Assembly (NCBI GenBank): GCA_963924555.1 | Contig: OZ004589.1 | Location: forward strand, 2,480,001 to 2,544,000 | DNA: 64,000 nucleotides | Source: Crambe crambe | Lineage: Eukaryota; Porifera; Demospongiae; Poecilosclerida; Crambeidae | Direction of reading: 5' to 3' | In this document: piece by piece, positions 1 through 64,000 of the stretch | How positions within the stretch are numbered: position 1 is the stretch's first letter | How the letters are laid out: each line of letters begins with the position of its first letter | Translations under genes and position numbers: made by a program | Notes under the pieces: generated by a model | Seen by the model: the letters and a program-made list of their open reading frames with translations, nothing else | Told to the model about the DNA's origin: nothing | Databases searched by the model: none

Positions 1-1796
1 AGTATCAAGCTGCTGATCAGTACACCTTTCATATTCGGATGAATCCACTTGGTAATTAAAGTCTGGAAAATAATCAAGTGTAGTCACATACAGAGGATGC
101 AGGTTTTGACAATCTATTATACATGCTGATATGACATCATTCATTTGGATCTGAAATTGCTGACTTGAGTTTAACATGACACTTTGACATCCAGACACAT
201 TTAGACTTCCATAGTTTACTGTTAGAGTGAAGACACTGTTGGGTACTGGATGGAATAGAGATGTGGAGGTATTCTGTCGATAAACTAGGAATTTAACTCC
301 TAATATGTCATCATCAGCCCTACGGTTAGGACGATAATAGCAATAGTTCCAACTAGTGACAGTTCCATTGCATTGTGATGGGGCATCAAAGTTCATGAAG
401 AGTCTCTCTTGTGTTGAACGGCTTGTTGGCTGCCTGTTCGTACCAAACACAGGACATGATTGAGATTGTGATATCACCCCTATTAATATGGCACAAAGAA
501 GTTTATGAATACACAAAATAATTTTCTCTTGACTTTCAGAAAAGAGCTACTTCAAATCATGCCCTTGGAATTTTTATAATATAGAAGGGTATTTTTATTA
601 GCTCTGGCAGGTAAACATTAAAGATACATTTGTAGTTCAATGGTCAAGATGATTATGCTCATGAAATTGTGGCTTTCTGCTTATGAATTCACATATGACA
701 GATGTACATAATAGCTATCATGCAGTGGTGGAGGAAGTTATGTTTAGGCAAAGTTCCTCGATCCTACCATTATTAATAATAGCTAATTATAATGCAAAGA
801 GTTTTCAAAATGTACTAATGCTAATAATTATGGTATCTCATGTGGGTCACTGGTTAACTCAGTATAGGTGTATATATCAGTATAGCTGTATAACTATATA
901 GTTACATGTATTGATACACAACCTTATACCTTTATGAAACTTGATGCGTATTTACTAATTATCAGGCTTTCTTTCATTCAGTATTTCCCTTCAACATTAT
1001 ACTCATGCCACTTAAAGATATTTTTCGTGATTCACCATGTAGCCACACCCACTTCACCCACTTTAATCATACCCATGTCCTGGCCTACCCACTAAAATTC
1101 TATCATCTGCTGAGGTGAGTCAGCATAATATAATATGCATGTACGTAATATAATATCATTAGTGACTGTTTAATGCAGTAGCTAATTATGGTAGCTTTTG
1201 ATACTTCCACTTATAGTGTTCCCACTGTTAAAAGGACTGCTCTTATGCCTGGAGGGTTGAAGTCCACAAGAGGAGGTGGAAATATGATCATGTGAGCATG
1301 CAGAGTAGCTGTTTACTATACTAGAAACACATCCCTGAGGATGCTTATACAATGACTATCATGAGGACCACCCCAAGAGTAAGATCCTGGAAGATATATA
1401 CACAAGCATTTTGCACTACTTTCAGGTTATCATCCAAACCGACTCTGAACACGAGGCTGGAGTTTAGTCCAACAATTCCACTATTCTCAATCCACCGAAT
1501 CTAGCTATACACCCTCAGGCTGATATTAAATCATACCTGTACCTGAATCTGATAGTCTGAATCATATATTGATGTGCCATTGCATATAGCCATTCCGATG
1601 TGCTCTTTATTAGACGTATATATACTATGCACATAGAGACCCTCCCCTTTCCCACAAAAGAGCTGTAGCTAGCTGCTGCCACCATTGCAGATAACGAAAT
1701 CGCTCACTATCTCTTAGAGATATAGCTAGCTAAAACTATTAACTTACCGGGTTGCACCACAACGAAGCCAACAAGGATAGTTACTAGGAACTTCAT
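1..1796 (-). CDS. Tandem receptor gene A (5' part; runs off left edge)
   Basis: This is the first member, by coordinate, of a minus-strand receptor array. Exon 1 (1748-1796) encodes a signal peptide reading MKFLVTILVGFVVVQP and ends in a phase-1 GTAAG donor. Exon 2 begins after an AG at 479 and is open to the window edge. It encodes the first ectodomain, with the hallmarks FDAPSQCNGTVTSWNYCYY and several N-glycosylation sequons. The intron between them (480-1747) lacks the two large insertions found in paralogues B and D, so it serves as an empty-site reference. The remaining exons should lie to the left of the window. I do not recognise the ectodomain as a named family; a ligand-binding or cell-recognition role is only inferred from the architecture of the complete paralogues. 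Confidence 0.75.
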
Positions 1797-2055
1797 GGCA
1801 TGGTTTGTACTCTACGTATCTTGCATAACACGTCACATGTGTTCCTCCTCCCACATCTAATAGGTTCTATGAATATGATTATTAGGCCTATGAATAATGA
1901 TCCGCTGATGAAGCTATAGCTAGAGCTATAGCCTATGATTATAGCTAATCATTAGCTAGAATGAACTAGAGTTAGTTAGCTATTGAACAAAATACAGTAT
2001 TTTTTAATTCCATGACCGTCTAAGGAATCTAATAGGCCTAAATTACTACAGAAAT

Positions 2056-5000
2056 TCACTGAATATATTCATATGAGTTTTCAGACTCTGCATCTTCCTT
2101 GGAATGTTGATGATATGCCACATTCACTGATGTTATGATACCATTGCCATCATTTGAATGGTCAGTGTTTAGTGTCACTCGATTATAAGCAGCATTTACT
2201 TGTGTCGTCACGATGCTCTTCCTATGCACTACTTTGGTGATAATCAGTGCTATGATGATAACTATAATGGCAACGAGTAGGAATAACACAATTGGGAGTA
2301 TTACAGAGACTGTTATAATTGAAGTTTTGCTTATACTTTCAGTATTAAGGGTGGATCCAGGACTAGAATTCATAGTTTCATATATAAACTGGGTTGTTGC
2401 AGCATCTGTACACATTTAAAAATTCAATATTAAAGTGTTAGCTATTATAGAATAAATTTTCTTACTTGATATATCTGCATACAAGTGGATTGCTAAGGAT
2501 TGCTCAAATAACTGATTTGAGGACATATTCGAAGGAGATGAGCGACCAATGTAGTCTCTCAGTATTGTATTATCTTCATCTCTGCCTATGAGTGGAATGG
2601 GATTTGAAGAGGGGAGTAATACACCCACAACATCCCTTCGTCTGATCTCTGTGTAGTTCGCAGGAGCAAGCAGTACTTGTGTGCAGAAGATACGAGCCAA
2701 AGTGTCGACTGGCTGTAGTTCTATCAGTGTCACACTTCCATCCACTACATAGTACTGGTTTGAGCCATTGTCATAATGCCACAAAGCAACACTGGCAGTG
2801 TATGTCCTTTGGTTGGCACTAGCACTTCCAGGGTAGTAGCAATAGTGCCAGGCAGTTACCACACCATCACATTCAGCAGGAAAATTAATGTTGAGATAAG
2901 TTCCTTCCCCTCCACTGTAAGATGATGGAGTTGGATTGTTCCCCACTCTATGAGCACTTTCTCTACCTAAGTTTGTATAAAATTTGTAAACAATAATGGA
3001 GCCACAATAACATTAACTCACTGATTGTTGCATGTAAGAGTAGCATATTGCGTCTTCTGATTCTTAATCGAGTAGTGTCTATAGTATCAAGCTGCTGATC
3101 AGTACACCTTTCATATTCGGATGAATCCACTTGGTAATTAAAGTCTGGAAAATAATCAAGTGTAGTCACATACAGAGGATGCAGGTTTTGATAATCTATT
3201 ATACATGCTGATATAATGTCATTTATTTCGATCTGAAATTGCTGACTTGAGTTTAGCATGACACTTCGACATCCAGAAGACCCACTTAGATTTCCATGGT
3301 TTACTATTAGAGTGAAGACACTGTTGTGTACTGGGTGGTAGAGAGATGTGGAGGCATTCTGCCGATACGCTAGGAATTTAACTCCTAATAAATCATCACT
3401 TCTCCTAAAAGAAGAACGATAATAGCAATAGTTCCAACTAGTGACAGTTCCATTGCATTGTGATGGGGCATCAAAGTTCATGAAGAGTTTCTCTTGTGTT
3501 GAACGGCTTGTTGGTTGTCTGTTTGTACCAAACACAGGACAGGATAGAGATTGTGATATCACCCCTATGAATATACACATAGCTACATAAAGAAGTTTAT
3601 TAATACAGAAAATAATTTTCTCTTGACTTTCTACTTCGAATCATGCCCTTGGAATTTTCGTAAAACAGAAGGATATTTTGGCAGTCATATTATAGCTTTT
3701 ATATTTCAGCATAGATATAAGAGGTTTACGGGATTGGAAACGGATCACGTGCTCTCGTTAGCAACTAACAACCGAGGCGCGTTGACAGCTGAATGACATA
3801 GCACTTTTGTCAAAGTTACTGTTCTGACAAGATCCGTGAGGTAAGACTTATGCCAATGATACTATAATACACTAGGGCATAGATTTACTGTATGAAATAA
3901 ATTTCAGCTCAGATTTTCAAGTTTATTCCTACAAATACTACTGTAGTGGTTAATGGGACTGTAATCCCTCTCACGCTTGATGGAATCAATTGCTGTTGCC
4001 CATTTTCTGATCAAAAGGCATGTAAGCTTTAGCTACATGGAATAGTAGTGTTGGTTTTTGTATTAGCTGACATATATTGTCTCTAGCATTTGCAAGTGGT
4101 GTTAAAACTGTAATCCCTCTCCCAAGAAATAGATTAACAATATTGAAACTGTATTAGTTATTTCAGGGAAAGGATAGAACAGTAAATGGAATTGGTGCAT
4201 TCGTTTTCTATACAATAGTCATCCTATGGAGATGGCAAGATTACTATATTTCCCCCCTAATATCCATAGGGTCCAAAGGACAGCTGACTGAGCCGAATTC
4301 TTGAGGTGGATGGTGTCAAAACCCAACAGCCAAAAGCTGGAAGTATTGCAATAATGTTGATGAGGGAGAACTGAGCAGAAACTGGCGGATAACTTTGGGG
4401 AAAAATTATCTAGCTATAATAATAATGAATTTATGTCTAATTTTAATACCAAAAGTCATTCTGGCCTTTCTTTCAAATCAATCACATAAAATTAATGTAT
4501 AATGAGCAATGATAGGTACTCATAGTTATAATTACAAGGAAAAAAGTTATGAATAATTAATAACTTCCTTCCTCAGACTCTCCAACTTCAACTCTCTGAC
4601 TCTTCACTTCTTCAATACCTTCCCCTTAGCTTACTTGTACTATTCTGTGAGCTGTAGGGGCAGAATATCACTTTAACTGCCTTGAAAGGAGTGAATATTG
4701 ATCTCTTTTCACAACGATTAATATAATTAATGCTGCATGCGCGTGCGCATCTGTCAACGCGCCACGATTGTGCAGTTCATTGGGCGTTTCCAATCCCGTA
4801 AAACCTCTTATATCTATGATTTCAGGTAAACACTAAAGATACATTTGTAGTTCAAAGGTCAAGATGATAATGCTCATGCAATTGTGGCTTTCTGTTTATG
4901 AATTCACATATGACAGATGTACATATAGCTATCAGTGGTGTGTTTAGGCAAAGTTCCTCAATCCTGCCATTATTAATAATAGCTAGCTAATTATAATGCA

Positions 5001-6828
5001 AAGAGTGTACTAATGCTAATAATTATGGTATCTCATGTGGGTGACTGTCACTGGTTAACTCAGTATAGGTGTATCAGAGAGTGCGGTAGCACTCCCTATG
5101 TAGGGTTAGTACGGAATGAGCGTGGCTTCTCTCATTAGAACAATATAAACTACACTCTCTGTATCTCTTCTATTCTTGCTACAGGCTCAACTACACTTCT
5201 TACATCTGGAAAACAATGCAGAAGAAGATGATATGACTGCTCAAACTCCTCCAGAGTAGCGTCAACAATTGGCACCAGCTGCTGCCTAAATCTAATGATT
5301 CATTCATCATCAGATTCATCTTCTTTGATGGCTGTAACTCCATGATCCTTTCACACACCACTATGAAAATTATATCAACTTGTGCAGTCATAACCACACA
5401 ATGTGCTTTTACCATCGTTATTCACAGAGTTTCCCTTCAAAATAATCACTCATATCGAACGACTTTTCATTATAACGATATCAGCCATTTTAAAATGACA
5501 TCATTTGTCATGAGCACGCGTCTGTCACTATCACGTGCATGTACGCGCGTGCCAACCAGCTATTTTTACTTGAAAACAATATTCAACCTTTAAGTCGTGC
5601 AAAAAGTAAACAAACAGGTGAAAGGAAAAAAAATTATGCTAAATAAAAAGGCCATGTAGGGTTAGTCTGTACTTTAACAGTTTCTGTCAACAAAAAAAAT
5701 CAAAATTATGCTGCCTTCAATAATAATCCCTACATCACTGCCTAAACTAAGCAGAACACTTATACTGATATGAACAATTAAAGCAGCTTGGTGGGAGACA
5801 GTGATGTAGGGATTATTATTGAAGGCAGCATAATTTTGATTTTTGTTGACAGAAACTGTTAAAGTACAGACTAACCCTACATGGCCTTCCTTTCACTTGT
5901 ATATCAGTATAGCTGTATAATATTACAACTACATGTATTCGATACACAACCTTATACCTTTATGAAATTTGATGCATATTTACTAATTTTCAGGCTTCAG
6001 TATTTCCCTTCAACATTATACTCATGCCCACCTAAGATATTTTTTGTGACACACCATGTAGCCACACCCACTTCACCCACTTGAATCGTATACCCATGTC
6101 CTGGCCTGCCCACTAAAATTCTGCTTTCTATGGGCCTGCTATCATCTGCTCAGCATAATATGTATGTAATATAATATTATTAGTGACTGTTTAATGCAGT
6201 AATATGTGTTCCCACTGTTAAAAGGACTACTCTTATGCCTGGAGGGTTGAAGTCCACAAGAGGAGGTGGAAATAATATGATCATGTGAGCATAGAGTAGC
6301 TGTTTACTACACTAGAAACACTTCCCTGAGGATGCATGCTTATACAATGACTATATATCATGAGGTTCTGTAGACCACCCTAAGAGTAAGATCCCGGAAG
6401 ACACACAAGCATTTTGCACTACTTTCAGGTTATCATCCAAACCAAAATTAATGACTCAGAAAGAAACACACGAGGCTGGAGTTTAGTCCAGTATTCCATT
6501 CCTCAATCCACCAAATCTATAGCTATAGACCCTCAGGCTAATATTAAATCATACCTGTACCTGAATCTGATAGTCTGAATCATATATTGATGTGCCATTG
6601 CATAATTATAGCCATTCCGATGTGCTCTTTATTAGACGTATGTATGTCTGTACTATGCATGCACGCATAGAGTCCCTCCCCTTTCCCACAAAAGAGCTGT
6701 AGCTAGCTACTGTCACCATTGCAGATAATGAAATCGCTCACTATCTCTTAGAGCTAGCTAGCTAAAACTATCAACTTACCGGGTTGCATCACAACGAAGC
6801 CAACAACGAAAGTTAGTAGGAACTTCAT
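2056..6828 (-). CDS. Tandem receptor gene B, single-pass membrane protein with tyrosine tail
   Basis: Intact four-exon model of 480 residues: exons 6780-6828, 3022-3564, 2466-2966 and 2056-2405, all joined by phase-1 introns. Residues 1-16 form a signal peptide. Residues 17-197 and 198-364 are two related ectodomains (QCNGTVTSWNYCYY and ECDGVVTAWHYCYY), apparently an internal duplication, with many NxS/T sites. A membrane helix lies at about 393-422, followed by basic residues (HRK). The roughly 55-residue cytoplasmic tail carries NAAYNRV, NVAYHQH and a C-terminal SYEYIQ. Intron 1 (3.2 kb) holds two large mobile-element insertions. The symmetrical phase-1 exons are typical of shuffled extracellular modules. 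The design is that of a surface receptor signalling through phosphorylated tyrosines; the ligand is unknown and I cannot name the ectodomain family. Confidence 0.82.
3710..4818. mobile_element. Non-autonomous DNA transposon (TIR element), copy 1
   Basis: Terminal inverted repeats of about 33 bp (both ends read CATAGATATAAGAGG inward, differing by one T in the following run) bound 1109 bp with no coding capacity. The element is flanked by a 7-bp direct repeat ATTTCAG (3703-3709 and 4819-4825). The matching intron of gene A near 600-610 lacks it. I cannot assign a superfamily from the termini alone. Confidence 0.8.
5075..5897. mobile_element. Insertion with GAGAGTGCGGTAGCACTC end (copy 1)
   Basis: About 823 bp are present in gene B intron 1 but absent from the same place in gene A (near 870). 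The left end begins TCAGAGAGTGCGGTAGCACT, followed by ATGTAGGGTTAGT. The same 13-mer recurs inverted close to the right end. The flanks can be read as a 5-bp TGTAT target duplication, or, Helitron-like, as insertion between A and T with no duplication. Only short uninterrupted frames occur, which I take as chance. Confidence 0.65.
5649..5888. repeat. Near-perfect inverted repeat (foldback) inside the insertion
   Basis: Arms 5649-5740 and 5800-5888 are almost perfectly complementary, with a loop of about 60 bp. Both arms carry the GTAGGGTTAGTCTGTAC word. The structure would form a long stem and probably represents a palindromic subfamily of the surrounding element. An equivalent copy lies at 15554-15794. 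Confidence 0.85.
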
Positions 6829-7169
6829 GGCGGTAAACTGCATGGTTTGTACTCTCGATCTTGCATAACACGTCACATGTGTTCCTCCTCCCACATCTAT
6901 TAGTAATAGGTTCTATGAATATGATTATATTAGGCCCGCTGATAGCTAGAGCTAGAGCTAGAGCTATAGCCTATGCTTATGATTATATCTATTATCATCA
7001 TCATCATTATTGCATATTCATTATTCACTATTAAATTTTATAGCTAACATCATTATGGTCATGTGATCAGACACGTTATAAAAAAGAGATTGTACAGTAT
7101 GCTACAAAGAGATTATATGAATCCAGTCACATCACTGCCATAACACCACACAGTAAACACTTTTGTTTT

Positions 7170-8240
7170 TACAGTGTAATTTAACTACATGCATTAGCTT
7201 CCCTAGTAGCTATATTCCATTGAAGTAATTTTCATTTTTCATTCCACAGTTCCCAATCTGCTACATATACAGTATACACCCTTTGTAGCTATCTGATAGT
7301 CTGAATTGATGTCAATAGCCAATAGACACAGTATAGCTACATAGCTTCCATGCATGGAGTCCAAACTCTCAAACTTTCAATGGGTTTCATTGTGGAATGC
7401 AATTATTTGTATATGAATATGATTATGTTTTGCATTGCTTTAAACTTTACTAATAGTGGTATCAAAAACCACATACACTTGAATTGCTTGAAAAGTGTAG
7501 GAAAGTGTACAGTGAAAAAATATTCTAATTAGCTACATCCTGTAGAAACCCAACAATGTTTGACAGTATAAAAGAAACTCATTGATGCTACACCTTATGC
7601 TGTAACCGCTATACTGTGGCGCTTAGCCGGCTATAGTCTAAGTTGGTTAATGCACTCAGCCTCGGAGTTTACTATTTTAGGACCTTCAAACTGTTGCCCA
7701 TGATGACCTTGGTCACCATAATAGCAACAGCTTACAGGTTCCCAATAACCTATACTAAATGAGATCGCTCATGCATTAACTCTTTAATTGAGCTAGCTAG
7801 CTAAGGCCACATCAAATTAATTACTTGTTTATCATCCTAATTTCTTCAAAAATTAGGAGAGGGGGGGAGGCTTTTATTTTTATTTTTTATTGGTTTCCAT
7901 GGCACCTGTTTAAAAAGCTATCATTATGAAAACATACAAAAAGCTGAAGTTCCACAAAAAAAGTCATGAAAACAAGTTAAAAGTAGTAGCTGCACACTTT
8001 ATTTGAAGAATAACAAACACCATAATTTAATAGCCACCAAAACTGAAATTATACTGAAAATCACGCCTAAATTTCAAATAAAGTACACCATGCACATGCT
8101 CAGTAGAAATAAAATTAAAAATCCAGAAGAGCAAAAATTAGGAGAGGGAGGGGATGATAAACAAGTAATTAAGTTGATGTGGCCTAAGACTATGGTTGCA
8201 TCACAACGAAGCCAACAACAAAAGTTACTAGGAACTTCAT
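7170..8240 (-). pseudogene. Relic of an array gene (signal exon plus intron-1 remnant)
   Basis: The sequence at 8190-8240 still encodes MKFLVTFVVGFVVMQP, but the splice donor is gone. Where intact paralogues read CCCGGTAAGTTG, this copy passes straight into CCATAGTC. Sequence at 7170-7800 matches the pieces beside two other relic signal exons (10880-11513 and 17090-17705), so it is old intron-1 sequence of this subtype. No ectodomain exons remain before gene B's own start. It is best read as a leftover from unequal exchange in the array. Confidence 0.7.
7805..8184. mobile_element. Harbinger-like MITE with TAA target duplication
   Basis: 380 bp with terminal inverted repeats of about 30 bp (GGCCACATCAA outward ends, then TTAATTACTTGTTTATCATC). 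The flanks are TAA at 7802-7804 and 8185-8187. Paralogous sites at 11511 and 17702 read straight through GCTAAGAC without it. A 3-bp TWA duplication and GGCC termini fit the PIF/Harbinger group; no transposase is present. Confidence 0.75.
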
Positions 8241-8588
8241 GGTGGTAAACTGCATGGTTTGTACTCTAGTATTATTGCATAACAAGTCACATGTGTTCCT
8301 TCTCGTACGTAGGTTCTATGAAAATGATTATTAGGCCTATGAAGATGAAGCAATAGTAGCTATAGCTAGAGCTACGTATAGCCTATGCTTATGATTATAG
8401 CTAGAAGTAACATATATCATTAGAATGAAGTAGAAGTTACATATACGTATGTAGTAGTTAGCTATTGAACAAAATACAGTATTTTTTAATTTCATGACCC
8501 TCTATAGCTAGCTAGCTAGAACTAAGTCTAAGGAATCTAATAGGCCTAGCTAGCTAGCTATGTACATTACTACAGAAGTGACAGAAAT

Positions 8589-11569
8589 TTATTGAATATC
8601 TTCATACGAATTTTCAGACTCTGCATCTTCCTTGGAATGTTGATGATATGCCACATTCACTGATGTTATGATAACATTGCCATCATTTGAATGATCAGTG
8701 TTCAGTATCACTTGATTATAAGCAGCATTTACTTGTGTCGTCACGATGCACCTCTTCCTATGCACTACTTTGGTGATAATCAGTGCTATGATGATAACTA
8801 TAATGGGAACGAGTAGGAGTAACACAACTGGGAGTATCACAGAGATTGTTATTATTGAAGTTGTATTTTCAGTAAGGGTGGATCCCTGACTAGAATTCGT
8901 AGTTGCATCAATAAACTGGGTTGTTACAGCATCTGTACATAAAATATGCAGTTAAAACTTCAATATTAAAATGTTAGCTATTATAGAATAAATTTACTTA
9001 CTTGATATGATATCTGCATACAAGTGGATTGCTAAGGATTGTTCAAGTAACCGATTTGAGATATTCGAAGGAGATGAGCGACCAATGTAGTCTTTCAGTA
9101 TTGTATTGTCTTCATCTCTGCCTATCAGTGGAATGGGATTTGAAGAGGGGAGTAATACACCCACAACATCCCCTCGTCTGATCTCTGTGTAGTTTGCAGG
9201 AGCAAGCACTACTTGTGTGCAGAAGATACGAGCCGAATTGTTGACTGGTTGTAGTTCTATCAATGTAACACTTCCATCCACTACATAGTACTGGTTTGAA
9301 TTATTGCGCCACAATGCAACATTGGCAGTGTATGTCCTTTGGTTGGCACTAGCACTTCCAGGGTAGTAGCAATAGTGCCAGGTAGTAATCACACCATCAC
9401 ATTCAGCAGGAAAATTAATGTTGAGATAAGTTCCTTCCCCTCCACTGTAAGATGATGGTGTTGGATTGTTCCCCACTCTACAAGTATAGCTTCTCTACCT
9501 GTAACATTCAACAATAATGAAGCTATTATTATTAAGATTAATTTACTGATTGTTGCATATATGTACATTGCATCTTCTGATGTTTGATTGGGTAGTGTCT
9601 ATAGTATCAAGCTGCAGATCAGTACACCTTTCATATTCGGATGAATACACTTGGTAATTAAACTCTCGAGGATTGAAGACATATGTAGCTAGTGACATAT
9701 AAAGGATGCAGGTTTCGATGATCTATTATATAAGCTGATCATTTATTTCGATCTGAAATTGCTGACTTGAGTTTAACATGACACTTTGACATCCAGATGC
9801 ATTTAGACTTCCATAGCTAGTTTATTATTAGTGTGAAGATACTGTTGGGTACTGGTGGTAGAGAGATGTCGAGGCATTCTGCCAATACGCTAGAAATTTA
9901 ACTCCTAATAAATCATCACTACTCCTAAAAGAAGAACGATAGTTCCAACTAGTGACAGTTCCATTGCATTGTGATGGGGCATCTCTTGTGTTGAACGGGT
10001 AGTTGGTTATCTGTTCGTACCAAACACAGGACAGGATAGAGATTGTGATATCACCCCTATTAATGTACACATGCATTATAAAGAAGTTTATTAATACACG
10101 AAATAATTTTCTTCACTTTCTGAAAGATAGAAAAGAAGAGCTACTTAAAATAATTATAACTTGTTCTCTTGGAGTTTTTGTAGACATTACATTATGTAAA
10201 AAAGAAGGGTATATATATTTTTCCAAATAATTATTATGGTCTTGTAGACGTATTGTGAATTATATGTATACGTTGCAGCTACAATGCATACATCAATCTG
10301 AATTGTATTTCAAAAGTCATCAATTGTGGTGCTTTCCTCATAATATTGATGTAGCTATCAGTGGAGGAGGAAAATATTTGCATTGTGTAGGCAAAGTTCC
10401 CCTTGCGTATCTAATTGAAGAGTTTTCAAATTTTCTGGAGTTGGGAATATTAACATGACTCAATAACATTGCTCAATAACATGGCTCAATTTTATTTTAT
10501 GAAAATGAGGACTGGTATAACGAACACAATAAATTCGGACTCTTTAAATTATACATAGAACAGAACAACTAGATAGCATAAGAACATAAGGCACCAATTT
10601 TCGAGCAGACTATTACCCTCGTACGTATCAATCTTCTTCACCGATGGTTGTCAAAGCCTCAACAACAACCATAGAGAAGATAATTTCCTCCTCTGCAACA
10701 TCATATAAATCATTTTTCACACAATTGCGATAGAAATTTTTTTTAAAACACTGAATCTACTAGCTACATCAACTAAAGAACCATTAGTTACATATTATTA
10801 TTTTCAACCACCCGTTGTGCATTAAACAGCTACAGTAGTAGGATTAGGTATAGAGGAGTGGTACTGGTGGTGTGCAAAAGATGACTGCTAATTTAACTAC
10901 ATGCATTAGCTTCCCTAGTAGCTATATTCCATTGAAGTAATTTCCATTTTTCATTCCACAGTTCCCAATCTGCTACATATACAGTATACACCCTTTGTAG
11001 CTATCTGATAGTCTGAATTGATGTCAATGGCCAATAGACACAGTATAGCTACATAGCTTCCATGCATGGAGTCCAAACTCTCACAACTTCAATGGGTTTC
11101 ATTGTGGAATGCAATTATTTGTATATGAATATGATTATGTTTTGCATTGCTTTAAACTTTACTAATAGTGGTATCAAAAACCACATACACTTGAATTGCT
11201 TGAAAAGTGTAGGAAAGTGTACAGTGAAAAAATATTCTAATTACATCCTGTAGAAACCCAACAATGTTTGACAGTATAAAAGAAACTCATTGATGCTACA
11301 CCTTACGTTGTAACCGCTATACTGTGGCGCTTAGCCGGCTATAGTCTAAGTTGGTTAATGCACTCAGCCTCGGAGTTTACTATTTTAGGACCTTCGAACT
11401 GTTGCCCATGATGACCTTGGTCACCATAATAGCAACAGCTTACAGGTTCCCAATAACCTATACTAAATGAGATCGCTCATGCACTAACTCTTTAATTGAG
11501 CTAGCTAGCTAAGACTATGGTTGCATCACAACGAAGCCAACAACGAAAGTTACGTACTAGGAACTTCAT
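8589..11569 (-). pseudogene. Tandem receptor gene C, decayed copy
   Basis: The 3' end is well preserved: exon 4 (8589-8932) encodes the membrane helix and tail ending SYEDIQ, and most of exon 3 (9002-9498) is recognisable. Decay is evident upstream. Exon 3 is out of frame near its acceptor. The exon 2 region (about 9545-10060) has lost segments, including part of the CYY motif area. The signal exon (to 11569) has a 4-bp ACGT insertion that breaks the leader, and it has lost its GT donor in the same way as the two relics. I therefore call it a pseudogene, although the membrane/tail exon could in principle still be used by another transcript. Confidence 0.75.
10880..11513. repeat. Array-specific intronic repeat block
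   Basis: This 0.63-kb stretch is almost identical to 7180-7800 and 17090-17705. Each copy abuts a donor-less signal exon. No reading frame is conserved, so it is duplicated intron or flanking DNA rather than a gene. Confidence 0.8.
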
Positions 11570-11914
11570 GGTGGTAAACTGCATGGTTTGTACTCTAGTA
11601 TTATTGCATAACAAGTCACATGTGTTCCTTCTCATACGTAGGTTCTATGAATATGATTATTAGGCCTATGAAGATGAAGCAATAGTAGCTATAGCTAGAG
11701 CTACGTATAGCCTATGCTTATGATTATAGCTAGAAGTAACATATATCATTAGAATGAAGTAGAAGTTACGTATACGTATGTACGTATGTAGTAGTTAGCT
11801 ATTGAACAAAATACATTAATTTCATGACCCTCTATAGCTAGCTAGCTAGAACTAAATCTAAGGAATCTAATAGGCCTAGCTAGCTACGTACATTACTACA
11901 GAAGTGACAGAAAT

Positions 11915-14900
11915 TTATTGAATATATTCATACGAATTTTCAGACTCTGCATCTTCCTTGGAATGTTGATGATATGCCACATTCACTGATGTCATGATAA
12001 CATTGCCATCATTAGAATGGTCAGTGTTCAGTGTCACTTGATTATAAGCAGCGTTTACTTGTGTTGTCACGATACACCTCTTCCTATGCACTACTTTGGT
12101 GATAATTAGTGCTATGATGATAACTATAATGGCAACAAGTAGGAGTAACACAACTGGGAGTATCACAGAGATTGTTATTATTGAAGTTTTGCTTATACTT
12201 GAAGTTGTATTTTCAGTGTTAAGGATGGATCCCTGACTAGAATTAATAGTTGCATCAATAAACTGGGTTGTTGCATCAATAAACTGGGTTGTTGCAGCAT
12301 CTGTACATAAATACGCAGTAAAATCAAGTGTTAGCTATTATAGAATAAATTTTCTTACTTGATATGATATCTGCATACAAGTGGATTGCTAAGGATTGTT
12401 CAAGTAACTGATTTGAGATATTCGAAGGAGATGAGCGACCAATGTAGTCTCTCAGTATTGTATTGTCTTCATCTCTGCCTATCAGTGGAATGGGATTTGA
12501 AGAGGGGAGTAATACACCCACAACATCCCCTCGTCTGATCTCTGTGTAGTTTGCAGGAGCAAGCAGTACTTGTGTGCAGAAGATACGAGCCAAAGTGTCG
12601 ACTGGCTGTAGTTCTATCAATGTCACACTTCCATCCACTACATAGTACTGGTTTGAGCTATTATCATAATGCCACAATGCAACACTGGCAGTGTATGTCC
12701 TTTGGTTGGCGCTAGCACTTCCAGGGTAGTAGCAATAGTACCAGGCAGTTACCACACCATCACATTCAGCAGGAAAATTAATGTTGAGATAAGTTCCTTC
12801 CCCTCCATTGTAAGATGATGGAGTTGGATTGTTCCCCACTCTACGAGTACTTTCTCTACCTATAACATTCAAAATTTGTAAGCAATAATAAAACTACATG
12901 ATTAACTTACTGATTGTTGCATGTAAAAGTAGCACATTGCGTCTTCTGATGCTTGATTGGGTAGTGTCTATAGTATCAAGCTGCTGATCAGTACATCTTT
13001 CATATTGGTCTAAATTAACTTGGTAATTAAACTCTCGAGGATTGGAGACATATGTAGTGACATATAAAGGATGCAGGTTTAGATAATCTATTATACAAGC
13101 TGATATAACGTCATTTATTTCAATCTGAAATTGTTGACTTGAGTTTAACATGACACTTTGACATCCAGACGCATTTAGACTTCCATAGTTTACTGTTAGA
13201 GTGAAGACACTGTTGGGTACTGGGTGGTAGAGATCTGTGGAGGCATTCTGCCGATACGCTAGGAATTTAACTCCTAATAAATCATCACTTCTCCTAAAAG
13301 AAGAACGATAATAGCAATAGTTCCAACTAGTGACAGTTCCATTGCATTGTGATGGGGCATCAAAGTTCATGAAGAGTTTCTCTTGTGTTGAACGGCTTGT
13401 TGGTTGTCTGTTTGTACCAAACACAGGACAGGATAGAGATTGTGATATCACCCCTATGAATATACACATAGCTACATAAAGAAGTTTATTAATACATAAA
13501 ATAATTTTCTCTTGACTTTCTACTTCGAATCATGCCCTTGGAATTTTCATAAAACAGAAGGATATTTTGGCAGTCATATTATAGCTTTTATATTTCAGCA
13601 TAGATATAAGAGGTTTACGGGATTGGAAACGGATCACGTGCTCTCGTTAGCAACTAACAACCGAGGCGCGTTGACAGCTGAATGACATAGCACTTTTGTC
13701 AAAGTTGCTGTTCTGACAAGATCCGTGAGGTAAGACTTATGCCAATGATACTATAATACACTAGGGCATAGATTTACTGTATGAAATAAATTTTAGCTCA
13801 GATTTTCAAGTTTATTCCTACAAATACTACTGTAGTGGTTAATGGGACTGTAATCCCTCTCACGCTTGATGGAATCAATTGCTGTTGCCCATTTTCTGAT
13901 CAAAAGGCATGTAAACTTTAGCTACATGGAATAGTAGTGTTGGTTTTTGTATTAGCTGACATATACGTATTGTCTCTAGCATTTGCAAGTGGTGTTATAA
14001 CTGTAATCCCTCTCCCAAGAAATAGGTTAACAATATTGAAACTGTATTAGTTATTTCAGGGAAAGGATAGAACAGTAAATGGAATTGGTGCATTCGTTTT
14101 CTATACAATAGTCATCCTATGGAAATGGCAAGCTTACTATATTTCCCCCCTAATATCCATAGGGTCCAAAGGACAGCTGACTGAGCCGAATTCTTGAGGT
14201 GGATGGTGTCAAAACCCAACAGCCAAAAGCTGGAAGTATTGCAATAATGTTGATGAGGGAGAACTGAGCAGAAACTGGCGGATAACTTTGGGGCAAAATT
14301 ATCTAGCTATAATAATAATGAATTTATGTCTAATTTTAATACCAAAAGTCATTCTGGCCTTTCTTTCAAATCAATCACATAAAATTAATGTATAATGAGC
14401 AATGATAGGTACTCATAGTTATAATTACAAGGAAAAAAGTTATGAATAATTAACAACTTCCTTCCTCAGACTCTCCAACTTCAACTCTCTGACTCTTCAC
14501 TTCTTCAATACCTTCCCCTTAGCTTACTTGTACTATTCTGTGAGCTGTAGGGGCAGAATATCACTTTAACTGCCTTGAAAGGAGTGAATATTGATCTCTT
14601 TTCACAACGATTAATATAATTAATGCTGCATGCGCGTGCGCATCTGTCAACGCGCCACGATTGTGCAGTTCATTGGGCGTTTCCAATCCCGTAAAACCTC
14701 TTATATCTATGATTTCAGGTAAACACTAAAGATACATTTGTAGTTCAAAGGTCAAGATGATAATGCTCATGCAATTGTGGCTTTCTGTTTATGAATTCAC
14801 ATATGACAGATGTACATATAGCTATCAGTGGTGTGTTTAGGCAAAGTTCCTCAATCCTGCCATTATTAATAATAGTTAGCTAATTATAATGCAAAGAGTG

Positions 14901-16743
14901 TACTAATGCTAATAATTATGGTATCTTATGTGGGTGACTGTCACTGGTTAACTCAGTATAGGTGTATCAGAGAGTGCGGTAGCACTCCCTGGTAGCACTC
15001 CCTATGTAGGGTTAGTACGGAATGAGCGTGGATTCTCTCATTAGAACAATATAAACTACACTCTCTGTATCTCTTCTATTCTTGCTACAGGCTCAACTAC
15101 ACTTCTTACATCTGGAAAACAATGCAGAAGAAGATGATATGACTGCTCAAACTCCTCCAGAGTAGCGTCAACAATTGGCACCAGCTGCTGCCTAAATCTA
15201 ATGATTCATTCATCATCAGATTCATCTTCTTTGATGGCTGTAACTCCATGATCCTTTCACACACCACTATGAAAATTATATCAACTTGTGCAGTTATAAC
15301 CACACAATGTGCTTTTACCATCGTTATTCACAGAGTTTCCCTTCAAAATAATCACTCATATCGAACGACTTTTCATTATAACGATGTCAGCCATTTAAAA
15401 ATGACATCATTTGTCATGAGCACGCGTCTGTCACTATCACGTGCATGTACGCGCGTGCCAACCAGTTATTTTTACTTGAAAACAATATTCAACCTTTAAG
15501 TCGTGCAAAAAGTAAACAAACAGGTGAAAGGAAAAAAAATTATGCTAAATAAAAAGGCCATGTAGGGTTAGTCTGTACTTTAACAGTTTCTGTCAACAAA
15601 AAAAATCAAAATTATGCTGCCTTCAATAATAATCCCTACATCACTGCCTAAACTAAGCAGAACACTTATACTGATATGAACAATTAAAGCAGCTTGGTGG
15701 GAGACAGTGATGTAGGGATTATTATTGAAGGCAGCATAATTTTGATTTTTGTTGACAGAAACTGTTAAAGTACAGACTAACCCTACATGGCCTTCCTTTC
15801 ACTTGTATATCAGTATAGCTGTATAATATTACAACTACATGTATTTGATACACAACCTTATACCTTTATGAAATTTGATGCATATTTACTAATTTTCAGG
15901 CTTCAGTATTTCCCTTCAACATTATACTCATGCCCACCTAAGATATTTTTTGTGACACACCATGTAGCCACACCCACTTCACCCACTTTAATCGTATACC
16001 CATGTCCTGGCCTGCCCACTAAAATTCTGCTTTCTATGGGCCTGCTATCATCTGCTCAGCATAATATGTATGTAATATAATATTATTAGTGACTGTTTAA
16101 TGCAGTAATATGTGTTCCCACTGTTAAAAGGACTACTCTTATGCCTGGAGGGTTGAAGTCCACAAGAGGAGGTGGAAATATGATCATGTGAGCATAGAGT
16201 AGCTGTTTACTACACTAGAAACACTTCCCTGAGGATGCATGCTTATACAATGACTATATATCATGAGGTTCCTGCAAGATGTAGACCACCCTAAGAGTAA
16301 GATCCCGGAAGACACACAAGCATTTTGCACTACTTTCAGGTTATCATCCAAACCAAAATTAATGACTCAGAAAGAAACACACGAGGCTGGAGTTTAGTCC
16401 AGTATTCCATTCCTCAATCCACCAAATCTATAGCTATAGACCCTCAGGCTAATATTAAATCATACCTGTACCTGAATCTGATAGTCTGAATCATATATTG
16501 ATGTGCCATTGCATAATTATAGCCATTCCGATGTGCTCTTTATTAGACGTACGTATGTATGTCTGTACTATGCATGCACGCATAGAGTCCCTCCCCTTTC
16601 CCACAAAAGAGCTGTAGCTAGCTACTGTCACCATTGCAGATAATGAAATCGCTCACTATCTCTTAGAGCTAGCTAGCTAAAACTATCAACTTACCGGGTT
16701 GCATCACAACGAAGCCAACAACGAAAGTTAATAGGAACTTCAT
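11915..16743 (-). CDS. Tandem receptor gene D, single-pass membrane protein with tyrosine tail
   Basis: Intact model of 492 residues: exons 16695-16743, 12911-13453, 12359-12859 and 11915-12300, phase 1 throughout. The order is signal peptide, two related ectodomains, juxtamembrane stalk, helix, then a tail with NAAYNQV, NVAYHQH and SYEYIQ. It is the sister of gene B. Intron 1 and both of its insertions are nearly identical from about 13.4 to 17.0 kb, so B and D arose by a recent block duplication. The 3' half of ectodomain 1 departs from B (VTTYVSNPREFNYQV here, VTTLDYFPDFNYQV in A and B), which suggests conversion or selection. The stalk has two ATTQFID units where B has one. Confidence 0.83.
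13599..14711. mobile_element. Non-autonomous DNA transposon (TIR element), copy 2
   Basis: Same element as at 3710-4818, with the same ATTTCAG flanks (13592-13598 and 14712-14718) and only scattered differences. It was carried along by the B/D duplication rather than inserted twice. Confidence 0.8.
14968..15803. mobile_element. Insertion with GAGAGTGCGGTAGCACTC end (copy 2)
   Basis: Duplicate of the element at 5075-5897, at the equivalent intron position. It includes the palindrome at 15554-15794 and has a small extra duplication of GGTAGCACTCCCT near its left end. Confidence 0.65.
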
Positions 16744-17089
16744 GGCGGTAAACTGCATGGTTTGTACTCTCGATCTTGCATAACACGTCACATGTGTTCC
16801 TCCTCCCACATCTATTAGTAATAGGTTCTATGAATATGATTATATTAGGCCCGCTGATAGCTAGAGCTAGAGCTAGAGCTATAGCCTATGCTTATGATTA
16901 TATCTATTATCATCATCATCATTATTGCATATTCATTATTCACTATTAAATTTTATAACATCATTATGGTCATGTGATCAGACACGTTATAAAAAAGAGA
17001 TTGTACAGTATGCTACAAAGAGATTATATGAATCCAGTCACATCACTGCCATAACACCACACAGTAAACACTTTTGTTTTTATAGTGTA

Positions 17090-17764
17090 ATTTAACTACA
17101 TGCATTAGCTTCCCTAGTAGCTATATTCCATTGAAGTAATTTTCATTTTTCATTCCACAGTTCCCAATCTGCTACATATACAGTATACACCCTTTGTAGC
17201 TATCTGATAGTCTGAATTGATGTCAATGGCCAATAGACACAGTATAGCTACATAGCTTCGATGCATGGAGTCCAAACTCTCACAACTTTCAATGGGTTTC
17301 ATTGTGGAATGCAATTATTTGTATATGAATATGATTATGTTTTGCTTTAAACTTTACTAATAGTGGTATCAAAAACCACATACACTTGAATTGCTTGAAA
17401 AGTGTAGGAAAGTGTACAGTGAAAAAATATTCTAATTACATCCTGTAGAAACCCAACAATGTTTGACAGTATAAAAGAAACTCATTGATGCTACACCTTA
17501 CGTTGTAACCGCTATACTGTGGCGCTTAGCCGGCTATAGTCTAAGTCGGTTAATGCACTCAGCCTCGGAGTTTACTATTTTAGGACCTTCGAACTGTTGC
17601 CCATGATGACCTTGGTCACCATAATAGCAACAGCTTACAGGTTCCCAATAACCTATACTAAATGAGATCGCTCATGCACTAACTCTTTAATTGAGCTAGC
17701 TAGCTAAGACTATGGTTGCATCACAACGAAGCCAACAACGAAAGTTACGTACTAGGAACTTCAT
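17090..17764 (-). pseudogene. Second relic of an array gene 5' end
   Basis: Equivalent of the relic at 7170-8240, but without the Harbinger-like MITE. The signal exon (ATG at 17764) carries the same ACGT insertion as gene C and the same loss of the splice donor. The shared lesions show that this relic and the 5' end of gene C derive from one already damaged ancestor. Confidence 0.68.
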
Positions 17765-18116
17765 GGTGGTAAACTGCATGGTTTGTACTCTAGTATTATT
17801 GCATAATAAGTCACATGTGTTCCTTCTCATACGTAGGTTCTATGAATATGATTATTAGGCCTATGAAGATGAAGCAATAGTAGCTATAGCTAGAGCTACG
17901 TATAGCCTATGCTTATGATTATAGCTAGAAGTAACGTATATCATTAGAATGAAATAGAAGTTACGTATACGTATGTACGTATGTAGTAGTTAGCTATTGA
18001 ACAAAATACAGTATTTTTTAATTTCATGACCCTCTATAGCTAGCTAGCTAGAACTAAGTCTAAGGAATCTAATAGGCCTAGCTAGCTACGTACATTACTA
18101 CAGAAGTGACAGAAAT

Positions 18117-19958
18117 TTATTGAATATCTTCATACGAATTTTCAGACTCTGCATCTTCCTTGGAATGTTGATGATATGCCACATTCACTGATGTTATGAT
18201 AACATTGCCATCATTAGAATGGTCAGTGTTCAGTGTCACTTGATTATAAGCAGCGTTTACTTGTGTTGTCACGATACACCTCTTCCTATGCACTACTTTG
18301 GTGATAATTAGTGCTATGATGATAACTATAATGGCAACAAGTAGGAGTAACACAACTGGGAGTATCACAGAGATTGTTATTATTGAAGTTTTGCTTATAC
18401 TTGAAGTTGTATTTTCAGTGTTAGGGGTGGACCCCTGACTAGAATTAATAGTTTCATCAATAAACTGGGTTGTTGCATCAATAAACTGGGTTGTTGCATC
18501 AATAAACTGGGTTGTTGCAGCATCTGTACATAAAATACGCAGTAAAAACAAGTGTTAGCTATTATAGAATAAATTTTCTTACTTGATATGATATCTGCAT
18601 ACAAGTGGATTGCTAAGGATTGTAACTGATTTGAGGACACATTCGAAGGAGATGAGCGACCAATGTAATCTCTCAGTATTGTATTGTCTTCATCTCTGCC
18701 TATCAGTGGAATGGGATTTGAAGAGGGGAGTAATACACCCACAACATCCCCTCGTCTGATCTCTGTGTAGTTTGCAGGAGCAAGCAGTACTTGTGTGCAG
18801 AAGATACGAGCTGAATTGTTGACTGGTTGTAGTTCTATCAATGTCACACTTCCATCCACTACATAATACTGGTTTGAGCTATTGCGCCACAATGCAACAC
18901 TGGCAGTGTATGTCCCTTGGTTGGCTCTAGCACTTCTTGGATAGTAGCAATAGTGCCAGGTAGTAATCACACCATCACATTCAGCAGGAAAATTAATGTT
19001 GAGATAAGTTCCTTCTCCTCCACTGTAAGATGATGGAGTTCGACTACTTCCCACTCTACAAGTATTTTCTCTATCTATAATAATTATTTCAAGTTTATAA
19101 CAACAAAATTTTAATTTATAGCTGAACATTAACTTACCGATCGTTGCATGTAAAAGTAAAACATTGCCTGTTCTGGTGTCTGATCGAATAGTGTCTACAG
19201 TATCAAGTTGCAAATCAGCACAGCTCTCAAATTGATCAAAATTAACTTGGTACGGATTGTCATGAAATATAGTCACGTACAGAGGACGCATGTCTTGATG
19301 ACCTATTGAGCAAGCTGATATAACATCATTCGTTTGGATCTGAAATTTCTGACTTGAATTCAACAGGATGCTTTGACATCCAGATTCATTTAGACTTTCA
19401 TAGTTTACTATTAGAGTGAAGATGCTGTTGGGTACTGGGTGGTAGAGAGATGTGGAGGCATTCTGCCGATAGACCAGGAATTTAACTCTAAAATTATCCC
19501 TACTATCAGGACGATGATAGCAAAAGTTCCAACTAGTAACAGTTCCATTGCATTGTGATGGGGCATCAAAGTTCATGAAGAGTCCCTGTTGTGATGAGCC
19601 ACGTGTCATTGGTGATATAATATTATTTGTACCAAAAAGAGGACAGGATCGAGATTGTGATATCACCCCTACAGTATAACCAGGGGGAAAGAAAAAAATA
19701 GTTCAATGCTGTAGCTATTTATGATCTGTTTGAGATTAGGAAGTGATGACTTATATAGCTACGTGGTCTAGCCAGAGCTAGCTAGCTAGGTAGCTAACTA
19801 CCACTAATCCTACATTAGAATGAAACTCTAAGCCAATTTAGGCAATTACTAGCTCTATAGCTATACTTTTACAATTAGCTAGCTACACATAATTACTCTA
19901 TTAGCTATGTACCTCTTTGCATATAGATGAGAAAGGTAAGAGTTAACATGAGCTGCAT
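18117..19958 (-). CDS. Tandem receptor gene E, single-pass membrane protein with tyrosine tail
   Basis: Compact intact model of 491 residues: exons 19913-19958, 19138-19668, 18583-19074 and 18117-18523. The leader differs from the other copies (MQLMLTLTFLIYMQR), and intron 1 is only about 240 bp, so E is the most divergent and probably outermost founder-like member. It has two ectodomains (WNFCYHRP and WHYCYYPR variants), a stalk with three ATTQFID units, a membrane helix, and a tail with NAAYNQV, NVAYHQH and SYEDIQ. The intron between exons 2 and 3 has no in-frame stop, so a long open frame runs through it; clear GT and AG sites and homology show that it is an intron. Confidence 0.82.
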
Positions 19959-20186
19959 GGTTGCTTTTCACAGTAGCTTTAGTATACCACAAGATTCCAA
20001 TTATTCACAGCTAATGAATATGATAACTCATGACCTTTTGGTGGTGTGATAAATAATTAGCTATGTATTCCCTGACCAAGGCAGTAGACTTTTGAGCCTA
20101 AAATCAGGGGTGTAGCCTTGAAAATTTAAGTGATCCGGTTGAAATGCCAGGCCGCAGGGGTATTGAATTATAGTCTTCCATCTGTT

Positions 20187-20340
20187 TTGTCATTTGTCAC
20201 TATGCTCTGCTAACTGTCATAAAATTGACATAAACCCTACTGCTGCCATAATGATATTATCCTTTTTGGCTACACCTTGCAGTGATGTAGGGTTTGTGTC
20301 AATTTTATGACAGTTAGCAGAGCACAGTGACAAATGACAA
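20187..20340. repeat. Foldback inverted repeat
   Basis: Arms 20187-20240 and 20287-20340 are nearly perfect reverse complements (TTGTCATTTGTCACTATGCT and so on), separated by about 46 bp. It is probably a MITE of palindromic type. It shares the GATGTAGGGTTT/AAACCCTAC theme with the element at 5649-5888. Confidence 0.8.
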
Positions 20341-21123
20341 ATACAGTCCATGCAGCAATGTAGGGTTTGTCAATTCTGTGACAGTTGCAGAGCAAATGCA
20401 GTACATAGCCACGTACTTTTTATAGTCATGTACTCCAGCCTACATCACTCTTTCATTTAGTTTTTTCTCTCACTTGTTTGCACACTTTTTTCAAGGGGAG
20501 GATGTCAAGAACGACCTTTACCAAATAATCTTACCACGCCCACGCAACTCAGCAAGGTAAATCACTTGCGCGCAGGAAAAAATTTCTGACCACGCCCACC
20601 TTTGCTTAGCCACCCTAAGAATTTCGAGGTTGGTGCTGATGGAGAATGGTGCTGTGATGGCCCAGCTATCTCAATGTCTAAAGCTTCATCTGTAGCTATA
20701 GCTAAGCTTCATAGTAGTAGCTAGCTGCTAGCAATAAACTGTGCTTGCACTTCCAAGCCTCTTATTCAAGTGTGAAATCAGTCTGCGCATGCGCTGACTA
20801 TCTTTACCAAACAATTGACCGACCGTCTTCGCTTCCCCATACCCACTCTAGCTGTGTAATAGAAGTTGATGTGTGTTCTTAGCTAAAATAAAACACTGGT
20901 ATCAGTTTAAAGCACCATGAGGTGATTTAGGCAGGCTTAATTACGTAGCATAGAGTTTCCCTAGGGATTTGGCCATATGTCCAGGTGTCCAGGGATTTAG
21001 TCTATTTGTCCAAGGATTTATGGCTGAGTTACTGGTAGCCAAAATAACTGGAAGGTACGTAGCTCTAAATGTGTATTCATGAAAAGTGGTCCGGATGCAA
21101 GGCCGTAGACAAAAAAGATAATT

Positions 21124-21181
21124 GGGGGGGGGGGGGGGGGGGGGGGGGAGGGGAGGGAGGGGGGAGGGGAGGGAGGGGGGG
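21124..21181. repeat. Poly-G / G-rich simple tract
   Basis: About 25 G residues, then GGGGA-type units. It is a likely length-variable or mis-assembled stretch and could form G-quadruplexes. Confidence 0.9.
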
Positions 21182-21934
21182 CCTTGTGATGAAACTGTAT
21201 CAGGCCTGCATATAGCCAGCAGGTGGTTCAACAGGCTTGAACCCCCCTTGATGGAAATTTTATCACTTGCATTAGTTTTTTTGAATTGATAACCACTTAT
21301 GTATACACATTCTGAGGAACACAATAATTATAATACTCCAGAACCATCCCTTTTCTAAAATCCTGGCTACAGGCCTGCTGTATTATATCAATTGTATACA
21401 CTGGAGGCTACACCACTGAAGCATAATTTTGAGCGAGCATAGTAGGTATGCTATTTTGGTGAAAATTAGCCAGTAGCTATTACAAGTGAAGGGGGAAAAA
21501 ATGTATGTGATTCAAAAACGAGAGAGTCAACTTCAGTCAAGTAACCTCACAAACCACACCAAACCAAACTACAAGCTACTTCACACTCCCTTTATATCTC
21601 ATCCTGTCATGGGAGTGAAGTAGGGTGATGTGTGAGGGACTGAAGCTGACTCTCTAGTTTTTGAATCACACACATAGATATCCCTACTTTTCTTTTCTAG
21701 CTATTTATAATTAATATTTTTCCTTCACTTTTTCTAATGTATAGAAATAAAGTATGGTGGAGTCCATGTTTCCAGCTGGCATGATAATTGAGACACTCAA
21801 GTTGGCCTTTGTCAAAAGTGACCTAATGATTAATTTAATTTTAAAAGAAGCATTTTTCATGCATGACATAGCTAGATTATCATGATACATACATACGTAA
21901 CTAATTCATTATGATTTTAATTTGAAGTGACCTC

Positions 21935-24900
21935 TTAACTTTCAGTGGAATGTTGAGCATACGCTGCATTTTCTGATGTCTCAATATTATCTGCTAGCAT
22001 TTCAGTGAGTTCTCCATATGCAGCATTTTCAGATATCTTGATACTGTCATCATTCGAGTGACCAACACAAGTAACAAAGGCTTGGCCATAAGCCATGTTA
22101 GGTTCAGTAAGCACAGAACTACCAGTATCGATAACCTGATTATAAGCAGCATTGTCTTGTGTCATAATAATGAATTCCTCTTCATACTCCACTTCATCTG
22201 AAATCATTTCCTCTCTAATAGAGTGCTGATTATATGCAACATTTTCTAATGTGGTAATATTATTTACTCTGGGATCGGGAATATCCTCATAAAATGCATC
22301 ATCCGAGTGACTACCGGATTCATTCTTGACTTCAGTAATGACTGCTGCATTGACATAACCACTATCTTTCTTCATCATGATAATGGGATTCTCTCTATGC
22401 TCCACCTCTGAAATCACTTCTCTCTCAGTAGAGTTTTCAAGGATCATTATATCGTCTACTCTTGGACCAGGAATTTCCTCATAAAATGCATCATCCAAGT
22501 GACTACCGGATTCATTCTTGACTTCAGTAATGACTGCTGTATTGGCATAACCGCTATCTTTCTTCATCATGATAATGGGATTCTCTCTATGCTCCACCTC
22601 TGAAATGACTTCTCTCTCAGTAGAGTTTTCATTGTCTACTCTTGGACCAGGAATTTCCTCGTGACTACTGGATTCATTCTTGACTTCAGTAATGACTGCT
22701 GCATTGACATAACCACTATCTTTCTTCGTCATGATAATGGGATTCTCTCTATGCTCCACCTCTGAAATCACTTCTCTCTCAGTAGAGTTTTCAAGGATCA
22801 TTATATCGTCTACTCTTGGACCAGGAATTTCCTCATAAAATGCATCATCCAAGTGACTACCGGATTCATTCTTGACTTCAGTAATGACTGCTGCATTGGC
22901 ATAACTGCTATCTTTCTTCGTCATGATAATGGGATTCTCTCTATGCTCCACCTCTGAAGTCACTTCTCTCTCAGTAGAATTTTCAAGGGTCATTATATCG
23001 TCTACTCTTGGACCAGGAATTTCTTCATAAAATGCATCATCCAAGTGACTACCGGATTCATTCTTGACTTCAGTAATGACTGCTGCATTGACATAACCAC
23101 TATCTTTCTTCATCATGATAATGGGATTCTCTCTATGCTCCACCTCTGAAATCACTTCTCTCTCAGCAGAATTTTCAAGGGTCATTATATCGTCTACTCT
23201 TGGACCAAGAATGTCTTCATAAAATGCATCATCCAAGTGACTACCAGATTCATTCTTGACTTCAGTAATGATTGCTGCATCGACATAACCGCTATCTTTC
23301 TTTGTTATGTTAATGGGATTCTCTCTATGCTCCACCTCTGAAATGACTTCTCTCTCAGTAGAATTTTCAAGGGTCATTATATCATCTACTCTTGGACCAG
23401 GAATTTCTTCATAGTAAGGATAATTTTCTGAATGACTGACTTCAATGAGTTCTGCTGCATTGACAATTTGCTTATTATTCTTCATCACATTGATGGATTT
23501 TTCTTTGTATTCCACCTCGTTTGAAATGATTTTCTTGCAAGAAATATATGCTGTATTTTTAGCTGTTGCAATATCATCTACTTTTGGATCAGAGAATTCT
23601 CCATGAGCTATATTAGTCTCAGTAAGTGCTACATCTCCTAGATTGCCCTTTTTGGCTCTCCTTCTCTTGAAGATGATGAAAACCCCTGCCACTGTCATGG
23701 CAATGATGCCAACCAACAGTACCACCAAGATTGATACTACCATAGCAACAAGCTTTCCAATGCTCAAGCCTGGAGGTGAGTCCATTGGGTCTGATGGTCG
23801 AGATATAATATGAGGTGTGATCCCATCAGGTGCAGGTGTGATCCCATCAGGTCCAGGCGTGATCCCATCAGGTGCAGGTGTGATCCCATCAGGTGCAGGT
23901 GTGATCCCATCAGGTGCAGATGTGATCCCATCAGGTGCAGATGTGGTATTAGTGGCTAATGTTACTATATTGCTGGTGTTACAACTGCCACATCTTCTAG
24001 GCTGGGAATTGGTGGTAGTGCATTTATCCGGAGGTTGGTATGGGCACTGCACTGTGGGAATTAGCACTTGAGTGATGTTACGGGAAAGCTACAGAAATAA
24101 TTTAAGACCATTATCGTACATAGCTAGCTACGTATATTGAGACATGCAAAGTATGTATAGATACAGGGCATGCATGTGGAGTGAAGCCTGTTTTCATATT
24201 ACTTAAGATAGCAGCTTAATAATTATTGGTTTCAGCTAGTTATACGCACAGGAACAGATTGGGGAGGGGGGAGCTAAACAATACGTACATAGATCCCTAT
24301 TGTTTGAGGGGGAGTGACAGATGCTTGAAAATGATATCAATTAAATCACTGACTCATACGTACAATAGTAATGTGCATGCATAATACATACGTAGCTACA
24401 TGAGTAACACCAATTCAGATAGGGGTTACTCTAATACACCTTTGCATTCTCCGCAGCACATCCTATCATAAGCTTACATTTTGAGTTATGCAGTGTCCTG
24501 TGACTTGACTAGATATCACAGAATCCTGCATGCGTCGTGCCAACTCGGGGTCCCCCCTCCAGTCCAGGCCTGAAAGAGCAGCTATAATACTGGATTCATT
24601 CCCTCCAATAATATCTAGAGCAGTTCCTGATAGACCTGTGCTATAAGTACAAGAAAGATTTTTTTAATGGAATAGCTATGTATGGGTATACATTCAAATT
24701 ATTGAGAATGACACCAAATCATTTCAGGCTGACACTTAATTTTGATACTCCTGAGTGAAAAATGGGTTTTATCCTTGCATACTATTTGATACATCACAAC
24801 CCCCCCCCCCCCCCCCCCCACCCCCCCCCACCCCATACATATAGCTACATATGAGCATATAATCATTATAGTGTACTTATTATAGTAAGTCGGCTGATTT

Positions 24901-27900
24901 TCACTGTATTGATCTTTAGCAGAGTCAGGTTCTGCAATTGGTAAGAGACTTTGATGGGCATAGGTAGATGGTCTGCTCTACAGTGTTACATACTCATAGC
25001 ACTATAGCTATTAATTTGATTACCGTAAAAGGAACAAAGAAAATCTGAACAGAGAAACATTGAGGCTTGGTTGGCTGGTACAGGATGCCAGGATGTTGAA
25101 TCCAAGGGGTCTTGGATAATAAACAAGAAAACTAAGACACATTTCATCTGCCGTACTTTCTCCACCCTGTTAATGATTATGAGATTCATGACATTCATAC
25201 CTTATTTTGTTTGTTTATTTATTAAATAATTATGGCATATGGTAACTAGCTACACTTTTTTCAAACCCCAAGCAGCTTTAATAATCTTCAATAGCTATCG
25301 GTTTTATCTTACCACAGTGATCATAGATCTTCCAGTAGTTCTATAATTACACTTCAATATAAGAATATCACCCTAAAGAAAAAGTAAATAATATTTAGCA
25401 CTGCATGTAGCAATTATTTTACTGCAACCTTATAATGGGTGCATTAGAGAATTAACTTACAGGCAAAACTAGGCGTTGTTTTTGGAGATGAGTAAATTGT
25501 TGGAAGTTGGCATCATAGTTTCTATTTTGGTCAATGGGCTCTATCTCTTCCAACACTCCACAATTGGTGTTCATGCGATATTGCTGAATAATCAGCCCAT
25601 GTCCTGAATGGGGACGGAGAGGTAAGGAATTGATGACTTCTGTTTAAAATGGAATTTTCTTACCGGCTGAATGGGCATGAAAGAGGTTAGCAAAAATTCT
25701 AATTCCTCCTTCGGGAATGTGCTGCGTAATAAGTATACATAATTTTGTCACTGATTAACTTATTTCAACTCCAAAAAAATCAGTACCAAATAAACTACAT
25801 ATGCTAATTATGGTTACTAAAGGAAGGAAGTAAGGACTTTGTGTTACACTCCTGAAAGGTTATGGGGACTTTAAAAAACAACAACAACACCAATACAACA
25901 AGAACAACAACAACAACTGATTTTTCACATTGGCTAGTTCATAGGTGATGATGGCTGATAGAACTTGTGCTTACTTACAAATTAATCATACACTGGTTCC
26001 ACATACATTAATTTAGTAATATTCTACTTGGAAAAAGTGAGAATGCCATATAATTACATAGTTAAATACTGAGACTCTATCGTCCTGAGTATACATACGT
26101 ACAACATTCATTAATACATACACAGTCAGTATCCTGAGTAATATACATACGTAATCACAATATTAATACATACACGCTCGGAACACTGTAGAGAGCATAT
26201 TCCTGCAACTGTGTAATTCTCTGTATAGGGTGGAACAATCATTGCTTGTGTTATAGCATGGCCAAGGATGAAAATCCCAGCCCTCTTTGCTGGTTCTTTG
26301 AGTGTGTAGAAAAATCGGAAACCAGAATCATCAATCACATCTGGAGTGCAAAAAAGAGCAAGGTTTCCATTGTATTTGTAGCTATAGCTCTACGTATCTA
26401 GCCTACGTACCTGGCACATTAGTGGGATTGTCATAGTGAATTTCTAGCACCAAAAACTCTTCTTGTCCTGGACCTCCCACAGGGTAAGCTACTCCTTCAG
26501 GATAAATGAAATCCTGTGTGCAAAAAAGTAAGTGTACACTCATGGCGGCTAATTTATTCATGTCACTGTATAGATATATGTACGTATTTTAGACTCTCTA
26601 ATTACGCTGATTAATTTCTACCCATGTAGCTATATACCTCTCCTCCAACTGCCCAACTTCCGATTGGAAGTCCTTGCAATTGTCTACATTCTCTGATGGT
26701 ACTGACTGCACTGTCACAAGGCAATGAGCTACCCTCAGCACCTGCAACAATGGGAGCACTGCAGAGGTAGGCCGTCATGTGGTGGACGAAAGATCGAGGG
26801 TGAGATGAGATCATTGGAGATACCTATGTATGTATACGTACATATGTATGTATGTAAAACATGATGTGGAAATTCTTGAGCAGTCTGACTGCCAGATAGC
26901 TCTTGTACTTTACCTATTTACAGCTACGATGGCAAGAGTGGCATCAATTTCTAGATTATTAAGTTCTAACTATAAGCTAGCTAGTTAGCTAATTCTGATT
27001 AGTGTGATTTAGTTTAGTAGTACATTGTAATTAAAACCTAATTAGAGTAACTTACCCTATAAATATAATGTGTAGTGTCAATTAATTCTTGTGGGAGTCT
27101 GAAGCCTGCACACCAGTAGGTAGTGGAATTCACTGGTATGGTAACCTGCACGGATTAACACTTTTCAACTAATTGGTTGAAGGTGAGGACACTCTATGTA
27201 TCAGAGGTGGAGCTAGAGTGGAACCTCTGAGTAAAGCACACTTTGGGATCAGCCACTTTGTCCTCTATAGAGAGGTTGTCCTTTCTTGGAGGTATATTGT
27301 TATGGGAAAGGGGCCTGAAAGAGTGTCCTTTGGGAGGTTATCCTTTTCTTAGAGGGTCCTTTCTCGGAGGTACTAATGCTATGGTAAAGGGGCCCGAAAG
27401 AGTGTCCTTTATTGGGAGGTTGTCCTTTTTTTGGAGGGTGGTACTATTGCTATGGGAAAGGGGCCTGAAAGAGTGGGGAGGTTGTCCTTTTCTTAGAGGG
27501 TCCTTTCGCAGAGGTACTAATGCTATGGTAAAGGGGCCCGAAAGAGTGTCCTTTATTGGGAGGTTGTCCTTTTTTTGGAGGGTGGTACTATTGCTATGGG
27601 AAAGGGGCCTGAAAGAGTGGGGAGGTTGTCCTTTTCTTAGAGGGTCCTTTCTCGGAGGTACTAATGCTATGGGAAAGGGCCTGAAAGAGTGTCCTTTATT
27701 GGGAGGTTGTCCTTTTCTTGGAGGGTCCTTTATCGGAGGTTCCACTGTATACTATGATCATGACTGTGTATTTATTAGTAGCTGGTGATCTAGCCATCAC
27801 TCATTTGATACTCTAGACATAATCATGATAATTGAGACAGTGATGTCATGCAGACTGAAACAGTGATTTAATTAGTGTTGCGTACATTCGAGACAGTGAT

Positions 27901-29764
27901 GTCTAGTGAGGTTTCAATGGTGAGAGTGGAATTCCTGTTGGGTAGTCCCCCAATGAGGTTAACACTTGTTGAGCCTCGGGCATTGTGTATCATAGCATCA
28001 CTTCCAGAGGGATCACTAGGATCAGTAAAACTGAAGCTCCACACCACACGATCAGTAGATGACTATTATAAAAGCAATTATAATAGTATTTCTGTTTACT
28101 TGTTGCATTAATGGTGCAAAGATCATACCTACCAAAATTAATTATCTTGTTTAATTTTTGATTAAGAGCTACACATAACTTAAAATGGACATGTGATTTC
28201 AGCTGTGGCTGTCACTGTGTTTGGAGTTTATTAATAAGTCATGATCAGCTAATTACTTGTAGCATCTATAGGCATGACAGTGCCCACCATTTGTTGGCAA
28301 ACATACATACCACACCTTTAGGCAAAGTATCAAATACTGAAGATGATTAAGGCATAGGAAGGTCACTTTCCCTTAATGTCATAGCTACCTCTAAATGAGG
28401 GTAACCTCTCTCTACAAGGCTATCTTTATGCAGTGTATCCTTATTTTAAAGCCTACTTGTGGTTAAGATCAAAGTACCGCGTTTATTGTTTACATAGGCT
28501 GAGCCGGAGTGAGGTACTATTCATATTACCTAGGATGTGGTTAGGGCAATATCAGGACATTTCCATTGTATACGCAGCTAAACCATGCCTTACCCTTGTG
28601 CTCTACAGGATATATTGCCTTTGCAGGCACTGCCCTCAGGTGTCAGGTAATATAATTAGCCCTCATAGGTGCATGGCTTAACTACATATTACGTATCAGA
28701 GTCTAAGACTACAGTATGTACATAAATAGCTGATGATTATACATACGTACTGTGATATCCAAATCTTGACCATCACATGTAGTGTAATTTCTTGAAAACT
28801 CAAGAATGGTGAATCCATTTTCCTCTTCGCCATTTACTATGAACCAGTCTTGGCTGAGATCAATGGATGGGATGCGACGGTGTTCAGCATATCTATCCTA
28901 CAAATAACATTCAGAAAAAGTGCATAACTCCTTGGTCCATGCCTGGCTGTGAAGATACAGTAGACGCATGTTTGATTATAGCTACAATATTGTAACTAGC
29001 TACTTGGTAAACCTACTCTAACTTATTAGCTACAGTAGTACGGTAACCAATTGGCCACATTTTAAGGCCCCATATCTGAAGACCAGCTATAATTTCTCCT
29101 ATAGGTAAAAGTGTTCCATTTTCATTTTCGAGAATGCACAAATGGAAGAACTTTTTTTTTTGGTTTACACTTCTTGTTGGGGGGGGGGGGGGGGTCAGAA
29201 TTTATACCCTGGTGATGAATCCTTCCCTAAGTGCTGTAGAAATAATGGCTGCTGTAGAAAATTATAGCCATTGTAGTGTTGAGCCAGATAGATTGCTAGC
29301 TAGACTGTAGTGTTAAGCCAGAAAGATTGCTAGCTAGCTCTAATGAACAGAACTATAGCTAGCTACATAGCTCTTTTTGCAGCCATTCGGGAGTGCCAAT
29401 GAGTTAATTTAGGTGGTGCAATTTTTGAGTACCCCCTGAAATGGTCCCTACTAACTTGGTGAGCATTAGCTATTTGACTTACATGGAAGTATGTCTGTCC
29501 TCCATTAACCCATCCTATCACAACATCAGAGGCAGGCATCTGTCCATTGGGAGACAGTCCGAAGCCCACCCATCCAGTAGTGCTCACATTCACTGCAAAA
29601 TGAATGGACTGTGTCTCCCTGGTGAAGTTCCAGTGCAATCCATAGTACTGGTTGTTCTGGTCATACAGAACAAGACTGAATGGGTACTCCTGCAGATTAA
29701 CTGGTACAGCTCTAGCAAGACCTACTGTTAAACTGATCAGCAATAAAAGAGTTGAAGACTCCAT
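21935..29764 (-). CDS. DBH/MOXD1-like copper monooxygenase fused to membrane helix and repeated phosphotyrosine tail
   Basis: Fourteen exons, 1323 residues: 29483-29764, 28751-28897, 27886-28062, 27056-27145, 26638-26823, 26411-26513, 26174-26340, 25664-25721, 25461-25603, 25313-25372, 25024-25166, 24877-24975, 24478-24640, 21935-24088. All junctions keep frame. A signal peptide leads into a DOMON domain (GWVGFGLSPNG), then the two copper type II ascorbate-dependent monooxygenase domains. Copper ligands are present: HHM (H246, H247), EIHYDNP (H320), FHAHSAG (H399, H401) and STADEMC (M480), with spacing like dopamine beta-hydroxylase. Such enzymes hydroxylate small amines or peptides in the secretory pathway or outside the cell. 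Unusually, a stalk of six 7-residue (T/S)xPDGIT units (about 657-698), a helix (about 719-746) and a 577-residue tail follow. The tail repeats FYEEIPGP and SGYVNAAVITEV. Its C-terminus resembles the array receptors (NAAYNQV, ENAAYGEL). Catalysis, substrate and signalling are inferred. Confidence 0.85.
22262..23425 (-). repeat. Coding tandem repeat of the tyrosine-motif tail
   Basis: Six to seven units of about 195 bp (one shortened) are highly similar at DNA level. Each encodes an acidic YEEI/YEDI motif followed about 42 residues later by an SGYVNA/SGYANA motif. One unit (around 22620-22670) is shortened and lacks the YEEI tyrosine (SSHEEIPGP). The near-identical DNA points to recent internal duplication. 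Confidence 0.85.
23817..23945 (-). repeat. 21-bp coding minisatellite in the stalk
   Basis: Six units of GGTGTGATCCCATCAGGTGC type encode repeated (T/S)APDGIT in the extracellular stalk, just outside the membrane helix. Such Pro/Thr-rich units usually act as spacer and O-glycosylation sites. Confidence 0.85.
24800..24834. repeat. Poly-C simple tract in intron
   Basis: A run of C residues broken by two A residues, in the intron between the exons at 24877 and 24640. It is not coding. Confidence 0.9.
27243..27745. repeat. Intronic minisatellite built from a dispersed GAGGTTGTCCTTT repeat
   Basis: Units of the form GAGGTTGTCCTTTTCTTAGA followed by GGGAAAGGGGCCTGAAAGAG recur with a higher-order period of about 144 bp. 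The flanking start (GTGGAACCTCT at 27220) matches a single-copy relative at about 41990-42115, so one dispersed repeat was locally amplified. Open frames on both strands through it are by-products of the periodicity. It lies in the intron between exons 27056-27145 and 27886-28062. Confidence 0.85.
29179..29194. repeat. Poly-G tract in intron 1 of the monooxygenase gene
   Basis: Simple run of G. Nearby, at about 29270-29335, a short unit AAGATTGCTAGCTAG is tandemly duplicated. Confidence 0.85.
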
Positions 29765-30200
29765 TTAGTATAGCTTTTACAGGATAGCTAGGTAGATACG
29801 TATGTATTAATTAGCTATAGCTAGGTAGTGTAGTATATTGTATGAAATTGTTATGTTCCTCATTTTTTTTATGCACGTAGTCAGACAAAGAGATAGACTC
29901 ATCAGCCAACACAAATATCAGCCAACACAAACAACTAATGAGTGATCACATCCTGTAAGTTAAACCCACTTCAGCTAGCTAAATATAGCCATCTGAGTTT
30001 GAATGCTATAGCTAAGCTATGGATAGAACATTTTTGTTTTTGTAAACATGTCATTTTGTTATTACATTTTGTGGTTTCTGGAATTTCATTTTATAGTAAT
30101 AATAATTATTAAGCTAGCTATTATTAAACTGGGCATGCATTTGCAGTAGCTAAGTGCAGTGGATCTTCAAGCTGAGGTTTGTGATCAGACATTGTCAAGA
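29765..30200. promoter_or_regulatory. Divergent intergenic promoter region (monooxygenase / RPTP1)
   Basis: Only 436 bp separate the two opposed start codons. A homologous stretch containing AATGAGTGATCACATCCTGT lies at 50284-50320 beside the duplicated pair. Its retention in both copies, with few other conserved words, suggests a shared bidirectional promoter or enhancer. No TATA box is convincing by eye. Confidence 0.5.
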
Positions 30201-33200
30201 ATGAAGCTCCTTTTTCTAATAATTATTTTCGGATGGAATATTGGCTGTTATTATGGAGAAGGTACGTATGTAAGAACTCCAAAATGGATATTATTAGCTA
30301 TAGCTAGCAAATAAAAATAACAGTTCAAACATAGCTAGCTAATTAATGTACTTTTTTTATAGCCATGATGCATGGTTCTCTCCCTTAAATACATGACTCT
30401 ACGTATCTTCACATCACAATACACACAGGCATACATAGCTACTACGTATAACTTAGAGGCTATGTACGTATATATGGCTTACTAGCTGCTGTATGAGATT
30501 TAAAGAACCTATTAGTCTATACAAGGTTTCATCTAAGGAGGGGTGGGTACAGGGGAAGCTTCAACCCTCCCCCCTTCAAGAGGCCCAACTTAATTCCCCC
30601 CCCCCCCCCCCCCCCCACAAAAAAAAAACAAAAAACAACAATAATTTGATAGAGCTTATAAAATTAATCATACCATCTAGCTAGTACATAGTGAGTTTTG
30701 AGTTTTGTTCCACTTAACTAAGAATTAGCTACAGGTAGAAAAAAAATTGATTTTCCATACATAGTATACAGTATAGCTAGCTATGTAATATTATACTCTC
30801 TACCCTTGAAAGGAAAGAATGCTATTTTTTCCCAATTAAAAAAATGATCAACAGAATATGACTGCAGCTAGCTAGCTCATACCACTAGCTAACTAGCTAT
30901 GTATTTTTTCAAACTGTTGACATGTATAGCTAGTTATACAATCACTATAATAGTGTATGATTCTATAGCTAGCTATAGCTTATCAATACTGCATTGCCAA
31001 CTAAACTGTTTTTGTAAATTGAATACTTGCATTTATAAATAACAATAGAGTGATCAAAATTAATAGCTGAAAAGTAAAAAAATTACATACCAAGTAGCTA
31101 TAGTTACATACGTAGTTAAGCTACCAAGTAGAAAAAAGAAAGTGATGTAATGTAATTAATATATGTAATGTAATGTAATGTAATGTAATGTAATGTAATG
31201 TGACGTAATGTGATGTAATGTAACGTAATTTAATAAAAATAATCAAAGCGCATATTTTTTCCCTGCGTACCACAGAGCTTCGCGGATCTCTTCATGCTAT
31301 TAACTTAGAGCACCTAACTCTACTTCAGTTTGGACAGCGCATCAGGTCAGAAATTCTACGTACTATAGTCTCAGACGATCATGAGGTTTGTACACTCTGG
31401 TCTCGCTGTTTGCTCTCAGACACTCACAGTCATTAGCTTGCCCAGCTTTCTTACCTAGCTACAAGGTCAAGGTCATGTGCATGACTATTTGCACATGCTA
31501 TTAATAAGGTATACGTACCATAGTTGCCTTTGGCACTGTGCCTCGGCACTCTGGTGCTAAGGCAAAAAAAAACATAGATTGTAAGAAGTAAATTCTTATT
31601 GCCTGTTCTTTTCTACTTGGTATGCGTTCGTTTGACTCTTGGAAAACTCTTGGGAAAAAAAACAACAAATTTTGTGGGGAAAATTTTTGATTTTGAAAAT
31701 TAATAGCTACATGCAAGAACAAGCTATTAGCAAACATATAATTGCTCTCGTTTGTATGTATGCCCCACCCACAGAAACTATATTATAGTTTCTGTGGGTG
31801 GGGCATACATACAAACGAGAGCAATATATGTGGAATTCAATGTAATTAATACAGGAATTCGGAATGTGAATGACACATGATTTATCAAATTAATTTTTCT
31901 AGCAAATTCGACGATTAAAATGTGGAAAGACAAGCACACTTCCTCCCACACCTACTCTACCTTCCCCTCCAAAACTGACTCCCTCCACACTCTACTGACG
32001 CTGTCTCCCACCACACTTCCACTAACACTATCTCTTACCTCAACTCCACTAATGCTGTCTCCCACCACACCTCTACTAACTCTGTCTCCCATCACACCTC
32101 TGTCACCCACCACACTTCCACTAACACTATCTTTTACCTCAACTCCACTAATGCTGTCTCCCACCACACCTCCGCTAACTCTGTCTCCGATCACACCTCC
32201 ACTAACACTGTCACCCACCACACCTTTCATGATGTTATCTCAGACCCCAACTACATTTCCCACCACAACTGCATCTCTCACTGCACCTCCTCCAGTCACA
32301 ACTCCAACTTCACCTTCCCTATTAGGCGGTAATATAGTTGGCTGGCTGCATGGTATAATGGTCCAGATATAGCTAGCTAAATGTTAGGTACTGCATTTCA
32401 CAGGAATAGGAAAGGCAATAATTAGCTAGTTATACGTATGTATATAGGTTAGCCTCAGTCCCAGACCTTTTACCCTATGCACGATAGAATAAGGCTCCAT
32501 TTCTAAAATGGTCAATTGAATATCCACAGAAATTTCCTACTCTATACTCCAGGCTTACAAGGGATTTAGCTCCATAGAAAAATGTATTAGCTAGGGCATG
32601 ATAAACTTACTACTGTGGTGAAATCTCACAATTACCTTTACATGTATGTGTAGCTATAGTCACAGATATAATTATTATCATATACCATTTAGCTTGCGAA
32701 GCTTGATAACCTGTGGAGTTGTTGATAAATTTATTATAGCTATGTAATAAGTTCAAGTATAGCTATATTATTCAGAACTTGCTTTGGCTGGTGCAATTGC
32801 TATTGGAATACTGGTACTCCTACTAATGCTGATTTGTGTGATTGTGTCAGTGATATTCAAGTAAGTGAAGAAAGAATACGTGTTATCATTATTAGCTATT
32901 ATGGTAAATTGCACCATTATTAATCTTCTAGTGGAACAACAACCAATTTGAAACTTGCTGCTACCCTCTTTGTAATAATATTATTATAGATGCCGAAACA
33001 AAAGAGGAAAGAATTCCTTAGTGGAGAAACGATCTTCTCATTCTAAAGAAGATGGAATGAACTCAGAGTTTAAAAAAAGTGTAGGTATTGAGCTAGAAGA
33101 AATATCGACTAATGAAGAAATTGAGAGGAGTGAATGCATTTATGAAAATTCTGCATATTGTAAGTGCTAGCTAGTTGTATACATAGTATGAAATAATTTC

Positions 33201-36200
33201 TTTTTTTGCTATGATTATACAGTTAAAGATCACATGAAGCTTATACCAGTTGATGAATTTGGGGAACATGTCCAGCACATGCATACAGACAGGGACAAGT
33301 GGTTTGAAATGGAATATAGTGTATGTACTTACTGAAGAGTATAGACACTACTATAAAGTATAGCTTGTAACTAATACACATACATACTCCCTGCATTGAA
33401 GCAAGTTTCTCTTTCACCATGTTAGGATGTGGAAAATTCACCCCAAGCTGACTATAGTATATCTCAAGTGACCGAAAACCGAAATCGTAATCGTTTTGGA
33501 AACATCTTCCCTTGTAAGCCAGAGAATTAGGCTGTTTAAATGCCCTACAAGCATAACATTCACATTCTCTATAATATTATGCAGATGATTTCAATCGAGT
33601 GGTCCTGAAGACTCTACCAGGAGTGGACCATTCAGACTACATTAATGCCAGCTATATTGATGTCAGTATAAAGCCAATTAACCATTACTACAAGTAGCTA
33701 GCTACATATGAGTCTATCTGCATAATCTATGATTTGAAACTTCAGTTATGTATATGCAGGGATACAAGAGAAAGAATGTGTATATTGGAGCACAGGGTAC
33801 GTGTGAAGCTATCTCTATAATAGCAATATCATTATTGAAATGCATGACTATAATAAAAGGTCCGATGAGAAATTCAGTGGAGGATTTTTGGCGAATGATT
33901 TGGGAGCAGCATATCCCTACTATTGTTATGCTCACAAGGGTTTTTGAAGGCAAGGTATGTTCTAGGGAACTGAGTCTCAGTTAAATAAACAATTTCTTGT
34001 TGAACCCAAGAAACTATGTGTAGCTAACTACAGCAGGCTATGTCATGTAGCTATGTGTTCTCTTAATTTCAGAAAAAGTGTGAGGAATACTGGCCTAGAA
34101 ATGCAGATCAACCATTTATTCCAGCTCCTGGAAGTACTTTGTGTGTGGAGTTTGATTCCATGACTACCTTGGCTGAATTTGCCATAAGAAAAATGACAGT
34201 CACTAAAGTGAGTCAATTAAATTAGCATGGGACCCATTATTTTTTATGTGACTGGTCACTATAATTATGATGATATAATATATATAATTGTAGTAATAAC
34301 AGCATTTATTAGTCACAAAATTTTCACTGAAAGAAATTGGGATCCATCCAAGTGACTCACTAGCTACATCACCCTATAACTAATGCTAATCTAATACTGC
34401 AGTGACATAATCATTAAGTAGCTAGCTAGCTGTAAATGTATAGCTAATCATGATGCTTAACAAAATAATTTATGAACTGCTCTCACCTTCTCCTTCCCCT
34501 CACCCCATTAATCTTCACCCCCACAGAGTGATGAGGCCATGGCCCCACCTCTTGAAGTCACCATGTTCCATTATGTGGCATGGCCTGATCATGGAGTCCC
34601 TTCCAATGCAGTCTCCATGATCAACTTCATTAGGAGAGTGAGAAAGACCCATCCTTACTCCAAGGAGGACCTGCTACTGGTGCACTGCAGTGCTGGTGTG
34701 GGGAGGACAGGGACCTTCATCACACTGGACTATATGCTGGAGAGGATCAAGAATGAGAACACCATCAACATCCACGAGTTTGTGTGCAACCTGAGGAAGC
34801 AGAGAGTGCTAATGGTGCAGACACTGGTTAGCTACTAAAAATAAGGATGATGTCAATCAATTTTTAAAATTATAACTCCAATGATACAGTCTCAGTATAT
34901 CTTCATTCATAATGCTTTGGATGAGCTGTTCACTTGTGGGGAGACAGAGATAGAAGCTACCAACATGAGAGTTGCTGTAAGCCAACTCAACAGGACTGTT
35001 CAGTCAGGAATTGGAACTGGTTTCCAGAAACAGTATGAGGTACAGTAACAGTACATGGGAATGTTTAGCTGATACATTATGTATGTAGGAATTAATCAAC
35101 TCTTCTTCATGCCTTCAGATTTTGGGTAAAGTTTCTTGTAAAATTCTTGATCTTGACTGCTCTGATGCCACTAGTGAGTACAATATCTCAAAGAATCGCT
35201 ACCAAGAAAAGATTCCTTGTAAGTAGTGTAGTAGATAAAAATCTAAATCTGAATAATTATAAAAATATGCAGATAACCACAGTCAAGTGCATCTTAAGCA
35301 TTCAGCAGCACAGGGATCTGATTACATCAATGCCAGCTTTGTTGAGGTATTTTGATAACTATAGTCCACTGTAATGTTTTGCTACACTGAAGACACACTG
35401 TATATAGGGTTACAGACAGAAGAGGGCATACATTGCTACTCAGGGACCACTCCCACACACTGTTAATGACTTCTGGAGGATGGTTTGGGAACGGGAGGTG
35501 AAATGCATTATCGTGTTGTGCAGGACTGAAGAGAAGGGAGAGGTAATTATGCATGGGTGGGCTGAAATTTATTTGAATGTAAAGCATTACCTGAAAGTGA
35601 TGAAAAGCTTAGCCATCATAGCTAATAATATTTTGGTTCAATATATAGGAAGTGTGTCACCAGTATTGGCCAAAAGTTAAAGGAGACAGTGAAACTTTTG
35701 GCAAGTGTACAGTCACACTAACTTCGCAGGAAAACAATAATGACTACATAATCAGGAAGATGGAGATATCATCATCAGAGAATCACTCCAGGATGTCTGT
35801 CTCACAGAGTGGGTTTACTGTTACCCAGTTCCAGTATGCAGTATGGCCAGAAGATAGAGTCCCTCTAGTGACCACATCCCTGTTGGAGATAATTAACTTG
35901 GTACAGAAGGTTCAGATGGGATCAGGAAATAAAGCAATAGTTGTCATGTGCAAGTAAGTTTTAGAGTATAGCTATATTCTAACCCAGAAAAGATTCTAGA
36001 TAAAGTAGAATGTTTGAGGATGCACAATGAGTAGATTAATTTAAGTATTGAATAAAAACTAAAGTGAAGGTGGCAAATAATTAGATCACACAGATGCAAC
36101 ATGACATGTCAACAGTTGTTTTATTTCATGTAGTGATGGAGTTGGTCGGACTGGTGCCTTCATCACCATTCATGCTCAGATGGAACGCATGAAGGCAGAG

Positions 36201-36518
36201 GCTGTGGTCAACATCTTCCAGTTTATCAAAGCCATCAGGATCCAGAGAGCGGGATTGGTCTCAAACAAGGTACGTACATGATTATGATAATGTCCCAGTC
36301 AATCATAAGATAAACTTGTCAAATGAGGACTTCTAGCTGCACATAGTCTTTTCATTGCCACTGAGACCTTATAGCTACCTAGTGAAAAAGTGCAGAAATA
36401 ATTCCTATTCAATTTTTGATATCATTGAATTTAGGAGCACTTTGAGTTCTGTCATCAGGTATTGGCTGATTTTTTGGATGGCTTTGACACATATGCTAAC
36501 TTCAAGGAGATCATATAG
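30201..36518 (+). CDS. Receptor-type protein tyrosine phosphatase RPTP1 (mucin-like ectodomain, tandem PTP domains)
   Basis: Eighteen exons, 851 residues: 30201-30261, 31903-32328, 32776-32860, 32990-33159, 33223-33320, 33426-33513, 33585-33661, 33760-33796, 33860-33954, 34073-34207, 34527-34826, 34890-35039, 35119-35218, 35273-35346, 35408-35542, 35649-35953, 36134-36269, 36435-36518. The order is signal peptide, Thr/Pro/Ser-rich mucin-like stalk (21-162), membrane helix (about 163-190), then D1 and D2 phosphatase domains. D1 is complete: NRNRNRF, WPDHG (443-447), [11 protein letters not shown] with Cys478, and a QYIFIH Q-loop segment. It should dephosphorylate phosphotyrosine inside the membrane. 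D2 has WPE and VMCNDGVGRTG, so it is probably weak or regulatory. The stalk start is read in a different frame from RPTP2, restored by a compensating length change. It lacks the Ig-like modules of RPTP2. Confidence 0.88.
30595..30617. repeat. Poly-C tract followed by A-rich stretch
   Basis: Simple C run in RPTP1 intron 1, with no coding role; the open frame across it is spurious. Confidence 0.85.
31161..31229. repeat. (TAATG)n microsatellite
   Basis: About twelve units of TAATG, the last few varied to GACGT and TAACG, in RPTP1 intron 1. Confidence 0.9.
31235..31352. repeat. Dispersed repeat copy (inverted partner at 50750-50866)
   Basis: AATAATCAAAGCGCATATTT through GGACAGCGCATCAGGTCAG is the reverse complement, with mismatches, of 50750-50866. 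Both copies lie upstream of or in intron 1 of the two phosphatase genes, but in opposite orientation. It is an unclassified interspersed repeat. Confidence 0.7.
31741..31825. repeat. Perfect 85-bp palindrome
   Basis: Two exactly complementary 42-base arms around a single central T (left arm starts ATTGCTCTCGTTTGTATG). The right arm plus its flank matches the lead-in to the mucin exons of RPTP2 (GGGTGGGGCATACATA at about 51870). It therefore probably arose by inverted duplication of local intron sequence rather than by transposition. Confidence 0.92.
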
Positions 36519-37305
36519 ATATTACTGATAATAATAGCAAGTTTTATATACATAGCTACATAATATACCTCTTGTCCCTTTAGTCTAAGAGTGATAATTA
36601 TTTTTTATATTTATTATTATTGACCTAGTATTACTATTATAATAGCTAATCTGAAATTAACTATTCGTGTGTTATGGATTGCAGGAACCATGCATGTTTT
36701 ATGTAACATTATCAGAGAGAGCGGTAACTCTCTCTATGTAGGGATGACGCGGATGGCTGTGCATGCCGCCTATAGACTAATTCTATAGTTCCCCCACTTA
36801 ACTAAAGCTACTGTGAATGATTACTAGAGCCTACTACAAAGTGCAGACCAAGTTTCAGGACCAGAGAGGTTACCATTTCAGAAATACGGCAAGCAGTTAA
36901 ATCACTGGATTATTATTTTTTGCTTTCTTCTTACCGGTGTCACGTAAATTTAGGGACCCCATAAATTTGGGGACCCCGACCCCAAAATTATTGTAAAATC
37001 AGGGTCCCCCCTGTAAAATTAGGGACCCCATGCATGTTCAATTATCAACGCGCGCCCATTCACGCATGCGTATGCCAGCTTTGAAGGCTTTGAAAAGGGT
37101 GACAAACATAGCCCTAAGAAAAAGGTGCAAGTTTTTCATGGTGAAGGAGGCTGATCTGTACTGGTGGGTTAACTGGGGCATAATAGTTGTAAATTCTAGT
37201 CTACCATAATAAAACAATAATATTAGTTGCATGCTAGCCTTGTTTTATGATAATATTATATATACGTAGCTATAGCTATGAGCCCTTAGTCTTATATATT
37301 GATCA

Positions 37306-37445
<140 letters not shown>

Positions 37446-38558
37446 TACATCTGTTGTGTGGCGCTGAGGGTTCCACTTACACTGTACATAGCCTCCTTCA
37501 ACCTATCCAGACCACACATTCAGTACTACATAGAAAACTTCCAGGGCTTGTTCATTTTTCCCACCCCTTGTCAGCTAACCAGCCCACCTATCTACCAGCC
37601 TACAATATGCAGTATACCAAATGGCTAGGATTAGCTATAGTGGCCAGTTCGTACATAGGCCCCCCCCTGATAACATGTTGAAGGCAGATAACATGTTGAA
37701 GCCGCAGGTATATGTGTGACTTGTATGACATTATCTTGTATGACAGTATCTTGGCAAGGGCCAACAACTAGGCTACTGCACAGGATAGGAAGATGAATAG
37801 CACAGCCCACACAACAAGTACATGAAAACAAGCAACAAAGCTCCCAATACTACAATAAATGAGTGTACTTCTAGCTGAATAGCTTACGGGGAGAGCAAAT
37901 AGCCCAGGAGAAGACTTTGAAAGACCATGAACAGACCAGGAGACAACTAACAGACAGCAGCTCAGGAGATAGTCTGCCGTAGCGGCAAAAGGGTCTGGGG
38001 ACATTAGCATCAACAGCTTTTCAATGCTCAAGATCGATACGCAGCTCAGGAGATAGCGAACAGCTCAGGAGATTAGCTCAGGAGATAGCGAACAACTTAT
38101 GAGACAGCGAACAGCTCGGTAGATAACGAACACAGCTAATTCGGGAGCTCCCTGAAATACAGACCATGGACAGCTAGGGTTCGCGATTTTTTATTTTGGG
38201 CTCAGTTTGGGGTCAAAGGTCAATCAATTGTATGCGCATGCGCTAAGAACTTGGAAAATTTCCTGCCTGAAAAATAAAATCTTGTCTCTGAGTCCATAGG
38301 CTACAGGATTGACTCTTCTCCGCCTTCTTTCTCTGTTGCCAGTCTCAGAAAGCTTTAGATCCGAAGCAGAAGCTTGAAACTTGCTGTCAGCACACCCTGG
38401 GGGGCAAAGGTCACTTTAAACACAAGTATCTCTGCTGACAACTGAGAGCTTCTACATCTGTTGAGCCTTAAGCAATTAAGACGGTTCTACCCCAGTTCTA
38501 TCCCCCCGTGCCAGGCCCTCCACATTAGTAACTAAAAAGAAGGCCTAGGGGACGAGGC

Positions 38559-38638
38559 TATATCCAGCCAACAATCTTATTGCACTAGTATAATCTGAAG
38601 CTACCCAACGTATATGTAGGGATTGTTGGCTGGATATA
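38559..38638. repeat. Short inverted repeat
   Basis: TATATCCAGCCAACAATC at 38559-38576 and its exact complement at 38621-38638 enclose 44 bp. It lies inside the larger insertion. Confidence 0.8.
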
Positions 38639-38949
38639 TACAGAACAAAGATTGATCCCATTTCCATCCTTCATCCCTACCCTTGTTTCCTTACTTTTTC
38701 GAGCAATGGTCATCCCTACATTTTGTTTTCATTTCACGGAAATGTTTTTCCCCTTAATATACGTATATTACGTAGCTAGTTCCTTCCTGTAGAAGTTTTC
38801 ATAACTAGCAATTGGGAAAAATGGTACTGCACATGTGCAGTAGCCCAATTCAAATAGCTAATATATAAAGTGCAGGTCACCTATGCTTTTGCTAAGAATA
38901 TAGCAAGATCAGGGCAAATAGCATAAAGTGTGTATATGACTGGTCAAGA

Positions 38950-41900
38950 ATGAAGCTCCTTATTCTAACACTGATATTTGGATGGAATTGCAGCTGTTAT
39001 GGGCAAGGTATGTAAGGCTAGATAGCTAGCTAAGGACAAAAGATTAATAGCTAGTCGACTATAACATGTGTCAGTCCCTCTAGCATCATTGTTAGACCTC
39101 TCTCATACTAGCTATGTCAGCTAACTCAGTCTTAGGAAATTGAGTGTAGGGCTTAATTAAGCATTATACAAATACATCAAGAAAGTTGATATTAATCATG
39201 TTAATTAGTAACAATGCTAGTTAGCTATAGCTATATCTTTCATTATTGGCAGCTGTTCTTTAACAGCCAATTGCTATAGCTATAATTATTTAATAGCTAG
39301 CTAAATTTAAGCAATGCATGCCTTGGTTGCTACCAAGCAACTGATGGAGGGCAGGATCATGAAAGCTGCACATGCTCCATGTTCATTATACATACACTGT
39401 AAAAATGAAAGTGTTTACTATATACGTACACACCATTTTATCCCAAATACATGTGATAGAGATCACAAAATTAGTAGCTAGCTAAACATTTTTTAGCTTG
39501 TAGAGTATAGTTAGCTACACTGTAAAAAGAAATGTGTACAAAAACAACCCATTTTCAAGTTATCAGAGTTTCAATTTGCAAGTTGCAACTCAGATAACCT
39601 AAAAATGGGTTGTTTTTACACATTTATTTTTATACTGTAGCTATTATGGATTAAAGGGGTGGGAGAGTGCATGAGCTAGCTCATCAGTCATCACAACCCT
39701 GTGTGCAATCTCTTTGTATACATGTATGAGAGGTAGCTATAAAGTTGCCAATGTATATGCATGACTCCATTCAGGACAGCTTATATACGTAGCCACAGCT
39801 ATAGGTATATGCTTATACATGTACATGCATGTAATTATAGCATACATGCATGACACCAAATTGAGATATAATTATGAATAAAGTAATAAAAATAGCTAGT
39901 ATGTATATTCTGGGATTGTAGTTACTCTAATACATATATACACTGTTCTACATCATACACTATTATTTGCTGTGGCAACAACTATGGCACTACTGTTCAG
40001 GTATCACCTTGGAGAGTGCAGCCAATGAATTTTTTGTAGGATTCTCTGTAAATGGTGAAGCGAGATTTTACCAGAGGACTTCCCTCAAACTCTTTATAAG
40101 TACACCAGAACCCTACCCAGTTAGCTTCACTGTAGTAGCCAGAGGATTTAACTTCAGTGGATTGGCTACAAACAGCTCGACAACAGAAGTAAATTTGCCT
40201 CATACATTTCAAGTTCTATCAAATGATATCACTGAACGAAATAAAGGAATACGTATCAAAGCTGAGGGTGAAAATAATAAACTCAATGTCTATGGTTACA
40301 GTACTGCTTCACGATCAAGTGATGTATTCTTAGCCTTACCTTGCAGTAATCTTGAGGTAAATGAATATGAATATTATGGAATAACATATCCTGACAGGCG
40401 AACAATATATAGCAGTGAAATTCTCGTTGTAGGATGCGAAAATAACACAGTAGTCACTACACCCTCAGGTACTATTGTGCTGAATCAATTTGAAACGTAC
40501 ATAATTAATTCTTCTGATACTACTGGTATGAGAATCACCTCCACAAAGCCTGTGGCCCTTTTTAGCAACCAAAATTGTGTTGACATACCTTCAAGCAGTG
40601 GATCATGTGACCACTTAACTGAACAGATACCACCCACATCTACTTGGGGTTCTTCCTTCTTTGTTGCCTCCCTTATGAGTACAACCTCAGGAGATATCAT
40701 CAGGATCATAGCTGCTAAGAATTCTACCACTATCAATGTGAACTGTACGACATTCACACAAGTACGAGTATACTCTCTCTTGGATGCAGGAAAATGGAGA
40801 GAGTTGATGATTCCACCTCACAGCTTTTGCAATATCAAGTCCTCTGCACCAATATTCATTGCTCAGTTTGCAGTTGGACCTACAACACTAACAGAGAGTG
40901 ATCCTTTCATGATGATGATACCACCAGTAGAACGATACAGCAATAATTATGTCTTCAATTCCATATCTGGATATACAAATTACATCACTTTATATGTTGC
41001 TTCAAAGTACTACCAACCAGGAAGAATTTTCATTGATGCTACTAATCAAATAAATTCTGAGTGGACTACTCTGTATTGTTTTAACAGTAGTGATATCTGT
41101 GGATACATTGCTAGGTTGAACTTATCTGCTGGTGATCACACACTCTTTCATCAGGACACCAGTGTGAGTGTTGGAGCATCTGTTTATGGATTCAGATCTT
41201 TTGATTCTTATGGTTATCCTGCAGGATTGAAATGTGAGTGATTAATTCTTGCTTACATACAGTATTATTTTTTGTTGCTACAGTTTATTCTTACAATTAT
41301 AATTTCATTTTATGACAACAAAAAATTAATTCCACAATGACAATTTCCCAGTTTAGCACACGCACAATTTCAACCTCAGCTTCAATTCACACTAGCTGAC
41401 AGTCATATCAGAAATTGTGAAACCTATAATCCTCATTTCTTTACTTTTGAGTAGTACATATATATCATTATCCTATGTATTTGGTTTTTTCTGAGCTACT
41501 ATAAACTACCTAGGTATTACTGTAGCAGATCACTATAGCTTTGTAAATACGTACGTATGTCAGTTTATAATATCATACATTGTAGGGTGCTAGCTAGCTT
41601 TATAAACAATAACTTAGCAGGCAGTGACACAGTGGTGCTGACCGTAGTCGTGGCTCTGCCAGCTGAGGAGCCATCAGCTGTTGAGCACTTGTGACTAAAC
41701 TACCAAACTAGCTAATAGCCAACAATCATATAATAGCTAGCTAGATAGCTACTACCTTGGCCTAGCTACAACTCTTAATCACTTCATTATACGTAGCTAC
41801 ACCAGTACTAGCTACTTCCTATACATGTACATCTATGATCATATTGTTTCGTTTCAGCATCATGCAATTGTGGTTGAGATTATGCATTCATTCCAGTATA

Positions 41901-44900
41901 TTTATATTGGCTTGATGCAGAAGGAAGTTAGACATAACTTTTATTATTCAGTATACAGTAGTCATTCCTAAAATTAATCGCATTACAGTGGAACCTCCAA
42001 ATAATGTACACACTTGGGTTTTTCCTTTGTAGAGAGGTTGTCCTCTTTTGGAGGTTATTTATACAAAGATGCATTAGATTGACCCGGTTAAGAGGTTTGA
42101 GTGTCCTATTGAATGTCCTTTATAATTATGGTTGTAATTATTTTCTCTTTAGTTTTACCATCTTCGGCACAAGTTACAGGGAGTCACATAGTGGTTGAAA
42201 ACAGTACACTAACTCTGAACTGTATAGTGAGAGTATACCCTGTTCCAGAGATAGTGTGGTTGAAAAGAACTGAAGAGGCATTTGCTGTTATTCTTAACAC
42301 CACCAGGATTTCCATTACCACAGTATACAGACCGAGCAATGCAACAGCTTTTAGCTCTTTGCAGGTAATGGTGGTGGAAGCCAATGATGAGGGAGAATAC
42401 TTCTGTAAGGTGAATGAAGTCATCATGCCAACTAATATAACTTTTGCTTTTAGAAGGATTAGAATAAACGGTAAGATTACTGTAATGAAATATAGCAATC
42501 TGACATCTGGGCAAATAACATGATTATAGTGTGTGGTTTGCTTCACTTGCCCAGTCGTGAGTGGTAACACACTCCCTGAGTAGGATGTCCTTTGTAGCCA
42601 AATGAATGCAGTCCATAGAAGTTATTTTAGCTACGTACGTATGATGTTGTTTGTAGCATTCAATGCGTGTGCTGATGGAGAATCTCCTTGTCTCAATGGA
42701 GGTGAATGCATAGATCTTGTGAGAGGGTTCATTTGCTCATGCACTGACAATTCCATGGACCCTACATGTGATGACAGAGGTATGTACGATGAATGCTATC
42801 ATCCATACGTACGTACTTCATCTGCAAGGATCATAACATAATTTCCAAGGAGCATGGTGTTCATGCAAACTGCTCCATGCAATTATTGAGATACGTGAAG
42901 TATTTCAGTATCTACTAACATTGCTAATACGTATCTTGTATTTTTTTCTGTTTCAGCAAATCCAGAGGAACAAACTTCCCCTGTCATCCGGACACCACCA
43001 ACTAGTGCTGATGTGGACCTGATTGCTCCTATTAACCTAACCTGCACAGCAGAAGGATCACCAGCCCCCAGCTACCGCTGGTTCAAGGATGAGGTTCTGA
43101 TCCCTGGAGAGAGGCAATCATTTCTCTACATTCAGGAAACCTTACCTCAAGACAGAGGAAATTATACCTGTGTGGCCACTAATAGGCAGGGGCGAACTGA
43201 ATCCAATCCAGCAAAATTGGACATTCCAGGCAAGGCTAATCATTATAGCAGCTATAGCTACGTATGATGTTACATATTATTTTATTTTAGGAATTTATCA
43301 GTACAATGTCACTATACGATTGGGAAGTGAAAATGATATTCAAGATGTGAGTAAAATGAAGTTGTGAATGTGAAGCCCTTTTTATTATTAAGTACCCTTT
43401 GGGCCCCATTTTCTGATTAGCTACTAGCTATTAGCTAGAGGTCACGAGGCAATGGCTTCAGGTTTAATTACAGTATTATTATAATAATGATCTATAGGTA
43501 CTGCTGAAGATAACGGGCTCAAATATCCCAAATACTGAATTCAGTGTGTATGCCGTTAAAGTTCTCAATCGAACTAGGTCAGTATTAGTTATTGCTACCA
43601 ACATTATGCATAGTTATTACTATAAATCTGTCTTAGCCTACATATTCTGCAATGTTTCTTTTAAGCTGCAATCTCTTTCGAAAGTGTAAAAAGCAACTTC
43701 GTAGTTTTAATGCGTGCATGTATGTAACTGCACACTACTATAAATTGTCCCAACACACACTATAAAAATAAAATAGTGTTTGCATTAATTTGCTTTGCAT
43801 GTTGGTTTGCAGATTTCACCTCTTAGCTGCAGTTGTAGCTATGCAAACTAGATCTCTATTGTGTTTGCAGTAGCGCACTATATATAGAGTTTACATTACT
43901 TACGTACAACTGCAGCTAGGACATGAACTCTGCCAACCAAGTTGCAAAACACTAGCTGTATTTCAATGGCTAATTATACCCAATGTAGCACAAGATACAG
44001 TGAGAGGGACCTTTTAGTGACCATTCGAGAACTCTCACAAGGTCAAACAGCAACTGCTACTCTAAGACAATCCCTAAGGGGACATCTACAGGCATTCTCA
44101 TCAATCATGGTATTAGATATACAAAGATTTGGTGAGCTTGTTATATCATACCTGTGGATCATACACTATGATATTGATAACTGTGATAGACGGATGCGAG
44201 GAAGTGAGGTTTGATGGCTATACCTGGCCTGAGACTGACTTGAGGGATAATGCCAGTATTGAATGTCCTTGTGCTGAGTTTATAGGTTCTCTTGCTGGCA
44301 GGGCTCATAGGTACTGTGGTGGTAGCTACTTGCATGGAGCATACTGGAGCAATGAAACTGACGACAGTAGATGTGTGGCTATCACTTCAGATATCACGAG
44401 GAATCTCTGTCAAGCAGCAAATGTAAGATTTATAATAGAAAAGTGATGAGTTGATTGCATATAGGTTTACATGCAGCAATTAATCCCAAACTAGCTATAT
44501 AGTAACATGCATGAGCATGCAATAAATAATTATGCTCTTAAAGCTTAATATAGAATCTTTAATCATAGGATGCAGCTAATCATACTGTTGAAGTCGCTCA
44601 GCGAGTTGCGAATATAACATCCAATCCAGAGTATCTAAAAGCAGCAGATATCTCGGCTACTTCATCTGTGATAACTCAGCTCACCAATGAAGCTATAACC
44701 AATCCTGCAGTAAGTACATGTAATCAGAAGGTGTGTAATTTCTAGGCATTATGTTTTAGGTGAGGAATGAGTATTTAGATATCATTGATAATGTACAGCA
44801 AGCAAATTCTGCAGAAGTCTTAGCCGGTCAAAATGCCACAGGATCATCACAGAGGTTTTTCTCTATACTTACACAGTCAATACCTATATGAGTATTGTAG

Positions 44901-47900
44901 TCCCACTGCATGCATAGGACACACACGGGGAATGTGCCACTGTGTGATAACAATTAATATTAAGCTAGTATACACTGTCAGTTACGGTACGTATATAGAG
45001 CTATAAACTTTATACATTATTCCTTTAATTACATTAGCTATATGTGTATTTCCAACGATAGTTTTTGCTACAGCTAGAAAAGATTGTTGAACGATCTTAT
45101 GCTATAAGTTAATTGCATTGTAATTGCAGGATATTGGATAATCTGGCTATGTTCACAGATTCTTTGGATCTCACTCTATCGACCAATTCTTCTGTGGATA
45201 AACTAGTTTTTGTGTATGACACTTATGCTCTACAAATGCAGGATATAGATCCTAACACTTTCAAAGGGCAAACATTCACAGTCAACTTGGGATCAGTGGA
45301 GGAAGCACTTGACTCAACCGAAGGCTTCAAGGAAAAATCTCTCAAAATATCTGAAATGGATCCGGACGACTCAACAGCAGCAGTGCAAATATCAGAGGAG
45401 GTTATTGAAGAATGTCAAATGGAAAATACATCTTCCTCTAACCTTACTCAGCGATTGAGTTACAATGTTTTCATCACAGATATTCTGTTTCAGTCCTTAA
45501 AGGTTAACAGCACACTTGCCATTGGTTCAATTATTGTTTCCACAAGGTTGAGGTGTAAAATGAACTCTTCACTTTCCAACCCTATCAGAGTTATATTCCT
45601 CACCAATGATAAGGTAAATACTGCACTGTAAAAACAAAAGTGTTTACTGCACACCATTTTGTCCCAATACACACACTGTTTTTGTTTTTGGTGTGTGTAT
45701 TGGGACAATTTAGCGTGCAGTACACACTTTCATTTTTACAGTGTGTGATGATAATAATAGCCTTGCTGCACATGCACAGCAAGGGGTTAAGCAATCGGTT
45801 GGGATTCACTATAACTATATATACAGGCCATGCATGCACTCATTTTTAGACCCTATTTTTGAGACCTCCATATTTGGCAGTTAAATAGGATTTAGGTCCT
45901 CAACTACAGCGGCTATGTATAAAAACGTCTGCATATTGAACTATCACAGTGTGAAATTTCTTTGCCAACGATTTACAATGTAGTTAGCTACAGTATGCAT
46001 AATGAACCCTGTGTGCTACCTTTTGGTTTAGGTAAAAGAAAGAGCAAGGAGTGGTCATTGTGCTATATGGGATCCAGAGTCTAATGGTAAGTTAAATTGT
46101 ACATCAGAAGATTATTTTCTCCAATCTTGAGTTGTAACTACGTAGCTATGGCTATATAACACCTAATAATTGTATGCATGTCACTGGACTGATGGCTATG
46201 TACATATAGCTTCACAGGATCCTGGAATCAAACAATGCCTTCAAACTATGTAACATACCATGCAGTTTTACTGTCATTGTGTGCAGATATATTTGGCGCA
46301 TGGTCAACTTCTGGATGTAGGAATGTGACAAGAGCTGGAAGTCAAACAGTTTGCGAATGTACACAGTTGGGCCATTTTGGAATCCTTTTTGTAAGTTCAT
46401 TATACTAGCATCATCTGTCATCGGACATCATGTATATACAGTATAGATCTATAGAAATTAATTAACTTGTAGCTGTAAGCTGCACATGTGTTTATTATCC
46501 ATACACAATATTTCTGTATTTGATAGGATCTCAATCCTCGTCCACTTCCACCTGATGCAGCTCTAGCATTATCTATCATCACTTACATAGGAATCATCAT
46601 CTCACTCCCTTGTCTTGCAATACTCATTCTCACCTATGTTAGCTCTAAGTAAGTTATTTATTGTGGGGAGCAATTAGCTATCCCGATCAAGGGTGTTATT
46701 GCTAATTCAATTTTGTTGTCTCTCTTTATAGCTAAACCCAACACTCAAAAGTTAATTCGTCCAGCCTCACTCTAATTCCCTCTAAGAATTGTTATTGACA
46801 CTGCATGCACCCCAATATTAAATTCATGTATAATACTTAATACTGTAATATGCATGACCATAGGAAACTAAGGAGCAGTACACATGGCCAAATTTTGATC
46901 CACATGAGTTCATCTTTGTCTGGTCTCTACATTATCTTTTTGGTTGGAGGTCATGTGACAACCATTCCAGTCCTTTGTGGGGTCACTGCTGCCTTGCTTC
47001 ATTATTTCATACTAGTTTTCTTTGCCTGGACGGCAGTGGAGGCAGTCTGGTTTTACATTAAACTGGTTAAGGTCATTGGGACGCAGTCTCTTGAAAAGAA
47101 ATTCATAATAAAAGCAGGAATTCCAGCATGGGGTAAGTTAAAGAAGGAGTCATGTTATTCAGATACATGTACTAAAGTCTAAAGTCTAAAGTCTCAATTC
47201 TCAATTCTTAACCAAATTTCAAATTTCAAACACAAGCAGAGAGAGTGAATAATGAGCTTTCTGTTGAGAGAGTTATATGTAGCAGTTATACTGTGAATGG
47301 TCAAGGGGCAAGGTGAATGCAAATAGACTTTAGCTATGAATATTTAAATAATTGCGAATGATAGTGGGAAATTTTCAGTGTTTAGTTGTAGGTCTTTAAG
47401 TGGCTTTAAGAAAATAATGGTAAACATATGAGCCTTATTATCCCCATGCACACATGCACATTTTTATTGTATGCAATCATGTCATCCCACAATAAGCTGG
47501 TTAAAGTTTGTACTTTATATGTCGTCGATATGTCTCAAACTCTTATTCAAGCAGCCATGCAAGCAATGAACTCAATAACTGTGCCGAAAATAATGATATT
47601 CTATCAATACTATCAAACATGTGTTCATAATTGTGTGCATGAAAGCTAGCACTAAACTATTATATATAATGAATGTTTCCCGCTATTTAGTATACGATTG
47701 ACTGTATGACTCATGTTCTCTCTTTTGCAGTTCTTCCACTTCTGATAGTTTTGCTGAGTGCTGGTTTAGGCTATCGCTATTATATCAGCGAATTTTAGTA
47801 AGCTTTCTTTATAATCATTGAGATGCTAATTAATTATGTATCATGACATTTTCTGCAGTTGTCGAGCAACCCAGTGGCCTTTCTGGTTTGGATTCTTGCT

Positions 47901-48390
47901 CCCATTCATGTTGCTGTATATCTTTGACTGGATCATGTTCATCATTATACTCGTGTCCATCATGAAACACAAACGCAGTCAAAGAGAAGGAGAAAAGAGG
48001 AATTTCAAGAACTACAAAGAAAACTTCGTCATTGTACTCTCACTTTCAGTCGTGTTTGGTCTTGGATGGGGCTTCGGTTTGCTGGTCACAAGCATTCCAG
48101 AATTGGGAGTAACCATCACCCTCCAGGTCCCTTTCTCCATTTTTGTTGGTGCTCAAGGAGCGCTGCTCTTTATTCTCCATGGTATTCGAAGTGGCGATGC
48201 ACGAGATTTGTGGAAGCAATGTTGCTATAAGAGAAAGAGGTTCTTCTCCAGTAAGAGCACTATCAAGTCATCAAATGAGATAAGTACATCACACTCAATT
48301 GGAATGAACGCAGTACCTCAAAAAGCTGATCTCTCAAATGAAAACAAATATGACCTTATCCAGAAAAAGGAAGGAAGTAAGCTAAAGTGA
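38950..48390 (+). CDS. Adhesion G-protein-coupled receptor with IgGFc-binding, Ig, EGF and hormone-receptor-like domains
   Basis: Eighteen exons, 1472 residues: 38950-39007, 40001-41233, 42153-42470, 42657-42779, 42957-43229, 43291-43346, 43498-43577, 43956-44131, 44190-44422, 44569-44709, 44760-44854, 45130-45613, 46032-46086, 46287-46390, 46527-46648, 46864-47132, 47731-47797, 47859-48390. Domains: signal peptide; IgGFc-binding-protein N-terminal type domain (20-430, CDHLTEQIPPTSTWG); Ig (431-536); EGF-like (537-577, six Cys); Ig (578-668); an unrecognised region (669-772); hormone-receptor-like Cys domain (773-850); GAIN region with GPS (CAIWD and CECTQLGHFGILF, to 1143); seven helices (FGLGWGFGLL in TM6); a tail of about 60 residues. 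The GPS has QLG where HL(T/S) is cleaved in active family members, so self-cleavage is unlikely. One intron uses a GC donor (43230). The signal exon is homologous to those of the neighbouring phosphatases. Confidence 0.87.
39395..39445. repeat. Fragment of CACTGTAAAA MITE
   Basis: CACTGTAAAAATGAAAGTG, then a decayed ACCATTTTATCCC, matches the left half of the MITE at 45624-45743. The right half is missing. Confidence 0.6.
39518..39640. mobile_element. CACTGTAAAA palindromic MITE, variant
   Basis: Inverted arms (CACTGTAAAAAGAAATGTG and its degenerate complement, plus AACAACCCATTTT and AAAATGGGTTGTT) enclose a short inner palindrome. It is related by its termini to the element at 45624 and lies in GPCR intron 1. 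Confidence 0.65.
45624..45743. mobile_element. CACTGTAAAA palindromic MITE, intact copy
   Basis: 120 bp, almost fully self-complementary, ending in CACTGTAAAAAC and GTTTTTACAGTG-like termini, in the intron after GPCR exon 12. A sister copy near 58656 is split by a retroelement. It is too short to encode protein. Confidence 0.8.
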
Positions 48391-50003
48391 AGATTCAAGA
48401 ATAGCTGTATCATTTGGACAAGTACAATTTACATGCATGAGCAAGCAAATATTGCAATCAATAGTTATAATGTAGCTAGATTAGTATTGCATGCATGAAA
48501 CTTTGTTAGCTAGCTATTTGACTCAGTGATCTTAGCTCGATATAATGTATATGTATGTGTTATCAAATTAGGATTTTTATCTTCTGTTCATGTGAAACTA
48601 TATATACACAACCATCCCTATACACGTTTATTTTAAGCAATGGTGTCAGATATATCAGATATCACATGATTCCCAGCCCATGACCCAGTAGACCTGTCAG
48701 CCACTGATCATTCCTAATCATTCTCAGTGTATAGTGACTACACCAGTGAGTTAGAAACAAAAAAAAAATACAATAGCTAAAACTGATGTGAAGGGGAAAA
48801 TATTATATAGCTAAATACAAACTGAGTCACAAATAATGACAGGCCATATGATGTGAGATGCTCAACATGCAGGACCACATAAACTTAAAGATAAGGATAG
48901 TTAGCTTAAGCAGTTATGTAATGTGGGCGTGTTTATTGAAAATATGATTGGTTAAGTCTACCATTCACTAGGATATTTTGTATCCGGATACATGGGTATA
49001 CTTTATATCTAGATACTTATATCCAAGTGTACGTACATCCACGAGGCAACTTATATTTAATTAAAATGAATTGCTAACATATTGTGTAGCTCAGGTGGTA
49101 GTCTATTAGATATACCTGGGGACTACAAGAGTAATAGCTATGCAATAATAATAGTAATCGTTATACTTTAGTTGGAATTAGCTATAGATGGCTATAATAG
49201 CTAGCTATGTTAATTAAATTCAACAGAGTAATATAAACTAGCTATAGCTATTTATTCCCAACTATACAAATGTTCTAGATCAGCATGCAGCACCACTGCA
49301 TGTTTATTTCCATCGGACACTACTAAACTGTTGTTTTTTTTATATAAACTGGATTCAACCGCACAAGTAGAGCTAGTTAGCTATAATGTGACAATAATTA
49401 TGCCTGCATGTGACTATGTATGTAACTATTAATACTATGAACTATGAGTGTATGCTATTGCATGAACGCAGTGTAAAAATAGCACCTACATACAATGATG
49501 TATAATAATGTGGCAAATTTAAAATTTTGTGCCGTGAATAAAACAAGGGAATTATCATGTAGCTACACTTCAATTTCAGTGGGGAAAAAAAAATTTCAAA
49601 CCATGAAAATTTCATAGCTACGTACATAATAATTCTGTGTGATGAACCAAAGACCCTCTACTAAGTTGTTATCTTTATAATACCCATGCATGGAGTGAAC
49701 TATTGAATGTTGATCAAGTTACAAATATGTAGCATTGGCAATAAATCTATTCTTACTAGCTACATAGACCTGGTACCTATGACCTAGCTTTATAGCTAAG
49801 TAACCTACATAATGTAGGTTACTTAGTGACTGTTGATTTATGTGAAAATTAGTGATTTTTAGCCCATTATTGGCTATTTCGTAAAGTGCTACATGTAGTT
49901 TCAGCATAGTTATAACTATACAATCATGTGCATTATTGATACATTCACATATGTAATACCTGACTAGCTCCAGTGTAGTACTAACCAAACACAAAGTACA
50001 GAC
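48391..50003. other. Intergenic region downstream of the GPCR
   Basis: No coding exon supported. It is AT-rich, with AGCTAGCTA words and one perfect 31-bp palindrome (49796-49826). The short minus-strand open frames show no homology or splice context. Confidence 0.6.
49796..49826. repeat. Perfect 31-bp palindrome
   Basis: CTAAGTAACCTACAT, a central A, then the exact complement. It could form a hairpin or be a protein-binding site; no family is recognised. Confidence 0.85.
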
Positions 50004-50115
50004 AGTGCAATCCATTAGTATTGGTTATTCTGGTCATATGGAGTAAGTAGTACAGCTCTAGCAAGACCTACTGTTAAACTGATCAGCAATAAAAGAGTTG
50101 AAGACTCTGTTCAGC
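50004..50115 (-). pseudogene. Relic of monooxygenase exon 1
   Basis: Minus-strand sequence matches the 5' end of the exon at 29483-29764, including the leader (CTTTTATTGCTGATCAGTTT and following) and the segment reading NQYYGLHW-like. The start codon is changed (ACAGAG where the gene has ATGGAG) and about 35 bp are missing inside. No other exon of the monooxygenase follows. It is the remnant of the second copy of the divergent monooxygenase/phosphatase pair. Confidence 0.78.
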
Positions 50116-51114
50116 TAAATAGCTTTTGCAGGAGATACGTAGGTAGCTAGATATGTACAAACTATTGCAAATTAGCTAGCTATAGTTCTCTTGATACGTA
50201 TGTTGTATGAAATTATCATGCTCCTTATTATTTTTGTAGTCAGACTTACGTACCAGCCAACACAAGCAAGATTTTGTGGCCAACTAATGAGTGATCACAT
50301 CCTGTAAGTTAAACCCATTTCACAGGGCCGACTGTCGATACAAGTAATGATGAATGGGTGAAATTATGGTAGTGCATGCATATTTAGTTTACGTAGCTAT
50401 AGATCCTTATACTTATTATAGCTATTCTACTAGGTTTTTATAGACAAGCAGGGTATAGGGCTTCCCGAACTATTTTTATCAATAACTATTTTTCTGTTTG
50501 ATCTTGGAAAAAAAAAATTTTTTTTTGAAATCTATATGAAAAAATGGGTCTTGGTAGCTAGCTACTATGTTTTGGTATTCTGAAACTGAAATTTTGATGA
50601 TGTAATGCATAATGTAATAGTGCGGGCGGCATTTTTTTCGAAACAGCTGTCGAGCTGAGGCTTGACGCTGCAGGAAAAAGCTGCTTGCACGTTTTCTTAG
50701 ATTGTATGGTAAAGATCGTCAACATGGAGACTGGAGTACAATTTCCGACCTGATGTGCAGTCCAAAACGATGTAGAGTTAGGCGCTCTAAGTTAATAGCA
50801 TGAAGAAGGACGAAGTTGCTTTAGAGATCTGTGATGGCAGGGAAGAAACGCGCTTTGATTATTTTAGGTAGCTATTCCTCTTTTTTTCCCTTTTCTTTTC
50901 CTACTTGGTATGAGTATGTAATATTTTTTTTAGAGGGGGGGGGGGTGATAGAGCCCAGTAATGAGTATCGAGGTGCACAGGCCTGTGAGTTCTAGCTATG
51001 GAACATTTTTGTAAACCTCAGTCCTGTTCTTTGTTATAAGCTAGCTACATTTTTGCACTTGCAGTAAGTTCAGTGGATCTTCAAACTGATGTTTGTGATC
51101 AGACTTCGTCAAGA
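50116..51114. promoter_or_regulatory. Duplicated upstream region of RPTP2
   Basis: Shares AATGAGTGATCACATCCTGT (about 50288) and the 50 bp before the start codon with the RPTP1 upstream region. Between them lie unrelated sequence and the dispersed repeat at 50750-50866, followed by a poly-G tract at about 50935-50945. The proximal matching block is the better promoter candidate. Confidence 0.45.
50750..50866. repeat. Dispersed repeat copy (inverted partner at 31235-31352)
   Basis: CTGATGTGCAGTCCAAAACG through GCGCTTTGATTATTTTA is complementary to 31235-31352 with scattered mismatches. The family is unclassified. Confidence 0.7.
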
Positions 51115-54100
51115 ATGAAGCTCCTTTTTCTAGTAATTATTTTCGGATGGAATATTAGCTGTTATTATGGACAAGGTATGTATAAGAACTTCAAACACGG
51201 ATATATATTATTAGCAATGTGATGGTTCTCTCCCTTTTTTAACCAATTCAAGCAAGTAAAAATAAACCCTATAGCCTTTAATATGTACATCAATCATAAT
51301 TGTTCTTTGTTTAGCTATAAATGACCACAAAAAAATAATGAGATGAAACCTGAGCACATGCAGCATGAAATGGTGGAATGATATTGTATAGCTAATAATT
51401 ATTCTAACATATTTTCAGATCTCAGTATCATCTTTCATGGCAAGAATTATACCAGCAATGACATCATAGATATAACTGATGTTGGTGAGGGTAAAACTGA
51501 TGATGGTGTGATCTGCATGACGACAAGGACTGACTGCTGTACAAATATGAATGGTGAAACACGAAATGGGGAGTGGTACTATCCTAATGGTGATGAGGTT
51601 CTCACAAAGGGGATGAATCAAGATTTCTATAGGAATCGAAAGACCCAACAGGTTATTTTGAACAGAAGAAATAATGCTATGAGTCCAACAGGAAATTTCT
51701 GCTGTGAACTTATGAACCCAACAGAAAGGATATGTATCACACTAGAAGCAAGTAAGCAAACCATGCAGAGCCACTCATTGGGATCACTGAAATTTTTGGT
51801 ATAGCTATACCAAGATGTAGTTAAAATTTGAAGAGTTATTTCCTGGTGAATATATGTAGTTCCTATGGGTGGGGCATACATAGTGAGATAATTAGATTAA
51901 TGAGAGCATGTACGGAATTCATACAAGTTAGGAATGTGAATGACACATAAATTTTTCTAGCTATTTTAACGCCTAGAACAAGTGGATTGACAACCACACT
52001 TCCTCCCACACCTACTCTACCTTCTCCTCCAACACTCTCTCCCTCCACACCTCTACTGATGCTGTCTCCCATCACACCTCCACTAACACTGTCTCTTACC
52101 ACAACTCCACTAACTCTGTCTCCCACCACACCTCCACAAATGCTGTCGCCCACCACACCTTCCCTTCAGACCACATTTCATTTTCCCACCACATCTCCAA
52201 AACTATCTCACACCACATCTCCTTCAGAACTATCTCCAGCCGCATCTCCTCCAACGTTATCTCACACGCCTTCTCCAAAACTATCTCCCACCGTAACTGC
52301 ACCTCTTCCTACACTTCCTCCAACTACATCTCCCACCACAACTGCATCTCTTCCTACACTTCCTCCAACTACATTTCCCACCACAACTGCATCTCTCACT
52401 GCACCTTCAGTTACACCTCCTCCAACTTCACCTTCGCCATTAGGCGGTAATAATTATAGCTATAGCCTATTATTATAGCTACTGTGAATTAGTGGAAAAA
52501 CAGAGGCAGAACTGCATGAGGTAGCTACATACTGTACGTGGCTATGATCATCACATCATTCAGACAGGACCATAACTATATTATTATGTAGTTGATGTAG
52601 TTGATTGGATTGCATTAGCTAAGTCCTGAATTTATATGGCCACAGAGAAAAGAAGCTATTATTGCAGTTGTAACATTATGTATACATAATGATAAATTTT
52701 GTGTTGAAAATGTTTCGTTTTGAAAAATAATAGCTACATGCAAGAACAATTCTAGCCATTAGCTATAATGATAGCTGCACTTCAATTTTAGCAAAAAAAA
52801 TTAGTGTCACTATGGTAGATGTTATTTCTATTAGTATAGCTACTAGCTTCAGCATACTATTAAAAATGCAGGACTTTTAGCTAGGTATGTAATTTAGGGA
52901 AAAAAATCTTTTCATGATAGCTGATATAGCTATATTAATATTTTTTATGCCACAAATAACGAGATGAAGCCAATGCACATGCAGCATGAAACTGATGATC
53001 ATAAATCATGTAATTTATTTTGTAGATCTCCGTATCTTATTCCAAGGCCAGAATTGTTCCAGCAGTGACATCATATTATCTCTAACTTCTATTGGTGAGG
53101 GTACAAATAGTGTGATCTGTATGACAACAAGGACTGACTGCTGTTCAAATGCTCCGGGTGAAACACGAAATGGGGAGTGGTACTATCCTAATGGGGATAT
53201 TATTCCTAATTCAGTGGCTAATCAAGATTTCTATAGAAATCGAAGGACCCAACAGGTTATTTTGAACAGAAGAAATAATGCTATGAGTCCAACAGGAAAT
53301 TTCTGCTGTGAACTTATAAACCCAACGGAAAGAATATGTATCACACTAGAAGCAAGTAAGCAAACCATGCAGAGCCATTCTTCATTCTTATTGGGATCAC
53401 TGAAATTTTTGGCACCAAAATTTTAAGAGTTATTTCCTGGTGAATATAATAGTTCCTGTGGGTTGGGCAGAGCATGTACGTATAGGAATTCATACAAGTT
53501 AGGAATGTGAATGACACATGATCTATCACATTAATTTTTCTAGCAATTTCAATGACTAGAACATGTGGAATGACAACCACACTTCCTCCGGCACCTTCTC
53601 TACCTTCTCCTCCAACATTGTCTCCCTCCACATCTCTACTGACACTGTCTCCCACCACACCTCCACTAACACTGTCTCTTACCACAAGTCCACTAACTCG
53701 GTCTCCCACCACACCTCCACTAACACTGCCCCCCAAACCTTCCCTGATGCTCTCTCAGACCACACTTCATTTTCCCACCACATCTCCCACAACACTATCT
53801 CACACTATATCTCCTTCAGAACTATCTCCAGCCGCATCTCCTCCAACATTATCTCACACACCTTTTCCAAAACTATCTCCCATCACAACTGCATCTCTTC
53901 CTACACTTCCTCCAACTACATCTCCCACCACAACTGAATCTCTTCCTACACTTCCTCCAACTACATCTCCCACCACAACTGAATCTCTTCCTACACTTCC
54001 TCCAACTACATCTCCCACCACAACTGCATCTCTTACTGCACCTTCAGTTACACCTCCAACTTCACCTTCCCTATTAGGCGGTAATAATTGTTGGCTGGCT

Positions 54101-57100
54101 GCATAGTGTAATGGTCCAGATGTAGCTAGCTAATGTTAGATACTGCATTTCACAAGAATAGGAAAGGCCACCAAGAGCAGTTACATGTGTGTATAGGTTA
54201 GCCTCATTCCCAGACCCTTTACCCTATCTCCAATTCTATCAAAGAGTACAACGGTCAATTGAAATTTCCTACTCTATACTCCATGTAGCTCCATAGAAAA
54301 ATGTAGCATGATAAACCTGCTACCTCACAATTACCTTTACATCCTTATGTGTATGTATGTGTAGCTGATTATTATCATATGCAATTTAGCTTGCGAAGCT
54401 TGGAGTTCATGATTTAATAAGTTTAAGTATGCTAATTATTATTCCTGGTCAGAACCTTCTTTGGCTGGTGCAATTGTTGGTGGAATACTGGTACTCCTAC
54501 TAATGCTGATTCTTGTGATTGTGTCAGTGATATTCAAGTAAGCGAAGAAAGCACATTGTTATGATTTTTGGTGAAGAACTATAGCTACAAAATTGCACCA
54601 TTATTAATGTTCTAGTGGAACAACTAGCTAATTTGAAACTTGCTATAGCTGCCCTATGCATTTGTAATATTATAGATGCCGAAACAAAAGAGGAAAGATT
54701 TCCTTAGTGAAGAAACACTCTTCTCATTCTAAAGAAGATGGAATGAACTCAGAGTTTAAAAAAAATGTAGGTATCGAGCTTGAAGAAATATCGACTAAAT
54801 CTAATAATGAAGAAATTGAGAGCAGTGAATGCATTTATGAAAATTCTGCATATTGTAAGTGCTAGCTGTATAATTCGCTACACTTTCTTTATTGCCATGA
54901 TTATAACAGTTACGGATCACTTGAAGCCTATACCAGTTGATGAATTTGGGGAACATGTCCAGCACATGCATACAGACAGGGAAAAGTGGTTTGAAATGGA
55001 ATATAATGTACATATGTACTTACTGAAGAGTATACTAATACACATACACACTCCCTGCATTTTGAAGCAAGTTTCTCTTTCACCATGTTAGGATGTGGAA
55101 AAGTCACCCCAAGCTGACTATAATATATCTCAAATGACCGAAAACCGAAATCGTAATCGCTTTGCAAACATCTTCCCTTGTAAGCCAGAGAATTAGGCTG
55201 TTTAAATGCCCTACGTACATGCATGCATAACATTCACATTCTCTATAATTATGCAGATGATTTCAATCGAGTGGTCCTAAAGACTCTACCAAGTGTGGAC
55301 CATTCAGACTACATTAATGCCAGCTATATTGATGTCAGTAAAAAGCAGATTAACCATCACTACAAGTAACTATGAGTCTATCTTGAAACTTTTTACGTAT
55401 GTATATGCAGGGATACAGAAGAAAGAATGTGTATATTGGAGCACAGGGTACATATGTAGCTATCTCTATAATAGCAGTATCATTATTGAGATGCATGACT
55501 AGGTCCAATGAAAGACGCAGTGGAGGATTTTTGGCGAATGATATGGGAGCAGCGTATCCCCACTATTGTTATGCTCACAAGGGTGTTTGAAGGCAAGGTG
55601 TGTGTACACCACTGACATAATTCTGGACTATAGTACATGCTTTGTTTGATTTCAGAAAAAATGCGAGGAATACTGGCCTGAAAATGCATCTCAACCATTT
55701 ATCCCAGCTCCTGGAAGTACTTTGTGTGTGGAGTTTGATTCCATTACTACCTTGGCTGAATTTGCTATAAGAAAGATGACAGTCACTAAAGTGAGTCAAT
55801 TAAAATAATTATATAGCAAGGACCCATTTTCATGCGTCTGCTCAAATGAAATTCCAGCAATAATTAACAGGTTTACTGTTATATATGTAGTCACAAAATT
55901 TTCACTAAAAGAAATTTGGATCCAAGTGACTCATTGGCTATATATATCACCCTATAATTATACATAGCTATAATGCTAATACTAGAGTGACATTCAAATG
56001 AACACTATGTACATAGCTACATTGTAGTGCTAACAAAATAATTTACTAACTGCTCTCACCTTCTCCTTCATTAATCTTCACCCCCACAGAGTGATGAGGC
56101 CATGGCCCCACCTCTTGAAGTCACCATGTTCCATTATGTGGCATGGCCTGATCATGGAGTCCCTTCCAATGCAGTCTCCATGATCAACTTCATCAGGAGA
56201 GTGAGAAAGACCCATCCTTACTCCAAGGAGGACCTGCTACTGGTGCATTGCAGTGCTGGTGTAGGGAGGACAGGGACCTTCATCACACTGGATTACATGC
56301 TGGAGAGGATCAAGAATGAAAATACCATCAACATTCACGAATTTGTGTGCAACCTGAGGAAGCAAAGGGTGCTGATGGTGCAGACATTGGTTAGCTACTA
56401 AACCATAAAGAAATATAGCTACGTAGATCAATTAATTTTTGATAAATTATAACTCCAATGATACAGTCTCAGTATATCTTCATTCACAATGCTTTGGATG
56501 AGCTGTTCACTTGTGGGGAGACAGAGATAGAAGCCACTAACATGAGAGTTGCTGTAAGCCGACTCAACAGGACAGTTCAGTCAGGAGCTGGAACTGGTTT
56601 CCAGAAACAGTATGAGGTACATAATATGTAGCTATAGCCATATAGCTACAGTACATGGGAATGTTTAGCTGATACATTATGTATGTAGGAATTAATCAAC
56701 TCTTCTTCATGCCTTCAGATTTTGGATAAAGTTTCTTGTAAAATTCTTGATCTTGACTGCTCTGATGCCACTAGCGAGTCCAATATCTCAAAGAATCGCT
56801 ACCAAGAAAAAACTCCTTGTAAGTAGTGTACTAGATAAAAATCTAAATCTGAACTATAATTATAAAAATATGCAGGTAACCACAGTCGAGTGCATCTTAA
56901 GCCATCAGCAGCACAGGGATCTGATTACATCAATGCCAGCTTTATTGAGGTATTTTGATAACTAGTCCACTGTAACGTTTTGCTACGCTGAAGATACACT
57001 GTAGGGTTACAGACAGAAGAGGGCATACATTGCTACTCAGGGACCACTCCCACACACTGTTAATGACTTCTGGAGGATGGTTTGGGAACGGGAGGTGAAA

Positions 57101-58086
57101 TGTATTATCATGTTATGCAGGACTGAAGAGAAGGGAGAGGTAATTATGCATGGGTGGGCTGAAATTTATTTGAATGTATGATAAAAGCTTAGGCATATTT
57201 TTGGTTCAATAGGAAGTGTGCCACCAGTATTGGCCAAAGGTTAAAGGAGACAGTGAAACTTTTGGCAAGTGTATGGTCACACTAACTTCGCAGGAAAACA
57301 ATAATAACTACATAATCAGGAAGATGGATATATCATCATCAGAGAATCGCTCCAGGATGTCTGTCCCACAGAGTGGGTTTACTGTTACCCAGTTCCAGTA
57401 TGTAGTATGGCCAGAAGATGGGGTCCCTCTAAAGACCACATCCCTGTTGGAGATAACCAACTTGGTGCAGAAGGTTCAGATGGGATCAGGAAATAAAGCA
57501 ATAGTGGTCATGTGCAAGTAAGTTTCAGAGTACATGCACAATAACTACAAGTAGATGGAACTTTTGGCCAAACATTAGAGCAAGTTTATTTGTATGATTG
57601 CTGTGATTGAAGATCCTGAAAGTGCCCCATGCAGCACATGTAGTGACAGTTAAGGGAGGGTGGCAATTACATGTCAACAGCTGTTTTTTCCCCCCTTTTT
57701 TTCATGTAGTGATGGAGTTGGTCGGGCTGGTGCCTTCATCACCATTCATGCTCAGATAGAACAGATGAAGGCAGAGGCTGTGGTCAACATCTTCCAGTTC
57801 ATCAAAGCCATCCGGATCCAAAGAGCAGGACTGGTCTCAAACAAGGTAGTAGCTATATATGTTTACATGATTATGATAATGCCCCTTGTCAAATGAGGAC
57901 TTCTATAGCTACACATGTAGTCTTTTCATTGCCACTGAGACCTTAACTATAATATAGTGAAAAGTGCAGAAATAATTCCTATTCCATTTTTTTTTAATTC
58001 AGGAGCACTTTGAGTTCTGTCATCATGTATTGGCTGATTTTCTGGATGGCTTTGACACATATGCTAACTTCAAGGAGATCATATAG
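51115..58086 (+). CDS. Receptor-type protein tyrosine phosphatase RPTP2 (two Ig-like/mucin modules, tandem PTP domains)
   Basis: Twenty-one exons, 1274 residues: 51115-51175, 51419-51751, 51961-52446, 53026-53355, 53544-54080, 54453-54537, 54676-54854, 54910-55007, 55092-55179, 55257-55333, 55411-55447, 55503-55597, 55656-55790, 56090-56389, 56467-56616, 56719-56818, 56876-56949, 57005-57139, 57213-57517, 57710-57845, 58003-58086. The ectodomain has two copies of a phase-1 pair: an Ig-like Cys-rich domain ([20 protein letters not shown] and SPTGNFCCE hallmarks), then a Pro/Thr/Ser mucin-like exon. A membrane helix and D1/D2 phosphatase domains follow. D1 keeps WPDHG and [10 protein letters not shown] (Cys901) and should be active. 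D2 has WPE and CNDGVGRAG (Cys1201), with the usual RTG changed, so it is probably inactive. It is paralogous to RPTP1 along its whole cytoplasmic part. Confidence 0.88.
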
Positions 58087-58258
58087 ATATAGACAATTAA
58101 AAATACTGTGGCAAGAATATTTTTTACATACACAGCTAGCTACATATAGCTATACCTCTTGCCCCCTTAGTCTAAGAGTGATAATTATCTTATAACATGC
58201 AATAGCTAATTTTATTGGCCAGAATAATCAATTTCAGATTAGCTAATTATCATAATAG

Positions 58259-58395
58259 ATGAAGAGTTCTTCAAGAAACATGATATTGAAACTGTTAGTC
58301 TGGATGGAGAAGCATGCTATTTCAAGGGAACAGAGAGGACTCCCATTAACCCTGCTGAAAAAGTAGCCTCCAATATGGAAAATCACAAAAGATGA
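58259..58395 (+). other. Unexplained coding-like island after RPTP2
   Basis: After a TAATAG acceptor-like site, one frame is open for about 45 codons to a TGA. It reads with balanced composition (FFKKHDIETVSLDGEACYF, TERTPINPAEKVASNMENHK). It has no counterpart after RPTP1 and no visible partner exon. It could be an alternative last exon, a relic of another gene, or chance. Confidence 0.3.
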
Positions 58396-58655
58396 ATTTA
58401 AACTTGAAAATATGATGGATAAAGTTGTAAAGTCCTCCCTTCTATTCACTTTTACATACGTAGCATGTGTTATGGATTGCAGGAACCATGCATGTTGTAT
58501 GTGACATTAATTATCAATGAAGTAATAGCTAGCTAGTTCCTTCCTGCAGAAGTTTTCATAACTAGCAATAGGTACTGCCCATGTGCACATTCAGTAGCCC
58601 AATATTCAAATAGCTGCTATAGCTACTGAACATACTATAAAGTGCAGGTCACCTA

Positions 58656-61600
58656 CACTGTAAAAATTAAAGTGTTTACTGCATGCCATTTTGTCCCAAT
58701 GCACACACTGTTTTTGTTTTTTTTGCTTGTGTATTGGGATAATTTAGTGTGCAGTTAACAATTTGCACTTAATTGGACTAGCTACCATTTACCTATGTTA
58801 AGCTTCCACATGTATGTGGAATAAAGGTTTGGTAATGCTGCAGGGGCCACTCCCCCCAACTTGTAATCTTGGGGGCCCAGCGAGGGCATACCCCTACATC
58901 GAACATAGAGCTAGGGGGCCCCAGCAGGGTCGCCCCCACATAGAACATAGAGCTGGGGGGCCCCAGCGGGGTCACCCCCCGTGTAATGATAACTGCAAGG
59001 AGGGGGGAAGATAACTCGCCCTCCTTGCGTCGATGGCTACCTCATGCAGTTGGGTCAGCCACCGATAACTGCCGCCACTATACTTCATGTTGGGGAGTGT
59101 TATGTCCGAGACATGTCCCTTGCATGTAACAATACTACACAGTCAAACATAAATATGAGAGTGAGTGCAACACCCCTGCAGCTGTCACGCCAAGATGGCG
59201 GAGGTGCATGGTTAGACAAACGATACACATACCTGAATCAACACATGACAGACAACTACAGTACATTGATACTCAACACACAAAATGATAAACACAGCAC
59301 AGCCTTGGGGTTGGGTGGGTGGGTAAGTCTGGAAAATCAGCAGGAATCAGCAGCAGTCAAGTAAGTTGATGCCTTGCTCCTGCTCCTTCAGCGTGACTGA
59401 CGCATGATCATGTACCCCGCATATACACATTAAACTCGCGAGGGAGTGGCCAATAGTGCAATTGTTAACTTCATTTAAAGAGCCCATCCTTTCAAATTAT
59501 ATTTAACAATTTGCACTTGGGACTAGCTACCATTTACCTATGTTAAGCTTCCACATGTATGTGGAATAAAGGTTTGGTAATGCTGCAGGGGCCACTCCCC
59601 CCAACTTGTAATCTTGGGGGCCCAGCGAGGGCATACCCCTACATCGAACATAGAGCTAGGGGGCCCCAGTGGGGTCGCCCCCCGTGTAATGATAACTGCA
59701 AGGAGAGGGGATGATAACTCGCCCTTCCTTGCGTCGATGGCTACCTCATGCAGTTGGGTCAGCCACCGATAATAACTGCCGCCACTATACTTCATGTTGG
59801 GGAGTGTTATGTCCGGGACATGTCCCAAAGTGTAACTACACTCTCCAAACCATGAATGTAATGTATAAGCTATGTCTAGTGATCCTGTTGTTCTTCTCTA
59901 TCCTATGAATATCATTATCATTGTTCAAGTTTTGTACCAATCATTATCGTTATTTATTCATGTAACTATATCTCTGACCAATAATACAAATGTGAATGCA
60001 TTGTAGGAGTGTGTGTCAGTGTCTGGCGAGCTCCTTTGCTACTGCTATCACCTCCTCTGGCGGGGTTCTGATGTAGGCTACGAAAGCAGATGACTTCCAC
60101 CTACCAAGAGTTTTAATGAATGAATCGCTAAAGCCAGCCTGTGCTGCAGCTGTTGCTGCACCAATTCGGAAACTATGACCGGCATAGTGTGCGGTATCAA
60201 CACCAGCTTGGGAGAGAGCATCTCGCCGATGATGAACTAAGTGCACTCGAGACAATGGTGTACCATTCTGAAAACAGAACAGTGGCCCCGGAACTGGGGG
60301 GTGAATGGCCAAATAACTCAGTACTGCTGCAACTGGGCAAAGAGTCTGATCGCCTGTACGTCCCAGATATAGATGGGTACCAATGCCAAATGGGTCTGTC
60401 TTGCTGTGCCGTAGGTGCACAATTAGTACCTGCGGGCTATCCCTTGAATCAATGGTGACATCCGACACTGACAATACATTCTCACCAGGGGATGTGCAAG
60501 TAAACTCCCCTGCCCGCATAAAACCGAAAAAACCAAGACAGCAAGCTGCCCAAAGCATGGCCTTGTCAAATAACGATGGGTCTTTTGACCATATGGCATG
60601 TATTTGTCGAAGAAGGGATGGTGTGATAGGCAGCCTTTTGCCCCGCACGCAATCTGGTTTGTTCCTATGGATTCCTTTAAGTACGTATGACAGCCTTGGG
60701 AAAGATGTGTATGCTGTGTCTGAGAGACCTACGCTGATTTGCTGAAACCGCAGTGCACTCAAGTAAGATCGGATAGTCCCCACACTCATTGACTGTGAGA
60801 GGACGGCGGCAAACTGGCAGAGGGTGTGTTCTGTAAGAGGAAGTGGGGACAAGGTGTATTGTGTGCAGAAGTGGATGTACTGGCGCCAGCCTGATTGGTA
60901 CACAGCTCTGGTTGATCTTGAGATTCCCTGATTAAAGAGCGAGCTAACAACACTGTCCACTCCTGTGAACCCCAATTGGGCATCCTGGTGACCAGTAGAT
61001 CCAGCACTGCTTTTGGTACAGTCACATGAGACGGCTGCAATGGTATATTATTGCGGGAAATAGCATCAGCTGCAGTATTATCCACCCCTGGCACATGCTC
61101 TGCTATGAACTCAAACCCACAGGATGCAGCATAGAACACAAGACAACGCACTAAGTGCATGAGGAGGGGGTCCTTGGCTGTGCGGCTCCTGATTATCCCC
61201 ACCACTGCCATGTTGTCAGAATTGAAGCATACACAACTATGCTTCCAATGGTGGCCCCATAGGGCTGCTGCAATAACAATGGGTACTAACTCCTTGGCTG
61301 CAATGTTAAGAGAATGCCAGTTATCAGGCCATTGGATCTGAAACCAGCCATGGGAGAGGGAGAATGCACCACAGCCAAAGGACCCAGATGCATCAGATGT
61401 CACCTCTGTAGAGGGGGTGGAAATTGGGAAGAAGGATGTGCCATTCCAGCCTTGCAGAAATGTGCTCCACCACAGCAAATCAGCTTTGGAGCTGCATTGA
61501 GGCGGATCCAGTGGTGAGGGGCCCTGTTAAGGGATAATAGGGGAAACAGTTGCCTAAGAAAGGTTCTACCCTGTCTGACAACTGTTGCGGCGTGTAATAA

Positions 61601-62776
61601 GTGTCCAAGCAATGACTCCAGCTCTCTCCTGGTGCATGATCTCTTTTTTTCCCAGTGCTGTAAAGCTGTCTGAAGGCGTGTAAGTTTTTCCAGGGGAAGA
61701 CGTAGCTCAAATCTGTGGGTGTCAATAAGGATACCTAGAAAAACCAAGGCAGTGTTTGCACCTTCGGTCTTTTGGGTTGCAATTGGGATGCCTAAACCCT
61801 GAAAGATTCTTAGCACCTGCTCCAGTGTCCCTGTTGATCCCTGAGGGGTAGCTGCGTCGAGGAATAAAAAATCATCTAGGTAGTGGAGCTGGTGCTTGAT
61901 TCCTTGCTGGTGTAGCACCAGGTCTGCTACTGCACTAAATATCTTTGGTGCTGACCTAAGCCCAAAAGGGAGGACTCGATCGATATATGTTGCACCTCTC
62001 CACGAGATCCCTAATAGGTGGTAGTCATCGGGGTGAACAGGAATAATGCGATATGCATCTTTAATGTCCAGTTTAGTCAGTTGCGCATCTCGGCCTAGAC
62101 GTCTGATCACATTGACTGCCTCATCCACTGATGCATAGCGCAGCGAACAGAGGTCTGGTGAAATGTCATCATTAACACTGGCACCAATTGGGTGAGACAA
62201 GTCCACTATGAGGCGGAACTTGTTCAATTGATGTAGTTTTGGCACCAGGCCCATGGGACTGGTGTAGGCCAGTAGTTGGTGAGCAGCAGATGATTCGGTC
62301 GCCGCTAGCTGGCCTTGGTGTGACTGCATCTCCTCGCGCACTTCAGCGCGCACCAGCTCCAGAAACTGGCCCAACTGCAGGGATGAAAGTGTGGTATCAT
62401 CTGCAATGGTAGGCTGGCTGTCCGCCGCCGGTTGATCGTCCACTGAGGCCCGAGTTGATGTACGGCTGCGTGTCGCTCTGGTTGCGCGACCAACACAAGT
62501 AGCTCTGCCTCCACGGCCCCGTCTTCTTTGTTTGGGCATCAGGGGGGAAGTACGCTTGTAAGTCTGAGAAATAAGTCTGGAAAATCAGCAGGAATCAGCA
62601 GCAGTCAAGTAAGTTGATGCCTTGCTCCTGCTCCTTCAGCGTGACTGACGCATGATCATGTACCCCGCATATACACATTAAACTCGCGAGGGAGTGGCCA
62701 ATAGTGCAATTGTTAACTTCATTTAAAGAGCCCATCCTTTCAAATTATACTACGTACACACTTTCATTTTTAGTGT
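58656..62776. mobile_element. CACTGTAAAA MITE split by a later retroelement
   Basis: The left part (58656-58755) matches the intact MITE at 45624 up to GTGTGCAGT. The right part (62750-62776) resumes with ACACACTTTCATTTTTAGTG. Outside it the flanks ACCTA and TATGCTTTTGCC join to give the uninterrupted ACCTATGCTTTTGC of the GPCR promoter at about 38880, implying a TA target duplication. Confidence 0.72.
58756..62749 (-). mobile_element. Ngaro-like tyrosine-recombinase retroelement (fossil)
   Basis: A DIRS-superfamily element about 4.0 kb long, coding on the minus strand. Parts: a reverse transcriptase region (about 62539-61400, with a LDDF core), RNase H (about 61478-60786) and a tyrosine recombinase (about 60975-60016). 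The terminal repeats are of the split direct type: block A at 58756-59119 and 59504-59826, block B at about 59325-59502 and 62573-62749. This order is diagnostic of Ngaro rather than of LTR elements. Repeat pairs look nearly identical by eye, so insertion was fairly recent. No Gag-like frame is recognised and the enzyme parts lie in more than one frame, so I treat it as an incomplete, probably inactive copy. It is nested in a MITE. Confidence 0.82.
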
Positions 62777-62839
62777 ATGCTTTTGCCAAGTAGCAAGATC
62801 AGGGCCAATTGCAAGAAGTGTGTGCATGACTGGTCAAGA

Positions 62840-62897
62840 ATGAAGCTCCTTTTTCTAATACTGATGTTGGGATGGAATTACAGCTGTTATGGGCAAG
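62840..62897 (+). CDS. Signal-peptide exon of a further receptor gene (runs off right edge)
   Basis: The ATG opens a 58-bp exon reading MKLLFLILMLGWNYSCYGQ with a phase-1 GTACG donor. Length and sequence match the first exon of the GPCR gene (58 bp, MKLLILTLIFGWNCSCYGQ) better than those of the phosphatases (61 bp). About 20 bp upstream (TGACTGGTCAAGA) also matches. The remaining exons are not found in 62898-64000. I infer a second GPCR gene with a large first intron, as in the 39-kb gene, whose second exon is about 1 kb downstream. Confidence 0.72.
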
Positions 62898-64000
62898 GTA
62901 CGTAAGGCTGATTATAACTAGATAGCTATTGACTATGGACTAGAATAGCTATAGACTATAACATGTGTCAGTCCCTCTAGCATTGTTATACCTAACTTTC
63001 TTGAACTTCTATCATGTAGCTATTTGCATAATGCTTATATTATAATTCAGCCCTATACGCTCAACTAGTAATCATGTATGGCTAATATGAGATCACGTTG
63101 ATTAAATTATTAAGAACATGATTATAGTATGCAGTTGATGATCTTTGTAGATGGAAAAGCATAGTGTGTAGTGACATGAACCTATTATTGTTGGCAAGCT
63201 TGTTTCATTAGCAATCACACATACGTAGCTATATTAGTAGAGTTGCTTATGTCCAATTTTTCACGAAATTATGCACTTCCGGACCAAAGCATCAAATTTT
63301 GCATGGACACTTAGTAGCTAAAGCATAATGAACCATTCTAGAAGGGGTGCCCTCATCTAGAGTGCTTGTGAGGAAAATTATGAAGGTATTTGTCTTTGAC
63401 AATTAATTTGCGATATGCGCAAAAAATTATATTTTCGCTCTTCATTCAAATTATATTATTGCGAAATTAAAATTCACAAAATTTTATCATGAGTCTGGTG
63501 GAACCTTTGGTATCACCTCAACATGTGGTTTTGTGCCTGCATTTTAGTACATGCTTGGTGGGACAATTGTTTTGTGATGGATTGGAGGTTTTGTGTGATC
63601 TGTGGTGGTGGAGGGAATCTAAAATGTCCTGCAAAAAGTAACCAAGGTAATGGTTTGGAAATATATAGCAGATTTTTTAGAACGTGGCACCCCTTCTGAA
63701 ATGCTTCAGTATGGTCTAAAGTATTACTGTGCAGAGTATGACATTAATTTTTGGTCCAGAAGTGCACAAAAAATGTAGTTAGCCACTACACTATAGCTAA
63801 TAGCTAGCTATACATAATAGATATAGCCTAACAAAAAATTTTTTTGTAATATTTTTGATGAAAGAATAATGCCATAACAGCTAGCTATAGATATAGCTAT
63901 ATATAGAGTCATGTATGTAACTTATGTCACTGCATGCATTATAGCTACATATCAAATATCTGTTTTAAAAAACAGTTCAGTTGTTATTATCACTGCACAC
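62898..64000 (+). other. Presumed intron 1 of the last gene, with imperfect inverted repeat
   Basis: No exon found. Arms at 63254-63354 and 63687-63774 are imperfect reverse complements (ATGCACTTCCGGACCAAA and TTTGGTCCAGAAGTGCACAA; AGAAGGGGTGCC and GGCACCCCTTCT), about 330 bp apart. This resembles a degenerate foldback element. Confidence 0.6.

Follow-up and report, generated by a model that had tools for sequence, protein, structure and literature searches.

Within a 64,000-nt stretch of Crambe crambe contig OZ004589.1 (labelled C12), hereafter called the window, a single minus-strand gene (29764-21935) encodes 1290 amino acids plus a stop codon. Its 13 exons are kept in one frame and all introns (12/12) are bounded by GT...AG. 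This gene model agreed with the original prediction in location (21935-29764, minus strand) and in the continuity of the frame, but the exon number was corrected from 14 to 13. The encoded protein comprises, in this order, a DOMON domain, two Cu-monooxygenase domains, a stalk, one membrane helix and a 576-residue tail, and at the sequence level the predicted fusion gene was confirmed as a feature. Its parts, in window positions, are as follows:

29764-29483, 28897-28751, 28062-27886, 27145-27056, 26823-26638, 26513-26411 (-), coding region, exons 1-6
26340-26174, 25721-25664, 25603-25461, 25372-25313, 25166-25024, 24640-24478, 24088-21935 (-), coding region, exons 7-13, including the stop
28036..29650 (-), DOMON, residues 39-152, across exons 1-3
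26418..27903 (-), Cu2_monooxygen (CuH), residues 197-326, ligands H246, H247 and H320
25110..26287 (-), Cu2_monoox_C (CuM), residues 347-490, ligands H399, H401 and M480, HAHS replacing HTHL
24478..24640 (-), exon 12, conserved among C20 paralogues and followed by the conserved exon 12/13 intron
23990..24088 (-), exon 13 start, residues 574-606 (VQCPYQPPDKC...QPRRC), homologous to the last exon of C20 enzymes
23762..23989 (-), Thr/Pro/Ser-rich stalk, with 21-bp repeats at 23813-23945
23672..23761 (-), predicted membrane helix of type I topology, spanning residues ~683-712, with KRRRAKK directly after it
21938..23665 (-), predicted cytoplasmic tail with 22 Tyr (residues 715-1290), homologous to receptor tails in its first unit and its last part
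22265..23413 (-), 192-bp (64-residue) tandem repeat, about 6.1 copies, each full unit with YE(E/D)I and Y(V/A)(N/D)
50003..51210 (-), degenerate duplicate covering the 5' flank of the fusion gene and some of its exon 1

The last of these contains a match to exon 1 (50107-50018) that we considered as a possible second copy of the fusion and rejected as a degenerate fragment. Searching the genome with the tail also revealed no second copy.

The Pfam matches to the DOMON (2.4e-29), Cu2_monooxygen (7.8e-34) and Cu2_monoox_C (4.3e-38) families all scored above the curated cut-offs. The top PDB match was human DBH (4zel, E 2e-68, residues 42-491), and PAM/PHM accounted for 13 of the 14 PDB sequences matched by the enzyme part. 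Alignment to chain 4zel_A, with the DBH copper-ligand numbering taken from PMC4846438, revealed that the six ligands are all kept. The DOMON and DBH/MOXD1-type domains with six copper ligands that had originally been claimed are thus borne out by Pfam and by the 4zel alignment. Pfam revealed no PAL family, whether residues 1-573 or exon 13 was scanned. The CuM motif HAHS corresponds to T400A and L402S, which flank both CuM histidines; HTHL is present in 12/12 C20 genes, in C14_g1 and in human DBH, and HTH in PHM. At 241 otherwise invariant sites, the fusion carries 21 unique changes compared with 0-10 in the C20 genes. Two of these changes adjoin the CuM histidines, so the enzyme activity may be altered.

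The 12 assembled monooxygenases of contig C20, paralogues that lie in clusters in this genome, have exons 1-12, an exon 13 start and introns homologous to those of the fusion gene. This count includes C20a_g5, which appears damaged: the beginning of its exon 1 is replaced and its model lacks the CuM Met. Outside the assembled set are additional exon-1 fragments within the C20 clusters, one partial copy (C1) and one weak match (C19). In 12/12 paralogues, the exon 12 donor and the exon 13 acceptor deviate by at most 3 nt from their expected positions (donor offset 0 in 11 and +3 in one; acceptor 0 in 11 and -3 in one), and this conserved intron supports the 24478/24088 junction. The C20 proteins stop 0-1 residue past a C-terminal hydrophobic stretch, in 11/12 as judged by the hydropathy maximum; in the twelfth, C20a_g3, the C-terminus is nearly that of C20a_g1 and the maximum lies elsewhere. 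This short hydrophobic C-terminus looks like a putative GPI signal. A tail search gave no match to the tail of the fusion among the C20 genes.

Against the 12 C20 genes, the enzyme part showed pairwise dN/dS of 0.30-0.35 and dS of 0.65-1.0. On the fusion branch, dN/dS was 0.335 for the enzyme part and 0.287 for the Cu domains, the most constrained part tested there, with 0.226-0.369 for the other genes (exons 2-12). These estimates, which span time before the fusion too, indicate purifying selection on the enzyme part. The branch estimate took in C20a_g1, g2, g3, g4 and g6 and C20b_g1, g5 and g6. C14_g2, whose model has 5 stops, was excluded from tree building, from the selection estimates and from the table of ligands, and C14_g1, with no exon 12 or 13 model, gave no dS. 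The tree did not single out any one C20 gene as the nearest to the fusion.

Exon 13 consists of one uninterrupted 717-codon frame containing both the end of the enzyme family and the receptor-type helix and tail. Hence, the join between the two is independent of any splice prediction. The first ~100 nt of the exon 13 DNA matched C20 last exons (6 alignments, 68-75%), and query nt 541-761 matched the last exons of two C12 receptor genes (69 and 71%). The stalk DNA in between matched neither parent, which places the breakpoint within the stalk. A membrane helix after the enzyme domains, as first proposed, was recovered with Kyte-Doolittle windows, its limits being set by judgement.

The two receptor genes lie on the same contig, 110 and 139 kb away, and their last exons are homologous to the helix and tail of the fusion. 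Alignments of tail unit 0 and of the terminal part to the two receptor tails were equalled by 0/1000 shuffles, and those of the consensus repeat unit by 2/1000. Relatives of both receptor genes form a tandem array adjoining the fusion gene:

18117..19702 (-), nearest receptor-family gene, with two ectodomain exons, a membrane helix and a short NxAY tail
11915-13529, related receptor-family gene
8589-10112, related receptor-family gene, stops breaking ectodomain 1
2056-3640, related receptor-family gene
1-477, related receptor-family gene, partial

Queries with the D1/D2 ectodomains returned array genes only, with no hit at E <=1 in the rest of the window, from 19.7 to 64 kb. For these ectodomains Pfam gave no usable family, and AlphaFold2 modelled them poorly (mean pLDDT 38.2 and 49.9). 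The two-domain receptors share with the fusion the membrane helix, the basic stop, a DVALTE(T/A)N segment and the NxAY tail. In contrast, their two ectodomain exons are absent from the fusion gene, and their tails hold about one unit whereas that of the fusion holds eight.

A long Tyr-bearing tail had been anticipated at 577 residues; counted from RRRAKKG it has 576. It carries six YE(E/D)I sites (four YEEI, two YEDI) and six Y(V/A)(N/D) sites (three YVN, two YAN, one YVD), the YE(E/D)I tyrosine being missing at one repeat boundary. pYEEI is a Src-family SH2 ligand, pYxN a Grb2-type ligand and YxxPhi the form of sorting signals. Motif enrichment was computed on the 266-residue non-redundant tail. 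There, YEEI-like motifs numbered 2 vs 0.11 expected (p 0.005), the two being the two ends of one unit, and YxN (1 vs 1.17) and YxxPhi (4 vs 3.15) were at chance level. NxAY was found 6 times vs 0.10 expected (0/20000 shuffles) and is the clearest non-chance signature of the tail, common to the receptors; the repeat unit itself has lost this site. The YEEI and YVN sites first noted are therefore present, but they reflect mostly one duplicated 192-bp unit, and we rejected their abundance as independent evidence. The repeat-unit pairs differ at pS 0-0.20 and gave a pooled pN/pS of 0.44, with pair ratios of 0.22-1.77 from few, non-independent pairs. The 576-codon frame is open and length changes among repeats preserve it.

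The fusion resembles DBH and MOXD1 in having the three domains in identical order with the six ligands aligned, and to our knowledge neither of these has a long Tyr-bearing cytoplasmic tail. The C-terminal end of DBH is a dimerization domain (PMC4846438) and MOXD1 is ER membrane-associated (PMC8067471). A comparison with these two enzymes only, as initially drawn, is incomplete, as a membrane helix and a cytosolic domain are already known from PAM. According to PMC6529398 and PMC3241674, PAM is an ascorbate-dependent copper monooxygenase with a lumenal Cu core, one membrane helix and an unstructured cytosolic domain, which contains trafficking signals and, once released, can move into the nucleus for nuclear signalling. 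Helix and cytosolic domain are common to PAM and the fusion (the topology of the latter being predicted from sequence alone); the fusion differs in that no PAL was found, in its DOMON domain and in a far longer Tyr-repeat tail from a local receptor family. Receptor tyrosine kinases have a cytoplasmic kinase domain, whereas scanning exon 13 of the fusion with Pfam gave no kinase match. According to PMC12665527, one of three DBH-like monooxygenases of the sponge Halisarca dujardini has the domain architecture of the fusion, and no transmembrane region is predicted in any of the three, unlike the fusion, for which one is. A literature search for sponge dopamine beta-hydroxylase with phosphotyrosine found no papers, and such a fusion was not described among the literature matches listed, which is no proof of absence.

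The predicted product is a true, lineage-specific chimera, in which a DBH-type copper monooxygenase is joined to the membrane helix and Tyr-bearing tail of a receptor; the single-chimera claim held, the tail being homologous to two receptor tails on the same contig. Because exon 13 begins like a C20 last exon and continues like a receptor last exon, we conclude that an enzyme copy swapped its GPI-signal-like end for a stalk and a receptor helix and tail. After this exchange, a tail unit was amplified in tandem, as the sequence indicates. The fused exon is ~30% DNA-diverged from both parents, so the fusion is not brand new.

Taken as a whole, we consider it fairly probable that this chimera of a C20-type enzyme and a receptor tail serves as a Tyr-signalling surface or secretory-pathway enzyme. 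The likeliest role we infer for the tail is phosphotyrosine signalling. The type I protein would reside at the cell surface or in the secretory pathway, its ectodomain binding or hydroxylating a small extracellular substrate. Cellular tyrosine kinases would phosphorylate the tail, leading to recruitment of SH2 or PTB proteins, and tyrosine-kinase signalling could thereby respond to the substrate, to copper or redox state, or to DBH-like dimers clustering. A bolder version, which we judge rather unlikely, is that a DBH-type monooxygenase has turned receptor: a probable dimer switching between open and closed states would report substrate, copper or redox state via the helix to a phosphotyrosine array, a GPI-type anchor having been swapped for the helix and tail of a nearby receptor.

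It is possible, though doubtful, that the ectodomain is a binding-only sensor, which folds and binds copper or ligand with catalysis lost or changed. The HTHL to HAHS change and the excess of unique changes (21 vs 0-10) would fit such a sensor; the retention of six ligands and the constraint on the Cu domains argue against it. We find it unlikely that the tyrosine motifs are sorting or endocytosis signals of a PAM-like trafficking tail, deciding where the enzyme acts without phosphotyrosine signalling. The YE(E/D)I sites do fit the YxxPhi form, but YxxPhi is at chance, the tail is of receptor-family descent and the enriched motif is NxAY. PAM, a Cu-domain relative, has cytosolic trafficking signals and phosphorylation-controlled sorting (PMC6529398).

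Quite improbable, in our estimation, is a young chimera without receptor function, carrying its tail as tolerated baggage and acting simply as an anchored monooxygenase. Such a gene could be single copy with recently amplified repeats (low pS between units), as observed, but the open, frame-preserving tail with its pooled pN/pS and the divergence of the fused exon from both parents speak against it. A two-gene reading was rejected because the join sits in one exon and the intron before it is conserved. The same two observations make it extremely improbable that neighbouring genes or an assembly join were misread as one. A misjoin of present copies would also leave each half nearly identical to one of them, which is not the case here (dS 0.65-1.0 for the enzyme; ~70% DNA identity to the receptors).

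Should the bolder version be true, an animal could gain a receptor for monoamines or redox state from a metabolic ectoenzyme, with neither a GPCR nor a kinase domain being required. The fusion bears on the question of a pre-neuronal origin of animal receptors for small oxidisable molecules, and through it a monooxygenase of DOMON type, with tyrosine sites, would join PAM in having a signalling role for its cytosolic part. As both parents persist in the same genome, the origin is datable and each half can be tested against an unfused relative, offering comparisons of GPI-like with tailed enzyme and of receptor with enzyme-receptor.

In favour of the signalling role, SH2 matches in the genome are many, numbering 135 at the exon level. 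Long frames with a membrane helix and a Tyr-bearing tail (L048 and L052), judged by eye to include a kinase domain, favour it as well.

The fusion gene lies on the minus strand as a single gene of 13 exons (29764-21935) encoding 1,290 residues. One frame joins the enzyme domains to a membrane helix and a tail, as the original prediction had proposed, with 13 exons counted instead of 14 and a tail of 576 residues instead of 577. The encoded protein comprised the following features:

Residues 39-152, DOMON (Pfam, above cut-off)
Residues 197-326, Cu2_monooxygen (Pfam, above cut-off)
Residues 347-490, Cu2_monoox_C (Pfam, above cut-off)
Residues ~683-712, membrane helix followed by a basic stop (hydropathy)

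The nearest solved structure was human DBH (4zel, E 2e-68, residues 42-491), the remaining 13 structure-database sequences matching the protein being PAM/PHM. All six copper ligands were retained in the alignment, in agreement with the first reading. By eye, the N-terminus MESSTLLLLISLTVGLARA reads as a signal peptide, and a hydropathy peak was found in the same place. The helix and its basic stop would give the protein a type I topology, with the 576 residues after the helix carrying 22 tyrosines.

Searching the whole genome (143.1 Mb, 119 contigs, the window lying in contig C12) with the enzyme part returned 108 exon-level matches, the majority in two clusters of contig C20 that represent a large local expansion of the DBH-type monooxygenase family:

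C20:672-703 kb and C20:1683-1723 kb, tandem clusters, 12 assembled DBH-type monooxygenase genes

In all 12 models, one of which (C20a_g5) is apparently damaged, the donor of exon 12 and the acceptor of exon 13 were within 3 nt of the expected position. Other boundaries were less sure, with the exon 12 acceptor 15 nt off in three genes and the exon 11 acceptor of C20a_g5 12 nt off. Most C20 last exons open as the last exon of the fusion gene (exon 13, 24088-21935) does (...VQCxYxxPxxC...QPxxC), and the frames stop 0-1 residue past a hydrophobic stretch. The hydropathy maximum shows this in 11 of the 12; in the twelfth, C20a_g3, the C-terminus is nearly identical to that of C20a_g1. As read from the last-exon models, these protein ends have the form of a putative GPI signal.

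When used as query against the whole genome, exon 13 matched only itself and two C12 loci, 110 and 139 kb off, which aligned to the stalk end, the membrane helix and the first tail part at 48-50%. Each locus is the last exon of a receptor gene that also has two ectodomain exons (~180 residues), to which the Pfam search assigned no named family. Four related receptor genes in tandem adjoin the fusion gene within the window; ectodomain 1 of one of them, near 9.6-10.1 kb, is broken by stops, and a further member lies at the window edge. In this array the two ectodomains are weakly alike (24-28%):

2056-19702, minus strand, tandem receptor genes (two ectodomains, one helix, NxAY tail), without Pfam family
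C12:2466829-2467173, receptor-family locus grouped with the window array

At the DNA level, exon 13 matched the C20 last exons from just before the exon start to about codon 33 (six alignments, 68-75%) and the two receptor last exons from the stalk end onward (69 and 71%), while the stalk in between had no DNA match to either set of last exons. The flanking halves thus match different parents and the stalk neither, which places the breakpoint in the stalk, within one open exon. The divergence of both halves (dS 0.65-1.0 from the C20 genes, ~30% in DNA from the receptors) argues against an assembly join of present-day copies. At the level of sequence comparison, the fusion architecture and its two sources are shown by these data.

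Pairwise dN/dS between the fusion gene and the 12 C20 genes was 0.297-0.348. On the fusion gene's own branch, which may in part predate the fusion event, three-point distances gave 0.335 overall and 0.287 for the Cu domains; over exons 2-12 the value was 0.325, compared with 0.226-0.369 in five C20 genes. These values showed that the enzyme part is under constraint. Counting against simple conservation, 21 of 241 sites invariant across the 12 C20 genes are altered in the fusion gene; the equivalent test, in which close sisters necessarily score low, gave 0-10 changes in C20 genes. T400A and L402S, both among the 21 changes, flank the CuM ligand H401. In exon 1 (29764-29483), fusion-branch dS was 0.194, below that of exons 2-12 (0.487), and protein identity to C20 exon 1 was 75-85% in most genes; gene conversion or stronger constraint may account for this.

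None of 1,000 shuffles aligned to receptor tails as well as the first tail unit did, and the same held for the terminal part. The repeat unit was weaker against receptor tails (2 of 1,000 shuffles as good), and none of 1,000 was as good against the first tail unit. Receptor tails of the window array matched the terminal part (1 of 1,000) and did not match the tail units (66 and 80 of 1,000). The shuffle-tested alignments show that one receptor tail unit was amplified to about eight, with 6.1 of these making up a clean 192-bp array. Pooled pN/pS among repeat units was 0.44, from few and non-independent differences. The YE(E/D)I of the repeat aligned opposite receptor YREF or YGEF, the tyrosine of Y(V/A)(N/D) had no receptor counterpart in the alignment, and the NxAY site, kept in receptors and at both tail ends, was lost from repeat units. 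In the non-redundant tail NxAY was far over chance expectation. YEEI-like motifs exceeded chance, although resting on two ends of one unit, whereas YxN was at chance level, as was YxxPhi.

The best reading of the sequence is that of a receptor-like enzyme, which would reside at the surface or in the secretory pathway and signal through tail phosphorylation. The phosphotyrosine toolkit of the genome is ample, with 135 SH2 matches counted by exon, not by gene, and with long frames in which a helix and a tail go together with what by eye is a kinase domain. PMC4846438 describes DBH as dimeric, adopting an open and a closed state, and proposes the DOMON as a possible allosteric regulator; by analogy, such dimer states and allostery could couple the helix to ligand or redox state. 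The main rivals to the receptor-like enzyme are a tail serving trafficking, as in PAM, and a sensor that only binds. A cytosolic signalling domain on a copper monooxygenase has a precedent in PAM (PMC6529398, PMC3241674). PMC12665527 reports DBH-like genes from all sponges and describes the H. dujardini proteins as lacking a membrane region, in contrast to the helix found here. In the literature searched, no DOMON monooxygenase was described as having a comparable tyrosine-bearing tail.

On the opposite strand, tandem receptor-type tyrosine phosphatase sequence faces the 5' end of the fusion gene, and the block containing it recurs with a degenerate monooxygenase part in the second copy. The block and two further features of the window are these:

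29695-36711 and 50041-58509, duplicated block: fusion gene 5' flank, part of exon 1 and divergent receptor-type tyrosine phosphatase
39931-48390, plus strand, possible single adhesion-GPCR-like gene
60016-62584, minus strand, retroelement (frames for reverse transcriptase and a tyrosine recombinase)

The phosphatase-domain exon (34512-34838 and 56075-56401) is identical in protein between the copies, and Ig-like ectodomain exons were matched in the second copy only (51421-51759, 53028-53363). That the phosphatase is a partner of the fusion protein, with shared regulation, is only a suggestion. The exons at 39931-48390, with IgGFc_binding, Ig and 7tm_2 matches, may form one gene, and the retroelement is perhaps DIRS-like. 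Intron 3 of the fusion gene holds, at 27250-27740, tandem copies, seen by eye, of an AT-rich 'aaaggacaacctccc'-type repeat.
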